A stretch of DNA of 64,000 bases from Glycomyces xiaoerkulensis (GTDB lineage Bacteria > Actinomycetota > Actinomycetes > Mycobacteriales > Micromonosporaceae): NCBI RefSeq assembly GCF_002798405.1, contig NZ_PGGV01000037.1, positions 310,001 to 374,000 on the forward strand. Direction: 5' to 3'. Shown here in pieces: positions 1 to 64,000 of this stretch. The first letter of the stretch is position 1. Each line of letters opens with the position of its first letter. Both the position numbers and the translations under genes were made by a program. Under the pieces are notes generated by a model. It worked only from the letters and a program-made list of their open reading frames with translations. It was not told where the DNA came from and did no database searches.

Positions 1-489
1 GAGTGCGCCTACTACGGCAAGGACGACGCCCTCGACCTGGTGCGCCAGCGCAAGGGCTGGGGCGACCAGGATCATCCCGAGGACTGGGAGAACGGCTGGG
101 GCGGCGACTACGGGCGCCAGAAGATGCAGCAGCAGGCGATCAAGTCGCTGCTCGAAGAGGCCAAGGCGCAGGGTTTCCACAAGGATCCCGGCAAGGTCGG
201 CGAGCTGCTGTCGGGCTTCGGCGACTCGGTGAAGCTCGACCGGCCCGACGGGATGGAGGTCGTCGACCTGGTGGTGGGCCTCCGCGACATCGACCCCGGG
301 GACATCGACACGATCCAGGTCCCCTCCAAGCCGGAGACGATCGTCCACAACGGCAAGGACCTGTCGATCGTCCGCATCCACGACGGCGAGGAGCGGGTCG
401 CGGCCGACGCCCTCTGGGAGGCCCTGCGCACCGACACCGTCGACCAGTGGACGGCCCGGTACCCCGAGTGGGTCAAGCAGGACGACTGA
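1..489 (+). CDS. LytR-CpsA-Psr (LCP) family protein, C-terminal fragment
   Basis: The reading frame is open from the first base and ends at a TGA, so this is the last 162 residues of a gene that begins outside the window. The fragment opens with the pattern ALDLVRQRKGW and then GDYGRQKMQQQ, which matches the end of the LCP catalytic domain (the RQR and R-Q-Q elements that contact the polyprenyl pyrophosphate). LCP enzymes sit in the cytoplasmic membrane with the catalytic domain outside and transfer secondary wall polymers from lipid carriers to peptidoglycan. The tail after about residue 75 is acidic and typical of actinobacterial members. The N-terminal membrane helix cannot be seen. Family assignment is fairly secure; the exact polymer is unknown. 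Confidence 0.8.
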   Translation, partial: ECAYYGKDDALDLVRQRKGWGDQDHPEDWENGWGGDYGRQKMQQQAIKSLLEEAKAQGFHKDPGKVGELLSGFGDSVKLDRPDGMEVVDLVVGLRDIDPGDIDTIQVPSKPETIVHNGKDLSIVRIHDGEERVAADALWEALRTDTVDQWTARYPEWVKQDD

Positions 490-741
490 GGCCGCCGGTC
501 CCGGGATCTCGCCGCCGGAGCGGCGCGCGGTGAACACGACCCGGACAGCGCGGCCCGAACGTGCATATCGATATCCATACCTCCTTCCCCAGTGTTATCC
601 CAGGCCACTCGCGCACCGAGGGGTGGCCATCACTAGCTACTCTCGGGTAGGGTCTCCCGAGCGCGCGCGGGAACCCGCAGCGCAAGGGCCAGACGGCCGT
701 CAATGTGCCCGGCCTTCCGCGATCGACAAGAGGAGACCGAC
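490..741. other. Intergenic region upstream of the binding lipoprotein
   Basis: A 252-bp gap between two plus-strand genes. It contains a 10-bp perfect palindrome ATATCGATAT at 565-574 and an AGGAG ribosome-binding site at 731-735. I see no clear -35/-10 pair or terminator hairpin. Confidence 0.4.
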
Positions 742-2007
742 ATGCATGGCCGCAAGACCACCTCGGCCACGGCGGCCCTGGCGGCCGCGGCGGCGTTCGG
801 GCTGACCGCGTGCAGCGACATCGAAAGAGAGCCCGACACCCCCGGGGTGACCGACGACACGGTGACCATCGGGACCCACCAGCCGCTGACCGGATCCGCC
901 GCCGCCGGCTTCGCCTCGATCTCGGCGGCCACCGACGCCTACTTCGAGTACGTCAACGACAACGGCGGCATCCACGGCCGCAGCATCGAGTACATCGTCA
1001 AGGACGACTCCTACGACCCGTTCGAGACCCAGAACGCCATAGAGGACCTGGTCGTGAAAGACGAGGTGTTCGCGGTCGTCAACGGCCTGGGCACGCCCAC
1101 CCACGCGTCCGTGCTCGACTACCTCGACGAGGAGGGCGTGCCGGACCTGTTCGTCTCCTCCGGCTCGCTCACCTGGAACCAGCCCGGCGCCTACCCGGGC
1201 ACTTTCGGCTTCAACGCCGAGTACGTCACCGAAGGCGCGGCCCTGGCCCGGCACGCGGTGAACGAGCACCCCGACGCGTCCATCTGCGTGCTCGGCCAGG
1301 ACGACGACTTCGGCGAGGGCATCCTCGAAGGCGTCGAGACCGTCGTCGGCAGCAACGAGATCACCGAGATCCAGACCTACCTGACCTTCAGCGAGGACCT
1401 GACCAAGCAGATCGGCCGCATGCGGGCCGCCGACTGCGAGATCAACATCCTCGGCACCATCAACGCGTTCACCGCGCTCGCGGTCGGCACCGCCGCCGAG
1501 ATGGAGTGGTTCCCGCAGTGGTACACCTCGTCCCCGGGCGCCGACTACCAGACCCTCGTCGGATACCTCGGCGAGGAGACCGCCCCGCTGCTCCTGCAGG
1601 ACATGGTGAGCGTGAACTACCTGCCGTTCAACCCCGACAGCGACTGGTACGGGCTGTTCCGGCAGATCCACGAGGAGTACAACGACGACGTCCCGTTCAC
1701 CGGCAACACCGTCTACGGCATGAGCGTCGGCTACCTGTTCGCCGAGGCCCTGGCCGAGGCCGGGGCCGAGCCCACCCGCGAGTCGCTGGTCGCGGCGGTC
1801 GAATCGGGGGCGCTGACCGGCAACGGCATCGTGCCGATCTCCTACAGCGAGGACGACCACGCCGGCTACCGCGCGGTCGGGATCGCCAGGGTCGACCAGG
1901 GCGTCCAGAACTACATCGGCACCACCTACCGCGTGGGCGCCGGCCAGGTCGAGCAGATCGAGGCCGAACCGGTGCCGCTGGAGGACGACGGCATCCCCGG
2001 CGACTGA
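742..2007 (+). CDS. ABC-type branched-chain amino acid binding lipoprotein (LivK-like), orphan
   Basis: A 421-residue extracytoplasmic solute-binding protein of the type I periplasmic-binding fold (Peripla_BP_6/LivK group). The ATG at 742 is preceded by AGGAG seven bases upstream; an in-frame earlier start would place a charged leader before the signal peptide. Residues 1-24 form a lipoprotein signal with lipobox LTAC and the lipidated cysteine at residue 24. The mature part shows the usual elements: TVTIGTHQPLTG near the N-terminus, then YFEYVNDNGGIHGR and the VFAVVNGLGTP ligand loop. No permease or ATPase gene of a Liv system is adjacent, so it either serves a transporter encoded elsewhere or acts as a sensor. 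Downstream is a convergent response regulator. The ligand cannot be predicted reliably; amino acids, amides or urea are all possible. Confidence 0.85.
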   Translation: MHGRKTTSATAALAAAAAFGLTACSDIEREPDTPGVTDDTVTIGTHQPLTGSAAAGFASISAATDAYFEYVNDNGGIHGRSIEYIVKDDSYDPFETQNAIEDLVVKDEVFAVVNGLGTPTHASVLDYLDEEGVPDLFVSSGSLTWNQPGAYPGTFGFNAEYVTEGAALARHAVNEHPDASICVLGQDDDFGEGILEGVETVVGSNEITEIQTYLTFSEDLTKQIGRMRAADCEINILGTINAFTALAVGTAAEMEWFPQWYTSSPGADYQTLVGYLGEETAPLLLQDMVSVNYLPFNPDSDWYGLFRQIHEEYNDDVPFTGNTVYGMSVGYLFAEALAEAGAEPTRESLVAAVESGALTGNGIVPISYSEDDHAGYRAVGIARVDQGVQNYIGTTYRVGAGQVEQIEAEPVPLEDDGIPGD

Positions 2008-2014
2008 CCGCGCC

Positions 2015-2671
2015 TCACTCCAGCAGCCCGTGGTGCAGGGCCCGCAGCACCGCCCGGGTCCGGTCCCGCGAACCGAGCTTCATCAGCACGCTGGAGACGT
2101 GGTTCTTGACCGTGCCCTCGGCCAGGAACAGCGAATCGGCGATCTCGCGGTTGCTGAGCCCGGCCGACAGCAGCCGCAGCACCTCCAACTCCCGGTCGGT
2201 CAGCGGCGAGGTCGGCACCGCCCCCGAGGCGGCCTCACTCCCGGGCGCCTCGCCCTCCCGCAGGGCCCGCAGCAGCCGGTCGGTGATCGCCGGCCGCACC
2301 AGCGTCCCGCCCTCGGCGAGCGCCTTCACCGCGCTCACCAACTGCGCCAGCGTCACGTCCTTGAGCAGGTAGCCGCGCGCCCCGGCCCGCAGTGCCCGCA
2401 GCACCAGTTCGTCGTCGTCGAAGGTGGTCAGGACCAGCACCGGCACTTCGAGGCCGCTCTCGCGCAGGGCCTCCAGGGTCCAGATGCCGTCGTGTCGCGG
2501 CATCCGCAGATCCAGCAGCACCACGTCCGGCCGCTCGGCTCCGATGACCGTGAGCGCGGCCATGCCGTCGTCGGCCTCGGCCACCACCTCCACCTCCTCG
2601 CTGAGGTCGAGCAGGCGCCGGATGCCCTGCCGCACCAGGTGCTGGTCGTCGACCAGGCAGACTCGGATCAC
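2015..2671 (-). CDS. NarL/LuxR-family response regulator
   Basis: A 218-residue response regulator. Residues 1-120 are a receiver domain with the acidic pocket DD near residue 8-9, phospho-acceptor Asp54 (VLLDLRMP) and the switch lysine in YLLKD. The C-terminal part has a LuxR-type helix-turn-helix (LTDRELEVLRLLSAGLSNRE, then TVKNHV). The GTG start overlaps the stop of the upstream histidine kinase in a GTGA arrangement, so the two are translationally coupled and form a cognate pair. The pair is divergent from an ABC-2 exporter that starts 125 bp from the kinase start, and this regulator is its most likely activator, as in many actinobacterial drug or peptide export loci. That regulatory link is inference. 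Confidence 0.9.
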   Translation of the reverse strand: MIRVCLVDDQHLVRQGIRRLLDLSEEVEVVAEADDGMAALTVIGAERPDVVLLDLRMPRHDGIWTLEALRESGLEVPVLVLTTFDDDELVLRALRAGARGYLLKDVTLAQLVSAVKALAEGGTLVRPAITDRLLRALREGEAPGSEAASGAVPTSPLTDRELEVLRLLSAGLSNREIADSLFLAEGTVKNHVSSVLMKLGSRDRTRAVLRALHHGLLE

Positions 2672-3795
2672 GCCGCGGGCACCTCCGCCCGCACGCGGAA
2701 GCCGTCGGCGCCGCAGAAGCGGACCCGGCCGCCCCGGGCCTCCAGGCGCTCGGCCATGCCGCGCAGGCCGTTGCCCATCTCGACCCGGCGGGCGCCGACG
2801 CCGTCGTCGCGCGCCTCGAAGGTGACCCTTTCGCCGTCGGCGCCGATCTCGATCCACAGGTGCGAGGCCTCGGCGTGGCGGATGGCGTTGGTGACGACCT
2901 CCTGGACGCAGCGCACCAGGATCGCGGCGACCTCCTCCCCGGTCTCGACCGACTCGTCGATGCGCAGGTGGACGGCCGGCTCGGGCAGCTCGGCGACGAT
3001 CGACTCCAGGGTCTCGCGCAGCCTCGGGCCGTCCCGGCGCATCTCGCCGACGGTGGCGCGGACGTCGCACAGGAGCCGCCGAGTCAGCTCGCGGGACCGC
3101 CGGATCGGTTCGGCCGCTTCGCCTTCGGCCCGGTGGGAGGCGACCTCCAGCTCCAGCGACAGCACCGTCAACTGGTGGCCGACCAGGTCGTGCAGCTCGC
3201 GGGCGATGCGGAGCCGCTCCTCGGTGCGGCTCGACTCCGCCAGCAGCGCCCCGGCCGCCCGCAGCCGGACGTTGGCCTCCGACAACTGCTTGCGCGCGAC
3301 CCCCTCCCGGTGCATCGCCACCACGCTCAGGTACGCGGCCACCTGCAGCACCACGTACAGACCGGTGCCCAGCGCCAACTCCAGCGTCGAGCCACCGGCC
3401 GAGCCGAGCGCGATGACCGCGGTGTTCGACGCGACCACCACCGCCGAGACCCGGGGCCCCACCACCGACCCGCACATGGCGGCGTTGAACACCAGCAGGA
3501 TCGCTACCCAGCCGATGCCCGGAGAGGTCAACACCAGCACCTGCGCGCCGACCACCTGCACGGCGAACAGGGCGAGCGTCACGCGGCGCGGCAGCATCCA
3601 GCCCAGCCACATCGTGGCGGCGAAGGCGGCCATGAACACCGCGAAGCAGGCCAGCCACCACCCGCCCGGGATCGAGGTGACCGGCTCGCCCCTGGCCAGG
3701 AAGATCACGACCGGCACGGCGGTGGCCAGGCAGGCGAGCGTGGCGAACACCCCGCCCAGTATCTGCGCCCACATCCGACTCATCGCCGCCAGCAT
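2668..3795 (-). CDS. Sensor histidine kinase, HisKA_3/DesK-type
   Basis: About 375 residues. The first roughly 150 residues contain five or six hydrophobic helices without a sizeable extracellular loop, so the signal is probably sensed in or at the membrane. The dimerisation/phosphoacceptor helix carries RIARELHDLVGHQLTV, the HisKA_3 signature, and the ATPase domain shows CVQEVVTNAIRHAEA (N box) and GNGLRGMAERL (G box). I chose the ATG at 3795; an ATG four codons downstream (3783) is equally possible because neither has a strong ribosome-binding site. It overlaps the response regulator by four bases. The divergent neighbour is an ABC-2 transporter, suggesting regulation of export. The signal is unknown. 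Confidence 0.88.
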   Translation of the reverse strand: MLAAMSRMWAQILGGVFATLACLATAVPVVIFLARGEPVTSIPGGWWLACFAVFMAAFAATMWLGWMLPRRVTLALFAVQVVGAQVLVLTSPGIGWVAILLVFNAAMCGSVVGPRVSAVVVASNTAVIALGSAGGSTLELALGTGLYVVLQVAAYLSVVAMHREGVARKQLSEANVRLRAAGALLAESSRTEERLRIARELHDLVGHQLTVLSLELEVASHRAEGEAAEPIRRSRELTRRLLCDVRATVGEMRRDGPRLRETLESIVAELPEPAVHLRIDESVETGEEVAAILVRCVQEVVTNAIRHAEASHLWIEIGADGERVTFEARDDGVGARRVEMGNGLRGMAERLEARGGRVRFCGADGFRVRAEVPAA

Positions 3796-3919
3796 ATGCG
3801 AGCGCGAGCGGCCGCACCCGTGCCGAAAGTCATGGACCGGATCGGTGACCTCTCGCACGCGCGCGAGAGGTGCTCGGGCCCTTAGCTTCGGAGGCGACAC
3901 CGAACCGAGGGGAGAGCCT

Positions 3920-4843
3920 ATGCCGGCCATCGAAGCGCGAGGGCTGCACAAACGCTACGGCGACGTGACCGCCGTCGACGACGTCAGCCTCACCGTCGAG
4001 GCGGGAGAGATCTACGGGGTGCTGGGCCGCAACGGCGCCGGCAAGACCACGGCCGTCGAGACCATCGCCGGCCTGCGCCGGCCCGACCGCGGCACCGCAG
4101 CGGTCCTCGGCCTCGACCCGCGGCGCGACCGCGCCCGGCTCCGCCAGGTCCTCGGCGTCCAGCTCCAGCACGCGAACCTGCCGAACGCGCTCACCGTCGG
4201 CGAACTGGTCCGCCTCTACCGGTCCTTCTACCGCGACGGCGCCGACCCCGGCGAGCTGATCGAGCGCGTCGGCCTCGCCGAGCAGCGCAAGGTCCGCTTC
4301 GAGAAGCTCTCCGGCGGGCAGCAGCAGCGCCTGTCCATCGCGCTGGCCCTGGTCGGCGGTCCGCGTGCGGCCATCCTGGACGAACTCACGACCGGGCTCG
4401 ATCCGCAGGCGCGGCGCGGGATGTGGTCCACGGTCGAGGACCTGCGGGACAGCGGGGTGACGGTGGTGCTGGTGAGCCACCACATGGACGAGGTGGAGCG
4501 GCTGTGCGACCGGGTCGCCGTCATCGACGCGGGCCGGGTGGCGGCCGTCGGCTCCCCGGCCGACCTGGTGGCCCGCGCCGGACTGGAGCAGGTGGTGCGC
4601 TTCCGCACCGCCGAACCGTTCGAGGCGCGCGTGCTCGACGGAGTCGAGGAGGCCCGCGAGGTGAGGGTCTCCGGCGACGAGGTGGCCGTGACCGGCTCGG
4701 GGAACCTGCTGCAGGCGGTGAGCACCGCGCTCGTGCGGGCCGGGGTGACCGTGCTCGAGACCCGGTTCCAGCAGGCCACCCTCGAAGACGCCTTCCTGGC
4801 CCTCACCGGCCGCCCGTTCGACGGCGAGGAGGAGTCGCGATGA
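3920..4843 (+). CDS. ABC-2 transporter ATP-binding protein
   Basis: A 307-residue ATPase subunit. The ATG at 3920 follows GGGGAGAG. Walker A is GRNGAGKT (about residue 37), the Q-loop region is VLGVQLQHANLP, the signature is LSGGQQQR, and Walker B is AAILDELTTGLDP, in which the usual Pro of DEPTTGLDP is Leu; the catalytic Glu is retained. The switch histidine is in VLVSHHMDE. After the ATPase core there is a 90-residue C-terminal domain of the kind seen in DrrA/CcmA-like multidrug or polyketide exporters. The stop overlaps the start of the permease (ATGA), so they form one operon and one complex in the cytoplasmic membrane. The substrate is unknown. Confidence 0.93.
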   Translation: MPAIEARGLHKRYGDVTAVDDVSLTVEAGEIYGVLGRNGAGKTTAVETIAGLRRPDRGTAAVLGLDPRRDRARLRQVLGVQLQHANLPNALTVGELVRLYRSFYRDGADPGELIERVGLAEQRKVRFEKLSGGQQQRLSIALALVGGPRAAILDELTTGLDPQARRGMWSTVEDLRDSGVTVVLVSHHMDEVERLCDRVAVIDAGRVAAVGSPADLVARAGLEQVVRFRTAEPFEARVLDGVEEAREVRVSGDEVAVTGSGNLLQAVSTALVRAGVTVLETRFQQATLEDAFLALTGRPFDGEEESR

Positions 4844-5610
4844 CCGCCGCCGACGTCCCGGTGCACCGGCCCGGCCCGCGGGCCTGGCTGCTCCTGATCG
4901 CCGCCGAGGCGAAGATGGTCGCCCGCGACACCTCCGGCTTGATCGTCCCGCTGGGCCTGCCGCTGCTCATCCTGGTGATGAACGGCTTCAGCTACGCCGG
5001 GGAGACCACCGCCGACGGGATCGACGTCTTCGAGCTGTACGTCATGCCGATCGCCCTGACCATTGTCATCGCCTCGGTCGGCGTGATCAACATGCCGAGC
5101 TTCCTGGTGTACTACCGCCGGACCAAGGTGCTGCGGCGCCTGGGCGCGACCCCGGCGCACCCGGCGATGATCCTGGTCGCCCAGATGGTCGTGGCCGCGG
5201 TGCAGTCGATCGCCGGGATCGCCGTCGGGGTGGCGGCCGCGATGCTGTTCTTCGGCGTGGGCCTGCCGACCGACCTGGGGCTCGCGCTGGCGGTGCTCGG
5301 CCTGGCGGCGCTGACGATGTTCGCGGTCGGGATGATCGTCGCGGCGGTCGCGCCCACGCCCAGCTCCGGGGTCGCCTTCGGACTGGTCGGCTTCCTCCTG
5401 CTGGGCGCGACCGGGGGCATGTTCGGACCCACCGAGAACCTGCCGGGTCCGGTGGCCGCGGTGGGCGAGGTCCTGCCGTTCGGGGCGGCCGTCCAGGCGG
5501 TCGGCAACGCCTGGGTCGGGCTGGAGCAGAACCCGGCGCACCTGCTGGCGATGGTCGCCGCGATCGCGGTCAGCGTCGCGATCGCGGTCCGCTTCTTCCG
5601 CTGGGAGTGA
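4840..5610 (+). CDS. ABC-2 type transporter permease
   Basis: A 256-residue membrane protein with six predicted hydrophobic segments, starting ATG four bases inside the ATPase stop. The signature of ABC-2 permeases is visible around the middle: a cytoplasmic YYRRTKVLRRLGATP element followed by alternating helices and a C-terminal PFGAAVQAVGNAW segment. It forms the membrane half of the exporter with the preceding ATPase. The gene is followed after five bases by a convergent TetR regulator, so the operon ends here. The two-component genes divergent from the ATPase probably control it. Substrate not predictable. Confidence 0.9.
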   Translation: MTAADVPVHRPGPRAWLLLIAAEAKMVARDTSGLIVPLGLPLLILVMNGFSYAGETTADGIDVFELYVMPIALTIVIASVGVINMPSFLVYYRRTKVLRRLGATPAHPAMILVAQMVVAAVQSIAGIAVGVAAAMLFFGVGLPTDLGLALAVLGLAALTMFAVGMIVAAVAPTPSSGVAFGLVGFLLLGATGGMFGPTENLPGPVAAVGEVLPFGAAVQAVGNAWVGLEQNPAHLLAMVAAIAVSVAIAVRFFRWE

Positions 5611-5614
5611 GCCG

Positions 5615-6187
5615 TCAGGCGCGGTCGACCAGCCGCCGGGCCGCGAGCCGGGCGCGGTCGATCGCGCCGGTCACCTGGCCGACGTCGTTCATGACCACGG
5701 CGCCCTCGTGGAGCAGCAGCAGCTCGACCGCGTCGGCGTCCGGGTCGGCGGCCCCTTCGGCCCGCAGGAGGCCGGTGAACCGGCCGAGCAGCCACTGCTT
5801 CTCCTCGGCGGCCAGCGTCCGCACCGGGTGGTTCGGGCCGGTGATCTCGGCGCGGGCGTTGATCAGGGCGCAGCCGCGGTCGCCGCTGGCGGCGGTCCAC
5901 TCCTTCAGCGCGTCGAAAACGGCCGGGACCGCCTCGCCCGGGCCGGCGGCGCCGATGTGGTGCTCCACCAGCGCCCTCCAGCGCCCGTCCCGCTCGCGCA
6001 GGTAGGCCATGACGAGGTGGTCCTTGGAGCCGAAGCGGTCGTAGATGGTCTTCTTGGTGACCCCGGAGGTCTCGGCGATGAGGTCGACGCCCACCGCATT
6101 GATGCCGCGGTGGTAGAACAGCTCGCTCGCGGTGTCCAGGACGCGCCGGGCGGCCGGGGTCATGCGGGGCGCGGTGTCGGCGGTCAT
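5615..6187 (-). CDS. TetR-family transcriptional repressor
   Basis: A 190-residue one-component regulator. Residues 10-60 form the TetR DNA-binding domain (RRVLDTASELFYHRGINAVG, then GVTKKTIYDRFGSKDHL). The C-terminal ligand domain has the GCALINARAEI motif common in actinobacterial members beside transporters. It is divergent from a DMT-type exporter, and the 89-bp gap contains two copies of an 18-bp inverted repeat (6215-6232 and 6243-6260), which makes local repression of the exporter and of itself the most likely job. The ATG at 6187 is preceded by GAGGAGG. The inducer is unknown. Confidence 0.9.
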   Translation of the reverse strand: MTADTAPRMTPAARRVLDTASELFYHRGINAVGVDLIAETSGVTKKTIYDRFGSKDHLVMAYLRERDGRWRALVEHHIGAAGPGEAVPAVFDALKEWTAASGDRGCALINARAEITGPNHPVRTLAAEEKQWLLGRFTGLLRAEGAADPDADAVELLLLHEGAVVMNDVGQVTGAIDRARLAARRLVDRA

Positions 6188-6214
6188 GGGCCTCCTCCTC
6201 GGATTCCACTGGAA

Positions 6215-6232
6215 GTATACCGGTCTGTTTAG
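6215..6232. promoter_or_regulatory. Putative TetR operator, copy 1
   Basis: GTATACCGGTCTGTTTAG, an imperfect inverted repeat closely related to the second copy 28 bp downstream. It lies between the divergent TetR gene and the DMT exporter, where it would overlap the tetR promoter. Confidence 0.65.
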
Positions 6233-6242
6233 CTAGGGTCAC

Positions 6243-6260
6243 GTAAACCGATCTGTTTAC
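6243..6260. promoter_or_regulatory. Putative TetR operator, copy 2
   Basis: GTAAACCGATCTGTTTAC: two 6-bp arms GTAAAC/GTTTAC around CGATCT, with a central GATC. This architecture (AAAC-N-GATC-N-GTTT) is typical of TetR sites. It ends 16 bp before the exporter start codon, so a bound repressor would block initiation. Confidence 0.75.
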
Positions 6261-6276
6261 TCCAGGGGAGGCGCAC

Positions 6277-7272
6277 GTGACCGCCATCGACCGCTGCTGG
6301 GCCGGCGCCTTCGTGGTGCTGTGGAGCTCGGGTTTCATCGGCGCCGAGCTCGGCACCAGGCACGCACCGGCCTTGACCGTCCTCAATTGGCGGTTCCTCC
6401 TTCTGGCCGCGCCCGCGCTGGCGTGGCTGCTGTGGCGGCGACGGCGCTGGAGCGTCCGCGACCTCGCCGTCCACGTCGCGATCGGCGTGCTCGCCCAGGG
6501 CGGCTACCTCTACGGCGTGGTGCTGGGGACCCAGCTCGGCGTCGACCCCGGCACCGCCGCGCTCATCGCCTCGCTGCAGCCGGTGGTGACGGCGGTGGCC
6601 GCCTTCGCCGCGCTCGGCGAACCGGTGCGGACCGCCCAGATCGGCGGCCTGGCGATCGGCCTGGCGGGCGTCGCGCTGGTGGTGTCGGCCGACTTCTCCG
6701 GCGGCGGGGCGTCGGTGTGGGCCTACGCGCTGCCGGTGGCGGCGATGCTCAGCCTGGTCACCGCCACCGTCTTCGAGCGGCGCACCGGCCCGGGCGGACT
6801 CGGCCCGCTCGACGCCCTCGCCGTCCAGTTCCTCACCGGTGCCGCGGCCTTCGCCTCGCTCGCCGCCCCGGTCGGCCAGTTCGCCCCGCCGACTTCGACG
6901 GGCTTCTGGGTCGCGGTCGTCTGGTCGGCGGTCCTCTCCGGCGTCGGCGGCTACGGCGCCTACTGGGCGGTGGTGCGCCGCAACGGCGCCACGGCCGCCG
7001 CCACGCTCCTCTACCTGACCCCGCCGGCCACGATGCTGTGGGCCTGGGCCATGTTCGGCACCCCGGTGGCCCCCGTGGCCTGGCTCGGCCTGGCCATCGC
7101 CCTCACCGGCGTCGCCCTGACGCTGTCGCGGGCGAACGAATCGGGGGACCGGGAGATCCGGTCGGCTAGGAATCGGCGCGGCGCTCGCCGGCGGCATCGG
7201 GGTCCGGCGGGTCGTACGGCTCCGGCACGCCCCCTCGCTGGGTCGCGAGCCAGAACTGCCCGGCGATGGTGA
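6277..7272 (+). CDS. EamA/DMT-superfamily transporter
   Basis: A 331-residue membrane protein with ten hydrophobic segments in two EamA halves (residues 5-130 and 145-285), as in RhaT/YdcZ-type drug/metabolite exporters. The GTG at 6277 has AGGGGAGG six bases upstream. The last 45 residues (after LSRANESG) are arginine-rich and unlike the family; they arise because the frame runs about 107 bp into the antisense 3' end of the convergent neighbour. Divergent from a TetR repressor with two operator-like repeats between them, so expression is probably induced by the exported compound. Substrate unknown. Confidence 0.88.
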   Translation: MTAIDRCWAGAFVVLWSSGFIGAELGTRHAPALTVLNWRFLLLAAPALAWLLWRRRRWSVRDLAVHVAIGVLAQGGYLYGVVLGTQLGVDPGTAALIASLQPVVTAVAAFAALGEPVRTAQIGGLAIGLAGVALVVSADFSGGGASVWAYALPVAAMLSLVTATVFERRTGPGGLGPLDALAVQFLTGAAAFASLAAPVGQFAPPTSTGFWVAVVWSAVLSGVGGYGAYWAVVRRNGATAAATLLYLTPPATMLWAWAMFGTPVAPVAWLGLAIALTGVALTLSRANESGDREIRSARNRRGARRRHRGPAGRTAPARPLAGSRARTARRW

Positions 7273-7648
7273 GCAGGTAGACCGCGGTCGACACGAATCC
7301 GACCAGCGGCCAGACCACGATGCCCTTCACCAGGTGCGTCAGGCCGGTGACCACGGTGATGGTGAGCCCGACCGAGGGGAGGTGGATCCCGCCCCAGACG
7401 CGGACGGCGCCGCGGCCGCGGGGCGAGAGCACGCCGTTGATCCCGCCGGACGCGAACGCGCCGACCACTCCGAATCCGAGCACCGCGCCGGTCAGGAGCA
7501 GCAGCGCTTCGGCGGTCGAGGGAAAGGTCCCGGCGGCGTGCGTGGTGATCGCGCCGGTGGTCCAGATCGTCAGCGTGTAGCCGTAGGGGGCGGCGCTGTT
7601 GGCCACGACGGTCCGAAGGTGCCTCCTGTACACGCTTTCGACCGCCAT
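7166..7648 (-). CDS. Four-helix membrane protein of unknown function
   Basis: About 160 residues with four hydrophobic segments (ending ...TIAGQFWLATQRGG) and a conserved-looking N-terminal stretch RRHLRTVVANSAAPYGYTLT. I recognise the general pattern APYGYTLTIW-TGA from uncharacterised actinobacterial membrane proteins but know no function. Start choice: the ATG at 7648 begins just before that stretch; in-frame ATGs at 7660 and 7708 would add an N-terminus without clear coding character. The 3' end overlaps the convergent DMT transporter by 107 bp, unusually long for convergent genes. Confidence 0.7.
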   Translation of the reverse strand: MAVESVYRRHLRTVVANSAAPYGYTLTIWTTGAITTHAAGTFPSTAEALLLLTGAVLGFGVVGAFASGGINGVLSPRGRGAVRVWGGIHLPSVGLTITVVTGLTHLVKGIVVWPLVGFVSTAVYLLTIAGQFWLATQRGGVPEPYDPPDPDAAGERRADS

Positions 7649-7767
7649 GCTTCCGACCATATCGTCATAGGTTCGAACGGTAACGACGGACACATGCGAG
7701 GGTGACATTTCGTGTCGCAGCTCGGAGCCTTCGCGGCGGCTGTGGCGCTGATAGAGTCACCGCCGTG

Positions 7768-8097
7768 ATGGTCGCCCGATCGATCCTGCTGTTCCTGCTG
7801 GCCGCCGTGGCCGAGATCGGCGGCGCCTGGCTGATCTGGCAGGGGCTGCGGGAGCACCGGGGCGTACTGTGGATCGCCGCCGGGATCATGTCCTTGGGCG
7901 CCTACGGCTTCGCCGCGGCGTTCCAACCCGAGGTCCACTTCGGCCGGGTGCTCGCCGCCTACGGCGGCATCTTCGTGGCCGGGTCGTTGACCTGGGGTGT
8001 GGTCGTGGACGGCTTCCGGCCGGACCGGTGGGACCTCATCGGCGCCGGGCTGTGTCTGGTCGGCGTCGCCGTGATCATGTACGCCCCCAGGGGCTGA
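7768..8097 (+). CDS. YnfA/UPF0060 family small membrane protein
   Basis: 109 residues and four transmembrane segments. The opening [20 protein letters not shown] and the middle [12 protein letters not shown] are diagnostic of the YnfA family (UPF0060), which has the fold and size of small multidrug resistance transporters; its physiological substrate is unsettled. The start is ATG 7768 or the GTG immediately before it at 7765, by comparison with the family N-terminus. Monocistronic; convergent with the GH35 gene, whose 3' end is 13 bp away. Confidence 0.9.
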
Positions 8098-8109
8098 GCC
8101 GCCCGCTGA

Positions 8110-10698
8110 TCACTCCGGCGTGGGGGCGGCGCTCACGCTCCCGAGCCGGGGAGGGCCGCCTCCGGCGGTGCCGCGGACCAGCAGGCGGACCGTGCCCGAG
8201 TTCCACGCGCCCGGCAGCCAGAGCCGTCCCGGGTCGCCGCCGGTGAACTCCGGCCGGGCCGCATCGTCCAGCCAGACGCGGCCCAGCAGCTCGCCCCGGG
8301 CGAACGCGCTCACGCGCGCCTGCTGGCCCTCGAACCGCAGGGACAGCCCGCCCTCGGGCACGGACAGGTCGATCCAGGTCTCCTCGCCGGGTGCGAGCCC
8401 GAGCGGCAGCTCGATCTCGCGGCCGGGACAGTCGCGTTGGGACAGTGCCAGTAGCGCCTCGTCCGGCTGCGGTTCGACCTGCCAGTGCCGCACCGGCTCC
8501 AGGCGGAGCAGCTCCGCGCTGTCCAAGGGCTCGGGCCAGTGGGGCATCGTGATCGTCAGCTCGCGGCCTTCGCCGACGCCCAGGTGCAGCCACGGGTGGT
8601 CGGGGCCGACGATCCGGACCGCGTCGCCGACCGATACCTCGCACGGGCCGGTGAGGCCGGTCAGGTGCAGCGCATGGTGGCTGCGGCCGTCTACCGGGAG
8701 CGTGCGCCGGTAGGTGACCGGGCTCCCGACGCGGGTGCTCGACCAGCCGCCGAGCGGGCGCACCGGCGCCGGGTCCCCCGCCCACTGCGCGCCGCCGTCC
8801 ATCGTCCAGAGTGAGCCGATGTCGTGGCGGGCGGTCACCGACCAGACGGCGCCGAGGCCGCGCCGCGAGCCGAGCGCGAGGGCGGGCAGGCGGGCGTCGT
8901 CGAAGTTCGAGTGGCCCCACGTCTCGACCGCGGCTTCGAGTCGGCTCGCCTCACCGACCGGCACGGCCAGGGTGGCCCCGAAGCGCGCGGCGGTCGGCAG
9001 CGCGCGATCGTCGAGGCTGAGGTCGACGATGTCGGCGGCCTCCTCGATCAGCAGCTCGTCGATCCCGTCGAGCGAGGAGGCGTAGTGGGTGCGGCCGCGG
9101 TAGACGCCCACGGCCTCGGAGGCCGGGGGAAGCTCGTGAGGCGCGGTCCGCCCCGAGCGGGTCTCGAGGTCGAGCCGGACCGCGCCGGTGAGGACGGCCG
9201 GTTCGCCCGCGACGGGCGCGGTCGGCCGCTCGTGCGGCACGGGCATGTCGTCGGGGTGGCGGACCACGATGTCCCACTGCGCGTCGCCGGAGTCGGCCGT
9301 CGATCGCACGGGCGCGCCCGGCGCGGGCTCGCCGAGCTTGAGGACCGCCACCGGTGCGCCGGGGTCGTCGCCGGCGAGCGCGACCGCGCTGGTGGCGCGG
9401 GAGGCGAATTCGAGCCCGTCCGGGCCGGCGCCCACGAGGTCGGCCGAGGCCAGCCGCAGCGTCCCCGGCAGGCCGAACCGCTCCAGCGGCAGGTCCCGGA
9501 CCAGCAGCGGGCAGGAGAACGGCGGCAGCTCGACGACGACTTCGGGCGTGCCGTTCGCGGCGGGGATGGTCGCCTCGCCCGGTTCGGGGCCGAGGTTCGC
9601 CGGGCCGGTGACCGTGCCGCCGCCGTCGAGCACCAGTTTCGACGGCGAGGCGCTGGTGGGGGCGGTGACGTGCACTTGGTCGTCGGCGGCCGTGGTCGCG
9701 CGGGTGAGGGCCGGGCCGAGGGTGCGGGCGAAGGAGGCCAGGAGGCGGGCCTCGGCCGATTCGGGGCGGGCCTCACCGACCGGGGAGAGGTAGCCGTCGA
9801 AGTCGTAGTCGTGGGTCATGAAGCCGCCGGGGTGGCCCCAGTTGCCGACCGACGGCGTGTATCCGAAGTCGAAGCCCGACGCCTGGAGGTAGGGGGCGAT
9901 CAGGGTCGCGCCGCTGACCAGCAGGCGGCGGAGGGTGGTGTGGCTGCGGTTGGTCTCGGTCACCAGCAGCGGCAGGCCGCCGTCGTCGGCCAGTTCCGCG
10001 TACCGGCGGACTTCGGGTTCGATGAACGGGGAGCGGTCGTCGGGGTAGAAGTTGAACGCGGGGGCGACGCCGTCGACGCCGCCGGTCGCCCCGGACCGGT
10101 CGCCCTGTCCGGCGCAGGCGAGGAGGGGGACCTCGATGCCGTGTGCGAGGGCCATGTCGCGCAGGGCGGTGAGGTAGGCGCGGCGGTCGGCGGTGTCGAA
10201 GAAGTCGAGTTCGTTCTCCAGTTGGACGGCCGCGACGGCGCCGCCGCGGCCCCACTGGCGCGAGGCGAGGATCGGCATGGCCCGGTCGAACCAGGCGCGC
10301 ACCTGCTCGAGGAAGCGGGGTTCGGCCTGGCGCAGCGCCAGGTCTTCGTCCAGCGGCAGCCAGGCCGGGAGGGCGCCGCCGTCCCATTCGGAGCAGATGT
10401 AGGGGCCGGGGCGGGCGATCACCGCCAGGCCGGCCTCGTGGGCGAGGTCGAGGAACGTCCCTACGTCGCGCCGATCTTCGAAATCCCATACGCCCGGTGC
10501 CGTCTCGTGGAAGTTCCACGGCAGGTAGACGTCGATCGCCCGGTAGCCGGTGGCGCGGACCGCGGCGAGCCGCGCCTCCCAGACCTCGCGCGGGATCCGG
10601 AAGTAGAACAGCGACGCGCACAGCATCGCCTCTTCGCGGCCGTCGAGCACGATTCCGGAGCGACCGAGCTCGGCGGTCGCGGCAGACAGGTCAGTCAC
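8110..10698 (-). CDS. Glycoside hydrolase family 35 beta-galactosidase-like enzyme
   Basis: 862 residues without a signal peptide, so probably cytoplasmic. The N-terminal 320 residues are a GH35 TIM barrel: YFRIPREVWEARL, VYLPWNFHE, then RPGPYICSEWDGGALPAWL. The acid/base is Glu163 in QLENE and the probable nucleophile Glu248 in LLVTETN; the sequence then follows the family pattern of GATLIAPYLQASGFDFGYT. The remaining 540 residues are beta-sandwich-like. The nucleophile motif differs from the usual TE-[FY]-W, so the enzyme may act on another beta-galactoside or a beta-glycoside of different configuration. No transporter or sugar regulator is adjacent. The annotated ATG at 10698 is reasonable although the ribosome-binding site is weak. 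Confidence 0.87.
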   Translation of the reverse strand: MTDLSAATAELGRSGIVLDGREEAMLCASLFYFRIPREVWEARLAAVRATGYRAIDVYLPWNFHETAPGVWDFEDRRDVGTFLDLAHEAGLAVIARPGPYICSEWDGGALPAWLPLDEDLALRQAEPRFLEQVRAWFDRAMPILASRQWGRGGAVAAVQLENELDFFDTADRRAYLTALRDMALAHGIEVPLLACAGQGDRSGATGGVDGVAPAFNFYPDDRSPFIEPEVRRYAELADDGGLPLLVTETNRSHTTLRRLLVSGATLIAPYLQASGFDFGYTPSVGNWGHPGGFMTHDYDFDGYLSPVGEARPESAEARLLASFARTLGPALTRATTAADDQVHVTAPTSASPSKLVLDGGGTVTGPANLGPEPGEATIPAANGTPEVVVELPPFSCPLLVRDLPLERFGLPGTLRLASADLVGAGPDGLEFASRATSAVALAGDDPGAPVAVLKLGEPAPGAPVRSTADSGDAQWDIVVRHPDDMPVPHERPTAPVAGEPAVLTGAVRLDLETRSGRTAPHELPPASEAVGVYRGRTHYASSLDGIDELLIEEAADIVDLSLDDRALPTAARFGATLAVPVGEASRLEAAVETWGHSNFDDARLPALALGSRRGLGAVWSVTARHDIGSLWTMDGGAQWAGDPAPVRPLGGWSSTRVGSPVTYRRTLPVDGRSHHALHLTGLTGPCEVSVGDAVRIVGPDHPWLHLGVGEGRELTITMPHWPEPLDSAELLRLEPVRHWQVEPQPDEALLALSQRDCPGREIELPLGLAPGEETWIDLSVPEGGLSLRFEGQQARVSAFARGELLGRVWLDDAARPEFTGGDPGRLWLPGAWNSGTVRLLVRGTAGGGPPRLGSVSAAPTPE

Positions 10699-11121
10699 TT
10701 CAAACCAGCGCTTCCACGTCGGGGGTTCGTTCGCCCGGGCCGTTCACGGCGGGGTGGCCGCCCCGGGCACCGCCGCAACGTGTCGGTCGCTTCCGGCCTC
10801 CCTGCGTTCCGGCACCAATAAATATAACCCCTAGATGAATGATTGAAATAACTGATGTGCTCGACCTGCCGCCGCCTCCACGACCGTCGGTTCCGCGGCA
10901 CGGCCGACCGGCGCCCCTGGGACTGTTGAACGCCCCACGGTCCGCGCAATGCGAGCGCTTCGACGGGTCGACCGCTTCACGACACGGCAAGCTCTGCGGC
11001 GGAGCCGCACCCTTTGCAGCCAGTGTGTCCCCTGTCCCGAGGGCGGCGCGCAGCTCGACCATAGGGGACTTTCGGCTGCAAAGGGACGGGCTCCGCCCGT
11101 GAGCTTGCCCGGTCCGAGACC
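10699..11121. other. Gene-free region with a compound inverted repeat
   Basis: A 423-bp stretch without a convincing gene. The first part is the promoter region of the GH35 gene, with an AT-rich segment around 10815-10850 (AATAAATATAACCC) likely to hold its promoter. The second part is a 124-bp inverted repeat described separately. Confidence 0.6.
10986..11109. repeat. 124-bp compound inverted repeat
   Basis: Left arm: GGCAAGCTC (10986-10994), a 15-nt hairpin TGCGGCGGAGCCGCA (10995-11009), and CCCTTTGCAGCC (11010-11021). Right arm: GGCTGCAAAGGG (11074-11085), a different 15-nt hairpin ACGGGCTCCGCCCGT (11086-11100), and GAGCTTGCC (11101-11109). The 12-bp and 9-bp segments are perfectly complementary between arms, while each inner 15-mer is self-complementary, so one long hairpin or a cloverleaf-like structure can form. 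No open reading frame is inside. It could be a small non-autonomous mobile element or a structured RNA. Confidence 0.75.
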
Positions 11122-11361
11122 CTACGGCGGGTTCTCGATGACCTTCCGGGCCTCGGACTCGATCCAGGCGCACCACTGGTCACCGTTCCACGCGCCGTGC
11201 CAGAGCGGACCCGCGCCCGTCGTCTCCGGCAGTCGGCAGACCTCGGACGGCCCGTTGCCGTCATTGCAGTCGACGCGGTACTCCCTGGGCTCGCGCGCGG
11301 ACCGGCGGACCGAGAAGATCGCCGGGCCGCGCCGGAACTCGCCGACATATCCGTCAGCCAT
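11122..11361 (-). CDS. Small protein of unknown function, paralogue of upstream gene
   Basis: 79 residues, no signal or membrane segment. It shares a recognisable plan with the product of the gene just upstream: an FSVRRS segment, a D-G-NGPSEV segment and a tryptophan-rich stretch (WHGAWNGDQWCAWIESEA). The ATG lies 8 bp inside the upstream gene, so the two are co-translated. I do not recognise a family. Both genes are divergent from a WhiJ-type regulator, which may control them. Confidence 0.6.
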   Translation of the reverse strand: MADGYVGEFRRGPAIFSVRRSAREPREYRVDCNDGNGPSEVCRLPETTGAGPLWHGAWNGDQWCAWIESEARKVIENPP

Positions 11362-11674
11362 TGCAGACCCGCACCCTTCCGACCGCGGGCCGCTCGCCGT
11401 TGTAGAAGGCCATGAACGCGCTGGCCTCCAGCCAATCGCGCCACTCCTCCGAGGCGTACCTCCACTGCGAAGCCCAGGTGGCCTTCAGCTCGCGGGAGAT
11501 CAGACCGGAGACGACCAGTACCGGGTCGCATCGGCCGTCGTCGGCGTATACCTGGAACGAGTCCGGGGCGTCGACGCTGGAGGCGCGGACGCTGAAGGTC
11601 CGCACGCCGTCGGTGAAGCGCCCGCACTCCAAGGCACCGGTGGTCGGTCGGTGTGTCCGGCCGGGATCGGTCAT
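11354..11674 (-). CDS. Small protein of unknown function, first of a paralogous pair
   Basis: 106 residues starting at the ATG at 11674, which has GGGGGGAG about nine bases upstream; a further in-frame ATG at 11722 lacks such a site. The core (RTFSVRASSV, then YADDGRCDPVLVV, then WRYASEEWRDWLEASAF) aligns by eye with the shorter protein encoded immediately downstream, indicating tandem duplication. Soluble and cytoplasmic by appearance. Function unknown. The 209-bp gap to the divergent XRE regulator should hold its promoter. Confidence 0.6.
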   Translation of the reverse strand: MTDPGRTHRPTTGALECGRFTDGVRTFSVRASSVDAPDSFQVYADDGRCDPVLVVSGLISRELKATWASQWRYASEEWRDWLEASAFMAFYNGERPAVGRVRVCNG

Positions 11675-11883
11675 GGTCGGTTCTCCCCCCGAAATGGATT
11701 GTTCATTGGTAGGTGAACACAACGTATGACCAGTTCACATGAGGCGGAAACGGAAAGTTTCGCGGACGCGGAACCGGGACTCTGAAACGGTGTCCCGCTG
11801 AGGGCCGCCGAAATCGGGACGGTTGAGTGGGACGGCGAAAAGTGGACTACACACCGAACGTGTTCGAATGCGATCATCGAGTG

Positions 11884-12723
11884 ATGGGCACACCATCACT
11901 GGCATCGTGGCGCGTCGGCGTGATCCTGCGAGGGCTGCGGGAAGACCGCGGCCTGTCCATCCGCGAAGCAGCAAAGATATTGGGCACCAACAAAACCAGG
12001 CTCGAACGGGTCGAGAAGGCAGAGAACCAGAAGGTCGATCCGGGCACTGTCGCCGGCTGGGCGTTCATCTACAGCGCCCCCGAACAGATCATCCACGAAC
12101 TCGAGACGCTGGCGAGGCAGTCGCGCGAGACCGACGCGAACGGCTGGGAGAACGTCTTCAGTACCACCCCGAAGTGGTTCAACGCCTTCCTGACACTTGA
12201 AAAGGAGGCGATGACGATCGACTCCTACGAGGCCGCATACATCCCTGGGCTGCTACAGGTTCAGGCATATATGGAGGCACTCTACGAGGCAGAGCCTTCG
12301 CTTACCACCGCTGCATCCGCTGAAGCCACCCGAGTGAAGCTGCTGCGTCAGGACTGGGTCTTCAACCGGCCACCGGGCAAGCTCGCCAAGATGCGCTTCA
12401 TTCTCGATGAGGCATGCGTGCTGCGCATCAATGGCGCGCCCTACTACGAGGAGCAGATTCGACGACTTCGGGAGGTCGCGGCCCTGGACTCCGTCGAAGT
12501 CTCCGTACTCTCAATAGATCGCGGCATCCACCCGGCGATGCCGGGAGCATTCAAGCTCATGTCCTTCGCTGGGCCATACACTCCGGAGCTTCTCTACATT
12601 GATTCCGTCTACGGCAGTCGCTACATCGACGAGCGTCACGGTGTCGCACGAGCTCGCGAGGTATTCTCGGACTCGCTGGCCTGTGTTGTGGATGTTGAGG
12701 AGTACCTGAGCAGTGTTGAGTAG
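11884..12723 (+). CDS. XRE-family regulator with DUF5753 (WhiJ-like)
   Basis: 279 residues. Residues 5-60 are a Cro/CI-type helix-turn-helix (RVGVILRGLREDRGLSIREA, then ILGTNKTRLERVE), followed by the DUF5753 sensory domain (EAMTIDSYEAAYIPGLLQVQ, later FILDEACVLRINGAP). This combination is the WhiJ-like family of actinomycetes, usually encoded next to a small DUF397 (AbaA/BldB-associated) protein, and that partner is indeed overlapping at the 3' end. Such pairs modulate development or antibiotic production in Streptomyces. The start at ATG 11884 (or GTG 11881) begins just before the domain. Lower GC and less biased codons than flanking genes suggest horizontal spread. Confidence 0.9.
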   Translation: MGTPSLASWRVGVILRGLREDRGLSIREAAKILGTNKTRLERVEKAENQKVDPGTVAGWAFIYSAPEQIIHELETLARQSRETDANGWENVFSTTPKWFNAFLTLEKEAMTIDSYEAAYIPGLLQVQAYMEALYEAEPSLTTAASAEATRVKLLRQDWVFNRPPGKLAKMRFILDEACVLRINGAPYYEEQIRRLREVAALDSVEVSVLSIDRGIHPAMPGAFKLMSFAGPYTPELLYIDSVYGSRYIDERHGVARAREVFSDSLACVVDVEEYLSSVE

Positions 12724-12892
12724 CGAATGGCAGAAGTCCACCCGAAGCGCTGCGCAGACCGACTGCGTCGAGCTGCGCCATCGCGCCGACGTGGTCCAGG
12801 TCCGGGACTCCAAGCTCGGAGAGAGCTCGCCGGTCCTTGACCTCGCCCCGGGCGACTACGCCTTCATGATCGAGGACCTCAAGCACCGCTAG
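12713..12892 (+). CDS. DUF397 protein
   Basis: A 59-residue protein starting GTG (or TTG at 12716) inside the last codons of the WhiJ-like gene, in another frame. It has the whole DUF397 pattern: EWQKSTRS near the N-terminus, a CVEL segment, VQVRDSK, then VLDLAPGDYAFMIEDLK at the end. DUF397 proteins are the partners of XRE/DUF5753 regulators. Overlap with the regulator indicates translational coupling. The function proposed for the pair (modulating the regulator's output) is inference from Streptomyces. Confidence 0.88.
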   Translation: MLSSEWQKSTRSAAQTDCVELRHRADVVQVRDSKLGESSPVLDLAPGDYAFMIEDLKHR

Positions 12893-12988
12893 GCTTTCGG
12901 CGCCCACCCAGGGCGGTGTGCACCGGACCGCCCGGCGACCGACAGCCGCCGGTGTTCGTGCTCGAGCGGCAGGGCCGAGCGTCGGCCA

Positions 12989-13999
12989 CTATGGCACGAC
13001 GACCACGCGTCCGAGGGCCGCACCGGATGCCAGGTACTCGATGGCCTCGGCCGCCTGCTCCAGCCGGAAAGTGCGGTCCACGACCGGCGTGAGTCGTCCG
13101 TCGGCGAGCAGCTCCTGCAAGCGCGCCATCGACTCCCCGCGGTCCGGCGCGGCAGTCGGCCGGGGGAGGCGGGGGTCGACGAAAGAGCGGGCCATCAACC
13201 CGATCATCCGCGGCAGGCTGCCGAGCAGTCGCCGTCCCCGCGCACCGAAGTGGTCGTGCCCGATGAGGACGTATCGGCCACCGGTGGCGATGATCGGCCG
13301 ATAGGCGGCGTACGGGCGGACGCCGACGACGTCGAACACCAGGTCGTACCGCTCCTCTCTCCGCGTGATGTCTTCTTTGGTGTAGTCCACGACCTGGCTT
13401 GCTCCCAGGCTGCGCAGCAGTTCAAGCTTGCGCGGGTGGTCGACGCCGGTTATCTCGGCGCCCGCGGCGCGGGCGAGCTGCACGGCGATCGCTCCTACCC
13501 CTCCGGCGGCACCGACCACGAGCACGCGTTTTCCCGGTTCCCAGGTGTCGAGGTCGGGGAGGTTGGAAAGCGTGATGAATCCCGCCGTCGGAACCGTCGC
13601 GGCCTGCTCGAAGGTGGCGTCCGAAGGTTTGGCCGCCAGGCCGTCCGTCTTGGCGACGACGTACTCGGCGTACGCGCCGGCGTTGCGCCACTGCATTCCC
13701 GCGATCGTTTCGCCGAAGACCTCGTCCCCGGCCGCAAACCGACTCACTCCGGCGCCGACCGCCTCGACCACCCCCGCCATGTCCGTCCCGGGCAGCGCCG
13801 GCGTGGGCCGCCTGACTCCGGAGCCAAACACGCGCAACACCCGCGGCAGACCTGTGACGACGTGCCACACGTCCGGGTGCACCGACGCCGCCCGCACCCG
13901 GATCAGAACCTCATCCTCGCCCGGCGTGGGCCGATCGACCTCGCGGACGCCCAACACCTCGGCCGGCGGGCCGTAGCCGCGCTGGACGACGGCACGCAT
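12989..13999 (-). CDS. NAD(P)-dependent alcohol dehydrogenase/quinone oxidoreductase (MDR family)
   Basis: A 336-residue medium-chain reductase from the ATG at 13999 (MRAVVQRGYG; a GGGAAC lies just upstream). An earlier in-frame ATG at 14029 would add ten residues not seen in the family. The catalytic N-terminal domain has VLIRVRAASVHPDVWHV and PGTDMAGVVEAVGAGV; the Rossmann part has VLVVGAAGGVGAIAVQLA. The zinc ligands of classical alcohol dehydrogenases are missing (no GHE motif), so it belongs to the zinc-free quinone-oxidoreductase group, usually reducing quinones or enones with NADPH. Monocistronic. Confidence 0.88.
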   Translation of the reverse strand: MRAVVQRGYGPPAEVLGVREVDRPTPGEDEVLIRVRAASVHPDVWHVVTGLPRVLRVFGSGVRRPTPALPGTDMAGVVEAVGAGVSRFAAGDEVFGETIAGMQWRNAGAYAEYVVAKTDGLAAKPSDATFEQAATVPTAGFITLSNLPDLDTWEPGKRVLVVGAAGGVGAIAVQLARAAGAEITGVDHPRKLELLRSLGASQVVDYTKEDITRREERYDLVFDVVGVRPYAAYRPIIATGGRYVLIGHDHFGARGRRLLGSLPRMIGLMARSFVDPRLPRPTAAPDRGESMARLQELLADGRLTPVVDRTFRLEQAAEAIEYLASGAALGRVVVVP

Positions 14000-14160
14000 T
14001 ACAGTTCCCGGCTCTGTGATCTCACGCATTCAGCGTACTGCGTCGTCCGAGGTCCAAGGCGGCTGTCCCTTCCGACCAGTGGCACCCCCGCGATGTTCGA
14101 CGCGGTGGTCGGGCCCTACATCATCAGGAACTTGAAGACACCTTGGCGCCGACCGAGGCC

Positions 14161-14400
14161 TCAACCGAAAAGGTCGCCCGCAGTCAAGGTACCGACGCGG
14201 GGCAGTACCTCGGCGACCGACCGCCAGGCCGCGATCGCGTACTGCAGATCATCGGTATCGTCGACCAGGCTGGCCGCCTTCGCCTCCAGCTTCCGAAACA
14301 GGCGCGGCGCGCTCACGTCCATACCCCATTTCGCCTCCCCGGCCAGCACCGGCTGCTTCGAGCGTCCGGCCAGCACGACGGCGTCGATCTCGCCCCGGGC
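14161..14400 (-). pseudogene. 3' fragment of a DUF234-type ATPase gene
   Basis: The minus-strand frame reads GEIDAVVLAGRSKQPVLAGE and continues to AAWRSVAEVLPRVG before its stop. The EID...L-GE-K pattern is the nuclease-like C-terminal part (DUF234) of archaeal-type AAA ATPases, but the ATPase domain and the start are absent upstream. It is therefore a decayed 3' remnant, about 75 residues long. The break coincides with the remnant of a DUF397 gene on the other strand. A complete relative of the wider ATPase/DUF4143 group is at 24.4 kb. Confidence 0.55.
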
Positions 14401-14439
14401 GACTACACCTCAGTGATCAAGAAGCTCAAGCGGCGCTGA
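14378..14439 (+). pseudogene. 3' fragment of a DUF397 gene
   Basis: The plus-strand frame ends VDLAPGDYTSVIKKLKRR then TGA, the C-terminal pattern of DUF397. The segment CTCGCCCCGGGCGACTAC is identical over 18 bp to the intact DUF397 gene at 12.8 kb. The rest of the gene is missing, replaced by the antisense ATPase fragment. Confidence 0.6.
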
Positions 14440-14459
14440 CCGTCGAAGATCCTGCAATG

Positions 14460-14504
14460 CACCGGGCACGCAGCCTACGAGGTCCGTAGGGTACGTGCCC
14501 GGTG
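14460..14504 (-). terminator. Hairpin terminator after the LPXTG protein gene
   Basis: An 11-bp perfect outer stem CACCGGGCACG (14460-14470)/CGTGCCCGGTG (14494-14504) with a second 6-bp stem CCTACG/CGTAGG inside. It lies 14 bp past the stop of the LPXTG gene; there is no U-run. Confidence 0.65.
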
Positions 14505-14517
14505 GTTCTCCGAACGC

Positions 14518-16158
14518 TTACCAGGTGGCGGCGGCCTTGCGGCGCCGCATCAGGACGAACAGGACCGCGCCCGCGGCCAGCACGACTCCAGCAGCCGAGC
14601 CGACCAGCGTCAGCGAAGTACCGGTCGAAGGCAGCTTCCCGCCGCCTCCGACTGCGTCTGGCGAGTTCAGTGCGAGCATCGCGGTGTTGTTCTCCAGGTC
14701 CGAGTCGATGACGGGGTAGTCATCCTCGGAAAGGTCCCAGTACTCGTCGAACACGCTGAAGTCCCAGAACTCGGGTCCTTCCTGGACGACCACCCGTCCG
14801 TCGGTCGCCGGGGCGGCGTCCGTGACGGCCACCGGCAGCTCGATCACGGCCTGCTCGCCGGGATCGATCCGGTAGATGCCCCAGCACTGCGCATCGATCC
14901 GGTCGAGCTTGTGGACCTCAGGATCGATTTCGGGTAGCCAATCGGACTTGGACGCGTCGGTGCAGTTGTAGCCGTCGCCCTCGATGTACCCGTACTCATC
15001 GGAGCCGGAGAGTTCGGTACCGGTGGGGAGCTGGATCGTGACGTTGAAGCTGCCCTCGCCGCTGCCCGGATGCGGGCGGGCATAAGCGGTCGCCGGTCCC
15101 CGGTTCTCGACCGGAATGGCGACGGTGGTGGTGCCTTCGGTTTCGGCCTCGATGCTCTGGTCCTCGACGGCCACATCGTAGGGGTTCACCGGGGAAGTGA
15201 CGGTCATGCCGCCGGGGTTCTCGATCGATTCACGGTCCGAGGGGACGATCTGCAGCTCCTGATCGGACGAATACAGATCGAGATCATCCATTTCGAGTTC
15301 GGCCCACACGTCGATCACTTGGACGTTCACCGAGGAGTGGAACCGCATCGGGCCGGGTGCGTTCTCGTCGAGCGTGTACGACACGGGAGTCTCGTCGGCG
15401 ATCTCGTAGACCGCACCGGGTTCCGGAGTGAGTTCCGGGATGAAGCACAGCACTGAGCCGTGGTCAGTCTCGCCGCAGTTGCCGTATTCGGCCGAAACCC
15501 GCAGGAACGGATCTCCGTCCCAGAGTGTTAGGAAGACACCGGTGTACGCGGAGTCCGAACTGTTGGAGAAGGCGATCCCGGGCTCCACGCTCGCGCCGGG
15601 AGCGAGTTCCTCGGGGGATTCCATTTCGACCTCGAACTCGGCGTCGGCTTCAATCACGGGGCCGATCGTCCAGGTCCCGGTGAAGACGCTCGCGTCGTAC
15701 CCGGTGGGCTGGGCACTGATGGAGTAGTCGAACTCTTCCCAGACCGCCACGGTCGGGGCGACCAGCACGTCGAGGTACACCGAGAAGGTGTCGTTCATAC
15801 TAGCGTCAGGGAAGTCGCAGGTGACCGTAGAGCCGTCGACAATGCAGCCTTCGGTGTCGGTCTCGAAGGTCAGGCCCTCCCGCTCACCCGAGATGCCGAA
15901 AACCACGTGCAGGTTGTCGACCGATCCTCCGGTTCCGTCGTTGTAGGTGGATACGTAGAACGAGGCGGACTGGCGCTCGGTCTCGGGGGAGGTGGGGGGC
16001 ACCAGGCCTTCGCCTTCGGGAAAGGCCGCGGCGTCCTGGATCCAGTCGGCTTCCTCTGCCTGGGCCGGAGCGGCCGCCAGGCCGACGCCGATGGCGGCGG
16101 CAGCGAGAACTGCGGCGGACCGCCGACCTAGGCGCCGGCGGGATTTGCTGGGGGTCAT
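14518..16158 (-). CDS. LPXTG-anchored surface protein with repeated beta-sandwich domains
   Basis: 546 residues from the ATG at 16158, which has AGGAG five bases upstream. Residues 1-38 are a signal peptide with an arginine-rich n-region (KSRRRLGRR) and AQA cleavage site. The body is acidic, low in lysine and made of three or four domains resembling DUF11/CARDB-type repeats (e.g. LAPGASVEPGIAFSNSSDSA; TTVAIPVENRGPATAYA), with few cysteines in pairs. The C-terminus has the sortase signal LPSTG, a hydrophobic helix and the positive tail MRRRKAAATW, so the protein is covalently attached to the wall by a class E/F-type sortase. Binding partner unknown; actinomycete relatives are wall-exposed and often called gram-positive anchor proteins. 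Confidence 0.88.
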   Translation of the reverse strand: MTPSKSRRRLGRRSAAVLAAAAIGVGLAAAPAQAEEADWIQDAAAFPEGEGLVPPTSPETERQSASFYVSTYNDGTGGSVDNLHVVFGISGEREGLTFETDTEGCIVDGSTVTCDFPDASMNDTFSVYLDVLVAPTVAVWEEFDYSISAQPTGYDASVFTGTWTIGPVIEADAEFEVEMESPEELAPGASVEPGIAFSNSSDSAYTGVFLTLWDGDPFLRVSAEYGNCGETDHGSVLCFIPELTPEPGAVYEIADETPVSYTLDENAPGPMRFHSSVNVQVIDVWAELEMDDLDLYSSDQELQIVPSDRESIENPGGMTVTSPVNPYDVAVEDQSIEAETEGTTTVAIPVENRGPATAYARPHPGSGEGSFNVTIQLPTGTELSGSDEYGYIEGDGYNCTDASKSDWLPEIDPEVHKLDRIDAQCWGIYRIDPGEQAVIELPVAVTDAAPATDGRVVVQEGPEFWDFSVFDEYWDLSEDDYPVIDSDLENNTAMLALNSPDAVGGGGKLPSTGTSLTLVGSAAGVVLAAGAVLFVLMRRRKAAATW

Positions 16159-16497
16159 GGATCTCCTGTTTGGTTGTCCACTGTTCTGGTCACCGGAACT
16201 GCTCGCTCCGGCACCGGTAACACGACGCCGGAACGGTGTGGGTTGTGGAGTTCGCCCCGAGTTTGGCAAACCGTTGCAGACCTGTGACCTCACGATGGAG
16301 TACCGCAGTCCTAAGTGTCGTCTCCCTACGGCTCGGCCGGAGCCCCGAGTGAAGGCGCCCTCGGCCGCGACCATGCTTCTCATCCCGGAACGGGAACCTA
16401 CATCGAACGTAGGCTACGTGTCATGTAGGTGGTTCTGCCTGCGAGGGGATCGGCGGTTGCGGTGCCGCCGACCGCCTCTTTGGAAGTCGCCTCCTCC
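16159..16497. other. Intergenic region with nested inverted repeats
   Basis: 339 bp between the LPXTG gene and the upstream operon, both on the minus strand. It contains CCTACAT (16397-16403)/ATGTAGG (16423-16429) and a TCCCG-gaa-CGGGA repeat just before, which may terminate the DUF4097 operon, and the LPXTG gene promoter. No gene seen. Confidence 0.5.
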
Positions 16498-17289
16498 TCA
16501 GTCGCCGTAGCGGACCTCCAGGTCGCCGACGCCGGTGGTGGCGTTGATGACGTAGTCGGCCTCGGAGGTCGGGTCGGTGGCGATGTCGATGTCCTGCTCG
16601 CCGACGCCGGTGTCGAGCCGGACGTCATAGGTGGTGCCGTCGTCGGGGACCAGGATGGTCAGGTCGCCGACGCCCGATTCGACGTCGATGTCGCCGCGCA
16701 TCTCGTCGAAGGCGAGCACGATGTCGCCCACGCCCGACTCCACCGAGGTGGCGCTCGTGCGGAGCTGCCGCGCGTCGACGTCGCCGACCTCGGTCTCCAG
16801 GCTCAGGTCGCCGTCGATGCCGTCGACGTTGATGTCGGCGACGTCGGTCCGCACCGAGGTCTCGGTGCCCGAGGGCACGCCGAGCGTGTAGTCGATCTCG
16901 CACTGGTCGCCGAAGAGCTGGAAGGGGAAGTCCTCGCGGCAGTCGGCGCGGGCCTCGAAGACGCCGTCGGCGGTCATCTCCTCCTCGATCCTCGGTTCGG
17001 TGCCCTTCCAGGTCAGATCGCTGCGGACCTCGAGTTCCTCACCGTCGCCCGCGGTCAGGTTCACCTCCCCCACCGAGACGTCCAGGTCGACGCCGGCGAC
17101 CGGCTGCGGGTAGGTCTCGGCGCGGGTGCCGGTCTCGTTCGGGGAGGAGACGGCCCAGATCCACGCGCCTGCGGCGATCAGGGCCATCACCAGCACCGCT
17201 GCGGTGAGCGCGCCGCCGAAGATCCACCACGCTCTGCGGCTTGACTTCCCGGGCCTCGCGGTCGGTGACTCGTTCCGGACGGTCGTCAT
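16498..17289 (-). CDS. Membrane-anchored DUF4097 beta-helix protein
   Basis: 263 residues: a short cytoplasmic N-terminus, one transmembrane helix at about 20-45, and an extracellular part built from a regular ladder of short beta-strands. The repeated V-G-(D/E) turns (TEVGDVD, SGVGDIV, SGVGDLTI, TGVGEQDID, TGVGDLEV) are characteristic of the DUF4097/adhesin-like beta-helix family. It is the last gene of an operon with a histidine kinase and response regulator, with only three bases after the regulator. Genes of this family near LiaRS/PspC-like two-component systems are linked to cell-envelope stress. Function here is inferred from context. Confidence 0.85.
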   Translation of the reverse strand: MTTVRNESPTARPGKSSRRAWWIFGGALTAAVLVMALIAAGAWIWAVSSPNETGTRAETYPQPVAGVDLDVSVGEVNLTAGDGEELEVRSDLTWKGTEPRIEEEMTADGVFEARADCREDFPFQLFGDQCEIDYTLGVPSGTETSVRTDVADINVDGIDGDLSLETEVGDVDARQLRTSATSVESGVGDIVLAFDEMRGDIDVESGVGDLTILVPDDGTTYDVRLDTGVGEQDIDIATDPTSEADYVINATTGVGDLEVRYGD

Positions 17290-17292
17290 GGG

Positions 17293-17946
17293 TCAGTCCT
17301 TTTCGTTCTCGCGCAGGTACTTCAGAATCGCCAGCACCCTGCGGTTGTGGCTGTCGGTGGGCGGGAGCCCGAGTTTGGTGAAGATGCTGTGGATGTGCTT
17401 GCTGACCGCGCCGTCGCTGAGGTACAGGGCCTCGGCGATGCCGGTGTTGGAGCGGCCCTCGGCCATGTGGGACAGGACCTCCCGCTCGCGGGGCGTCAGC
17501 CGCTCGAGTTCGCTCCCTTCGCGGCGGACCAGCAACTGGGAGACCACCTCCGGGTCGAGCGCGGTCCCCCCGTCGACCACCCGCCGCACCGAGTCGAGGA
17601 ACTCGCGCACGTCGGCGACCCGGTCCTTGAGCAGGTATCCGACGCCGTGGGTGTGGCCGGTGAGCAGCTCGACGGCGTAGCGCTCCTCGACGTACTGCGA
17701 CAGCATCAGCACCGCCAGGTCTGGGTACCGGCGTCGCAGCAGGAGGGCGGCGCGCAGGCCCTCGTCGGTCTGGTCGGGCGGCATCCGCACGTCCACGACC
17801 ACCAGATCCGGGCGGTCGCGCTCCACCGAGCGCAGCAGCGCCTCGGCGTCGCCGACGGTGTCGACGACCTCGATGCCGCCGAGCTCCAGGAGCCTGGCGA
17901 GGCCCTCCCGCAGCAGGACCGAGTCCTCGGCTATGACGACGCGCAT
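17293..17946 (-). CDS. NarL/LuxR-family response regulator
   Basis: 217 residues. Receiver domain with Asp52 as phospho-acceptor (LVVVDVRMPPDQT) and switch lysine in GYLLKDRV, followed by a LuxR helix-turn-helix (LTPREREVLSHMAEGRSNTG). The RMPPDQTDEG segment and AVSKHIHSIFTKLGL end are typical of the actinobacterial regulators that pair with PspC/DesK-like kinases. Its start overlaps the kinase gene by 16 bp and it is followed after 3 bp by the DUF4097 gene, so the three form one operon. Confidence 0.92.
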   Translation of the reverse strand: MRVVIAEDSVLLREGLARLLELGGIEVVDTVGDAEALLRSVERDRPDLVVVDVRMPPDQTDEGLRAALLLRRRYPDLAVLMLSQYVEERYAVELLTGHTHGVGYLLKDRVADVREFLDSVRRVVDGGTALDPEVVSQLLVRREGSELERLTPREREVLSHMAEGRSNTGIAEALYLSDGAVSKHIHSIFTKLGLPPTDSHNRRVLAILKYLRENEKD

Positions 17947-19193
17947 GGCAGCTCCACTTCGATGGTCGTGGGTCCCCCGGCGGGGCTGGTGAGTTCGAAG
18001 GTGCCGTCGACCGAGCGCACGCGGTCGGCCAGCCCGCGAAGGCCGGTGCCGCCGCCGGGGTCGGCCCCGCCGGCCCCGTCGTCGGTGACGGTCACGTGGA
18101 GGGTCTCGCCCCGGAGCGCCACCTCGACGGCGGCGCGCGCCGCACCGGCATGCCTGGCCACATTGGTCAGCGCTTCGGAGACCACGAAGTAGGCCACCGC
18201 CTCCACGTCGCCGTCCACTCGCCGATCCATGTCGACCGCGACGCGCACCGGCACCGGGGAGCGGGCCGCGACCGCCGACAGCGCCGCGTCGAGTCCGCGG
18301 TCCTCCAGCACCGCCGGGTGCAGTCCGCGCACCAGGTCGCGCAGGTCGGCGAGGGCCTGCTTGGCCTCCTCGTGGGCCTGCTCGAGGGCGCGGGCGCCGG
18401 GTTCGGACACGTCCGCGAGGGTCTCCCGGGCGATGCCGAGGTTCATCGCCAGCGCGGTGATGCGCTGCTGGACGCCGTCGTGCAGGTCGCGTTCGATGCG
18501 GCGGCGCTCGGCGTCGGCGGCGTCGACCGTGGAGTCGCGGCTGGCGGCCAGGTCGGTGATGCGCAGCTCGAGTTCCTCGCTGCGGGAGATGCCGAGCAGG
18601 CGCCGCGCCATCCGGGCGTCCAGGTCGGCGAGCCCGCGGGTGACCCAGGGGGCGGCCAGGACGAGGACGAGGCCGACGCCGCTGAGCAGGAGCGGGTCGA
18701 CCCCCGGTTCGGGGTCGGCCCAGTAGAGCGGGGCGGGTATCAGCACCGCCCCGAGCACCCAGGCCGCGAGGGCGGCGAACGCGGCGGTGAGGCCGTAGCA
18801 GGCCGCGATGAAATGGTAGGCGAGCCGGTACCAGGTCTTGCGGTTGCCGAACAGGTCGATCAGGGTCCGGGGGTTGAGCGTGAAGGTCGCCTCGGAGCGG
18901 CCCTGGGGCAGTCGCAGGTAGAGGAAGGCGCCGTGGCGGGAGCGCTGCAGGGCGGTGAGGGCGCCGCTGAAGGCGATGATGACCGCGCAGGCGGCGATCG
19001 GGACGATGACGGTGGGCGCGCCGAGGACGGCCACGAGGCCCAGGCACAGCAGCGTGAATCCTCCGGTGAATCCGATGACCGCGCCGGTGACGAGGTGGGC
19101 GAGGGCCCGCCAGGTCGCCGCCGAGCCGATCGCCCGGATCAGCACGAGCGGGCCGGGCCGGCGCCGAGCGGCGGTGTCCGTGGTGGTTTCCAT
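17931..19193 (-). CDS. Sensor histidine kinase with putative sensor domain (envelope type)
   Basis: 420 residues. Residues 20-200 form the four-helix membrane sensor domain seen in actinobacterial kinases (ITGxxxxx Sensor family): a hydrophobic pair, an amphipathic loop with LIDLFGNRKTWYRLAYH, then another pair. The HisKA_3 helix reads RRRIERDLHDGVQQRITALA, with the phosphorylated His in LHDG, and the ATPase domain has VSEALTNVARHAGA and GTGLRGLADRV. First gene of the kinase-regulator-DUF4097 operon. The signal is unknown; envelope perturbation is the usual cue in this group. Confidence 0.9.
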   Translation of the reverse strand: METTTDTAARRRPGPLVLIRAIGSAATWRALAHLVTGAVIGFTGGFTLLCLGLVAVLGAPTVIVPIAACAVIIAFSGALTALQRSRHGAFLYLRLPQGRSEATFTLNPRTLIDLFGNRKTWYRLAYHFIAACYGLTAAFAALAAWVLGAVLIPAPLYWADPEPGVDPLLLSGVGLVLVLAAPWVTRGLADLDARMARRLLGISRSEELELRITDLAASRDSTVDAADAERRRIERDLHDGVQQRITALAMNLGIARETLADVSEPGARALEQAHEEAKQALADLRDLVRGLHPAVLEDRGLDAALSAVAARSPVPVRVAVDMDRRVDGDVEAVAYFVVSEALTNVARHAGAARAAVEVALRGETLHVTVTDDGAGGADPGGGTGLRGLADRVRSVDGTFELTSPAGGPTTIEVELPCASS

Positions 19194-19312
19194 GCCTGAA
19201 CCCTATTTTCGCCGGGCGTGCCGCACATTGACGCTGAGCTCCGAGTTCGGGGTGGAGTTCTCTCTAGTACCGGGGACTACGGTGATTCGCGCCATGATCG
19301 ACGGCATCTTGT

Positions 19313-19326
19313 ACCCGGGTCCGGGT
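19313..19326. promoter_or_regulatory. Possible MerR-type operator
   Basis: ACCCGGGTCCGGGT, 6-bp perfect arms ACCCGG/CCGGGT, 50 bp upstream of the small protein/MerR operon. MerR regulators bind such dyads between promoter elements, but I do not see a well-formed -35/-10 pair around it. Confidence 0.35.
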
Positions 19327-19375
19327 TTATGGTCGGAGAACGAACCCGGACGCCGACCGCGAAGAGGTGCCCCTG

Positions 19376-19729
19376 ATGGAAACCGGCGAGACCCGACGCC
19401 TGCCGCTGGCGGAGTGGCCTCCAGTGGAGGCATGCACCCTGCCCACCGAGGAACGGCCGCTGCGGGCGGCCGAATTCAACGACCTGCTCGGCGAGGCGGC
19501 CGACGACGTCGAACGGGTCGACCCCACCCTCCTGCGCATGTCGCTGGAGCCGACCCCGGCGACCGCGGCGCGGATCGCCGAACTGGCCACCCGCGAGACG
19601 GACTGCTGCGGGTTCTTCACCTTCGTGCTGACCGCCGCCGACCAGCGGCTGACGCTGGAGGTGACCGTACCGCCGGAGCAGGCCGCGGTGCTGGACGGCC
19701 TGGAGGCCCTCACGGCGGCGGCCCGATGA
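19376..19729 (+). CDS. Small CC-motif protein encoded with a MerR regulator
   Basis: 117 residues from the ATG at 19376, preceded by GAAGAGG. Conserved-looking landmarks are ACTLPTEERPLRAAEFNDLL, then VDPTLLRMSLEP and, in the middle, RETDCCGFFTFVL with adjacent cysteines, a pattern I associate with small proteins encoded beside MerR-type metal regulators. The two cysteines would suit thiophilic metal binding. The stop overlaps the MerR start (ATGA), so both are made together. Biochemical role not established. Confidence 0.65.
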   Translation: METGETRRLPLAEWPPVEACTLPTEERPLRAAEFNDLLGEAADDVERVDPTLLRMSLEPTPATAARIAELATRETDCCGFFTFVLTAADQRLTLEVTVPPEQAAVLDGLEALTAAAR

Positions 19730-20169
19730 GCGCGGGCCAGCGGCCCGGCGAGGTCGCGTCCGAGGCCGGAGTCGGGCGCGAGACCCTCCGCTACTACGAG
19801 CGGCGCGGCCTGCTCGGCGACCCGCCCCGCACCCTCGGCGGCCACCGCGTCTACCCGCCCGGGACAGTCGGCCGCGTGCGGATGATCAAGGCGGGCCAGA
19901 AGCTGGGGTTCACCCTCGACGAGATCGCCGCCCTGCTCGACCAGCGGACGCACCGCCGCGGCCGCGACGGCGGCCTGCGCGAGGGGGCCCGCGCCAAGCT
20001 CGAACAGGTGGAGCGGCGCATCGCCGACCTCGAGTCGGTCGCCGAGCTGCTGCGGGCGGCGCTGTCGGCCGGCTGCGACGACCTGGAGACCTGCGCGTCC
20101 TCGCCCGGGTGCCCGCTGCCGGTCGGCGCCCCCGAAGCCCCCGAACCGTTGACGGTGACGCGGCTGTGA
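19726..20169 (+). CDS. MerR-family regulator, metal-sensor type
   Basis: 147 residues. The N-terminal winged helix is clear (AGVGRETLRYYERRGLL, then GGHRVYPPGTVGRVRMI), followed by the dimerisation helix. Cysteines at 117, 123 and 129 (GCDDLETCASSPGCPL) match the metal-binding end of mercury regulators, where Cys117 and Cys126 are ligands, but the third ligand, Cys82, is replaced (THRRGR). This suggests another metal or altered coordination. It overlaps the small CC protein gene and probably controls that operon. No mercuric reductase or transporter is nearby. Confidence 0.85.
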   Translation: MSAGQRPGEVASEAGVGRETLRYYERRGLLGDPPRTLGGHRVYPPGTVGRVRMIKAGQKLGFTLDEIAALLDQRTHRRGRDGGLREGARAKLEQVERRIADLESVAELLRAALSAGCDDLETCASSPGCPLPVGAPEAPEPLTVTRL

Positions 20170-20176
20170 GGCGTGG

Positions 20177-21337
20177 TCAGAGCCCGGTCAAGCGGTCGAC
20201 GGCCGCCTGGAGGACACCCTGCTGCTTGCAGAAGGCGAAGCGCACCTGCGTCCGGCCCGCTTCCGGGGTGTCGTAGAAGACGGCGTTGGGCACCGCGACC
20301 ACCCCGCGCCGCTCGGGCAGGGCGCGGCAGAAGGCGAACCCGTCGGTCTCGCCCAGGGGCGCGACGTCGGTGGTGATGAAGTAGGTGCCCTGGGGCCGGT
20401 AGACCTCGAAACCGGCGTCGACGAGCCCGTCGGCCAGCAGGTCCCGCTTGGCGCGCAGGTCCTCGCGGAAGTCGGCGAAGTAGGCGTCGGGCAGGCGCAG
20501 GGCCTCGGCGATGGCGTACTGGAGCGGGCCGCCGCTGACGTAGGTCATGAACTGCTTGGCCGTGCGCACGGACGCGACCAGGTCGGCCGAGGCGGTGATC
20601 CAGCCGATCTTCCAGCCGGTCAGCGAGAACGTCTTGCCGGACGAGGAGATCGAGACCGTCCGCTCCCGCATCCCCGGCAGCGAGCCCAGGGGAATGTGCT
20701 CGCCGTCGAACACCAGGTGCTCGTAGACCTCGTCGGTGACCACCAGCAGGTCGCGCTCCACCGCGAGCTCGGCGATGGCGGCGGCCTCCCGGCGGGTGAG
20801 GACCATCCCGGTCGGGTTGTGCGGTGAGTTCAGCAGCAGCAGGCGGGTGCGCGGGGTGACCGCGTCGCGGAGGGCGTCGATATCCGGACGGAAGTCGGGA
20901 GCGCGCAGCGTCAGCGGCACCCGAGTGGCACCGGCCATGGCGATGCAGGCGGCGTAGGAGTCGTAGAACGGCTCGAAGGCGACCACCTCGTCGCCCGGTT
21001 CGAGGAGGGCGAGCATGGACGCGGCGACCGCCTCGGTCGCGCCCGCGGTGACCAGCACCTCGCGATCGGGGTCGAAGGCCAGGCCGTAGAAGCGCCGTTG
21101 GTGGTCGGCGATGGCCTGCCGCAGCTCCGGCACGCCCGGGCCCGGCGGGTACTGGTTGCCGCGGCCGTCCCGGATCGCGCGCGCGGCGGCCTCGCCGATC
21201 TCGGCCGGGCCGTCGGTGTCGGGGAAACCCTGCCCGAGATTGATGGCGCCGGTGCGCCCCGCCAGGGCCGACATCTCGGCGAAGATCGTGGTGCCGAAGC
21301 CCTCGAGCCTGCGGTTCAGCAGCGGCCGGTCCGCCAT
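20177..21337 (-). CDS. Pyridoxal-phosphate aminotransferase, class I/II
   Basis: 386 residues, fold type I. Visible landmarks: AINLGQGFPDTDGP, NQYPPGPGVPELRQAI, NSPHNPTG (Asn174), the Asp202-Glu-Val-Tyr205 pair, and the Schiff-base Lys235 in SSSGKTFSLTGWKIGW. The LGQGFPD and PGPG elements fit the group containing N-succinyl-diaminopimelate aminotransferase (DapC) of actinobacteria and methionine/kynurenine aminotransferases (YbdL). Substrate cannot be fixed without genome context; DapC is the usual annotation in this phylum. Convergent with the MerR gene, 7 bp away. Confidence 0.88.
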   Translation of the reverse strand: MADRPLLNRRLEGFGTTIFAEMSALAGRTGAINLGQGFPDTDGPAEIGEAAARAIRDGRGNQYPPGPGVPELRQAIADHQRRFYGLAFDPDREVLVTAGATEAVAASMLALLEPGDEVVAFEPFYDSYAACIAMAGATRVPLTLRAPDFRPDIDALRDAVTPRTRLLLLNSPHNPTGMVLTRREAAAIAELAVERDLLVVTDEVYEHLVFDGEHIPLGSLPGMRERTVSISSSGKTFSLTGWKIGWITASADLVASVRTAKQFMTYVSGGPLQYAIAEALRLPDAYFADFREDLRAKRDLLADGLVDAGFEVYRPQGTYFITTDVAPLGETDGFAFCRALPERRGVVAVPNAVFYDTPEAGRTQVRFAFCKQQGVLQAAVDRLTGL

Positions 21338-21504
21338 GTGTTCACCCGTGCTTCCTACGTCGAGTCCGCCTCGCAGCGATCATATGCGGTCGGCGTCCGC
21401 CGCCGACCTCGCCGGACCGGAGTTTCGCCTCGCACCGAGAGGGAACGCCCCCACCGGTGCGGTGAACCGACCGAACAGCATTGCCGACCGCGGTGGAGGG
21501 ATCG

Positions 21505-24021
21505 ATGTCCGACTTCTTTGGCCGGGGCGGGTTCGAGTACAGCCCACTCGACGAGTTCCTCGCACGGTTCTTCGGCCCGCAGGGCCAGCAGCGCCGCGTG
21601 CGGCGGGTCGACATCACCGGGATGATGAGCGACCAGGCCCGCGAGCTGCTCGGCGGCGCCATCCGGCAGACCATGGAATGGGGCGGCACCGACCTCGACG
21701 CCGAGCACCTGCTGTGGGCGGCCACCCAGGTCGAACCGACCCGCCAGTTGCTCTCCCGCGCGGGAGCGGACCCGGACGAACTGGCCGAACAGATCGACCA
21801 ACTGATGTCCCGGGAGACTCCCCGGGAAGAGCCGCCCGCGCTGACCCCGGCCGCCAAGCGCGCGCTCCTGGACGCCCACCAGGTCTCCCGCGCGCTCGGG
21901 TCGACCTACATCGGCCCCGAGCACGTGCTGCTGGCGCTGGCGGCCAACCCCGAATCGGGGGCGGGCCGGATACTCGGCGCCCACCACATCTCCCCCGAAT
22001 CCCTCCAGTCGGCCGCCTCCGGCCGGGCGCAGCCGGCCGAGCAGCCGCAAGCCAGCAACACCCCCACGCTCGACCAGTACGGCCGGGACCTCACCGCGAT
22101 GGCCCGCACCGGCCGGATCGACCCGGTCATCGGCCGCGAGGACGAGATCGAGCAGACCCTCGAGGTGCTGTCCAGGCGCACCAAGAACAACCCGGTGCTC
22201 ATCGGCGAGGCCGGTGTGGGCAAGACCGCGATCGTCGAGGGCATCGCGCAGCGCATCGTCGACGGCGACGTGCCCGACACCCTCCACGGCCGGCGCGTGG
22301 TGCAGCTCGACCTCACCGGACTGGTCGCCGGCACCCGCTACCGGGGCGACTTCGAGGAGCGGATCCAGAAGCTCCTGGAGGAGATCCAGGAGCACGGCGA
22401 CGAACTCATCGTGTTCATCGACGAGCTGCACAACGTCGTCACCGCCGGAGCCTCGGAGGGCGCGGCCGGGGCCGGCAACATGCTCAAGCCCGCGCTGTCC
22501 CGCGGCGAACTGCACGCCATCGGGGCCACCACGCTCGAGGAGTACCGCAAGAACATCGAGAAGGACCCGGCACTGGAGCGGCGGTTCCAGCCGATCCTGG
22601 CCCCCGAACCCAGCGTCGAGGACACGATCGCGATCCTGCGCGGACTGCGCGACCGCTACGAAGCCCACCACCAGGTGCGCTTCACCGACGAAGCGATCGT
22701 CACCGCCGCCGAACTGGCCGACCGCTACATCACCGACCGCTTCCTCCCCGACAAGGCCATCGACCTGATCGACCAGGCCGGCGCCCGCGTCCGGCTGCGC
22801 GGCCGCAGGCCCGACGGCGAACGCCGCGACCTCGAGCAGCGGCTGGAGCAGATGGCCCGCGACAAGGACCAGGCCGTCGCCGACGAGCACTACGAACGGG
22901 CCTCCTCGCTGCGCGACGAGATCGCCTCGCTGCGCCGCCGGATCGACGAGCTCAGCGGCGAGGCCCGGCGCAACGGCTTCTCCGTGGTGTCCGAGAACGA
23001 CATCGCCGAGGTGGTCTCCCGCGCGACCGGCATCCCCGCCAGCCAGCTCACCGAGGAGGAGAAGGACCGGCTGCTGCGCCTGGAGGAGCACCTGCACCGG
23101 CGCATCGTCGGGCAGGACGAGGCGGTGCAGTCGGTGGCCGAGGCCGTGCGCCGGTCCCGCGCGGGTCTGGGCGACCCGGACCGCCCGGTCGGCAGCTTCC
23201 TGTTCCTCGGACCCACCGGGGTGGGGAAGACGGAGCTGGCCAAGGCGCTGGCGGAGGCGCTGTTCGGCGACGCCCACCGGATGATCCGGGTGGACATGAG
23301 CGAATACCAGGAGCGTCACGCCGTCAGCCGGCTCATCGGCGGCCCTCCCGGTTACGTCGGCTACGAGGAGGCCGGGCAGTTGACCGAGAAGGTCCGCCGC
23401 CGGCCGTACTCGGTGGTGCTGCTCGACGAGGTCGAGAAGGCGCACCAGGACGTGTTCAACGCCCTGCTGCAGGTCCTCGACGACGGGCGCCTCACCGACG
23501 CCCAGGGCCGCACGGTCGATTTCAGGAACACCGTCCTGATCATGACCAGCAACCTGGGTTCGGACCTGCTCCGCACCAAGCCGGTCGGTTTCACCTCGCC
23601 CCAGACCGAGCAGGACGACGCCCTGCGGGACCGGATGATGCAGCGGCTGCGGGAGCACTTCCGCCCGGAGTTCCTCAACCGGATCGATGACATCATCATC
23701 TTCAAGCAACTGGAGTCCGAGCAGCTCCGCCAGGTCACCTCCATGCTGCTGGAGGAGACCCGCCACCGGCTGCGCGCCAAGGACATCGACGTAGAATTCA
23801 CTCCAGCGGCCGTGGACTGGATCGCCGAGCACGGCTTCGAACCGGAGTTCGGGGCCCGGCCGATGCGCCGCACCATCCAGCGCGAGGTCGAGAACGAACT
23901 GTCCCTGATGCTGCTGCACGACCGGATCCAGTCCGGCCGACGGATCACCGTCGACCGCCGGGGCGAGGAGCTGGACTTCCGCGTCGCCGACACCGAGGCG
24001 TCCACCGCCGGTTCCTCGTGA
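21505..24021 (+). CDS. ClpC/ClpA-type AAA+ unfoldase
   Basis: 838 residues from the ATG at 21505 (GGAGGG upstream). Order: Clp N-terminal repeats (about 35-150), first AAA+ module with Walker A GEAGVGKT at 234, UVR-like coiled linker ([18 protein letters not shown]), second AAA+ module with Walker A GPTGVGKT at 569, and a D2-small domain. The middle region is shorter than in ClpB. In the second module, after [13 protein letters not shown], there is VGF, matching the [LIV]-G-[FL] loop that docks on ClpP, so it probably feeds a protease. The N-terminus ([19 protein letters not shown]) differs from housekeeping ClpC1, so it is likely an additional ClpC-like protein. Monocistronic. Confidence 0.9.
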
Positions 24022-24391
24022 CCGGCGGCTTCGCGCCGACGAAGTCCCAACAGTGACGCTCGCGAGGCCCGCTGCAAACGCGTACCTTGAGAGGGAGGAA
24101 AATCGCCAACGGATGCACCCGGGCGGGAAACGCCCCCCGGTTCCGCCTCACCGGCCGCACCAACCTCGGCAACATCAGGATCCGCTACGAACGCCGGTTC
24201 CTCTGGTGCCGCTGGTGAGGCCGAAGCGCTCTTCCATGTGATGGCGAGGGCGTCGGCGCCCCCACGCCGCTCGCAGGCGGCCTGGAGCACCACCCAGTGC
24301 TGGCTGAGTTCGTTGCAAACTGCGTAATGTGGGTGTCGGCATCCGCGTAATCCGTCCTTCGATCAATGCGGAATACGGGTACCATAGTTGC
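24022..24391. other. Intergenic region with a possible coding remnant
   Basis: 370 bp. On the plus strand 24123-24221 one frame reads RLTGRTNLGNIRIRYERRF then LWCRW and a stop, looking like the end of a protein that lacks a beginning here; I cannot assign it. No other gene seen. The promoter of the downstream ATPase should lie near 24360-24390. Confidence 0.35.
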
Positions 24392-25639
24392 ATGCAGCTC
24401 GATTATCAGCCGAGGCTCATCGATGACCTGCTCAACCGCAGACTGCGGCATCACGGTGGCATCCTGCTCATCGGCCCGCGTGCCACCGGTAAGACCACCA
24501 CCGCAGCCAGGTTCTCCAAGACGGTCGTCCGCCTCGACGAACCACGGCAGGCCGCCGTGGCCGAAGCGGATCCCGACGCACTGTTGCGCGGTGCAGCCGA
24601 ACCGGTCCTGATCGACGAATGGCAGCTCGCACCTCAGGTCCTCGGAGCAGTCAAACGCGCATTGGACACCGATCCGCGCCCCGGCCGGTTTATCGTGACC
24701 GGCTCGGTCCGGGGCGATCTCGACGCGGAAACCTGGCCCGGAACCGGCCGCCTACTGCGGATTCCGGTGTACGGGATGACAGTCGCCGAAATCCGGGGCA
24801 AGCTGCCCGCCGTGCCCCTGCTCGACCGACTCGCAACCCGGGGCGTCGAGGGATTCGGGAGTCCGGGCCACGGTGGGGCGCTGGATCTGCGCGACTACGC
24901 GGAACTCGCCGTGACCGGCGGCTTCCCGCTGCCAGTGCTCCGTCTGCCTGCCACCGAACACCGCCCTTGGATTCAGAGCTATATCGACCAGCTCCTCACT
25001 CGCGACGCCGCCGACATTGGAGAACAGCGCGATCCGCACCTGCTTCGCCGCTATCTCGAGGCGTACTGCCTCAACACCGCCGGAGTCACCGACCAGACCG
25101 CGATCGCCGAGGCCGCAGGAGTCAATCGCAAGGCCGGAGGCGCCTACGAAGCTCTCCTGCGCAATCTCCTGGTAGCCGATACCGTGCCGGCATGGTGGAA
25201 CAACCGGCTCAAACGCCTGGCACGGGCGCCGAAGCGCTACATCGTCGATCCTTCCCTCGCGCTGGCCGCCCTCCGTGTCGATGCCGACGGCCTGCTCACC
25301 GACGCCGATCTCCTGGGCAGAATCATCGACACCTTCGCCATGTCGCATCTGCGCTCCCAGCTCCCCTCATGCGAAAGCGCCCCGCGTCTGTTCCATCTGC
25401 GCCATGACGCCGGCCGACACGAGGTCGACCTCATCGCCGAGTACGGCGGCGGCCGGATCTTCGCCTTCGAGATCAAGGCCAACAGTGCCCCGACTCGCCG
25501 AGACGCCAAGCACCTCATCTGGCTTCGCGAAGAATATGGTGAGCGCTTTATCGGTGGTGCGGTGCTGCACACCGGACCGCGGGTCTTCTCCCTGGACGAG
25601 AGGATCGCTGCTGCTCCGATCACTACACTCTGGTCCTGA
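24392..25639 (+). CDS. AAA ATPase with DUF4143 nuclease-like C-terminus
   Basis: 415 residues from the ATG at 24392. An AAA_14 ATPase domain comes first: Walker A GPRATGKT (28-35), Walker B PVLIDEWQ (Asp75, Glu76), then FIVTGSVRGDL as sensor segment. The C-terminal third is DUF4143, ending in HEVDLIAEY...FAFEIKAN, the E-x-K pattern of the PD-(D/E)XK fold. Members are widespread, mostly single genes spread by horizontal transfer and without firm function; some are suspected in defence or toxin-antitoxin systems. Less GC-biased than its neighbours. No partner gene nearby. Confidence 0.88.
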   Translation: MQLDYQPRLIDDLLNRRLRHHGGILLIGPRATGKTTTAARFSKTVVRLDEPRQAAVAEADPDALLRGAAEPVLIDEWQLAPQVLGAVKRALDTDPRPGRFIVTGSVRGDLDAETWPGTGRLLRIPVYGMTVAEIRGKLPAVPLLDRLATRGVEGFGSPGHGGALDLRDYAELAVTGGFPLPVLRLPATEHRPWIQSYIDQLLTRDAADIGEQRDPHLLRRYLEAYCLNTAGVTDQTAIAEAAGVNRKAGGAYEALLRNLLVADTVPAWWNNRLKRLARAPKRYIVDPSLALAALRVDADGLLTDADLLGRIIDTFAMSHLRSQLPSCESAPRLFHLRHDAGRHEVDLIAEYGGGRIFAFEIKANSAPTRRDAKHLIWLREEYGERFIGGAVLHTGPRVFSLDERIAAAPITTLWS

Positions 25640-25702
25640 GCCTGCCATACCATCGGCTTTGCCGGGGCCGCCGGATGCCGCCGGTGAGGGCTCGACATTG
25701 CC

Positions 25703-26470
25703 TCAGCGGTCGAGTTGGAGCCGGTTCCAGGCCCGGGCGGTGAGCGCCGCGAACCCGGCGGCGAACACCGGGATCAGGGCGAGCTGGGCGACGGTGACCT
25801 CGTCGGGCCGCAACGCCCACAGTGCGGGTGCGGCGATCGGGAACCAGGCGCTCCCCGAGGGGAAGGCCAGGACCGCGACCTGGGCGAGCACGATCAGTCC
25901 GATGGTGGTGGCGATGCCGGCCATCGGCCCTCGACCGAGCGTGGCGGCCCAGGCGGCCGGGGCCGCGACCAGGCCGCTCACGGCGCACAGCACGAAGAGG
26001 CGGCCGAGTCCGGTCGCGGCCGAGTCGTCGAGGCCGCCGAGTCCGATCGCGAGGCCGGCCACAGCCACCAGGCCGGTCAGGGCCGCGGCCGCCACCACCG
26101 ACCACCCGAAGTGAACGGTGAACTTCGCGACCGTCTGCGCGGTTCGCGATACCGGCAGTGCGAACAGCCCGTAGACGGTGCCGTCGGTGAACTCGCGGCC
26201 GAAGACCCAGCTCAGGGTGATGCCGAAGGTCAGGAGCGCGCCGGCGGCCACGATCTGCGAGACCGTGCCGACCATGAGCGGCCATCCGTCGGTCGCGGCG
26301 ACCTGGCCGAGTTTGGCGGCGACCTGATCGTTACCGGCCTCGACGGCGGCGGTCAGGGAGGCCCCGAGCACGCCGGCGCCGCCGACGAGCAACACGGCTC
26401 CGGCTTGGAGCACCCGGGCGGTCGCGGCCTTCCGCGCCTCGACCCGCAGTGCGGCGCGCAGTCCGTTCAC
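25703..26470 (-). CDS. ABC transporter permease
   Basis: 255 residues with six hydrophobic segments in the pattern of ABC-2-like permeases (ABC2_membrane family): LRAALRVEARKAATARVLQ, then FGREFTDGTVYGLFALPVSR, the conserved cytoplasmic element. The GTG start overlaps the stop of the upstream ATPase gene (GTGA). It forms an exporter with that ATPase. Last gene of a TetR-ATPase-permease operon; 62 bp separate it from the convergent ATPase/DUF4143 gene. Substrate unknown. Confidence 0.88.
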   Translation of the reverse strand: MNGLRAALRVEARKAATARVLQAGAVLLVGGAGVLGASLTAAVEAGNDQVAAKLGQVAATDGWPLMVGTVSQIVAAGALLTFGITLSWVFGREFTDGTVYGLFALPVSRTAQTVAKFTVHFGWSVVAAAALTGLVAVAGLAIGLGGLDDSAATGLGRLFVLCAVSGLVAAPAAWAATLGRGPMAGIATTIGLIVLAQVAVLAFPSGSAWFPIAAPALWALRPDEVTVAQLALIPVFAAGFAALTARAWNRLQLDR

Positions 26471-27210
26471 GACTCTCCTCCTACGTCCTCGGCGCGGCGC
26501 TCGTCGTCGCGGAGCACCAGCTCGAAGAAGGACCGCTCCAGTTCGGCCCCGGTCCGGTCGAGCGTGCCGACGATCCGGCCGCGGTTCATCACCGAGATCC
26601 GGTCGGCGATGCGGGCGACCTCGTCGAGGTGGTGGCTGGAGACCAGCACTCCCGCGCCCCGGTCGGCGCGTTCGCGCAGCGTCTCGCGCAGCGCGATCAC
26701 TCCGGCGGGGTCGAGGGCGTCGGTGGGTTCGTCCAGGATCATCAGGTCCGGGTCGGCGACGAGCGCGGCCGCCAGGCCAAGCCGCTGGCGGTTGCCCTTG
26801 GACAGTCGCGAGGCCCGCGTCCGCTCGTACCGGGCGATGCCCATGCCGTCGACGGCGGCGTCCACCGCCTCGGGCGCCGCGCGGGCGCTCAGGCCCCGCA
26901 GCCGAGCGGCCACTTCGAGGTTCGCGCGGACACTCAGTTCGGGGTAGGCGAACGGGCTGTCGATCAGGTGCCCGACGCCGGCCCACGCGGAGGCGGGCAT
27001 CCGGCCGACCGGGACGCCGCCGATGCGGACCGACCCCGAGTCGAGCCGGATCATGCCGAGGGTGGCGCGCATCAGCGTCGTCTTGCCCGCGCCGTTGAGG
27101 CCGACCAGGGCGTGCACGAGTCCGGGTTCGACCCGCAGGGAGACGCCGAGCACACCGGTCGCGGGCCCGTAGGCGCGGACGGCGTCGTCGATGCGGAGGC
27201 GGTCAGACAT
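26467..27210 (-). CDS. ABC transporter ATP-binding protein
   Basis: 247 residues. Walker A is GLNGAGKT (37-44), Walker B LMILDEPTDALDP, and the switch His is in VLVSSHHLDE. The signature is LSKGNRQRLG instead of LSGGQ, a variant common in bacitracin/lantibiotic-immunity-type exporters (BcrA-like), where Lys replaces the first Gly. The ATG at 27210 overlaps the TetR gene by 8 bp; the stop overlaps the permease. The operon TetR-ATPase-permease is likely self-repressed through the palindrome upstream of the regulator. Confidence 0.92.
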   Translation of the reverse strand: MSDRLRIDDAVRAYGPATGVLGVSLRVEPGLVHALVGLNGAGKTTLMRATLGMIRLDSGSVRIGGVPVGRMPASAWAGVGHLIDSPFAYPELSVRANLEVAARLRGLSARAAPEAVDAAVDGMGIARYERTRASRLSKGNRQRLGLAAALVADPDLMILDEPTDALDPAGVIALRETLRERADRGAGVLVSSHHLDEVARIADRISVMNRGRIVGTLDRTGAELERSFFELVLRDDERRAEDVGGES

Positions 27211-27763
27211 GGCCGGGGTCCAGAACGTCGAGCGCGGCCCCGATGCTCTCGGTGAGGGTCCGCCGCGGATCCTCGGCCCACGCATACAGCGCCGCGGTGA
27301 CCGCGGCCAGCACGGACTGGGCCGCGACTCCGGCGGAGAAGGCGTCGGCGCCGCCCGCGGCGAGGCGATCGGCGATGGCCGCCGACGTCGCTTCGTTCTG
27401 GGTGACGGCCGCGGCGCGGAGCACCGGCGTGCGGGCAACGAGCCGGACGCGCCGCCGGGCCGTCTCCAGATCCTCATCGGATAGTTCTGCCAGCGCCGCC
27501 CGCAGGCCGCGCACCGCTCGCGCCAGCGGCGCCTCGTCGGACGGCCGGGCGCCGACCGCCTCGGCGATGACCGGATCGAACGGGTCGGTCAGGACCGCCT
27601 GCTCCTTGCTGCCGAAGTGGCGGAAGAAGGTCATCTCGGTGACGCCCGCTTCGCGGGCGATCATGCCGACGCTCGTGGCCTCGAACCCGTGCGCTTCGAA
27701 CAGGGTCAGCGCGCAGTCGCTCAGCCGTGACCGCGTCCGTTCGCGCTTCGAGGGAGGTGCCAT
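27203..27763 (-). CDS. TetR-family repressor
   Basis: 186 residues with the N-terminal TetR helix-turn-helix (FEATSVGMIAREAGVTEMTF, then FRHFGSKEQAV). First gene of an operon with an ABC exporter, overlapping the ATPase start by 8 bp. Five bases upstream of its start is a perfect 9-bp-arm palindrome (27768-27790), the probable autoregulatory operator. The ligand is likely the exported compound. The TFFRHFGSKE variant is common in the MftR-like subgroup, but I cannot assign a ligand. Confidence 0.9.
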   Translation of the reverse strand: MAPPSKRERTRSRLSDCALTLFEAHGFEATSVGMIAREAGVTEMTFFRHFGSKEQAVLTDPFDPVIAEAVGARPSDEAPLARAVRGLRAALAELSDEDLETARRRVRLVARTPVLRAAAVTQNEATSAAIADRLAAGGADAFSAGVAAQSVLAAVTAALYAWAEDPRRTLTESIGAALDVLDPGHV

Positions 27764-27767
27764 GTCA

Positions 27768-27790
27768 GAAATGTTAGCTCATAACATTTC
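27768..27790. promoter_or_regulatory. Palindromic operator of the TetR-ABC operon
   Basis: GAAATGTTA (27768-27776) and TAACATTTC (27782-27790), perfectly complementary 9-bp arms with a 5-bp spacer. It starts 5 bp upstream of the tetR ATG and stands out as AT-rich in a GC-rich background; a bound dimer would block tetR transcription and possibly the divergent YCII gene. Confidence 0.8.
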
Positions 27791-27875
27791 GGGGGTCAAC
27801 GCTCCGCCTGTCGGACGCCGGAGCCATGATCGAGCCGGGCACCGGAGCAGTGCCCTGGAGCAGAGGAGTCCGCGA

Positions 27876-28217
27876 ATGACGAAGTACCTGATCTCGTTCC
27901 CCAGTGAGGCCATGGTGATCCCCGACGAGGATTTCGAGGCGGTGGCCGAAGCCGCGCACGCCGTCATCGAGGAGGCCAAGGCGGCGGGCGTGTACGTGTT
28001 CAGCGGCGGGATCGACGAGGACGTGGCCCCGGTGCTCGTGTCCGGCGACGGCACCGTCACCGAAGGCACGCACCCGGGTCACCGGGTACCCAACGGCGGG
28101 TACGCCGTACTCGAGCTGCCCTCGCGGGAGGCGGCGTTCGATTGGGCGGCGAAGATCGCCGTCGCCTGCCGCTGCTCGCAAGAGGTCCGGCAGTTCGGAT
28201 ACGACCCGGCAAGCTGA
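27876..28217 (+). CDS. YCII-related domain protein
   Basis: 113 residues from an ATG preceded by GAGGAG. The sequence MTKYLISFPSEAMVIPDED, the KAAGVYVFSGGID segment and the end AAKIAVACRCSQEVRQFGYD match the DGPF/YCII-related family, small ferredoxin-like-fold proteins often encoded by ECF sigma factor loci in actinomycetes. No sigma factor is adjacent here. Function of the family is not firmly known. Divergent from the TetR operon and convergent with the LPMO gene. Confidence 0.85.
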   Translation: MTKYLISFPSEAMVIPDEDFEAVAEAAHAVIEEAKAAGVYVFSGGIDEDVAPVLVSGDGTVTEGTHPGHRVPNGGYAVLELPSREAAFDWAAKIAVACRCSQEVRQFGYDPAS

Positions 28218-28232
28218 CCCGGGCGTGGAGAA

Positions 28233-28263
28233 GGCGGTCTCGGCCGCCGGAGCCGAGACCGCC
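28233..28263. terminator. Bidirectional terminator
   Basis: A perfect 12-bp stem GGCGGTCTCGGC/GCCGAGACCGCC with a 7-nt loop between the convergent YCII and LPMO genes. It lacks a U-run, as usual in actinomycetes. Confidence 0.8.
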
Positions 28264-28280
28264 CGATATCCGCTCGCCCG

Positions 28281-29339
28281 TCAGCCGATGGCGCAGGTCA
28301 GATCCGGAGCGGTGTTCGAGCCGCCGTAAGTGGCGTTCAACCCGAACGAGGTGGACTGTCCGGAAGCAAGCGTGTCGTTGTAGGACGCTCCGGTCGCGGT
28401 GACCGATGAGCCGGACTGGTCCAGTGTGGCCGACCAGCTGTTGGTGATCTCCTGGTCGCCCGGCCAGGTCCAGCTCACCTCCCAGGCGCCGGACCCGCCG
28501 GTGCTGGCGACCTCGACGTTGGCGGTGAAGCCCGAACCCCACTCGTTGGCGACGGTGTAGGTGGCGGTGCACTCGCCGCCGGCCGGCGGGTCGCTCGGCT
28601 CGGGGTCGGTGGTGGGCTCGGGGTCCGGCTCGGTCGGCTCCGGGTCGGGGTCGGTCGGCTCGGGATCGGGCTGGGAGCCGCCGCCGAACCACACGTCCGA
28701 GCAGGAGTAGAAGGTCTGGTCGAAGTGGCTGGCCTGCCAGATCACGTAGACCACGTGGTGCCCGCTGCGTCCGGGCGCGCTCACCGGGATGTCGACCGCC
28801 TCGCCCGGCTCGTAGACGCCGGTCTCCACGACGCGCTCGAGGTCGCCCCAGCCGAGTCTCTGGGTGGTGGGGTCGTATCCCTGCCGGGTGACGTACACCC
28901 AGTAGTAGTCCGCCCCGTGCGTCGCCTGGTCCTCGTAGTGGAGGGTGAAGTCGTTGCCGAGCGAGGTGGTGTGCCAGTCCCCGGGCTCGTCGAGCGAGGC
29001 GTAGTCGGAGTTGCCGCCGGAGCAGAGCTGACCGTCGGGGATGCGCTGCTCGTGCTGACCGGCCATGCCCTCGCGGAGCAGGCTCATCCAGCTCCACATG
29101 GTGTTGGGGTTGGCCTGGAAGGCCTGGTAGCACATGGGGTCCTCTTGCTCCATGGCCGGATTCTGGTGGTCGTCGCCCCACCGGTCCCAGCAGCTGTACT
29201 GCCGCGCGGGCGGCGAAGTCGCCGTGCCGTGCGCGGAGGCCGTCTGGGTGGTGAAGAACAGCGCCGAAGCGCCGGCCATGACCACCGCCGCGAACGCGAG
29301 GATGAGGCTTCTGACGCGGGTCTTTCTCGATCTGAGCAT
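28281..29339 (-). CDS. Secreted AA10 lytic polysaccharide monooxygenase with CBM2
   Basis: 352 residues. The ATG at 29339 follows a GGGAGCG. Residues 1-36 are a signal peptide ending TASA, so the mature protein begins with His37 (HGTATSPPARQYSCW), the N-terminal copper ligand of the histidine brace; the second His is in EPGDWHTTSLGNDF. The catalytic domain runs to about residue 220, then comes a P-E-T-D repeat linker (PDPEPTDPDPEPTEP) and a C-terminal CBM2 cellulose-binding domain (ECTATYTVANEWGSGFTANV; SWSATLDQSGSSVT). This architecture fits oxidative cleavage of cellulose or chitin outside the cell. A near-perfect CebR operator overlaps its start, so cello-oligosaccharide control is likely. 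Confidence 0.93.
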   Translation of the reverse strand: MLRSRKTRVRSLILAFAAVVMAGASALFFTTQTASAHGTATSPPARQYSCWDRWGDDHQNPAMEQEDPMCYQAFQANPNTMWSWMSLLREGMAGQHEQRIPDGQLCSGGNSDYASLDEPGDWHTTSLGNDFTLHYEDQATHGADYYWVYVTRQGYDPTTQRLGWGDLERVVETGVYEPGEAVDIPVSAPGRSGHHVVYVIWQASHFDQTFYSCSDVWFGGGSQPDPEPTDPDPEPTEPDPEPTTDPEPSDPPAGGECTATYTVANEWGSGFTANVEVASTGGSGAWEVSWTWPGDQEITNSWSATLDQSGSSVTATGASYNDTLASGQSTSFGLNATYGGSNTAPDLTCAIG

Positions 29340-29352
29340 GGTAGCGCTCCCA
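29339..29352. promoter_or_regulatory. CebR-type operator
   Basis: TGGTAGCGCTCCCA differs at one position from TGGGAGCGCTCCCA, the published palindrome of the actinobacterial cellulose-utilisation repressor CebR. It overlaps the LPMO ribosome-binding site and the first base of its start codon, where repression would be effective. Confidence 0.8.
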
Positions 29353-29861
29353 GTCGATGGAAACATTGACAAATATAAATCTAACTCACACCCGCTCGAA
29401 ATGTAAATGCCGGCAGCGGCCCCGACGGACTCTCCTCGGCACCCCGGACTCTCACTGGACGACTGGAGTCCTAAGTGCTGGGCCAGGCCCCCGACACTCC
29501 AGAGGGAAGCGCCGATCAAGACGGGAGCATTGCTCGTCTTCTTGCCGCCGCCTGTCGGTTTCCCGACAGCCGGCGGTATCGAAACCGATGACGGCGTCCT
29601 CACAGCCGTGGTCCACTGTGTCGGAGCCAGGGCGGTCCACTTGCGGCAGCGCCTCCGTTCGCCATCAGGAGGGGTTGCGATGGAGACGGGTTCGGTTCGA
29701 GCGAGTATCCGGGCCCGTCTCCAGTGTCCACCGCCGGCGGACGGCCGCACCGGCACGCCTTCCACACGAGAGGAACCACCATGAGCGCAGGCAAACCACG
29801 TCCCGCCGTCGACGGAGCGGCACAGCGAACTCGCGCGAAGTCCGGCACGGGAGGGGAATCA
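29353..29861. other. Intergenic region between LPMO and SGNH hydrolase
   Basis: About 510 bp between divergent genes. It holds an AT-rich stretch at 29366-29405, probably the LPMO promoter, and a hairpin CTGTCGG-TTTC-CCGACAG around 29551-29568. Alternative starts of the hydrolase reach back to 29781. I see no further gene. Confidence 0.5.
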
Positions 29862-31049
29862 GTGAGAGGAATGCGAGGGCGCAAGTCGTCGGCGCTGGCA
29901 TGGGCGACCGGCGCCGTCGCCGCGTTTCTGGGCGCGCTGCTCGCCGCCCCGTCGGCGGCCCTCGCCGAGGAGGCCGTCCCGACCGGCGCCAAGGAACCGG
30001 CCGTCATCTCCCTCGGCGACAGCTTCATCTCGGGTGAGGCGGGCCGCTGGAAGGGCAACGGCAACACTTGGCGGGGCAGCCGGTACGGCACCGACCTCGC
30101 CGCATACAACTGCTGGCGGGAGATCTCATGCTCCTACGACCCGACCAGGGTCTACGGATCGTCGTACGCCAACGGATGCAACCGTTCGGCCGGAGCCGAG
30201 ATCAAGCACCTGAGCTCCGTCCGCATCAACGGGCGGTCCTTCGAGATCGATGAGGGCAACCGCATCAACATCGCCTGCTCGGGAGCGACGACCGAGGACG
30301 TCCTCCGCGCGCGGTTCAAAGGCGAGCCCCCGCAGATCGAGCAACTCGCGAACCACGCCGCCGCCAAGGACATCAAGCTCATCGTGCTGTCCATCGGCGG
30401 CAACGACATCGGCTTCAGCGACGTCATCGCGAGCTGCGCCAAGGCATTCAGCAGCCCGGTCGAAGTACGGCACTGCAACGAACGCCTGAGGCAGCCGATG
30501 AAGGAACGGATCGCCACCATGAAACCCAAGGTGGAAGAGGTCCTCCAGTCCATCCGCAGCACCATGGGGAACGCCGGATATCAGCCCGCGGACTACCGCC
30601 TGGTCCTCCAGAGCTATCCCTCACCGATCCCGAGAGGAGCTGACAACCGATACCCCGAGACGTACGCTCGGCTCAACACCGGCGGATGCCCCTTCTTCAA
30701 CGACGACTCGAACTGGGCCCGCGACACGATCATTCCCGATCTGTCCGAAGCGCACGAGAAGGCGGCGAGGAACGTCGGCGGGGTGGACTTCCTCAATCTC
30801 CAGGACGCCCTCGACGGCCATGAGGTCTGCGCCGAGGGCGTCCGCCAGTCCGCCAGCGGCAACACGCTCGACAATCCGCTGCCCAAGGCCGAGAGCGAAT
30901 GGGCGCGGTTCATCGTATCGGGCCTCACCCAAGGGCAGCAGCAGGAGTCCATGCACCCGAACTTCTACGGCCAGGAGGAGATGGGCAGGTGCCTGAACGC
31001 CATGGCGGAAACCGCCGCGCACACCTTCACCTGCAACAGTCCGGCGTGA
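29862..31049 (+). CDS. Secreted SGNH/GDSL hydrolase
   Basis: 395 residues from the GTG at 29862, chosen because GGGAGGGG lies just upstream and the signal peptide then starts directly (MRGMRGRKSSALAWATG, cleavage after AALA); an in-frame ATG at 29781 with GAGAGG would add 27 residues before the signal. Blocks of the SGNH fold are present: GDSFISGEA (Ser nucleophile), SIGGNDIGF (Gly and Asn of the oxyanion hole) and SMHPNFYGQ (His). Several Cys pairs suggest disulfides, as in streptomycete extracellular lipases of this family. Substrate ester unknown. Convergent with the giant operon. Confidence 0.88.
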   Translation: MRGMRGRKSSALAWATGAVAAFLGALLAAPSAALAEEAVPTGAKEPAVISLGDSFISGEAGRWKGNGNTWRGSRYGTDLAAYNCWREISCSYDPTRVYGSSYANGCNRSAGAEIKHLSSVRINGRSFEIDEGNRINIACSGATTEDVLRARFKGEPPQIEQLANHAAAKDIKLIVLSIGGNDIGFSDVIASCAKAFSSPVEVRHCNERLRQPMKERIATMKPKVEEVLQSIRSTMGNAGYQPADYRLVLQSYPSPIPRGADNRYPETYARLNTGGCPFFNDDSNWARDTIIPDLSEAHEKAARNVGGVDFLNLQDALDGHEVCAEGVRQSASGNTLDNPLPKAESEWARFIVSGLTQGQQQESMHPNFYGQEEMGRCLNAMAETAAHTFTCNSPA

Positions 31050-31081
31050 CCCTTCGGTGAGGGGCACGGCTCCCCGAGCGC

Positions 31082-31115
31082 CGGAGGCCGGGCGGCGATC
31101 GCCGCCCGGCCTCCG
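31082..31115. terminator. Bidirectional terminator
   Basis: A 15-bp perfect stem around the loop GATC (left arm CGGAGGCCGGGCGGC, right arm its complement), between the convergent SGNH hydrolase and the 2325-residue protein gene. Confidence 0.85.
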
Positions 31116-31161
31116 TTCGCGTCGGCGAGGGCTACCGGCCCCCGCACGAACCGGTTCCCGT

Positions 31162-34100
31162 CTACGTGTCGATCCACCAGGAGCCGGCGGTGGCGATCTC
31201 CAGGTCCCGCACCGTGACGACCGGCAGCCGGGACCCGCGGATGTCGGCGAAGAGCGTTACCTCCAGGGAGAGCGTCGCACCCGCAGTGCTGGGACGGGCG
31301 TGCCGGTGCCACAACTGGAGGTTGTCCGAAAGGCGCTGTGCGAACGTGTCGAGGTCGGTCGCCCCGTCCTCGTCCGCGTGAACACCGGTCGCCAGCCGGA
31401 CGTGGTCGGCCAGGAGCACCGGGCGGTCGCCGCGCAGTCCAAGGCCGTCCGTTCCCGCGAGCCGGTACCTGTAGTGCAGGCCCGCCTTGATGAAGCGTTC
31501 CCTGTATGCCGCCGCTCCGGCGGTCGCCAGCGGGGACAGCGCCTGAACCAAGGTCTCTCGGACATCCGCACCGGGATGCACCGGGCCCGCCCTGTCCACG
31601 GTGACGACCGGAGACACCGGGCCCACGAAACCCACCTCGGGGGTTCGGTAGACGAACGCGGCACTGGTCTCGACGGCGTCGTCCTCCGACAGGTGAGCGT
31701 TGCGCACCAGCCAGAAGACCGTCTCGGCCGTCTGCCGGGAGAACACGTCGATCGCCGTCCACTCCAAGGTGAGTTCGAGTTCCTCCCCCGGCGGCGGATT
31801 GAACCGGTACTCGGCCCGGTACCAGCACGGGTCCGGTGTCGGCGCGCCGGCGCAGGCCTGCTCCGCCGGTCGGCACACCGCGCCGACGTTGCCTCGCGGC
31901 GTGTACCCGTTGATCTGCGGCCATCGCAGCGACGCCTCGTCGCAGGTGCCGTCCTCCTTCACTCCCGCTTTGGCGTAGACGTGCAGGAGCTTCCGTCGGG
32001 CGTCCGCGAAACGGATGACGTAGCTGTCCTTCACCGGCCCAGGCGCCTCCGGCGGCGGGGCGTCGTCCGCCGCTTCGGGTCCGTCGGCGGGCGCCCACGG
32101 GTCGGGGATGCCGCGCAGCGCCGCCCAGGCGCGGGTGACCCGTTTGACCGCGTTCCAGACGGCGGTGATGACCTGTTGCGGAGCCGGGGCCGTCGCTTCG
32201 CCCGGGACGGTGAGCCCGGCCAGATGCGGCCGGAGCTGCGGCCACGCCACGGAGAAGGCGGCGAGCTCCTCCGGCAGTCCGGCCAGGGGAGGCTCCCGGT
32301 CGTCCCGCATCGACGCGCCCTCGCCGGCATCGTCGGCGACCGGCAGGTTGTAGGTGACGTCGAACCACAGGTCGTCCTGGGCCTCCCACTCCGGCAGCAC
32401 GAGGTCGGCCTCGTAGTCCCATGTGAGCGGATCGGCGAGGTCCCAGTGCGGCGTCACCGCGGGCCGGTCGGCCTTCTGCCCTCTCAGCACGAACGGCGGC
32501 GGGTGCTCCCGCGAGGGCACGGGCACGTCCAGGTGGCCGAGGGGGAGGTCGAACGGTTCGGGTTCCTCCTCCAGCACGATCCTCAGCCACTGGGAGGGCG
32601 CGTACCCGTGGTCGGCGTGGTCTGCGGGGATCTCGCGTTCCAGGAACCGCGAACGGTAGGCGGGCCGTATCGGCAGGTGCGCGACCTGGTGCGGTTCGGT
32701 GGCCGTCACCGGGAACGAGAGGCGGTTCGGCTCGGTGTCGGTCGATCGCAGCGGCAGTTTCGCGGTACCGGTGGTGAAGGCGGAGGCCTCCTCCGTCCCG
32801 TCCGAATCCGGCGCGTCGCCGACGACGCTGCCGAACAGGCGGGTCCGAGTGGCGGTACCGGTGTCCTTCACGGTCACCCGCATCGGCACCTGGACGACCG
32901 CGGAAATGTCGTAGGCGGAGGAGAGCTCGTTGAGCACGGACTGCTCGAAGCGGTCGCGGGCCTCGGCGAGGCCGCCGGCCGCCTGTCCCTCCAGCACGGG
33001 TTGCACGCCTTCGGCGAGTGCCTGGGCGAGCACGCTCTTGGCCCGCATCATCTCCTGGTAGGTATCGGCGTCCAGACTCGCGACGGTGGGGGCGTGGTCG
33101 GCCGACAGCACCTCGTCCACCGCACACAGGAACTGCCGCGCCCACGCGTCCAGATCGACGCCGGTGAAGGTGCGCTCGGCGACGGCGGGCCGCAACGACG
33201 CATCGTAGGCGGGCACGTCGGCGGTGACGGAGGCCAGGTGGACACTCAGCGGGGCAAGGGAGAAGTAGGAGGGAGCGTCCTCGGCGGTGCGGACGGTGAT
33301 TCCCGCGGTGCTGCTCCAGCGCACCGCCCACAGCGCGGGCGTGGACGGGGCCGCCTCCGTCTGCGCGCCCTCCCGCACGTCCGAGGTGACCGCCACGCGC
33401 GCCCGTCCTCCGTCGCCGTCGAAACCGGCGAAGGCGCTCTCGAAGTCGCGTGCGAACCCGCGCAGCCGCGCCTCGTCCTGCGCGTCCCCCTCCGCCCCTG
33501 AGCGCCGGGCCGGGGGCGAGTCCAGGTCGGCGGCCACGGTCAGTGTGGCCGATTGCGATCCGGGCACCTGCTTCCCGCCGTCGGTGTAGACGTACTCCGG
33601 CGGCCGGAAGAACGTCAGGGTCGTCTGGATCTCGACGATGTTCTCGGGGGCCTCGGCCAGGTCGGCCGGGTCTACGGCCGCGGGCAGGTCGAGTTCGACG
33701 GGCGAGCCCTCGTTCCCGGCCGCGATCGCGAGCAGCTCGGTCTTCGCCGATCGCGCGAACCGCGCCAGTTCCGAACGCAGCGCCTCGCCGTCCGCCAACG
33801 CCTCGCGGGAGGGCTGCACCGTGGTGCGCAGCGCCACCGAGAGGCGGGGGTCGCCGAGCTGCGCCAGGACGAGGTCGTAGCGGGCCACCGCCGCCTCGAC
33901 CTGCTGCGCCACCCGCTGTCCGGCGGTGGGCTCCACTCCGGGCGCCAGGCCGTGCACGGGCGCGGTGAACGCCGCCCCTGCGGTGCGGATGTGGGAGGGA
34001 TCGAAGCGCAGCCGCAGCGAGAGGGCGGGGCCTTCGGCGTCAGCCCCCGGAGGAACGAAACGGTAGGCGCAGTGCGCCCCCGGCCACTCCGCGGGGAGGA

Positions 34101-37100
34101 TCAGCGGATCGTTGTAGGTGACCGGGAACGGCGCGGAGAAGGAGGCGCTGTCGAGTTCATTGCCGAAGACGTCGTTGAGCCGAAAGGAGAGCAGGGGGCG
34201 CCCGCCGACCGCCGCATAGGGGTCGGCGCGGTCGTCGTCCCTTTGGGCGAACAGGGACACGGGCACGATCTGGCGGTAGTCCTTCTTCGCGGGGTCGCCG
34301 CCCGGAGACGGGCTCCGCTCGCCGGGGCCGCGCTCCCGGGTGGGGGACAGCGCCGAACTCCACGGCGAGGCGTCGAACTGAGGCAGGGTGCCTTCCTGCT
34401 CTCCGCTGACCCGGTATTGGATCAGGTGGTACAGCGAAGCGACCCAGTCCGGTGTGCAGGGGTCGGGGGCCGCCTCGTGCATCAGCAGCTCGTTGGCCCG
34501 CTGCCACTCGGCCGTGAACCCGACGCAACCGGGCGGGTGCGAGGGCGCGAGCACCCGGATCGGCCCGTCGGCGTCGCCGGGCCGGAGGACGAGCGTGTCC
34601 TGGTAGGCGGCGTCCAGGGCTGGCGCGAAGGAGTCGTGCCAGGCGTCGAACCGGGGCGTTTCCTCGGCGGCGAACGTCACCGCGACCGTCAGGTCGGCCG
34701 AGTTCCCGGACGCGAAGATCCGCTCCGGCAGGTCCGATCCGTCGGCCGCGGCGTAGCGCAGGAAGAACCCGCCGGTGTGGACCGTGCTCACCTCCCACAG
34801 GAGGCGCAGGAAGTCCTCGGTCTGATCGGGTGTGGCCGTGGTCGGGCCGAGTTCGTCGGGGCCCTCCGGTGCCGAGGGCGCGGTCGCGAACATGACGTTC
34901 GCCTCGGCGGGCTCGTTCGACGTCGACAGGTTGGTCTTGGTGAGCGTGACCGGCTGCTCGGCCGGGTCCAGGCGGTCGGACCGGTAGCCGACCGTCGGTG
35001 CGTTGTAGAGGAGGGAGACGGTGGCCTGCTGCGGCAGCGTCGGGTCCGCCTGCTCCAGGAGGCCGTGGATGCGGGCGCGCGTGCGGGCGTCGGTGCCCTC
35101 CACCCGATACACGAAGGGCACGTGGCGGCCGGCCGATCGCGGGGTCGCGTCGGCGTCCTCGGCGCGTTCCACCCGGTGGAGGCGGAGCGGGATGGTGAGG
35201 ACAGGAGCCGCCGGCAGCGGCCGGGTCTCGCCCGCCTTCGACACCGTCACCTCGAGGGGCCGACGGGCCGTTTCGGCAAGTACGCCCGGCGGGAGCGGCA
35301 CCAGGAAGCGGGTGGTCCCGGCCTCCGTCCACGGCGACCGGAACCGCTGCGCGTACCGGGTGTCCTCGCTGTGCGCTGCGGGGAGGGCGTCCACGTTGAT
35401 CGTGTCGGCGCCGGTGCGCGCGCCGGGGCGGACGTCGGGACCGGTCCAGTCCGGGTGCGGCGGGTCCGGCACCTCGCCCATGCGGGTCGCCGCTGTGGCG
35501 GTTTTGGCCCCGCCGTCGAACCGCAGCGCCGCGGCGCGCTCGTCCCGCGACTTGTCGATCGACAGCGTGGCGGTGCAGGTGGCGGTGTCCGGGGCCGTGA
35601 ACTGCTGGCCGGTGAGCGTGTACCCGGCTTCGGGCGCGATGGTGGACAGGCTGTCGGGATCGGGCAGGCGGAGGCCGTGCAGCAGGTAGCGGGAGACCAT
35701 GCCGGCCAGGGGCCCGGCCTCCGGCTTTCCGGCGGCGTTCTCGGGCCCGCTGTGCGCGAGCTGTCGGGCGATCAGGAGGAAGTAGTCGTCGAAGACGAAC
35801 CGCGCCACGGACCCTTCCTGCCCGGAGTGCGCCCGGTCGGCCGTCGCGGCGGCGGCCACCGTCCCGCGCAGGGAGAGGGCCTCGAAGTACGCGTCGACGG
35901 CTTCGACGTATCCGGGGCCGGTGGGGGCGCGGTCGGCGAACACGACCGAGCCGCCGTCCCACGTGAGTCTCATGGCGTCGAAGACCGGGAAGACCGCGGC
36001 ATCGTGCGGCTCGCCCTCCTTGGTCAGGTCGATGCCGCGCACCGTGAACCTGACCTGCCGGGTGAGGAAACCGGTGAGTGCCTCGTCCCAGTGCTCGGGG
36101 GGAAGGTCGCGGCCCTCGCCGAGGGCGGTGCGGACTTCGCCCCAGGTGCCGCTGTTCGGCGCCCACACGTCCAAGAGCCAGGCGGCGAAGGCGTCGACGA
36201 GTTTCTCCCAATCGGTGGTGCCCTCTGCCGGAGCCTCTCCCGGTGGCGGGCAGGCGATCGTCAGCAGCGCGACGGCCGACCCGGTCTTCGCGCCGTTCCG
36301 GTAGACGGCCGACGGGTGGAGCAGGAAGCCCAGGCCGATGTCGACCGGCTCCGCGTCGGGAGCGCCCGCAGGTTCGGCGGCGGCCTCGATCACCGGCGCC
36401 GGGGCGTACCCGGGTTCAAGGGCGGCGACGGCGGGGGCGTCCGCTTGCCTCGGGGGCGCGCCGTGCATCCCTTGGAAGGCCGCGTTGCGAGGGCCGTTCA
36501 GGCTTGCGGGTCCGTGTTCGCCGGTGCTGAGGGCGAACGTCTCGGAGATGGTGGTGTCGAAGCTGACGGAGATCCTGACGAACACGATCGTGAGGCCGGC
36601 TTCGGCGTGGACTCGGGCGACGACCTCGGCCGCCGTCCCGTACCCGCTCTCGAACGCGATCCCGGCGGTGACCGACAGGCGCACCAGCACCGAGATCCGG
36701 ATCACCTTGAGTTCGATACTGCCCTGGAGCTGGCCGACGATGCCGACGGTGGCGGCGAACCAGTGGTAGTCCGGTGCGCGGGACAGGCTCGCGGCCCGGC
36801 CGCCGCCGGGGGCCTCCCAGGCCAGGAGGCCCTGGAAGGTGCCCTGGAGTGTGAGGCTGAGCGTGGCGGAGAAGGGGCCCTTCTCGATGGAGCGGCCGAG
36901 ACCGAGCCATACGGCGAGGCCGAATTCGAGGACGGGGTTGTAGTCCGGGGCCGTTCCCGGCGAGGGCGGCACGGCCTTGGCCGCGTGGTTCGGGTCGTCG
37001 CCGCTGCGGAGCTTGGCGAAGTAGAAACCGCCGCCGCCGGTGAAGACGGCGACCGCCACCCCGATGGAGTCGGGGCCCAGCGGCCACCCCACGCTGACCT

Positions 37101-38139
37101 TGAAGTCGCCGTTGGTGTAGATCCAGATCCTGAACGCAGGCAGGGTCAGCGCCACGGCGCCGAGGTCGATCCGGCGGAACGCCTCGGGGATGGTCAGGGC
37201 GCCGTAGTACACGCCCAGGTGAGGACCGAGTTTCTGATACAGGATCTCGAACAGGAAGCCGTCGAACGGATCGCCCGGGCTGGCGCAGGTCACTTCGAGT
37301 CCGTACAGCACGGGGTCGTTGAAGAGCGCGCGTACCCGCCAGCCGCGGAGCCGGATATCGGCGGCGACGAACCAGCCCCGGTCGGGGTGGAAGCAGTCGG
37401 CGAGCTCCCGGACGACCGTCACCGGGTCGTTGCTGGTGAGGTTCTTCTCCAGCACGTCGAAGGTGTCCTTGAGGGGGTCCTCGGCACCGACTTCCACGGT
37501 GGGGCCGAACTTCTGCCCGAGCCCGAGGTACTCGACCTCGAAGTTGGGCGTGCCCTGGTCCGGCAGGGGCAGAGGGAAGGAGACCAGTTGGGTCTTGCCG
37601 CCGGGCCGGTCCTCCTCCGGCGGGGCGTCCCCGCGGCCAGGGGCGACCCGCGCGGACCCGGCCTCGGATGGCGCCGACCGCTGCGGCTCGTACTCCACCC
37701 TGGCCCGGAGTTCGAGCCCGCCCTTGGCCCGGTCATATCCGACGAGCAGGTCGTAGACGGTGAAGTCCGGCTCGACGGTGATCCAGGAGGGCAGTCGCTT
37801 CCCCGGGAACCGCAGACCGTAGGTCGGGCCGTCGTAGAGCTTGACCACCAGCAGGACCGAGGGCCGCCGGTCGACCTCGACGGTCAGGGAGGGCTCCACC
37901 TCGATGTCGAAGACGTCCTTCCACGGCGCCTGCTCGGTGGCGTCCAGGAAGCCTTGCAGGGAGTCGCCGAGGCCGAGCATCTCGGCCAGGTCCGCCACGA
38001 TCCTGCGGAGCTTGGGCCGCGTCGGGCTGGAGCCGGGCGTGATGGTGAGGCGCTCGGCCCCGAGGCCGCGGGTGAGGCCGAGCTCGAGCGCGTAGTCGGC
38101 CGGCAGGTACAGGATCGTGCAGGCCAGGGTTGTATGCAT
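31162..38139 (-). CDS. Giant (2325-residue) beta-rich protein of unknown function
   Basis: Starts ATG one base after the stop of the preceding gene, so translation is coupled. No signal peptide or classical membrane helices. Residues 1-230 are mixed; about 270-640 form long runs of alternating hydrophobic/polar residues with Gly (GVAVAVFTGGGGFYFAKL; LSLTLQGTFQGLLAW; IRISVLVRLSVTAGIAFESG), strongly beta, resembling uncharacterised beta-rich repeats such as DUF6603, an unverified impression. The middle contains acidic, Pro-rich linkers and predicted beta-sandwich segments; the last 250 residues have conserved-looking Trp/Tyr-rich stretches (VFWLVRNAHL; YRERFIKAGLHYRYRL; SWWIDT). Five genes in a row with the same direction suggest a multi-protein assembly. 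Function unknown; I would not assign one. Confidence 0.85.
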   Translation of the reverse strand: MHTTLACTILYLPADYALELGLTRGLGAERLTITPGSSPTRPKLRRIVADLAEMLGLGDSLQGFLDATEQAPWKDVFDIEVEPSLTVEVDRRPSVLLVVKLYDGPTYGLRFPGKRLPSWITVEPDFTVYDLLVGYDRAKGGLELRARVEYEPQRSAPSEAGSARVAPGRGDAPPEEDRPGGKTQLVSFPLPLPDQGTPNFEVEYLGLGQKFGPTVEVGAEDPLKDTFDVLEKNLTSNDPVTVVRELADCFHPDRGWFVAADIRLRGWRVRALFNDPVLYGLEVTCASPGDPFDGFLFEILYQKLGPHLGVYYGALTIPEAFRRIDLGAVALTLPAFRIWIYTNGDFKVSVGWPLGPDSIGVAVAVFTGGGGFYFAKLRSGDDPNHAAKAVPPSPGTAPDYNPVLEFGLAVWLGLGRSIEKGPFSATLSLTLQGTFQGLLAWEAPGGGRAASLSRAPDYHWFAATVGIVGQLQGSIELKVIRISVLVRLSVTAGIAFESGYGTAAEVVARVHAEAGLTIVFVRISVSFDTTISETFALSTGEHGPASLNGPRNAAFQGMHGAPPRQADAPAVAALEPGYAPAPVIEAAAEPAGAPDAEPVDIGLGFLLHPSAVYRNGAKTGSAVALLTIACPPPGEAPAEGTTDWEKLVDAFAAWLLDVWAPNSGTWGEVRTALGEGRDLPPEHWDEALTGFLTRQVRFTVRGIDLTKEGEPHDAAVFPVFDAMRLTWDGGSVVFADRAPTGPGYVEAVDAYFEALSLRGTVAAAATADRAHSGQEGSVARFVFDDYFLLIARQLAHSGPENAAGKPEAGPLAGMVSRYLLHGLRLPDPDSLSTIAPEAGYTLTGQQFTAPDTATCTATLSIDKSRDERAAALRFDGGAKTATAATRMGEVPDPPHPDWTGPDVRPGARTGADTINVDALPAAHSEDTRYAQRFRSPWTEAGTTRFLVPLPPGVLAETARRPLEVTVSKAGETRPLPAAPVLTIPLRLHRVERAEDADATPRSAGRHVPFVYRVEGTDARTRARIHGLLEQADPTLPQQATVSLLYNAPTVGYRSDRLDPAEQPVTLTKTNLSTSNEPAEANVMFATAPSAPEGPDELGPTTATPDQTEDFLRLLWEVSTVHTGGFFLRYAAADGSDLPERIFASGNSADLTVAVTFAAEETPRFDAWHDSFAPALDAAYQDTLVLRPGDADGPIRVLAPSHPPGCVGFTAEWQRANELLMHEAAPDPCTPDWVASLYHLIQYRVSGEQEGTLPQFDASPWSSALSPTRERGPGERSPSPGGDPAKKDYRQIVPVSLFAQRDDDRADPYAAVGGRPLLSFRLNDVFGNELDSASFSAPFPVTYNDPLILPAEWPGAHCAYRFVPPGADAEGPALSLRLRFDPSHIRTAGAAFTAPVHGLAPGVEPTAGQRVAQQVEAAVARYDLVLAQLGDPRLSVALRTTVQPSREALADGEALRSELARFARSAKTELLAIAAGNEGSPVELDLPAAVDPADLAEAPENIVEIQTTLTFFRPPEYVYTDGGKQVPGSQSATLTVAADLDSPPARRSGAEGDAQDEARLRGFARDFESAFAGFDGDGGRARVAVTSDVREGAQTEAAPSTPALWAVRWSSTAGITVRTAEDAPSYFSLAPLSVHLASVTADVPAYDASLRPAVAERTFTGVDLDAWARQFLCAVDEVLSADHAPTVASLDADTYQEMMRAKSVLAQALAEGVQPVLEGQAAGGLAEARDRFEQSVLNELSSAYDISAVVQVPMRVTVKDTGTATRTRLFGSVVGDAPDSDGTEEASAFTTGTAKLPLRSTDTEPNRLSFPVTATEPHQVAHLPIRPAYRSRFLEREIPADHADHGYAPSQWLRIVLEEEPEPFDLPLGHLDVPVPSREHPPPFVLRGQKADRPAVTPHWDLADPLTWDYEADLVLPEWEAQDDLWFDVTYNLPVADDAGEGASMRDDREPPLAGLPEELAAFSVAWPQLRPHLAGLTVPGEATAPAPQQVITAVWNAVKRVTRAWAALRGIPDPWAPADGPEAADDAPPPEAPGPVKDSYVIRFADARRKLLHVYAKAGVKEDGTCDEASLRWPQINGYTPRGNVGAVCRPAEQACAGAPTPDPCWYRAEYRFNPPPGEELELTLEWTAIDVFSRQTAETVFWLVRNAHLSEDDAVETSAAFVYRTPEVGFVGPVSPVVTVDRAGPVHPGADVRETLVQALSPLATAGAAAYRERFIKAGLHYRYRLAGTDGLGLRGDRPVLLADHVRLATGVHADEDGATDLDTFAQRLSDNLQLWHRHARPSTAGATLSLEVTLFADIRGSRLPVVTVRDLEIATAGSWWIDT

Positions 38140-38140
38140 G

Positions 38141-38593
38141 TCACTCGTTGCTGACGCCGAAGACGACGCCCCCGATCGACAGCACACCGGGTATGAGCTC
38201 GACGCCGTTGTTCTCGGGCCAGGCGCCCGAGAGGCTGATGGTGAAGAGCTTGGCCTTGTCGCTGGAGCCCGTCCCGGGGATCTTGACGTGGAACTGGCGG
38301 ACGGTCACCTTCAGGTTGGCGAGTTTCCCGAGGACCTCGTCCAGCGGCGGCGGCATGTCCGTTGGTTTTGGCAGGGACATCTTGAACTTTTCCGAGAACC
38401 AGGTCTCGAACTCGTTCATCGTTCCCAGCTCGACGGCCTCCGGCAGCGTGAACTCGATCCCGTTCGCTCGGGCGTTTGCGATGTCCTTGGTGGATACCGG
38501 TACGTGGGTTCCGTTGAGGTCGAAGACGACGCCGAAAACGATGTCGGTCTTCTTGGCGGGCGTCTCGTCCGCCGGATTCGACGGTGTAGTCAT
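38141..38593 (-). CDS. 150-residue protein of unknown function, giant-protein operon
   Basis: A soluble protein of 150 residues with a Thr/Pro-rich start followed by IVFGVVFDLNGTHVPVSTKD, an acidic helix (NEFETWFSEKFKMSLP) and a beta-rich end (LSGAWPENNGVELIPGVLSI). No cysteine and no signal peptide. Begins 10 bp after the 86-residue protein stop and ends one base before the start of the 2325-residue protein. The hydrophobic beta end is similar in character to the giant protein. Could be a structural subunit or chaperone for it. No family recognised. Confidence 0.75.
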   Translation of the reverse strand: MTTPSNPADETPAKKTDIVFGVVFDLNGTHVPVSTKDIANARANGIEFTLPEAVELGTMNEFETWFSEKFKMSLPKPTDMPPPLDEVLGKLANLKVTVRQFHVKIPGTGSSDKAKLFTISLSGAWPENNGVELIPGVLSIGGVVFGVSNE

Positions 38594-38603
38594 GTGCGTC
38601 TCC

Positions 38604-38864
38604 CTAAGACGTGTTCTGATTACTGTGGATCGTGATGTGGACCCTGCCGTCGAGCACGGCGAAGGAGAACGGCTCGGTAGCGAGGGCGTCGTAGAGAACC
38701 GGGAGTTTTCCCGCCTTGACCTCCAGTGCGACCTTCCAGAGCTGTTCCAGCACGGTCCCGTTCGGGAACGAGGTGGGCAAGTCGAGGCCGTACTCCTCGT
38801 TCACGGCCTGGATCAGCTCCTCTACCGTGCGGGCGTCGGGGATGTCCTCGGCGGCGTCGGACAC
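38604..38864 (-). CDS. 86-residue protein of unknown function, giant-protein operon
   Basis: Starts GTG one base after the stop of the 1183-residue protein gene (TGACGTG), so expression is coupled; a longer in-frame reading would lie inside that gene. An acidic helical first half (ARTVEELIQAVNEEYGLDLP) and a short beta second half (FSFAVLDGRVHITIHSNQ). No cysteine, no signal. Probably a small accessory of the operon. No family recognised. Confidence 0.7.
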   Translation of the reverse strand: MSDAAEDIPDARTVEELIQAVNEEYGLDLPTSFPNGTVLEQLWKVALEVKAGKLPVLYDALATEPFSFAVLDGRVHITIHSNQNTS

Positions 38865-38865
38865 G

Positions 38866-41800
38866 TCAGCTCCCTTCCCGCGAGGCGGTGAGCTGGGTGG
38901 CCGCCAGGTTCCAGGCGATGGCACGGCGCCCGGTCGCGGGGTCCTCGCCGGCGAAGAGGACGAAGTCGGTGATCACCTTCGGCGGCAGGCGGAGGCCCAG
39001 GACACTGAGCGCGACGTTGTTGAACAGGAGCACGAAGCAGGGCTCGGGCTCCCGTCCGCCCTTCGGGGTCACGCGGACCTGGAGCAGGTTGGCGTCCCCG
39101 AAGGTGGTCTTGAGCAGTCCCTGGAGCTCGAACCCGAGCGTCCCGGCCGTGACCGAGGGGAGCTGGATGAACAGTCCGACGGCGTCGTCGTCGGGGGAGT
39201 AGGTGTTGGGTCCCCAGCCCAGCACCAGGGACGCGTCGAGTCCGGCCGCCGCCTCGGCCAGGTTCCCCAGCGTTCCGAGCGGCAGGTCCATCCGCAGCGC
39301 GTACCGAGGGGAGGAGGTCGTGTGCCCCCGCTCGCCAGCAAGCTGGACGAGGTTGACCCCCTGGCCCCTGAGCGCGGCCGCGGTCAGGCCCCGCTCGTTG
39401 TGGAGGAAGCCGGTCGTGGTCACGGGAAGCCTCGCCGCCAACCCCTCGTCCCGCAGCGCCGCGGGACTGTGCGTCACCTGGACGCCCCCGAGGTCGGGCG
39501 CGATCTCGGTGTCGCCCACCCGTTTGCCGTCCTTTCCGAGGACGCAGGTCAGGTCCAGCGCCAGGCCGTTCATGCGCAGGCCGGCCCCGCCCCGGTCGGA
39601 ACCGGTCCCGTAGGAGAAGAGGTCCAGATCCGCGTACCGGGTGCCCCCCGAACCCGAGCCGCCGTCGCCCTCGGGGAAAGGGTGCGGCCGGAAGTGCAGT
39701 TCGCCGTCGAGGGCGAAGCGCGATTTGACCGTGGTGCCGTCCCCGGCGGCCGCCGAGGAGGTCGGAGTGATCGCGGCCCCGGTGACGGTGAACGCCTCCA
39801 GCACACGGACCGCGTCGCCGTCGGCGAAGGAGAAGGGGACCTTATCGGCGGCCTCGAAGGCGACCGTGCCGATTCCGTCGCGTTCCAGGTAGCGTCCGGT
39901 GACCGCGACGCTGTTGTCCTGCGCGTCCGCGGTGGCGCGGTGGACTCTTCGGCCGAAGAGCTCGTTGATCGTCATCGCGACCTCGGCGTGGAACCGGGTG
40001 ACCGCCGAGTTGCGGACGGCCACGTTCAGTTCCCGGACGCGGAAGTCGAACGGTTTCGGGTCCGGCGGCACCACCTCGGAGGCGGGCGGCGCGTAGTGCA
40101 CCACGCCGAACAGCGAGCTCTCGGCGATCTCGGGAAGGCCGTCCCGGTCCCGCTGGATCCGGTTGGCTTCGACACCGAAGTGGTGCGCGGTCAACCGTCC
40201 ATCGATTCCGGCGAAGAGCATCTGGAACGATTCGGGCATCCCGTTGCCGTTGATGGGCGAGTTGAAGGCGACGATGCCGGTCCATCCGGGACTGGTGGCG
40301 ATGACGTCGCGGAAGTAGCCGAAGGGGTCGTCGGTCTCGCCTTCGGCGTCCTCGGCGGTCCGCAGCGCGGCTCGCAGCGTGCCTCGGGCCCGGCTCACCG
40401 CCGGGGGGCCGCCGATGAAGTAGGCGGGCTCGGCCCAGTCCGCAGGGCTGTCGGCGAGGTCGGTCAGGGAGCGGTCGGTGGCGCGTTTGACTACCAGGAG
40501 GGTGTCGGGGTCGCCGTCGGACGGCGCGAGCTCGAAGTTGAAGCCCGCCAGGAGCAGCTCCGCGCTGATGTCCTTGAAGCGGTTCCAGTCGTTCAGGACG
40601 AGGAAGACCTGGTCGTGGACGAGGGCGCCGGCCAGTCGCGCGTCAACGGTCCCCGTCCGGCCGTCGGCGTTGAGGGCCAGGGTCTGGTTCCCCTTGGCGG
40701 CGAGAAGCACGCGCTTCCATGTGCCCTTGGCCGCCGAAGGCCGGGAACCGTCGTTGAGTTCGACCACCAGCCCGCCCGGTGTCGTGGTGCGTCCTCCGGG
40801 GAGCGGTTCGCCGTCGGCGTCGGTGAAGACCGGCGGCGCGATCGGCACCGGGTCGGCGGTGGCGCCGTCCTCCCGCGTCGCGGGTTCGGGGTCCTCCCCT
40901 GCCTCGTCCTGTCGCAGACATGCGCCGCGCAGGCCGGTGAGGACCTGCTGCTCGAACCTGCTGAGGGTCTCGGCCTCCCGGAGATCGTCGTCGGCGCTGG
41001 TCAGGGCACCGCCGTAGAAGGCCATTGGGAAGGCGGCCCCTGCGGCTCGGTCCAGGGTCCGCACGAGGCAGGAGACCGCCGCTGGCAGATCCATCGTCCC
41101 CGCCTGCTGCGGAGGCACGACGCCGTGGCCGTAGTGGACCGAGGCCGCCGGCTGCGCGTAGTAGCCGCGCGGCCCGGGCGAGGGTCCGGGGCGGAGGCGG
41201 ACCCAGGAGGTCGTGTAGGAGGGATCCAGGCCCACGCCCCCGTCCCCCTCGGGAAAGCCCGGCGCGTACGCGGGCCGTCCCGGTACGAACTCCAGCATGT
41301 CTCCGTCGCGCACTCGCAGGTACTCCAGGCCGGAGGTGCCGCACATGAGGCGACCCCCGTCGGCCGGGCGCTCCTCAGGAGGGAGGTCGAGCGCGTAGCG
41401 CCCCGTCGGGGCGAGGTAGACGAAGGGCTGCCCGGGAGGGCCGTGCGGGCTGTCCGCGCTGGTGCGGGGCCTGCGTGCGAGGTGGAAACCGGCCGGGCAC
41501 GGCCCTTGGCCGAGCAGCGGCCGGAGCCCGACCGGCCGTCCGCCCACCGTGAAGGCCCCCGATGCGCTCAGGCCGGGGTCCTCGGTGAAGCGGAGATAGG
41601 TGCGCGAGGCGTCGGTGACGGCCAGCGGGTCCAAGGCGAGGTCGAAGCTGAACTCGTCGTCGGACTCGCGTGCGGCGGGCAGCAGCGGGTAGACGAGCTG
41701 GCGGACGCGCGACTTGCTTTCGGGAACGAAGAAGCGCAGTTCTCCGCCCCGCGCGTCTCCCTCCGCCCGCCAGTCGTCGCTGAAGACCCGGTAGCAGCGG

Positions 41801-42417
41801 TGGACCTTCCATCTCGCCGCACCGGTCAGGCTGCCCAGTGAGTCCGAGGCGAGCTCCAAGACCAGGGTGAAGTCCAGAGGGGCCAGGGCCGGGGGCTCCT
41901 GTTCGGGTGGCACGTTCGGGTACGGGAGCGGGCGCAGGCCCATGCTCCCGCCGGAGCCTTGGAGGACGATCCGCACTTGTTCGTTGTCCAGGCTGATTTG
42001 GACCTCGGACGACAGATGGAGACGGATGTTGCCGAACGGAACGCTCTGCGGCGGATCGGTGTAACTGACGTGTCCCCAGCGGGGGCCTCCCCAGACCAGG
42101 GAGACCGGCACGGCCCCCTCGCCCCCGGGCTCCGGGAGCCAGGCCAGGACCCGGGCGGTGGGGTCCTGGCCTATATGCTCCCGGGACAGCCCCAGGGCGG
42201 CGAGGAGCTCGGGGAATCCGGCGGTGGGCTCGCCGGGACAGAAGAGGTAGGCTCCCGGCGTGTTCCAGGACTCCTCGAGGGAGAGATCCTCGGGCGCCGA
42301 GCCGACGTCGAACGCTCCCAGGTAGAACAGCCGTGTCCTCGCCCCTTCCGGTTTCGGCTCCCAACGGTAGAGCGCCGTGCCGTCCGGTTCGATTCCCGCG
42401 CGTACGAACTCCGTCAT
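38866..42417 (-). CDS. 1183-residue protein of unknown function, giant-protein operon
   Basis: From the ATG at 42417 (GGGGACGG upstream). No signal peptide or membrane helices. The first 500 residues contain several WGHVSYTD/PFGNIRLHLSSE-like beta segments and a tryptophan-rich ARWKVHRCYRVFSDDWRAEG. The last 300 residues are beta-rich with long amphipathic strands (RYALRMDLPLGTLGNLAEAA; AVGLFIQLPSVTAGTLGFEL; CFVLLFNNVALSVLGLRLPP), similar in texture to the 2325-residue protein, so the two large proteins may share a fold. Only a handful of cysteines. Stop to next start spacing is one base. Function unknown. Confidence 0.82.
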   Translation of the reverse strand: MTEFVRAGIEPDGTALYRWEPKPEGARTRLFYLGAFDVGSAPEDLSLEESWNTPGAYLFCPGEPTAGFPELLAALGLSREHIGQDPTARVLAWLPEPGGEGAVPVSLVWGGPRWGHVSYTDPPQSVPFGNIRLHLSSEVQISLDNEQVRIVLQGSGGSMGLRPLPYPNVPPEQEPPALAPLDFTLVLELASDSLGSLTGAARWKVHRCYRVFSDDWRAEGDARGGELRFFVPESKSRVRQLVYPLLPAARESDDEFSFDLALDPLAVTDASRTYLRFTEDPGLSASGAFTVGGRPVGLRPLLGQGPCPAGFHLARRPRTSADSPHGPPGQPFVYLAPTGRYALDLPPEERPADGGRLMCGTSGLEYLRVRDGDMLEFVPGRPAYAPGFPEGDGGVGLDPSYTTSWVRLRPGPSPGPRGYYAQPAASVHYGHGVVPPQQAGTMDLPAAVSCLVRTLDRAAGAAFPMAFYGGALTSADDDLREAETLSRFEQQVLTGLRGACLRQDEAGEDPEPATREDGATADPVPIAPPVFTDADGEPLPGGRTTTPGGLVVELNDGSRPSAAKGTWKRVLLAAKGNQTLALNADGRTGTVDARLAGALVHDQVFLVLNDWNRFKDISAELLLAGFNFELAPSDGDPDTLLVVKRATDRSLTDLADSPADWAEPAYFIGGPPAVSRARGTLRAALRTAEDAEGETDDPFGYFRDVIATSPGWTGIVAFNSPINGNGMPESFQMLFAGIDGRLTAHHFGVEANRIQRDRDGLPEIAESSLFGVVHYAPPASEVVPPDPKPFDFRVRELNVAVRNSAVTRFHAEVAMTINELFGRRVHRATADAQDNSVAVTGRYLERDGIGTVAFEAADKVPFSFADGDAVRVLEAFTVTGAAITPTSSAAAGDGTTVKSRFALDGELHFRPHPFPEGDGGSGSGGTRYADLDLFSYGTGSDRGGAGLRMNGLALDLTCVLGKDGKRVGDTEIAPDLGGVQVTHSPAALRDEGLAARLPVTTTGFLHNERGLTAAALRGQGVNLVQLAGERGHTTSSPRYALRMDLPLGTLGNLAEAAAGLDASLVLGWGPNTYSPDDDAVGLFIQLPSVTAGTLGFELQGLLKTTFGDANLLQVRVTPKGGREPEPCFVLLFNNVALSVLGLRLPPKVITDFVLFAGEDPATGRRAIAWNLAATQLTASREGS

Positions 42418-42531
42418 CGTCCGTCCCCGTTCCGGCATTCGGTTCGGCCGCGTCATCGGTGAGGCCGCCCCTCCCGCCATGCGGCCGGGAGCGGCGGTAC
42501 CTCGGATCCCCTCGGCGAGGAGGGCCGCCCC

Positions 42532-42909
42532 CTAAGGCAGGCTGCCATCCGCGACTTGCCGGACCATTCCCGTGCTGGCGTCGATGAGGATGAGCGTTCC
42601 CTTGGTCAGCACGAGCACGAGGTCCTGGTTGATGGGCAGATCGTTCAGCGACGGGAGCGTGACCGCCGACTTGGAGTTGAAGGAGGGCCACACGATCTGG
42701 ATCGGGTTTTCGCCGGGCTTGAAGCCCGCCACGCTCGGGTCGCCGTCCGGGTAGATACGGGGCACTGCGATGCTTCCGGGCGAGTACGGGGCGGGAGTCC
42801 CGTCTTGACGTTTCCAGGAGTCGATCCTTCCGACGTCGTTGCCATCCACTTCAAAGTGGAGGACCTGGTTGACGTTGTAGTTGTGAACGTAGACCGTGCC
42901 AGCGGTCAT
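42532..42909 (-). CDS. 125-residue protein, first gene of the giant-protein operon
   Basis: ATG 42909 has a strong GGGGGAA site. The sequence alternates short beta-strands (TVYVHNYNVNQVLHFEVDGN; DLVLVLTKGTLILIDASTG), with a proline-rich loop (GTPAPYSPGSIAVPRIYP), suggesting a small beta-sandwich or a single propeller-like module. No signal, no cysteine. It opens the operon, 114 bp before the 1183-residue gene, and the upstream 250 bp are without genes, so the promoter probably lies there. No family recognised. Confidence 0.75.
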   Translation of the reverse strand: MTAGTVYVHNYNVNQVLHFEVDGNDVGRIDSWKRQDGTPAPYSPGSIAVPRIYPDGDPSVAGFKPGENPIQIVWPSFNSKSAVTLPSLNDLPINQDLVLVLTKGTLILIDASTGMVRQVADGSLP

Positions 42910-43165
42910 GAGAATTCCCCCTTTTTCAGGTCCCCGGTATCGGCGGGGACGAGACCTTCGCACCCGAAACCGTGGTGCCGACCCTCAGCGTATGAACCAC
43001 CACCGTGTCTCGCTGCGATACGACGCAACACCGGCTGTCAGCAATCAGACACAGCCGATAGGCGTGTATCCCGATGCCGGCGCGGGCGCCCATGCCGTTC
43101 GGAGGCGGCGGCCAGGACGCTTCCGCGCCGGGCCGACGCCGCCGTGGACGATTTCGAGGCACGCT
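42910..43165. other. Promoter region of the giant-protein operon
   Basis: About 255 bp without a gene. It carries an imperfect dyad GGCTGT...ACAGCC around 43033-43056. No typical -10/-35 pair is evident, and no known operator is recognised. Confidence 0.4.
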
Positions 43166-43169
43166 GGAG

Positions 43170-43490
43170 GACGCTGCTGCGCACTCGGACAAGGCGGATC
43201 AATACATGTCACTCCATTTCAGACAGTATGGTGAAGGCGACGGCGCCCTCCGGTCGCGTGGCGCGGTCGGCTCAAGCGCGGCCGGTGCGTTGACCGAAGT
43301 CCTTCCCTGCCTCGCTCAAACGCGAACCGCTCGGTACGAACGGGAAGTTCGCCGCCGTCACCAGAGCCAGGCCGAAAGTGTTCTACTACTTCAACCGGTT
43401 CGACCACCCCAGGCGGCACCCGTCGCTCGGCTATGACTCCCCGGTCGAGTACGAGCGGCGCCTCGCTACTGTCCCAACCACCATCAAGAT
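43170..43490 (+). pseudogene. IS3-family transposase remnant (OrfB end)
   Basis: Matches the C-terminal part of the IS3 OrfB encoded at 50.8-51.6 kb: AHSDKADQYMSLHF corresponds to the HTDNGSQYTSLDF Asp motif, then RSRGAVGSSA, a frameshift near 43300, PASLKRE and finally RRHPSLGYDSPVEYE. The start and the first catalytic Asp are lost, so it is inactive. It is followed by a remnant terminal repeat at 43494-43518. Confidence 0.82.
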
Positions 43491-43493
43491 TTG

Positions 43494-43518
43494 GTGTCCC
43501 CGCCTGAGGGGAACTCCT
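43494..43518. repeat. Remnant IS3-type terminal inverted repeat
   Basis: GTGTCCCCGCCTGAGGGG followed by AACTCCT resembles both ends of the IS3 element at 50749-52061 (GTGTCCCC...GGGGAA-CTCC). It marks the right edge of the decayed IS just outside the tRNA-derived repeat. Confidence 0.65.
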
Positions 43519-43565
43519 CCTTGTGTGGATCAACAAGGGCAGACTTCGGACACGTGCAGCAAATA

Positions 43566-43595
43566 AGCCGACCAGCTCGCAAGGGCCGGTCGGCT
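43566..43595 (+). terminator. Hairpin terminator
   Basis: AGCCGACC (43566-43573)/GGTCGGCT (43588-43595), an 8-bp perfect stem followed by AACGTTTT. It precedes the left tRNA-derived repeat and probably belongs to the chromosomal side of the original integration site. Confidence 0.6.
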
Positions 43596-43623
43596 AACGT
43601 TTTAGCAGGTAGAGCTGCCTTCT

Positions 43624-43679
43624 CTGGCGGAGGATGAGGGATTCGAACCCTCGACCGGGATCAACCGGAACCCGCTTAG
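43624..43679 (-). repeat. Attachment-site copy: 3' half of tRNA-Ser(GCU)
   Basis: Identical over 56 bp to 58450-58505, running from the CCA end to the anticodon loop; the sequence then diverges (CTTAGGTAGG against CTTAGCAGG), so it is not a complete tRNA. Typical footprint of site-specific integration into a tRNA 3' end. Confidence 0.9.
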
Positions 43680-43762
43680 GTAGGCGGTTTACAAGTTTCT
43701 CGACCGCGGATTGCGCTTACCAGGTAATTTACCAACCAGGGACTCTGCCCCGGATCACCAAA

Positions 43763-43793
43763 AGCCAGGAGTTCGACTCCCGCCAACTCCACA
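43763..43793 (+). other. tRNA-like 3' end fragment
   Basis: AGGAGTTCGACTCCCGCC then AACTCCAC resembles a T-arm and acceptor 3' strand of a tRNA or tmRNA, but no 5' partner (GGAGTTG) is upstream. It may be a footprint of another element once integrated here. Confidence 0.4.
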
Positions 43794-43940
43794 AACGGAC
43801 ATATAGAACATTAGTGACCTTCATGTTGGGGGTCGCTATTTTCTTGCCTATCAGAGACGTTCTCGCGTGTCAGAGGTCTAGCCTTCGCAGTTAGGACGTT
43901 ACCCCCAGTCCTCATCGGCACGACGGCTCTGTGAGGGAGG

Positions 43941-44147
43941 ATGGTCTTGGCCAGGAAGCGTTACGACATCCGCGTATCCGGTGAGGTGCGGGAGCCGCTT
44001 GATGTCGACGGGATCGCCAACGTGCTGCTCGACTTCCTTGCGCAGCAATTGGAAGCATGCACCGGCTCGGACGAGCAGGATGCAGCATGCCGAGGAAGGA
44101 AAGATCCGACGGATCGGCAGCTGATGAGCAGCCCCGTTAGTGCCTGA
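43941..44147 (+). CDS. Small protein of unknown function at the island's left end
   Basis: 68 residues if started at ATG 43941; the in-frame TTG at 43947 has better spacing from GGAGG (43936-43940). RKRYDIRVSGEVREPLDVDG and NVLLDFLAQQLEA look like a structured alpha/beta protein, but I recognise no family. It precedes the STAND NTPase gene by 180 bp on the same strand and could be its partner. Confidence 0.45.
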   Translation: MVLARKRYDIRVSGEVREPLDVDGIANVLLDFLAQQLEACTGSDEQDAACRGRKDPTDRQLMSSPVSA

Positions 44148-44327
44148 TGGCGATAGCGCCCGCGCTGCATGGGGCGGTGTCAACACCTAAGGGTCAGGTC
44201 CCGTAGCAGCCTGTGATAGCTCATACATCTACTTCGATGCAGTGATCGGTGCGTTCGGGTCGGCCCGCTCAGGACGTCGGAGATGGCTATGGTGGTGGGA
44301 TAGCACTTCCTGAGAAGGACTCTCGTC

Positions 44328-47300
44328 ATGTTCGAGCCAGCTTCAGGTGCCCTCGCCGGGTGGGCCACCAAGCAAATCGCGGGTAAGATTTCCGCTGCCA
44401 TCCGTGCTCGCCGCTTGCGTGATCGGGACGCCCCCGAGGTTCGGAACGCCCTAATCAGCGTCGTGAAATTGGGCGTGCAGGACGCGGTGGCCGAGGTCTT
44501 TCCGGAAGACCAGGATCGTCAGGATTATGTTCGCGCTCTGTTGCTTGAGCGGTCCGCTGATGAATGGCCGCTTGTCGATGGGACCTACCCGGTGGAGCTA
44601 CCTAATGGGGTGCGGCAGTGGGTGTCCTGGATCGAGTCGCAACCGGATGAGGATGACCGGCTCGAAATGATCGAGCGGGATCATGACCTTGCTGTAGCGC
44701 TGTGTGTTGCCATCCTGGAACGCCTGCACCATGCTGCGGTTCGTGGCGATCGGGTCTTGGCCGATCTCTGGCACGATTTCATCGTTGAATCACGCCTCGA
44801 TGAGCCCTCCTCTGACTTGGTCCTGTCCTCGGCGACGCCCGGAGGCTCGTTGGACAACTGGCAAGTGAGTTCCTGGGCGGGTGACGGCGAAGCCGAGCAG
44901 CGATTGCGGCGTACGGTCAAGACGCAGCATCGGCGTGTTGAGCGCCTTCAGCCGACCATAGGCATGATCGATCGTCCCGAGACCGAGGAAGTTCTCGGCA
45001 TCCTCAATGACGTCGAAGCCCCGCAGGTGTTGCTGGTCGATGGCAAGGCCGGAATGGGAAAGTCGGCCGTTGTCGCGGAAGTGGCTTCGTCGCTGGAGGG
45101 GGATGGCTGGGCCGCTGCGGTGACCCGAATGGACGGGCCAACCCTGGTACGGAACGCTCGTGATCTGGGATCCCAAATGGAGCTTGCGGCTTCGCCTTCG
45201 CTTGTGCTGGCTGGAATCGCCGCAGGCCAGCCGGGGTTGCTGGTCATCGACCAGTTGGATGCCGTCAGCGAGCTTGGCGGTCGCATGCCCGATGGGTTCG
45301 AAGCGGTGGATGAGGCCCTCGATGACGTGCGGGAACACCCGAATATTAAAGTGCTCTTGGCCTGCCGCACAGTAGATCTAGAGCAGGACCCACGACTGAC
45401 CAGCCTGCTACAAGGTGATGCTTCGACCAAGCGTGTCCGGCTCAGCGAGCTTCCCGCCGAAGACGTCAAGGCACACCTTGCCGCGCACCATCTGCATGTG
45501 CCGTCCGCGGATGTGCTGGAGCTCCTGCGCACACCACTGCACCTTTGGGTGTACTGCCAGCTTGACGAGACCGCCCGCGACCAGCCGTTCAGAACCTTGC
45601 CAGACCTGTACGAACGGTTCACAGCAAACGTACGGCGACGCCTCGAACACCGAGTCGGGGACGTCGCCTGGGACGCGATCACGAGCACGCTCGTGACTTA
45701 CATGAGCGAACACGAAGTGCTCACCGCCCCCGCTGCCTGCCTCGATCCTGCCAGGCTCACGGACGTCGGCGCGTTGGAGTCGGAATCGATCCTTGAGCGC
45801 TTCGACAGCGGCTTCGCCTTCTTTCACCAATCGTACTTCGACTACCTGTTCGCTCGAGCGTTCATCCGAGATGACGATGACCTGCATCGGTTCCTGGCTG
45901 AGTCTGGTCAATTTCTCTTCCGGCGATCACAGACTCGCCAAGTCCTCGACCACCTCGCCGCCGTCAACCGCCCCGTCTTCCGGCAGACGGTGCGGCAGCT
46001 CCTGGCCTCTGAAGCCATCCGGTTCCACCTCAAGGACATCATCGTCACCGACCTACGGCAACTGAAACCCACCGCCGACGACTGGGCCGCGATCGAGCCA
46101 CTCGCCTGGGACTCGTTGCCTATCGCACCGAAACTTCGGTCACTGCTCAGCGTCCCGGGCTGGTTCGATGCCGTCGACGACCTCGGGCGATGGGAAACCT
46201 GGCTCGCCAGCCGTGAACACCTCGATGCGGCATTCATGCCGCTGGTCATAGTCGCGAAAGACCGCCCCGAGCGGGTGGCGGACCTGCTCCGCCCTTACAT
46301 CGACGCAGGTGGCCGCTGGCGGGAGCGACTCGTCACCCTCATCAATTGGTCCCTCCCGCCGGGCCTGGTCGACTTCACCATTGACCTGATCGAGCACGAC
46401 TTGCTCGAGGCACCGGACACGTCGGTGACTCCCGTAGAGCTCTGGCCGCTGCTCTATCAGCTCAAGGCCACCGACCCCGATGGCGCAGCCTGCCTGATCG
46501 GTGCCCACCTTCGCCGCAGCCTCGACCGCGCGCGTGAGCATGGACATGCCGACCCGTTCGACGTCGGTCGTCTGGATCGCCACGAATCGTCGGCGAGCAT
46601 CATCCAGGAGATCGCCGAGTCAGCCCCTGCGGCCTTCATCCGGGAAGTCCTGCCCTTCGTCATCGGCATCGCGCTGACTGACCAGCGAACTCCTGAAGCC
46701 CGCCTGCCATACGGGACCCGATGGAAGAACTTCTACGAGATCGCACCCGCAGGCGTCGACGACATCGTCTTCACCGCGACCGAGACGGCCCTGACCAGAC
46801 TCACCTCCCAAGACCGCGAGAAGGCCAACGCATCGCTGGCGACACTCGGCACTGCCGACAGTCAGGAACTGCGGTTTCTCGCGTGCCGGGCACTGACCGA
46901 AGCCGGCGAAGCCGACGAGGCCATCGAGTGGCTCGTGTCCGATGATCGCAACCTTCTCCTGGGTTGGACCGGCGACGCCTACTGGGCTGCCGCGCGACTC
47001 ATCGAAGCCCATTCGCCCCACTGTTCAGGCGACCGACTCGGGCGACTCGAGCAGACGCTGCTGGCCCATACGTCACCGGTCGAGACGCGACGCGGCCACG
47101 GATATGGCCAGTACATCCTCTTGACTGCACTTGACCAGCAACGGACCTCGGAGGTAGTGCGCAAGCGCCTTGACGAACTCCAACGGCGATTCCCGAACGA
47201 CCCTCCCTCCGGGCCCCGCTGGCAACCCGACGAGCACGAGGAGCAGCGGTTCGGACCAGAGGCCGCGAAGCAAATGTCCGATGACCACTGGCTACAGGCG

Positions 47301-48617
47301 TTCCGGAAACACTATGACCCAGAGACCGGTCGGCACCATGGACTCGGCGCTGGCCACGCCCTGCGCCTTGCCGAACTGCTGGAAGGACGTACCACCGAGG
47401 AACCCGAGCGATTCGCGCATCTCGCCCTCCAGTTCGACACCACCATCCCCGCCGCAGCAGTCGAGCACGTTATCCGCAGCCTCGCCCACCAGGCCGACTT
47501 TGACCTGTTCGCTGATGTCTGCGAGCACGCTACGCAAATCCACGGCGAAGCTGTCGGTCATGCCATCGGCTTCGCGATGCACGACCTCAAGGCAAAGAAC
47601 GCACGCATCGTCGACCTCATCGACTGGTGCGCCAGGTCCGCTGATCCGGGGCCGGATACGGAATTTGGTTTCCCAAACGAAGCATATGAGCGGTTCGAGA
47701 GCAACGGGCGACTGGTGGACTTCGGATTCAACACCACTCGCGGCCAAGCCGCCTTCGCCGCGGCTTCCACGTTGATCCACATGCCAGACCTCGTCGAGAA
47801 CCTCGCGCCGATCATCGTCAGGCTCGCCGTCGACGACCACTTGGCGGTCCGCGCCTGTGCCGCACAAGCCGTTTGTGCCCTTATCAAGCACCACCCCCGC
47901 CAGGCGCTGGACCTGGCCGACGCGCTCTTCACTGCCTTGCCTGACGTACTCGATGCGGCCACGACCGAACAACTTCTCGCCAAGGCGATCTTTCGCTCCC
48001 CGGGATGGTTTGCCAGCCACCTCGAACGCGCGCTCAACGGGCCACCGGCAGTGGCAGGACGCGCAGGACGAATCTGGGCTGCGGCAGCCCACCGGGGGGC
48101 CCTCACCGCACCGGTGACCACCGACGTCAATGCATTGCCGACCGCTGCTCGTCTCGGCGCCGCGGCGACGTTCGCCAAACATTCCGTAGATGGCCTCCCT
48201 TGGCTGCCTTCTCTGTTCAACGACCCTGATGTCGAAGTGCGCGCCCGAGCCGCCATTGCCATGCGGCAGCTCAAGGGCATTGCACCAACCGACCTGGACC
48301 AACTCCTCCAGCAGTTCGCCCAGAGCGCCGCCTTTGACGATCACCTGGAACATGCGATCTACGGCCTAGCCAAGCTCACCTCAAGACTCCCGCCAACAAC
48401 ACTCTCCACCTGCACGAAAGCCGCCGAAGCGGCCGGCAGCAACCTCGGCGACATCCGAACCGCACACAGCGCCGCCTCACGGCACCTCATCACAGTCGTA
48501 CTCCGCCTCTACCGCCAAGGGGACGATGCGACTCGAACGCAATGCCTCGACATCATCGACAAGCTCTGCGAATCCAACGCCTACGGACTCGCGGAAGCGC
48601 TGGCGGATGAGCGATGA
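44328..48617 (+). CDS. STAND-type NTPase with helical-repeat C-terminus (Avs/NACHT-like)
   Basis: 1429 residues; ATG at 44328 with GAAGGA upstream. Residues 1-200 are an N-terminal effector-like helical region (GWATKQIAGKISAAIRARR...). The NTPase core follows: Walker A GKAGMGKSA at 239, Walker B LLVIDQLD with Asp308, and LLACRTVDLEQDPR as sensor-type Arg. After a winged-helix segment (FFHQSYFDYLFARAF, characteristic of NACHT/STAND proteins) the last 800 residues are alpha-helical repeats of HEAT/ARM type (DDHLAVRACAAQAVCAL; DPDVEVRARAAIAMRQLKG). This is the architecture of bacterial Avs and related anti-phage sensors, where repeats bind a phage protein and the N-terminal domain kills or degrades. 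The effector domain here is not one I recognise. Confidence 0.88.
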   Translation: MFEPASGALAGWATKQIAGKISAAIRARRLRDRDAPEVRNALISVVKLGVQDAVAEVFPEDQDRQDYVRALLLERSADEWPLVDGTYPVELPNGVRQWVSWIESQPDEDDRLEMIERDHDLAVALCVAILERLHHAAVRGDRVLADLWHDFIVESRLDEPSSDLVLSSATPGGSLDNWQVSSWAGDGEAEQRLRRTVKTQHRRVERLQPTIGMIDRPETEEVLGILNDVEAPQVLLVDGKAGMGKSAVVAEVASSLEGDGWAAAVTRMDGPTLVRNARDLGSQMELAASPSLVLAGIAAGQPGLLVIDQLDAVSELGGRMPDGFEAVDEALDDVREHPNIKVLLACRTVDLEQDPRLTSLLQGDASTKRVRLSELPAEDVKAHLAAHHLHVPSADVLELLRTPLHLWVYCQLDETARDQPFRTLPDLYERFTANVRRRLEHRVGDVAWDAITSTLVTYMSEHEVLTAPAACLDPARLTDVGALESESILERFDSGFAFFHQSYFDYLFARAFIRDDDDLHRFLAESGQFLFRRSQTRQVLDHLAAVNRPVFRQTVRQLLASEAIRFHLKDIIVTDLRQLKPTADDWAAIEPLAWDSLPIAPKLRSLLSVPGWFDAVDDLGRWETWLASREHLDAAFMPLVIVAKDRPERVADLLRPYIDAGGRWRERLVTLINWSLPPGLVDFTIDLIEHDLLEAPDTSVTPVELWPLLYQLKATDPDGAACLIGAHLRRSLDRAREHGHADPFDVGRLDRHESSASIIQEIAESAPAAFIREVLPFVIGIALTDQRTPEARLPYGTRWKNFYEIAPAGVDDIVFTATETALTRLTSQDREKANASLATLGTADSQELRFLACRALTEAGEADEAIEWLVSDDRNLLLGWTGDAYWAAARLIEAHSPHCSGDRLGRLEQTLLAHTSPVETRRGHGYGQYILLTALDQQRTSEVVRKRLDELQRRFPNDPPSGPRWQPDEHEEQRFGPEAAKQMSDDHWLQAFRKHYDPETGRHHGLGAGHALRLAELLEGRTTEEPERFAHLALQFDTTIPAAAVEHVIRSLAHQADFDLFADVCEHATQIHGEAVGHAIGFAMHDLKAKNARIVDLIDWCARSADPGPDTEFGFPNEAYERFESNGRLVDFGFNTTRGQAAFAAASTLIHMPDLVENLAPIIVRLAVDDHLAVRACAAQAVCALIKHHPRQALDLADALFTALPDVLDAATTEQLLAKAIFRSPGWFASHLERALNGPPAVAGRAGRIWAAAAHRGALTAPVTTDVNALPTAARLGAAATFAKHSVDGLPWLPSLFNDPDVEVRARAAIAMRQLKGIAPTDLDQLLQQFAQSAAFDDHLEHAIYGLAKLTSRLPPTTLSTCTKAAEAAGSNLGDIRTAHSAASRHLITVVLRLYRQGDDATRTQCLDIIDKLCESNAYGLAEALADER

Positions 48618-48785
48618 ATGCAAGTCGCGGCTCGTCTGCAAGCTTGATGGCGCACTCAGTTTCGTGGTTGGTCATGACGAAAGATCCCCAGCTTGACTAC
48701 CGCACAATCTCGCGATGGGTGGTATTTGTACTTGTGGCGGGCGTACCGGACCATGGCGTGGCAGTTCTATTCGGGCAAATTCTGT

Positions 48786-49670
48786 TTAGGCAACGTAGCG
48801 GTCAAACCGGATCGTCTGGCCCCAGCCGTCATCGGTCCGCCAGTGAAGCGCATCAACTCTCGCATCTTCGAGAAGACGGGCGATCCAAACGTCCGTGATG
48901 CGGGAATCGACTGCTGGCACTTCGGTGGGACCTCCGTCTTCATCGAGGCTGCGGATGATGTCCAGGCGGCTGAGGTCCACCCACACCCATAGATGGCGAC
49001 GGTCGCAGCCGGAGGCACCCAGTTTTTCGGCGTTGTCGCTCTTGCGGCGCAGCAGGTCGCTGATCTGGTGCACTGCATGGTTCGGATCGTCAGCAGGCCG
49101 TGTGAGGCCGTAGTCGCTGCTGCCGTATCCGTAGGCGAACGAGACTCCAGGGGGCACCCCGTAAACACGTTTACAGGTCCAGATGCCGGCCTTCGCCGAC
49201 TCGAAGATCGCCTTCCGAAGCGCTGGACTCTCTGACGGCTGGTCAGGGCGCATGCTTGGGAACGGCCAGTCCTTGAAGGTTGTGCTGAACTGGCCAGCTT
49301 CGTCGATGCCGTGCTGCTCAAAGATCTTGAGCCACTGGGGTAGAAGGTCGTTGAAGTAGTGGCGCTTTCTTCCCTGCTTACGTACGAGCGTGGAGGCCCT
49401 TTGGTCCACCATGACCTCCCAGTGGCCTTGCAGCCCTGGATACGTCGTAGACGGCGAGGGACCGTAGGTATTCCACCGAGCTTGGTGGTCGCGGATCTCC
49501 TCGTGCGTCGCCGTGGTGACCTCCAGCGCATGGACTTGGTCGGAGATGTAGAGCTTGAAGTCGAAGGCGTTCTGACGCCCGTTCCTGTCCCAATGCTCGC
49601 AGCGCTCGACGTCGAGGATGCTGCTTGTGAGGAGGCACGCTTTGGCCTCAAACGGGTCGGTATCTGACAT
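48786..49670 (-). CDS. 294-residue protein of unknown function
   Basis: Soluble, no signal peptide. The first part has DFKLYISDQVHALEVTTATH, a pattern I recall from uncharacterised actinomycete proteins in mobile regions (E-V-T-T/S-A), which could be the end of a restriction-endonuclease-like strand pair but lacks the usual lysine. Later: RRHLWVWVDLSRLDIIRSL. Convergent with the STAND NTPase gene (170 bp apart) and followed upstream by IS debris. A nuclease role is speculation. Confidence 0.7.
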   Translation of the reverse strand: MSDTDPFEAKACLLTSSILDVERCEHWDRNGRQNAFDFKLYISDQVHALEVTTATHEEIRDHQARWNTYGPSPSTTYPGLQGHWEVMVDQRASTLVRKQGRKRHYFNDLLPQWLKIFEQHGIDEAGQFSTTFKDWPFPSMRPDQPSESPALRKAIFESAKAGIWTCKRVYGVPPGVSFAYGYGSSDYGLTRPADDPNHAVHQISDLLRRKSDNAEKLGASGCDRRHLWVWVDLSRLDIIRSLDEDGGPTEVPAVDSRITDVWIARLLEDARVDALHWRTDDGWGQTIRFDRYVA

Positions 49671-50055
49671 GACCTTCAGTCTAGGAACTCCTTACCTACC
49701 TGCTGTATTCGTCTCCGAGAGACCAGCGCGTCGCCTATGCGGAGGGAGGGCTTCACGGATGTTGATTCGAGATTCCCAGCGGGTGTGCAAGCGGCTGAAC
49801 AAATAGATTAGCGACGGGCTGCCCTGAGCGCGAAGATACCTTCCAGAGCTTAGCGCTCACTGGCTCGAACTCGAACAACGCTACCGCCCACTGGACATCG
49901 GCGTGGTCCATCCACTGTCGGACATCAGCAGGGTCTTTTCAAGTTCCCGGCATGGGTGAGCTGTCGGTCCGAGGCTGGTTGGGCCGCATAGCAATACAGA
50001 CACGGGTTCCGTCATCATCGTGGTGTCTTAAGCCTGATGATCACGAAAGCTTCCC
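49671..50055. other. Intergenic region ending in an insertion-sequence end
   Basis: 385 bp. No gene seen. Its last 60 bp form a long hairpin, CAGACACGGG (49997-50006)/CCCGTGTCTG (50053-50062), overlapping the start codon of the ISAs1-type transposase remnant. Confidence 0.5.
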
Positions 50056-50748
50056 GTGTCTGCCACTTCATCTTCGCCGATCCCTGCCGTGCTCGCGAAA
50101 CTGGGTCCCCTCGGCCCTGACCGGATCGCCGACCTGCGCCCCTACCTCGATGCAGTCCCCGACCCCCGATCGCGGCGGGGCCGGTGGTACTCCCTGACCG
50201 CGATCTTGCTGGTCTGCGCCTGCGCGACGGTCTCGGGCGCGACGAGCATCGACGAACTTGCCGAATGGGGTCAACGTGCCGAGATCGACCTGCTCGAAGC
50301 GATCGGGATCCGCCGCCACCTGCTCCGCTGGCGCCGCTCGCCCTCAACCGCCACGATCGGACGCGTCCTGGAACGCCTCGACGGCGATGCCCTCGATGCC
50401 GCGATCGGCGCCTACCTGGCCGATCGTCACCGCGCCGCCACCACCGACTCCGCCGACGTCCCGACTCGGAGGAGGCGACCGTTGCTCGCGGTAGCTGTGG
50501 ACGGCAAGGCGCTGAAAGGTTCGGCCCATCTCGGCCGGCAACGCCGTCACCTGCTCTCGGCGGTCACCCAGGGCACCACGGTCACCCTCGCCCAGGCCGA
50601 GGTCGGAGCGAAGACCGGCGAGACGAAGCACTTCCGGCCCCTACTGGTGGCACTCGATCTGGCCGGCACGGTGGTCACCTTTGACGCGTTGCACTCAGTC
50701 AAGGCCAACATCACCTGGTTGGTCGAAATGAAGCAGGCGCACTACATG
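50056..50748 (+). pseudogene. ISAs1-family transposase, truncated by IS3
   Basis: From the GTG at 50056. Residues 1-90 are the DUF4338-like N-terminal domain of ISAs1 transposases (YLDAVPDPRSRRGRWYSLTA; SIDELAEWG), then the first catalytic motif AVDGKALKGS and the second, VVTFDALHSVK. At residue ~231 the frame runs into the left repeat of the IS3 element and stops at 50790, so the third acidic residue and the C-terminus are missing. Confidence 0.88.
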
Positions 50749-50777
50749 GGAGTTTCCCCTGAAAAGGGGACACGTTT

Positions 50778-51623
50778 TCACGTTGTCTGAAGTGTATTGA
50801 ACGTTCGTTCGTGGTCGACCGGGGACTGGTACTGGAGTGACGAGTGACGCCTCTTGAGGTTGTACCAGTTGAGCCAGGAGAACACCTCGGCCCGAGCGGC
50901 AGCCTTGTCGGCGAACTTCCCGTTGCTGCCCAGTAGCTCTCGCTTCAGCGAGGCGTGGAACGCCTCAGCCAATGCGTTATCGGCAGAGGAGCCGACCCGA
51001 CCCCTCGATCGCAGGACGCCTTCGTTGTCGCAGCAGCGGGCGAAGTCCAGCGAAGTGTATTGCGAACCGTTATCCGTGTGCATAATGGAGCCATCGAGGC
51101 CGCCGCGGGCGCGACGGGCCGCGTCCATCGCCTCCACGACCAGGTCGGCCCGCATGTGATCAGCGATCGACCAGCCGACCACCCGCCGACTGGCGAGGTC
51201 GATCACCGTTGCCGGATAACAGAACTCGCCGGAGGCGGTCGGCAGGTACGTAATGTCGCCGACGTACCTCTGGCCGGGCGCCTCGGCGGTGAAGTCCCGC
51301 TCCAGCCGGTCGGGCACCACGGCCGCCTCGGGGTCGGGCACGGTCGTGACCGGCCGCTTCACCCGCCACGCCCGGCCCTCGATACCGCCCTCGCGCATCA
51401 GGCGGGCCACGCGCTTCGCGTTCACCGCCAGGCCGTGGGCCTCGCGCAGCTCGACGGCGATCCGGGGCGAGCCGTAGGACTCCCCCGAATCGGCCCACAC
51501 CGACTCGATGAGCTCGAACAAGGCCGCGTCACGTTCCTTGCGCGCCAGGCGGGCCGCACGGCCGTCCCGCCACTGGTAGTACTTCGAACGCGTCAGGCCC
51601 AGCACCGCGCACCTCCGCCTCAC
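50778..51623 (-). CDS. IS3-family transposase OrfB (DDE integrase core)
   Basis: 281 residues from GTG (reading MRRRCAVLG) or, more likely, translated as a frameshift fusion with OrfA; the frame is open upstream (KYQFVADHAKTWPV). The HTH_21 region is followed by the rve core with Asp in GDITYLPT, Asp in MHTDNGSQY and Glu in NALAEAFHASLKRE, and ends in RRHSSLQYQSPVDHE. All three catalytic residues are present, so the enzyme may be active. Confidence 0.92.
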   Translation of the reverse strand: MRRRCAVLGLTRSKYYQWRDGRAARLARKERDAALFELIESVWADSGESYGSPRIAVELREAHGLAVNAKRVARLMREGGIEGRAWRVKRPVTTVPDPEAAVVPDRLERDFTAEAPGQRYVGDITYLPTASGEFCYPATVIDLASRRVVGWSIADHMRADLVVEAMDAARRARGGLDGSIMHTDNGSQYTSLDFARCCDNEGVLRSRGRVGSSADNALAEAFHASLKRELLGSNGKFADKAAARAEVFSWLNWYNLKRRHSSLQYQSPVDHERTFNTLQTT

Positions 51624-51991
51624 CGGCCAGGTCTTGGCATGGTCCGCGACGAACTGGTATTTCGTGCCCAGTCCGTCGCGCGCAGAAAAACTGCGGACGC
51701 CTTGCGCAGGATGTTGCGCTCCTCGCGCAGTCGGGCGACTTCGGCTTTGAGCCGGCGGTTCTCTGCTTCGATCACAGCCTGGGAGGCTAGGTCCAGCGTC
51801 GGGTCCTGGCTCTGGCCGGCCGCGTTCGCGGTGAGCTTGCCCGCACCGGCCTTGCGCACCCAGTTCTTCAGCGTGTTCAGCGAAATGCCCAACGCCGCAG
51901 CAGTCTTCACATACGACGAATCAGTGTCGGTCACGTACAAACGGACCGCATCGGCCTTGAACTCATCGGTGTACTTGCTGCCTGATGCCAC
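51620..51991 (-). CDS. IS3-family transposase OrfA
   Basis: 123 residues from a GTG. Helix-turn-helix (YTDEFKADAVRLYV; GISLNTLKNWVRKAG) and the leucine-zipper-like EAENRRLKAEVARLREERN. A GTTTTTC run after ASA marks a plausible -1 slippage site giving the OrfAB fusion. Confidence 0.9.
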   Translation of the reverse strand: MASGSKYTDEFKADAVRLYVTDTDSSYVKTAAALGISLNTLKNWVRKAGAGKLTANAAGQSQDPTLDLASQAVIEAENRRLKAEVARLREERNILRKASAVFLRATDWARNTSSSRTMPRPGR

Positions 51992-52061
51992 CTTGATCGC
52001 TCCTTGCAGCCGAGCCTACCGGCCCGACGATCCAGGTGTCCCCACCACAAGGGGAAGCTCC

Positions 52062-52514
52062 GTGCGATATGGCGCTCGATGCGCTGGAGATGGGCCTGTG
52101 GGTCCGAGCCCGCGACGGGCAGGACACCTCGGGGGGCTGGTGCATCAATCCGACCGCGGCGTCCAAAACCGAGCCGTGCGCTACACCGAGCGGCTCGCCG
52201 ACGCCCAGGCCGTGGACTCGGTCGGCTCCAATGGCGACTCGTATGACACCGCGACGGCCGAAGCGACGGGCTCGCTGTTCAAGGCAGAGCAGGTCCGGAC
52301 CCGGGGGCTCTGGAAGTCGATCACCGACATCGAGAGCGCCACCGCCGAGTACGTCGACTGGTACAACCACCGACGCCTCCACGGCGAGCTCGACCACCGG
52401 CCGCCAGCCGAGGTCGAAGCCGACTACTGGGCGACCGGCTACCATCAACCCCCGACGCCCCAACCAGCCGCCGAAACCAGATAACCGAGCCTCCAAGAAA
52501 CCCGGGGCGATTCA
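52062..52514 (+). pseudogene. 3' fragment of a second IS3-type element
   Basis: Reads LDALEMGLWVRARDGQD, then after a frameshift near 52130 GLVHQSDRGVQN, SVGSNGDSYDTATAE and WYNHRRLHGELDHRPPAEVE to a stop at 52484. It is the C-terminal half of an IS3-type transposase different from the neighbouring one. The terminal repeat ends at 52514 (GAGCCTCCAAGAAACCCGGG...TTCA). 5' part lost at the IS3 junction. Confidence 0.82.
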
Positions 52515-52540
52515 CTAGCATCTCGCAAAGGAGACGTCCT

Positions 52541-54514
52541 ATGCCATCGGAGCCTGAGGACTTCGCCCTGGATCTGTACTTCACTGAAGTCGACTGCGAA
52601 AGCTGCGGGCAATCCCATCCCCTGGCTCTGGGGTGTCGGCATTGCGGAACCGATCCGGTCCCTGATCCTCACGTTACACGTCGCACCGAGATCGTCGCTG
52701 ATGCCCTCGATATTCTCGACCTGTCTGTGGCAGCTCCTCCAGCATCAACCATCCAACCCTACTTGGAGGATTCTGGGCCGCTTGGGGAGTGGATATCGCG
52801 ACTGAGCAACCTCCTTGTCCTGGTGTGTGACGAACAGGACGTGGCAGTCGAGCTGCAGGCACACGTGCAAAACCTGGTCGCGTGGCGGGATGAGCTGGCT
52901 GCCGCACCGCGTCTGCGTCCGAGCTTGTGGCGGTTGGATCTGCTGCGTGCATCGGTGGCATCGCTGATCGATGCCACACGAGCGTTCCTGCGCGGAATGG
53001 TCGCTCCCAACGGTGACTCGGCGCTCTCGCTGTGGCAGACAGCGAATGAGTCCATCGCTGCTGCGAACGAGCTCCTCGAAGACGCGGTGGAGCGCCTGGC
53101 GCGCCGCTCGCGCACCACAGCATCCGATGCAGCCGACTCGAATGAGTTGCTCATCCGCATGGCTGAAGAACTTGCGCGCGATATCGATATTCACGCCGAC
53201 GCTGAGATCCCGGCCGATATCGCAGCGATCTACACGCAGATCACTGGTGATGCTGAGTGCCCTGTCACGCCCGCTGTCAGCCTGACAATGGCCCAGGTAC
53301 AGATCGACCTGCTGGCTGACCGCGACCGGTTCTGGAAGTGCGCGGGAATCACGTACCGCCGACTCACCAGCACCGTCTCACGCGGTTGCGCCAAGTTCGG
53401 TGAGGTGATCGCTCACGACGGCTGGTTCGACCACTTCCATGAGATGCACCGGGAACTGCAGATGGCTGGCGGCGAATTCCAGACGCTCCTACGCAGTGAG
53501 AATCCCGAACGTCAGGTTCGCGCGCTCATCCGCTTCGGTCACGTGCTGGCCGAACGGCTCTCACCGTTCCTTCTCGCAACGGTCCTCGCGGCATACAAGG
53601 ATCGAGACTACGGAGAGCTCATCGATGTAGGTTTTGGGGATCTGCTGGGCCAGGCTCGCGATGTCCGCCTCGAGACGCTACTGCTGGGCTTGGACAAGGC
53701 CCTGCGCCACGCCGATGCACACGGACGCCTCCAGCGCATCGACGTCGAGAACCAGATCGTGTACTTCACCGCCGAACAGCGGGAGTACGACTCGCTGACC
53801 TTTAACCAACTCATAGATCGAGTCTTGGCAGGATGGGAGTCCGCGCATGCGATGCTCACCGGAGTCATCATCGCGCTGATCAACGGGGGCCATACCGACA
53901 AGCTGCGGCTGTTCGACGACCTCGGCTTTACCATCCCTGAACGCGTCGACTTCATCCTCGCGGCGATGGGATGGACTGATCGACACGTGAGCCTGGACGG
54001 AGCGACGCTCCGCATCGAGGCGAACGTCGATCCCGACCTCAAACTCATCGGTGCGGTGAGAGTTATCGCGCACGAACTTGATGCGGCCGAGAACATCGAA
54101 CTCTCGTTGCAACGGGGCGACGTTCGGGAGACTTGGCAGGGACCAACCACCTGCTTCACCAACAATCATGCCACCGCGGAGCCTGGGCTCGCGATGGCGT
54201 GGGTCATGCGGCGTTGGCAGCACAATGGGGCTCCCGCAATCGACCGCTCACTCGCACGTATCGCCTTCGCGCGCACCATACTAGCGAGGCTCGTCGAAGT
54301 CGGCGACGTCGCCCGCGTTCGGCCGCTCGTCGTTACAGGTGCCTTCATCGCGCGCCAGCTCGATGACCACCGACTCATCGACGCGGTACTAACCCTGGTC
54401 CGGTTCTGTAACGATCTGAATGGCGGACAGGCAACGGATACGCAGTGGCGACGTGCGACAGGCGAACTCACGCGACTTGGCGCTTCGGAGGCCAGACCAC
54501 TTCCTCGCTTCTGA
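52541..54514 (+). CDS. 657-residue zinc-ribbon protein of unknown function
   Basis: ATG at 52541 with AAAGGAG. The N-terminus has a zinc ribbon (Cys19-x2-Cys22, Cys32-x2-Cys35), and the rest is mostly helical, with RLETLLLGLDKALRHADAHG (an HxxA-H-x-D-like element) and a beta-rich part around 440-520. I recognise no family; the LRHADAHGRLQ motif recalls apoptosis- or defence-type proteins that sense RNA/DNA but this is weak. It is the first intact gene right of the IS nest and is convergent with the KAP NTPase gene, 11 bp apart, in the island. Confidence 0.78.
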   Translation: MPSEPEDFALDLYFTEVDCESCGQSHPLALGCRHCGTDPVPDPHVTRRTEIVADALDILDLSVAAPPASTIQPYLEDSGPLGEWISRLSNLLVLVCDEQDVAVELQAHVQNLVAWRDELAAAPRLRPSLWRLDLLRASVASLIDATRAFLRGMVAPNGDSALSLWQTANESIAAANELLEDAVERLARRSRTTASDAADSNELLIRMAEELARDIDIHADAEIPADIAAIYTQITGDAECPVTPAVSLTMAQVQIDLLADRDRFWKCAGITYRRLTSTVSRGCAKFGEVIAHDGWFDHFHEMHRELQMAGGEFQTLLRSENPERQVRALIRFGHVLAERLSPFLLATVLAAYKDRDYGELIDVGFGDLLGQARDVRLETLLLGLDKALRHADAHGRLQRIDVENQIVYFTAEQREYDSLTFNQLIDRVLAGWESAHAMLTGVIIALINGGHTDKLRLFDDLGFTIPERVDFILAAMGWTDRHVSLDGATLRIEANVDPDLKLIGAVRVIAHELDAAENIELSLQRGDVRETWQGPTTCFTNNHATAEPGLAMAWVMRRWQHNGAPAIDRSLARIAFARTILARLVEVGDVARVRPLVVTGAFIARQLDDHRLIDAVLTLVRFCNDLNGGQATDTQWRRATGELTRLGASEARPLPRF

Positions 54515-54525
54515 ACTTGGGCTGC

Positions 54526-56613
54526 TCACTCTCGAGCTACGGCAGAGTGAGGTGGCCGTTTTACTCGGCCGGTGGCGTAGGCGCGCCGGTTGGCCCAGGC
54601 CAGGTCCGTATCATCGACTTCGATCGTCGGTAGTTCATACCAGGGGTCCGGGTCCGGGGGCGCGAGTAGGTTGAACCGTGACTGGTCGAACTCACGAAGC
54701 CGATATGGACGCTCGGCGGCGCCGAGCAACTGCTGTGGAATGACGCATCGTGCCGCAATGTCGGCAAGAGAACACTCTTGGTTCTTCAGCGCCACCGCAA
54801 TCCGTTCGGCCAGGGCGTCTCGGCGGTTCTTGCTAGTGAGGAAGTCGACCATCCAGCCTGGGCCTTCGCCTTCAGGAGCGTCGTCGCCTGCGCGGAGATG
54901 GTCCAGGAATTCTTCGATCATGGACGGACACATTGCCGCGGCGACGTCGTCGAGCCATGCGAGGCCCGGCTTTTGGTGTTCGGCAGTGCGGATGATCTGC
55001 GCCTGGACGGCCAGGCTTGAAGCGCCCGCCAGCGCCTTCGCGATCGAAGCGGGTGCGGCGTGGTCCGACAACTGCAGCAGCATCACTGCAATCCATTCGA
55101 TTGCGGAGCTGCGCGGGCGTGCGAGGTATCCGGAGTCAGTCGGCAGCTGGTCGAGGTTTGACAGAACCGAGGCGATCACCGTCAATCGCTGGTGGTCGCC
55201 GCTGCTGTCGATGGCCATCGCTGTGGTCGCCTGAGCGGCCTTGTCGATGACGAGCACGACCCGGCCACCTTCCGGCTGTGTCAACAAGGCGCGGAGAGTG
55301 GTGTCGGCTCCCTCTCCCGCGGCGGCGACGCCCCGGGCGACTTCGATGTCGGAGAGGTCATGGGTAGGAATGCCGAGTGCGAAGTAGCGGTCGAAGTACC
55401 GGTGGTCGCAGATGTGCTTCCCTGCATCCGGGTATCTCACACGAATCCCCGAGTCGATCTTCGGGAACAAGGTAGACAGGAGCACCCGCGCATCCTCCTG
55501 AGCGGGTGCCGGCACGGTCGACAGCAGTGATGCGAGATCGAACGGCTCATAGAGAGGGCCGGAGCCGCCGCTCCGCAGCTTGCCGGTGTGCCCGGAGATT
55601 AGTTCGTCCTTCCATTGGGGCAGCCGGGCGTAGAGCACCGGGAAGGTGGTCCGCAACAGGGTCAGGATGATCAGGTCCTCGTCGTTGATCTCGTCCTGGT
55701 CAACGAGCGGCAGATGGTGCCGCAGCTGGGCAAGATACCGGTCGATCGCTCGGGGCGTTGACAGCTGCGACAGGTACACCTTCTGGAGAGCGCCAAGTTT
55801 TCCGCTGGAGATCGCGCGCCGTCCGGCGTCAGCGAGCGCTTTGTCGATCCCCTCGTCGAGGCGGTCGATCAGCTGGGTCTCCAAGAGTGGAGGCACCACC
55901 AGCGGGTACTGGACGATCTTCTCAAGGAACCGTGCGGCCGCGTCCGACTCGCCTCCGATGAGGTCCGTCTCCGAGAGCGTTTGGAAGAGCGTGGCCTCGT
56001 CGTACGCGAGGAGGTAGTGGACTCCTTTGAATCGCCCCAGGAGCCTGACGACCTTCAGCAGGCCGAGGAGCTCGGTGCTCTGGAGGCGGTCGATGTCGTC
56101 GGCGATGAGCAGGATCGGCGTCTTCAGGGAGAGCAGGTCACTTTCGGCCCGGTGAAACGCCTTGTCCCAGGGCTCCTGCTTGACGAGTGCCTCACTGGCC
56201 ATCTTGGCAGTGGCGGCGACCGTGCCTCCGATCCAGGGAATGGCTTTCGTTGCTGGCGCTGCAACCTGGGCCAGTGTGCCCAGGGACTTGCGCAGTCGCT
56301 TCGCTTTCTTCGGCGGCAACGCGGTGCTCAAGGATGCATAGAAGTCTCCGAGCAGCCCGTCCAGATCACTGGTGGCCCATGGTGTGAAACGAGCAACCTG
56401 CCAAGCAGAGTACGAGGTCTCGATCTCCTCCTGGATCATGGCGAGCATCGAGCTCTTACCGCTGCCCCATGCTCCGGTCAGCCCGAAGACGATGCTGCTC
56501 TTGCCCGGATCGCTCTCCGTGATCAGTCGCGCCGCCTGTACCGCGTAGGCGACCCTGTCGAAGACATCCTCGTCCTTCGACGCAATCGGCTCGTCGCTCC
56601 AAACTTCAACCAT
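54526..56613 (-). CDS. KAP-family P-loop NTPase
   Basis: 695 residues from the ATG at 56613 (GGAG upstream). KAP domain: Walker A GAWGSGKS (47-54), a hydrophobic insertion at 117-140 typical of the family, Walker B PILLIADDIDRL with Asp172-Asp173, and SYLSQLSTPRAIDRYLAQLR-type sensor region. The C-terminal 300 residues are helical. KAP NTPases of bacteria occur in defence islands (e.g. QatA of the Qat system) and mobile elements. Convergent neighbour: the 657-residue zinc-ribbon protein; divergent neighbour: a winged-helix protein. A joint system is possible. Confidence 0.9.
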   Translation of the reverse strand: MVEVWSDEPIASKDEDVFDRVAYAVQAARLITESDPGKSSIVFGLTGAWGSGKSSMLAMIQEEIETSYSAWQVARFTPWATSDLDGLLGDFYASLSTALPPKKAKRLRKSLGTLAQVAAPATKAIPWIGGTVAATAKMASEALVKQEPWDKAFHRAESDLLSLKTPILLIADDIDRLQSTELLGLLKVVRLLGRFKGVHYLLAYDEATLFQTLSETDLIGGESDAAARFLEKIVQYPLVVPPLLETQLIDRLDEGIDKALADAGRRAISSGKLGALQKVYLSQLSTPRAIDRYLAQLRHHLPLVDQDEINDEDLIILTLLRTTFPVLYARLPQWKDELISGHTGKLRSGGSGPLYEPFDLASLLSTVPAPAQEDARVLLSTLFPKIDSGIRVRYPDAGKHICDHRYFDRYFALGIPTHDLSDIEVARGVAAAGEGADTTLRALLTQPEGGRVVLVIDKAAQATTAMAIDSSGDHQRLTVIASVLSNLDQLPTDSGYLARPRSSAIEWIAVMLLQLSDHAAPASIAKALAGASSLAVQAQIIRTAEHQKPGLAWLDDVAAAMCPSMIEEFLDHLRAGDDAPEGEGPGWMVDFLTSKNRRDALAERIAVALKNQECSLADIAARCVIPQQLLGAAERPYRLREFDQSRFNLLAPPDPDPWYELPTIEVDDTDLAWANRRAYATGRVKRPPHSAVARE

Positions 56614-56739
56614 GACTCCAGTGTGATCGCAGACTCCGACACTCGCGCAACGCGAAATCCGAGCGGCCGACCCACAGCGTGTCAGCATCGAGGTATGGCT
56701 CCTGCTGTTCTCGCCACTGCCGCTGGAAGGTTGACGTAG

Positions 56740-58212
56740 GTGGAGCGCACCGGTCCGTTGAATGAGCGGCAACTCAAGGTCCTCGGTCTTGTCGGTGGAG
56801 GCGATGATCTCAGCGGTTCCGGGTCGGTGGGGTATCGGAACACGGCGAGGGCTTTGCAGTCTCGCGGTCTGGTCTCGGTGAGCCGGAGCGGGGGCCGGTG
56901 GCAGGCGATCATCACCGAGGCCGGTCGGTACTACCTCGAGCACGGTACACACCCTGATAATGCGCCTGGCCACGCGGCGGCTGGCCGGACACCAAGACAG
57001 CGCGCCAGCACTGCCGACGTCGTATCAGACACGCGCCCCAAGTACGGGACGCTCGCGCTGAATCGGTCGGCATCGCCGGGTGAGCGGCATGGCGACGCCG
57101 TGGAGTTGATCGAGCGGTTGCGCACGGAGCGGATCGTGGACTTGCTGTCATTGTCGGCACCCGAGCAGGGCCGGTGGCGCAAGACCATCGACTACGCGAA
57201 GCGGCACGGTCTGGTGCCCGAAGGCCATCGGATCGAATGCAACCAACCGGTCGCCGGCACGATGACTGTCCGGCTCGTCGCCGCCGTCCATCCCACCGCT
57301 GCCCGGAAACGGGCCGCGACGTTCCCGCCGGTCGCGGTTCCCGACCGACTTGATCAGCCCCACCCGGTCATCGCTCAGCTGCGAGACGACTCCGAACGAA
57401 TGGCGACGCCGAGCCAGGTGCGCCACCGCGGCCTCTGCATGCTGCAGGGCCTCGCCCAGGCCGCGGTCGAACGCGGCTGGGACGTCACCGACCATGCCAC
57501 TGACCGAAGCGGCATCCCGTCGGAGAAGCAGCGGATTCGCCTCGCCCGCGAAGGAGCGATCCGGATCGGGATCCGCGGGTTCACGTACACGGTCACGGTC
57601 GACCAGAAGTCCCCGCAGACACCCGACCCCACCAAGGCCGGCCACCTCAAGGTCACACTCCCCCAGTCGTACACGGGCATGCAATCGACGTGGACCGACG
57701 CTAAGACGGTCCCGCTGGAGCAGCGGCTGCCCGAAGTGATCGAGGCACTCGCCCAACGCGCTGCAGCGGATCGGAAAAGGATCGCCGCGGAAGCGCGCTC
57801 AAAGGCCGCCCAGCAGCAAGCCCGGGATGCAGACGCCGCTCGCGACCGGGGGCGGGCGGTCGAGGGATTCCTGGCCGACGAACTCGATCGCCAAGCCCGG
57901 GCATTGGAGCGGTGGCGCCGCCTCACCGCCTACTGCGACCGCCTCGAAGCACACCTGGACGCAGCCGATCCCCAAGCGGCGGAGGTCGAATCCGCTCGTT
58001 CATGGCTCGCCTGGGCACGCGCCCACACCGCGACACTCGACCCGTTCAAGGAGCTGCCGGGCCTACCCGAAGTGCCCGACCACCGCCCCGCTTTCGGGAA
58101 CGACGAAAAACCCCACCACCCGGCGACCGATGTTTGTGCTGGTAGAACGCCCACCATCCCGGAGTTTCCTAGAACATGGGACGCGGGCCGGGGGTTTCAC
58201 CCCCACGGGTGA
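56740..58212 (+). CDS. 490-residue protein with N-terminal winged helix, unknown function
   Basis: GTG start at 56740, 126 bp divergent from the KAP gene. Residues 1-70 look like a winged helix (NERQLKVLGLVGGG; NTARALQSRGLVSVSR; ITEAGRYYLEHG). The middle has IRIGIRGFTYTVTVDQKSP and the end a long coiled coil (AADRKRIAAEARSKAAQQQA...). I recall similar proteins as hypothetical genes in actinomycete mobile regions. It is the last gene before the attachment site. Confidence 0.75.
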   Translation: MERTGPLNERQLKVLGLVGGGDDLSGSGSVGYRNTARALQSRGLVSVSRSGGRWQAIITEAGRYYLEHGTHPDNAPGHAAAGRTPRQRASTADVVSDTRPKYGTLALNRSASPGERHGDAVELIERLRTERIVDLLSLSAPEQGRWRKTIDYAKRHGLVPEGHRIECNQPVAGTMTVRLVAAVHPTAARKRAATFPPVAVPDRLDQPHPVIAQLRDDSERMATPSQVRHRGLCMLQGLAQAAVERGWDVTDHATDRSGIPSEKQRIRLAREGAIRIGIRGFTYTVTVDQKSPQTPDPTKAGHLKVTLPQSYTGMQSTWTDAKTVPLEQRLPEVIEALAQRAAADRKRIAAEARSKAAQQQARDADAARDRGRAVEGFLADELDRQARALERWRRLTAYCDRLEAHLDAADPQAAEVESARSWLAWARAHTATLDPFKELPGLPEVPDHRPAFGNDEKPHHPATDVCAGRTPTIPEFPRTWDAGRGFHPHG

Positions 58213-58449
58213 ACGATGCTGAACCACTGTCATTTCCGGTCCGGAACTTTGGCCGGTATTTGGCCGGAAACTGGTTGGCGACAGCCGGACGACGCCGGAC
58301 GCGGTTGGCGACGGCGATCCGGACAAGTGACGTAATCGCAGATCACCGGCACCGAACGGCGAGATTTCGTACACAGAGGCGGATGTTCGAAGGCCATGGA
58401 ACCGAACAGCCCGGACAATCCAGCGTTGATGCAGGTCAGCAGGGTTCTA
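58213..58449. other. Gap between island end and attachment site
   Basis: 237 bp with repeated TTTGGCCGG/TTGGCGAC words around 58240-58312. No gene seen. Confidence 0.4.
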
Positions 58450-58505
58450 CTGGCGGAGGATGAGGGATTCGAACCCTCGACCGGGATCAACCGGAACCCG
58501 CTTAG
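58450..58505 (-). repeat. Attachment-site copy within tRNA-Ser(GCU)
   Basis: The 56-bp partner of 43624-43679, covering the 3' half of the intact tRNA gene from the CCA end to the anticodon. Confidence 0.9.
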
Positions 58506-58540
58506 CAGGCGGGCGCACTAGGCCACTATGCGAATCCTCC
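58451..58540 (-). tRNA. tRNA-Ser(GCU)
   Basis: 90 nt including an encoded CCA. Acceptor GGAGGAT/ATCCTCC, anticodon GCU in CTGCTAA, a long variable arm (CCGGTTGATCCCGG) and T-loop GTTCGAATC, all as expected for a serine tRNA. Its 3' half served as the integration site. Confidence 0.95.
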
Positions 58541-58621
58541 GGGCATGCCGCAGATACCGGCACGTACCGAGAAACGAGCATACCGGCAGGCGCGTTCGAT
58601 CGCTAGGCGGGTTCCGGTCGG

Positions 58622-59383
58622 TCAGAGCCAGCTCACGTGCGGCGCGACGAGCAGGAATCCGACGAAGGCGGCGATGTCGAGGAGGGTGTGGGCCACCACG
58701 AGCGGGCCGGTGCGCTTCCACCGGAGGAAGGCGAGGGCGAACACCGCGCCCATCACCGCGTTGCCGACGAAGCCGCCGATGCCCTGGTAGAGGTGGTAGG
58801 TGCCTCGCAGTGCGGCGTGGGCCAGGACGATGGCCACCGGGGACCAGGCCAGTTGCCGCAGACGGGTCACCAGGTAGCCGACGCCCACGACCTCTTCCAG
58901 GAGGGCGTTCTTCAGGGCCGCCAGGATCAGCACCGGGACCGCCCACCACACGTCGTTCAGGTTCGCGGCGGCGATCGTGACGTTGAGGCCCAGCTCCCGC
59001 GCCAACAGGTACAGGCCCAGGCCCGGGATGCCGATCGCGGCCGCGAGGGCGGCGCCGCCGAAGAGGTCGAACCCCGGGCGCCGCCCGTCCAGGCCGATCA
59101 AGCCGAAGGGGTTGCCGCGGTCCAGATCGAGCAGATGCAGGGCCAACGCCACCGGGGCCAGCGCCAGCGCGAGGCTGATGAGCTGCCGGCTCAGATCCAG
59201 CCACGGGCGCTCCTCCTCGGCCCGGGCGCTGTTCATCGCCACCGTCGCCTCGGACAGGCCCCCAGGCTCGGTCAGGGTCGCCAGGAAGCCGACGATCGCC
59301 CAGACGGCCGAGGCGCCGAGCGAGAGGGCGAGGACGATGACGACCTCCCGCTGGACGGTGCGGGAATGGAGCTCGTTCCTCAT
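58622..59383 (-). CDS. CPBP-family intramembrane metalloprotease (Abi-like)
   Basis: 253 residues with about eight hydrophobic segments. CPBP motifs are visible as ALLEEVVGVGYL, HAALRGTYHLYQG and HTLLDIAAF. The first motif lacks the Arg of the standard EExxxR, a form I associate with an actinomycete subgroup ending LRGTYHLYQG. Such proteins cleave prenylated or other membrane substrates; the substrate here is unknown. It lies between the two tRNA-Ser genes. ATG at 59383. Confidence 0.85.
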   Translation of the reverse strand: MRNELHSRTVQREVVIVLALSLGASAVWAIVGFLATLTEPGGLSEATVAMNSARAEEERPWLDLSRQLISLALALAPVALALHLLDLDRGNPFGLIGLDGRRPGFDLFGGAALAAAIGIPGLGLYLLARELGLNVTIAAANLNDVWWAVPVLILAALKNALLEEVVGVGYLVTRLRQLAWSPVAIVLAHAALRGTYHLYQGIGGFVGNAVMGAVFALAFLRWKRTGPLVVAHTLLDIAAFVGFLLVAPHVSWL

Positions 59384-59603
59384 ACGCTCCGAGCCTGCCA
59401 GAGCCGGTGGCGGAATTCCGCGGTGGTCGCACGGCTTGTGCGACGGGCCGTGTCCGATCGCGTGCAGAATCGAGGACAGAGAGGCGAGGTGCTGTGAACC
59501 TCATCCCACTCGGCGACGCTCAAAGATCGCGGCACCTCGCTTTTCGCCCTCTGAGCTCTCCCTTTGTCTGTCGTCTCCTTGACATTTCGCGGTCCGGGTC
59601 GGG

Positions 59604-59622
59604 TAAGGTTAGCCCAGCCTTA
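59604..59622. promoter_or_regulatory. IdeR/DmdR-type iron box
   Basis: TAAGGTTAGCCCAGCCTTA matches the actinobacterial iron-box consensus TTAGGTTAG(G/C)CTAACCTAA at about 15 of 19 positions and is itself a good dyad. It lies 47 bp upstream of the FhuF-like gene start, so the gene should be repressed by iron. Confidence 0.82.
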
Positions 59623-59668
59623 CCTGAGAGGGGTTGCCGATGGGATTCGCGCGTGTGGAGGGCCTCGA

Positions 59669-60514
59669 GTGCTGAGCGCCGCCGCCGTCGAAGCCCAGTG
59701 CCCTGAAACGCGAGGGCAACCCCTGGATCGGCCGTCCTATCCCGACCTGCTGGCACCGCTGCGCGCTGGTGCCGACCGCATCACGCGCCACCACGGGCCG
59801 CAGCCGCTGATGGGACTGCGCCGCTGGCTCGACGGCCGGGCGGCCCCCGAGGGCACGCACATGACCGGCGCCTCCCTCGCCGCCGGCCGCACCGGGGAAC
59901 TGCTCGCCGACTCGGCCCGTCTCTGGGGCGGTTCCCCGCACGCCTCGGCTGCGCTGGCCTGGAAGACCTACTGCTACTGGGCGGTCGCCCCGGTCGTGCT
60001 CGGATACGTTTCGGCCCGGCGCGTGCCGCTGCTGGAGGCCGACGACTTCCAGTTCACCATCGCCGCCGACGGCGAGCCGCGCTTCTCCGGCCGCCAGCTC
60101 CGGCCCCGCTTCCTGGCGCTGCCCGACGACCCGCTCGCCGATGCCGCGGGCGTCGAGGTCGTCGCCAACGACGCCGAGCTGCTCGAGCGGCTGGGCAAGT
60201 CGCTGTTCGAGGCCCACCTCGATCCGGTGATGGAGGCGATCCGGGGCCGGGTCCGCCTCGGTCGGCGGACCCTCCTGGGCTCGCTCGCCTCCGGCCTGGC
60301 CTACGCGGTCACCACCTGCGCCCCCGCCGGCCGCGAGTCGGCCGAGTCGGTCGCTCGGACGCTGCTGGAGACCTTCGGCGTCGCCGACTTGGTCGACCTC
60401 GGCACCGACGGGGCCGGCCGCCTGGTCTACCGGCGCCACACCTGCTGCCTGGCGTTCACCATCGACGGCTGCGGCACCTGCGCCACCTGCTGCATCCAAA
60501 CCGAGCGACGTTGA
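59669..60514 (+). CDS. FhuF-like ferric iron reductase ([2Fe-2S])
   Basis: 281 residues from the GTG at 59669, with GGAGGG seven bases upstream. The C-terminus ends in CCLAFTIDGCGTCATCC, the C-C-x10-C-x2-C cluster ligand motif of the FhuF family, and the middle has an AWKTYCYWAVAPVVLGYVSA stretch. FhuF proteins reduce ferric siderophore complexes after import. An iron box precedes it, in agreement with this role. No siderophore transporter is adjacent; it stands alone between tRNA genes. Confidence 0.9.
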   Translation: MLSAAAVEAQCPETRGQPLDRPSYPDLLAPLRAGADRITRHHGPQPLMGLRRWLDGRAAPEGTHMTGASLAAGRTGELLADSARLWGGSPHASAALAWKTYCYWAVAPVVLGYVSARRVPLLEADDFQFTIAADGEPRFSGRQLRPRFLALPDDPLADAAGVEVVANDAELLERLGKSLFEAHLDPVMEAIRGRVRLGRRTLLGSLASGLAYAVTTCAPAGRESAESVARTLLETFGVADLVDLGTDGAGRLVYRRHTCCLAFTIDGCGTCATCCIQTERR

Positions 60515-60556
60515 ACCGCCACGCCTTTGGTAGATTTGGCTAGCCTTTGCGCGCCC

Positions 60557-60645
60557 GGAGGTGTCGCATAGTGGACTAGTGCAGCGGTCTTGAAAACCGC
60601 CGTGGGTCTCAAAGCCCACCGTGGGTTCGAATCCCACCGCCTCCG
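60557..60645 (+). tRNA. tRNA-Ser(UGA)
   Basis: 89 nt, no encoded CCA. Acceptor GGAGGTG/CGCCTCC, anticodon UGA in CTTGAAA, long variable arm and T-arm GTGGGTTCGAATCCCAC. An integrase gene lies just downstream in the opposite orientation, so its 3' end is probably the attachment site of the next element. Confidence 0.95.
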
Positions 60646-60658
60646 CAACACCAGCAGA

Positions 60659-60698
60659 AACGGCCCTTGACCAGGCAATACCTTGGTCAAGGGCCGTT
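60659..60698. terminator. Bidirectional terminator between tRNA-Ser(UGA) and integrase
   Basis: A perfect 15-bp stem AACGGCCCTTGACCA (60659-60673)/TGGTCAAGGGCCGTT (60684-60698) with a 10-nt loop. Confidence 0.85.
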
Positions 60699-60743
60699 CG
60701 CGTTCGTACTCAAGAGGTACGGCTGAGTCCGGCTCGGCGCGGC

Positions 60744-62219
60744 CTATTCCGGCCCGTCACTGAGATTATGGTGAGATTTTCCCGTGCCACGCTCCCCCGC
60801 TTTCCCCTCGGGAGTCTCCTGCTCGGAGTCATTGGCGGGCAAGACATCGAGGATGCGCCTTTCGGCTCTCCGGGCGCTGCCATCGAGACACTTGGCGTAG
60901 ACCCGCAGCAGCGTCTCAATGCTGTGGCCTGCCCACTCAGCGACCTGGGCGACCTCAACGCCTGCGGCGAGCCAGCCGGAGACGCAGGCGTGACGAAGGT
61001 TGTACGGCACTGCGGCCAGCCCGCGCTCCAGTTCCTTCGGCGTGAGCGCCTTCTCGCGAGCCTTCTGCCAGACCCTGCCGTAGGACTCCTGACTCGGGAC
61101 CGCCCCCTTCGGGCCTACAAAGAGTCGGCCTCCCGAGCCGTAGCCGTGCTTGTCGATGTGGCCGCGGATCCGCTTCGCCAGGAGTGGGTGCATCGGCGCG
61201 ATGCGGATCGACTTCTCCGACCGATGCTTCAACCGACGGCGATCACGCCGTTGGGTGCGATCGTCGTTGTATCGAGCCTTGGCGTGAGGCTCGGCGCGTC
61301 GCAGGCGGAACTCGCCGAAGGCGTCCTCGTCGCCTTCGGCAGGCAGTTCGAAATCGCCGCGATGCAGTGCGATGACCTCCTCGGGCCGCATGCCGGCATA
61401 ACCCATGATCGCGAAGAACGTCTCCATCCGCTCTCCGAGCTTGCCGAGCTGCCCAACGGCGCTGAGCAGCCGAGCGACCTGGTCATGGTTCGGAACGACG
61501 GCGGGGTCGATGGAGTCATCGCTGTGTTCGACTGTCCACGACACTGTCCCGAACGGATTGGAGCGCAGGACCCTGATCTCGACGGCGTACTCCATCGCAG
61601 TGTTGATCGTGCTGCGACGGCGCTTGGCATAGTTGGCGGACGCCCTAGCCCCGTCCTGCCTGAGACTCAGGTGGTCGAGCAGTCCGCGAATGAGTCCAGG
61701 GCCGTCTTCTTCGTCCTCGAACGCGGCCATCTCGACCGTGTGCTCTTCGAGCCATGCGATGGCAGCCGCGTGCTCCTCGGGTACCTGGTCCCCATGGAGG
61801 CGATCGCCGAAAGCCCACTGCTTCAGCGCCGCTCTGATCTCGCTGTCAGAAGGCCGCTGCTTGCCCGATTCAAGCAGCGCCAGAGTCGCGTCGCTGAGCC
61901 CTTCGGCGATGCTCTGGCGTTGCCGACCGCCGATGCGCGGCCATCGCATCTCGCTGTACTTCAGCGCGAACTCGTACCACCGGAGGTCGGAATTCGTCCT
62001 GAGCATCGACTGCGGCAGACCGGTGGCGGCATCGAACTTCTCGCCATTGCGGTGGGCGGCGACAAGTTCAGCCTTGAACCCGTCGGCGGCGGCCTTGCTG
62101 TGGAAGGGTTTGCGCTTCGGCTCTCCCTCCACGGTCCACCGGACGGTATGGGTTTTCTTGCCACCTTTCCGCTTGGTGACTTTATGGTCCCAGAAGGTGG
62201 CTTTGTAGCTCCATTGCAT
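60744..62219 (-). CDS. int: Tyrosine site-specific integrase
   Basis: 491 residues from the ATG at 62219, which shares its A with the stop of the excisionase gene (TGATG). N-terminal AP2-like/arm-binding part rich in basic residues (KVTKRKGGKKTHTVRWTVEG), SAM-like core-binding domain, and catalytic domain with Arg in GYAGMRPEEV, the second Arg in NLRHACVSGWL, His in EWAGHSIETL and Tyr in RVYAK. Adjacent to the tRNA-Ser(UGA), reading toward it, as in actinomycete integrative elements. Confidence 0.93.
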   Translation of the reverse strand: MQWSYKATFWDHKVTKRKGGKKTHTVRWTVEGEPKRKPFHSKAAADGFKAELVAAHRNGEKFDAATGLPQSMLRTNSDLRWYEFALKYSEMRWPRIGGRQRQSIAEGLSDATLALLESGKQRPSDSEIRAALKQWAFGDRLHGDQVPEEHAAAIAWLEEHTVEMAAFEDEEDGPGLIRGLLDHLSLRQDGARASANYAKRRRSTINTAMEYAVEIRVLRSNPFGTVSWTVEHSDDSIDPAVVPNHDQVARLLSAVGQLGKLGERMETFFAIMGYAGMRPEEVIALHRGDFELPAEGDEDAFGEFRLRRAEPHAKARYNDDRTQRRDRRRLKHRSEKSIRIAPMHPLLAKRIRGHIDKHGYGSGGRLFVGPKGAVPSQESYGRVWQKAREKALTPKELERGLAAVPYNLRHACVSGWLAAGVEVAQVAEWAGHSIETLLRVYAKCLDGSARRAERRILDVLPANDSEQETPEGKAGERGTGKSHHNLSDGPE

Positions 62220-62443
62220 CAAGCGCTCACCTCGGCAAGGCTGTCGAGCCACTTGTCGAAGTCAGCGCGGCGGACCCGCACCTGCCCGTTCGGCAGCTTG
62301 AAGTGGCGCGGTGCGCGGTCCTTGTTCTTCCAGTCATTCCAGGTCGACTTCGTGATGTCGAGCTCGGCGAACACCTCCTGGAGGGTCATGAGGTTGGGTG
62401 AACTCGGCCGTGTGGGTTTCGGTCGTGACGTCGCACGTGACAT
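62219..62443 (-). CDS. xis: Excisionase-type helix-turn-helix protein
   Basis: 74 residues from the ATG at 62443 (AAGGAGA upstream). MerR-like winged helix: LQEVFAELDITKSTWNDWKN, then RAPRHFKLPNGQVRVRRADF, as in actinophage and plasmid Xis proteins. Overlaps the integrase start by one base, so the two are co-translated. Confidence 0.85.
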   Translation of the reverse strand: MSRATSRPKPTRPSSPNLMTLQEVFAELDITKSTWNDWKNKDRAPRHFKLPNGQVRVRRADFDKWLDSLAEVSA

Positions 62444-62505
62444 GCTGGAATCTCCTTCTCTTGTCTTTGGCGGACGGAAAGGAACGACAGGTCGGCGGCG
62501 GCCTC

Positions 62506-64000
62506 CTAAAGCGAGCCGCCGACCCTCGTCGTATCTGGGTGAAGGTCGTAGCGGGGTGTGGTCGGGCGGCCGCCTCGGCGGCGGGGCAGGGGTTGTTCGC
62601 GGAGCCAGCCGTGTTCGACGAGGACGCGGGCGGCGGTGCGGACTTTGTCGGCGGTGGCGAAGTGGCGGCGGCCGCGCAGGGCCCGGTACATGTCGCGGGC
62701 GCTGATGCCGGGCCGTCCGTGGCGGGTGAGCCAGTCGAGTAGTTCGGCGGCCGGGCCCGTGTGGTCGTCGACGCCCATGTACGCGAATGTGGCCAGGGCG
62801 TGGTCGGCGAAGTAGTAGCCCAGGACGGTAGCGCGGTCGATCGTGTCGGCCTCGATGGGCATCCGGGTTCCGGCGGTGGGGTATTGGGCCAGGTGGAGGA
62901 GTCCGGCGAGGCGAACGACGGCGCCGGTCCATTTGTTGGCCCAATTGAGGATGGGTTCCCATTCGCCGCCGGGGGCCAGGCGCGGTTCACGTTCCCGTTC
63001 GAGGTCGACCACCCGGGCCCGGGCCTGCGGCGACAGCTCCAGCACGGCCGCCTCGGTCTGGTGGTGCATGGCGTGGACGATCCCGCCCAGCTTGCGGCTG
63101 TAGGCGGTCTTCACGGGGCCGGGGATGGCCGGTGGGCACGGGTTGCGGTTCCCGACCGTGGAGGCCGGGAGGGCGTACAGGAACCGGGCCATCAGGCCGC
63201 GGTCTTCGAAGCCGGGCATGCGGGCGGCCTCGCGGAGGACGGCCGGTTGGACGGCCAGCCCGACCGTGAGGGCCGGGGCCGGGACGTACTCGGCCGGGGC
63301 CGACTTGCGGGCCACCCGCAGCAGGTCTCCGGCGTGGCCTTTGAGGAACACGTCGAGGTCGGGGACGCCGGAGTAGCGTCCGGCGATGGTGGCGAAGATG
63401 CCGCCCTCGGCCGACAGGATCGCCAGGCGGCCGGACTGCTCGGCCAGCAGCGACTTCGCCGCCTCGGGGGTGATGTCGTCGGCCACGAGCTTGGGTTCGA
63501 CCGGGATGGCGGCCGCCTCGGCCTCGCGTGCGGCCGTTTTGGCGCCGTTGACCGCTTCGGGGTCGTCGGGGGCCTTGGAGGCGGCGGCCAGGGCCTGCTC
63601 GGCGGCGCGTTTGGCGATCTCGGCCTCGGTGGCCGCCTCGATGATCGCCGGGCGGGCGGCCTCGGCCAGCTCGGCCTCGGTCTCCAGGATCGGGGCCACA
63701 AGGTGGCCGAACGTGGAGGACTTCCGGTTGCCCGGGCCCAGGGCGACGGCGGTGAACAGGTTGCACGGCTCGACCCAGTCGGGCCCGGCCTGGACGGCCA
63801 GGCGGCCCTGCGCGGCCGTGGCCAGGGCGGCGAGGCCGATCGATCCGGCCAGGTCGGTCGGGGTCTGGGTGGCCTCGGCGACCGACTCGACCATGTCGCC
63901 CAGCCAGTCGGGCAGGGCCACAGCCGGGAACGCCGGCAGGCCCTCGCGCGAGCCGCCCAGCGGGATCGGCGCGGGCCAGTCCTCGGCGCCGTGGCCGACG
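62506..64000 (-). CDS. DUF3987 protein (replication-related), 5' end missing
   Basis: At least 498 residues; the frame is open to the window edge. It contains LGPGNRKSSTFGHLV, a P-loop variant (GPGNRKSS), an alanine-rich coiled coil at about 120-180 and a conserved second half (NWANKWTGAVVRLAGLLHLA; ARDMYRALRGRRHFATADKV) followed by a winged helix. This is the DUF3987 family, helicase/primase-like proteins of actinomycete plasmids and integrative elements that probably act in replication. It precedes the excisionase by 62 bp. Confidence 0.8.
   Translation of the reverse strand, partial: VGHGAEDWPAPIPLGGSREGLPAFPAVALPDWLGDMVESVAEATQTPTDLAGSIGLAALATAAQGRLAVQAGPDWVEPCNLFTAVALGPGNRKSSTFGHLVAPILETEAELAEAARPAIIEAATEAEIAKRAAEQALAAASKAPDDPEAVNGAKTAAREAEAAAIPVEPKLVADDITPEAAKSLLAEQSGRLAILSAEGGIFATIAGRYSGVPDLDVFLKGHAGDLLRVARKSAPAEYVPAPALTVGLAVQPAVLREAARMPGFEDRGLMARFLYALPASTVGNRNPCPPAIPGPVKTAYSRKLGGIVHAMHHQTEAAVLELSPQARARVVDLEREREPRLAPGGEWEPILNWANKWTGAVVRLAGLLHLAQYPTAGTRMPIEADTIDRATVLGYYFADHALATFAYMGVDDHTGPAAELLDWLTRHGRPGISARDMYRALRGRRHFATADKVRTAARVLVEHGWLREQPLPRRRGGRPTTPRYDLHPDTTRVGGSL

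What the first reader, a model, noticed from the sequence alone, without database searches (positions are those of the whole stretch)
31162..42909. Five-gene operon with two giant uncharacterised beta-rich proteins
Genes for 125, 1183, 86, 150 and 2325 residues follow one another on the minus strand with gaps of 114, 1, 10 and 1 bp. None carries a signal peptide, membrane helix or catalytic motif I recognise. The two giants share long amphipathic beta stretches with Gly-rich turns, and the small proteins sit exactly between them, so a multi-subunit assembly is likely. Nothing in the neighbourhood (SGNH hydrolase, IS remnant) explains it. A comparable locus could be a secreted or intracellular structural complex, a toxin or a storage/lipid-handling particle; I cannot decide.
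Basis: partly seen in the sequence, partly recalled or inferred. Interest (0 to 1): 0.9.

Follow-up and report, generated by a model that had tools for sequence, protein, structure and literature searches.

The report
Giant protein pair with swappable cargo
Scattered across many bacterial phyla is an apparently undescribed gene cassette in which two very large proteins, one predicted to hold a pore-like barrel, flank a slot that is often filled by an exchangeable enzyme such as a DNA-cutting one; the copy in this genome is a stripped-down version whose slot holds two small proteins instead.

Summary
No window protein reaches a Pfam, NCBIfam, PHROG, PADLOC or PDB-sequence family. A profile of the giant's core found 250 relatives in one genome collection (best 80 kept). 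Of 89 loci read (87 distinct), 82 (80 distinct) carry the 1183-aa partner just before, or fused to, the giant. Between them lies a variable slot. Of 84 typed loci it holds an EEP nuclease-type enzyme (29), a metallo-beta-lactamase-fold enzyme (18), HNH (3), a deaminase (1), the window's two small proteins (10, nine of them cyanobacterial), another small pair (6), or nothing recognised (15); two are fusions. The giant's core is predicted to be an outer-membrane-porin-like beta-barrel, although no clear signal peptide was seen and some hosts have no outer membrane. LysM domains occur in many giants, not in the window's. I read it as a mobile, polymorphic delivery machine (giant = pore/translocon, partner = shell, slot = cargo). 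The system is well supported; the mechanism is inferred (about 0.4). The window copy is a divergent form without a recognised cargo.

The parts
42532..42909 (-). Upstream small gene, 125 aa; no homologue found among the flanking genes of relatives that were compared
   Evidence: singleton
38866..42417 (-). Partner protein P2, 1183 aa, conserved family, mainly beta model (mean pLDDT 81)
   Evidence: no Pfam hit in 10 of 10 family members scanned, itself included
38604..38864 (-). Slot protein P4, 86 aa; homologous to the first slot gene of cyanobacterial loci
   Evidence: phmmer E 2.8e-10 to 6.6e-6 to 4 members, cyanobacterial profile E 2.2e-11; pairwise BLASTP with L021 alone not significant
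38141..38593 (-). Slot protein P3, 150 aa; homologous to the second slot gene of cyanobacterial loci
   Evidence: phmmer E 1.3e-11 to 2.4e-10 to 9 members; BLASTP E 5e-11; possible distant link to the Bacteroidota small pair, hhalign 81%
31162..38139 (-). Giant protein, 2325 aa; homologous along most of its length to other giants, mostly 2500-4700 aa
36445..37554 (-). Giant residues 196-565: predicted outer-membrane-porin-like beta-barrel core
36532..36945 (-). Giant residues 399-536: six long two-faced strands; parity of the hydrophobic side kept in 59 of 59 aligned rows in all six
31141..58404 (.). Stretch holding the operon that differs from same-genus genome G012, which has about 8.3 kb of other DNA there
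43625..43687 (-). 63-bp copy (97%) of one end of the tRNA-Ser at 58451-58540; the two bracket an element of about 15 kb that lies beside, not around, the operon

Best explanation
The operon is a form without recognised cargo of a widespread, mobile two-giant system. Shown by sequence: a conserved pair (P2 plus a giant) brackets a slot whose content changes between loci and is most often an enzyme of a nucleic-acid-acting or hydrolytic fold. Predicted: the giant's core is a porin-like barrel. Inferred: the proteins seem to lack export signals, so they would be made in the cytoplasm and leave by lysis or an unknown route; LysM or laminin-G domains of fuller versions would bind cell walls or glycans; the barrel would insert in a target membrane, shielded until then by P2 and the giant's repeat region; the slot enzyme would be carried through or alongside it. 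In the window copy most of the N-terminal repeats, the LysM domains and the enzyme are missing and two small proteins (P4, P3) fill the slot, so it may act as a pore alone, or with a cargo not recognised or encoded elsewhere.
For: P2 before or fused to the giant in 82 of 89 loci; 8 of 8 plasmid records shared. Slot typing of 84 loci: 29 EEP, 18 MBL-fold, 3 HNH, 1 deaminase, 10 P3/P4, 6 Bacteroidota small pair, 15 none recognised, 2 fused. Twelve columns, among them the WN, E, H, D-N, D and S-H that I recall as the EEP catalytic set, are invariant in the 22 EEPs aligned (of 27 found; 69, 71). Pfam at E <= 0.01: Exo_endo_phos in 11 of 22 EEPs, Lactamase_B in 14 and HNH in 2 of 22 other slot enzymes (17 MBL-like, 4 HNH-like, 1 deaminase), Bd3614/MafB19 deaminase above cut-off in the 1. 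Slot types change at least 18 times on a 72-tip core tree (7 possible minimum; shuffled mean 42.3), though well-supported branches force fewer; the same genus holds an EEP form, G015. Core barrel: VIA Z up to 13.3 against outer-membrane barrels, 313 of 989 chains Z >= 8; strand alternation 2.83 v. 1.31 shuffled, 0 of 5000. No clear signal peptide on P2 or giants by a crude scan; hosts include Actinomycetota and Bacillota. LysM in 11 of 12 giants of one scan and in 2 of 3 of another; laminin-G in the genes before P2 and after the giant of the Nostoc locus.
Against: No step of delivery is shown. The hydropathy scan is not a trained predictor; three giants have start-near stretches of 2.1-2.2 and some giants have inner 19-residue stretches up to 2.5, which the scan cannot assign. 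Some slot or upstream enzymes carry Sec-like signal peptides, so cargo and machine may not meet inside the cell. No immunity-type gene was recognised. 33 of 84 loci have no recognised enzyme in the slot, although some of these have an enzyme-like gene upstream of P2. The Nostoc giant, with an EEP slot, has no LysM hit. The window copy has neither enzyme nor LysM.
Confidence: 0.4

Rival explanations
1. Secreted or lysis-released scaffold that displays hydrolytic enzymes on glycans or peptidoglycan for scavenging (for example of extracellular DNA), with no injection.
For: LysM in many giants (41, 121), laminin-G neighbours (39), signal-peptide-like starts on MBL-type slot proteins (7 of 53 slot sequences of 250 aa or more met a crude rule, five of them convincing and all MBL-like; 117, 132) and on EEP-like proteins upstream of P2 in Pseudomonas/Kosakonia loci (114), a NAL1-type upstream protein in Paenibacillus (40).
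Against: No clear signal peptide on P2 or giants; a deaminase of a family I recall as toxin-associated in one slot; a porin-like barrel has no evident use in a scaffold.
Confidence: 0.2
2. Lipid-handling, storage or surface structural particle: the two-faced beta sheets cover lipid rather than form a membrane pore.
For: Long amphipathic strands (108); lipovitellin and microsomal triglyceride transfer protein appear among weak Foldseek rows (97: E 0.058 and 0.16).
Against: Of the 50 rows shown by VIA 48 are, by title or recall, outer-membrane barrels and none is lipovitellin (98); a swapped nuclease/deaminase slot has no evident role in lipid storage.
Confidence: 0.15
3. Intracellular anti-phage defence: a variable nuclease/deaminase effector with a giant sensor or pore that kills the infected cell.
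For: Beside the operon, in the tRNA-Ser-bracketed element, lie a STAND/NACHT-like HEAT ATPase (Pfam hits below cut-off; PADLOC candidate) and a PifA-like KAP ATPase; the A. lipoferum locus has SIR2 and type III-B CRISPR genes nearby; polymorphic effectors are typical of defence (recalled).
Against: No PADLOC hit to any of the five proteins; LysM and laminin-G domains point outside the cell; some cargo looks exported; no ATPase or nucleotide-binding domain at E <= 0.01 in the 12 giants and 10 P2 proteins scanned with Pfam.
Confidence: 0.12
4. The window copy is a relic: a divergent remnant that has lost cargo, N-terminal repeats and LysM domains and no longer works.
For: Second-longest end branch in the core tree (2.6; median 0.41); only 10 of 81 complete ORFs with the core are shorter than 2325 aa, and several of those are split giants.
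Against: All five frames are intact with strong coding composition; P3/P4 are conserved with nine cyanobacterial loci, so this form is not a random loss.
Confidence: 0.1

Closest known systems
Polymorphic toxin systems (Zhang et al. 2012, PMC3482391; passages seen)
   Same: Exchangeable enzymes on a conserved carrier; LysM and laminin-G adhesion domains are listed there among toxin architectures
   Different: Here the enzyme is a separate gene between two giants, not a C-terminal domain; no immunity gene recognised; P2 and the giant match no Pfam family apart from LysM
Tc (ABC) toxins (recalled; named only)
   Same: Very large proteins, translocation channel plus shell plus variable enzymatic part
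   Different: No Rhs/TcdB or TcA-type Pfam hit in the giants and P2 scanned; predicted porin-like single-chain barrel instead of the helical pentamer channel known for TcA (recalled)
Outer-membrane porins and receptors
   Same: Predicted fold of giant residues 196-565
   Different: Embedded in a protein mostly of 2300-4700 aa without a clear signal peptide; present in hosts without outer membrane
Extracellular contractile injection systems (PMC8213781; listing and abstract start only)
   Same: Enriched in environmental bacteria, associated with numerous toxins
   Different: No sheath, tube or baseplate gene in the operon: PHROGs found nothing in the five window proteins

Membership tests
Polymorphic toxin systems | Toxin domain fused at the C-terminus of the carrier | tested here: not met
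   Slot enzymes are separate ORFs between P2 and giant
Polymorphic toxin systems | Toxin domain variable against a conserved carrier | tested here: met
   Four enzyme classes in the slot; 18 changes on a 72-tip tree, fewer forced by well-supported branches; no enzyme in the window copy
Polymorphic toxin systems | Adjacent immunity gene | tested here: inconclusive
   None recognised in slot or flank clusters, but immunity proteins are often unannotated
Tc toxins | Rhs/TcdB-type and TcA-type domains | tested here: not met
   No such Pfam hit in the window proteins, 12 giants and 10 P2 scanned
Outer-membrane porin families | Membrane-type beta-barrel | tested here: inconclusive
   Prediction only: VIA Z 10.9-13.3 in the 50 rows shown and alternation favour it; Foldseek not significant, facing of side chains not measured
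Outer-membrane porin families | Sec signal peptide and host outer membrane | tested here: not met
   Crude hydropathy of starts; Actinomycetota and Bacillota hosts
Known anti-phage defence proteins | Match to a PADLOC-DB model | tested here: not met
   0 of 5 operon proteins; relatives not scanned
Phage-tail-derived injection systems | Sheath, tube and baseplate proteins | tested here: not met
   PHROGs 0 of 5 operon proteins; relatives not scanned against PHROGs
Lipovitellin/MTP-like lipid carriers | Lipid-lined beta sandwich | tested here: inconclusive
   Weak Foldseek rows only; not among the VIA rows shown

The most novel reading that the evidence does not exclude
A previously undescribed, horizontally mobile translocation machine in which soluble giant proteins, made even by bacteria without an outer membrane, carry a porin-type barrel and deliver exchangeable nucleic-acid-acting enzymes into other cells, in ten phylum-level groups of bacteria by my tally.
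Probability: 0.33. Interest if true: 0.95.

Novelty: categorically new. Interest (0 to 1): 0.8.

Why it matters
Two large protein families, one without any match and one matched only by LysM in the Pfam scans made here, form a conserved cassette across distant phyla, on chromosomes and plasmids, with an exchanged enzyme slot. If the barrel reading is right it would be a new kind of self-contained protein translocation device and would explain why a porin-like barrel occurs in bacteria without an outer membrane. It makes the question directly testable: the cassette is a few genes long and occurs in culturable soil and water bacteria.

Tried and rejected
Sequence-level identification failed: Pfam, NCBIfam, PHROGs and PADLOC with the five proteins, PDB sequences with the two giants; a P2 profile against PDB gave one hit at E 0.3, treated as chance. 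A recalled guess that the family is DUF6603 was dropped: no such Pfam hit and no held paper has the word. Homology of P2 with giant residues 1-1190, of P3/P4 with the giant's N-terminal repeats, and of P2 with P3 was tested by hhalign and not found. P2 has no convincing fold relative (best Z 4.5); VIA looks only at Foldseek's own rows, so this is no proof of a new fold. BFVD search of the giant model gave nothing at E <= 0.001. A single-sequence P2 search in 101 genomes found only the window genome and G041 and missed G015, whose P2 the profile finds at E 3.1e-228: single-sequence counts are too low. A genome-contig scan with the P2 sequence alone found no relative. Paper searches found no description of the system; they cover only open PMC text and few terms. 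The window's position in the core tree is unsure (long branch).

Limits of counts: the core scan reported 250 relatives but kept the best 80, so 170 were not looked at; one degenerate pattern was used, so prevalence is a lower bound. Two of the 80 (L018, L048) repeat plasmid loci L009 and L015: they are in the 89/82 count (87/80 without them) and were dropped before slot typing. Twelve near-copies were dropped before the tree; on it 22 of 69 inner branches are weakly supported, and starred branches alone force 4 changes for EEP, 2 for MBL, 3 for none, 2 for P3/P4, 2 for HNH. Of the 7 loci without P2, four begin at or close to a contig end (L020, L034, L063, L095), L067 has 2.4 kb upstream without P2, and L027 and L054 lack P2 in the 1.6 and 3.6 kb seen. 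The 11 relatives in the LysM scan were long giants that I chose, none from a small-protein locus; the Nostoc giant and the first half of the split Paenibacillus giant had no LysM hit. My greedy ORF caller picked wrong frames in some GC-rich loci (for example L103, G041); slot types therefore rest on the frame-by-frame profile scan and, for G015, also.
Full report
1. The observation. None of the five proteins reaches a known family in Pfam, NCBIfam, PHROGs or PADLOC, nor do the two giants in PDB sequences.

2. It is a conserved pair. A tblastn search of plasmids with the 1183-mer (P2) and with the giant returned 8 records each, and they are the same 8: two Azospirillum, Nostoc, Mycetohabitans, Lysinibacillus, Embleya, Tistrella, Paenibacillus (annotated regions 30-37). 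In a family-level relative, G041, P2, one further gene and a giant are also adjacent. A profile of the giant's 400-residue core (A3) found 250 relatives in the GTDB contig collection, of which the best 80 were kept, and one viral-collection contig. My own phylum tally of the 80 titles: Bacteroidota 33, Cyanobacteria 13, Pseudomonadota 12, Acidobacteria 10, Actinomycetota 4, Bacillota 3, Chlorobi/Ignavibacteria 2, one each Eremiobacterota, Verrucomicrobia, Chloroflexota. With the 8 plasmid loci and the viral one, 89 loci were read; P2 was found in 82, in two of them in one ORF with the giant core. Two of the 89 are duplicates, so 80 of 87 distinct loci. In the window's own order it is rare: 4 of 397 genomes, the window genome included.

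3. The slot. Between P2 and giant the content varies. A frame-by-frame profile scan of 84 loci (the 80 distinct ones with P2, plus window, G015, G377, G041) gave 29 EEP-type, 18 metallo-beta-lactamase-fold, 3 HNH, 1 deaminase, 10 with the window's P4+P3 type (the window and nine cyanobacterial loci: Symploca, Moorena, Leptolyngbya, Adonisia, some of them near-copies), 6 with a different small pair (Bacteroidota), 15 with none recognised (14 with at most 54 bp between the genes, one with an 1114-aa gene), and 2 fusions. In 22 aligned EEPs, of 27 found, 12 columns are invariant, among them W-N, E, H, D-N, D and S-H. Pfam at E <= 0.01, in part below its curated cut-offs, finds Exo_endo_phos in 11 of these 22, and in 22 other slot enzymes (17 MBL-like, 4 HNH-like, 1 deaminase) Lactamase_B in 14, HNH in 2 and Bd3614/MafB19-type deaminase in 1, this one above cut-off. 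That the residue set is the EEP catalytic set, that the MBL proteins resemble the ComEC type, and that the deaminase families are toxin-associated is recalled. Some loci have an enzyme-like gene upstream of P2 instead: by reading, EEP-like proteins with signal-peptide-like starts in Pseudomonas and Kosakonia, and a NAL1-type (Pfam) protein in Paenibacillus. On a 72-tip tree of the core the slot type needs 18 changes; 7 would be the minimum, 42.3 the shuffled mean. The tree is a quick one with 22 of 69 weak inner branches; strongly supported branches alone force fewer changes (for example 4 for EEP, 2 for MBL). So the slot is inherited but exchanged; how often is uncertain.

4. Two architectures. 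The giant's part before the core is 626-1402 aa long in the 49 enzyme-slot loci measured and 135-498 aa in the 16 small-protein loci. These loci are not independent by descent. The longer part contains internal repeats (hhalign of the profile with itself). The window belongs to the second architecture. P3 and P4 are homologous to the cyanobacterial small proteins in the same order (P3 E 1.3e-11 to 2.4e-10; P4 E 2.8e-10 to 6.6e-6 to four of them and 2.2e-11 to their profile), although P4 against one of them alone is not significant.

5. The barrel. AlphaFold2 models were made for P2 (59 rows, mean pLDDT 81) and for giant residues 1-1190 (59 rows, mean 68; core blocks mostly 75-94, lowest 63). 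P2 has no fold match. For the giant, Foldseek is not significant (best E 2.5e-3, LptD), but VIA-align on Foldseek's rows places residues 196-565 on outer-membrane barrels: Z 13.3 with 228 residues aligned at 6.8 A for V. cholerae OmpT, 13.0 with 262 at 5.6 A for FrpB; 313 of 989 chains reach Z 8, against a typical best Z of 7-8 for models without a clear match (tool note). By title or recall 48 of the 50 rows shown are outer-membrane barrels; for 8agd and 9j9l I cannot tell from the title. Predicted core strands alternate hydrophobic and polar residues (mean difference 2.83 against 1.31 shuffled, 0 of 5000 as high), the six long strands keep the parity in 59 of 59 rows, and P2's strands, used as a control, do not alternate beyond chance (1905 of 5000). 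Which side faces out was not measured, and the rows are related and aligned to one another, so parity counts are not independent.

6. Location. A simple hydropathy scan, not a trained predictor, shows no clear signal peptide: the best 12-residue stretch near the start is 0.04-1.95 in P2 homologues and 0.14-2.23 in giants, three of which exceed 2.1 (L066, L076) or come near it (L013, L081); some giants hold inner 19-residue stretches up to 2.5 that the scan cannot assign. The window's five proteins give 0.29-1.5 near the start and at most 1.67 over 19 residues. Hosts include Actinomycetota and Bacillota, which lack an outer membrane (recalled). LysM is found in 11 of 12 giants of one scan, all but the window's; the 11 were long giants that I chose. 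In other scans the Mycetohabitans and Tistrella giants and one half of the split Paenibacillus giant have LysM, the Nostoc giant does not. Laminin-G occurs in the genes before P2 and after the giant of the Nostoc locus. Seven of 53 slot sequences of 250 aa or more met a crude signal-peptide rule; five look convincing, all MBL-like. A 2012 survey of polymorphic toxins lists LysM and laminin-G among toxin adhesion domains (passages, PMC3482391).

7. Mobility. In G012, same genus, the left flank gene and the right flank gene lie 8.6 kb apart against 27.6 kb here; nucleotide similarity stops at window 31141 and resumes at 58404, by a tRNA-Ser called in both. A 63-bp, 97% copy of one end of that tRNA lies at 43625-43687. 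The two copies bracket about 15 kb with transposases, a STAND-like and a KAP ATPase, typical of an integrated element (recalled); the operon lies just outside it, so how the operon itself arrived is open. G015, same genus, has the cassette with an EEP read in one frame between P2 and a 3227-aa giant ORF.

8. Verdict. That this is a real multi-gene system of scattered distribution, not described in what I could search, is well supported. That it delivers the slot enzyme through a membrane is inference from cargo type, barrel prediction, adhesion domains and apparent lack of export signals; rivals are an extracellular enzyme scaffold, a lipid particle and a defence system. The window copy lacks enzyme and LysM and has a long branch; it may be a pore-only form, have an unrecognised cargo, or be decaying. 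I call it categorically new because no tested family or system shares its defining parts, with the caveat that the literature search was limited to open PMC text and few terms.

Noticed in passing
window 43625-43687 and 58451-58540: A 63-bp, 97% copy of one end of a tRNA-Ser gene lies 15 kb from the complete gene; the pair looks like the attachment-site repeats of an integrated element beside the giant-gene operon.
   Followed up: partly
window 44328-48617: 1429-aa STAND/NACHT-like ATPase with C-terminal HEAT repeats (Pfam hits below cut-off); PADLOC candidate PDC-M54A match E 1.8e-13.
   Followed up: partly
window 54526-56973: 815-aa KAP-family ATPase with a strong PADLOC PifA match (E 1.9e-50), in the same bracketed element.
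   Followed up: no
window 50056-51991: Transposase genes (a DDE_Tnp_1-associated one, and an rve/HTH_21 one with a small gene before it) inside the bracketed element.
   Followed up: no
window 31047-31136: ARAGORN calls a tRNA-Ala (anticodon agc) overlapping the end of the SGNH hydrolase gene where similarity to G012 stops; none is called in the G012 stretch, so doubtful.
   Followed up: partly
window 28281-29765: LPMO_10 plus CBM2 protein with 33 matching places in the window's own genome, many of them to the CBM2 end.
   Followed up: no
L024, L038: Acidobacterial loci in which P2 and the giant core lie in one ORF (1833 and 3688 aa), further support for a physical complex.
   Followed up: no
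L014 5062-6813, L015 7921-9666: Homologous genes upstream of P2 in Embleya and Tistrella; the Tistrella one is annotated Hint domain-containing, with weak Pfam Hint matches.
   Followed up: no
L039, L040 downstream gene: Collagen-like repeats in the gene after the giant in two Mucilaginibacter loci.
   Followed up: no
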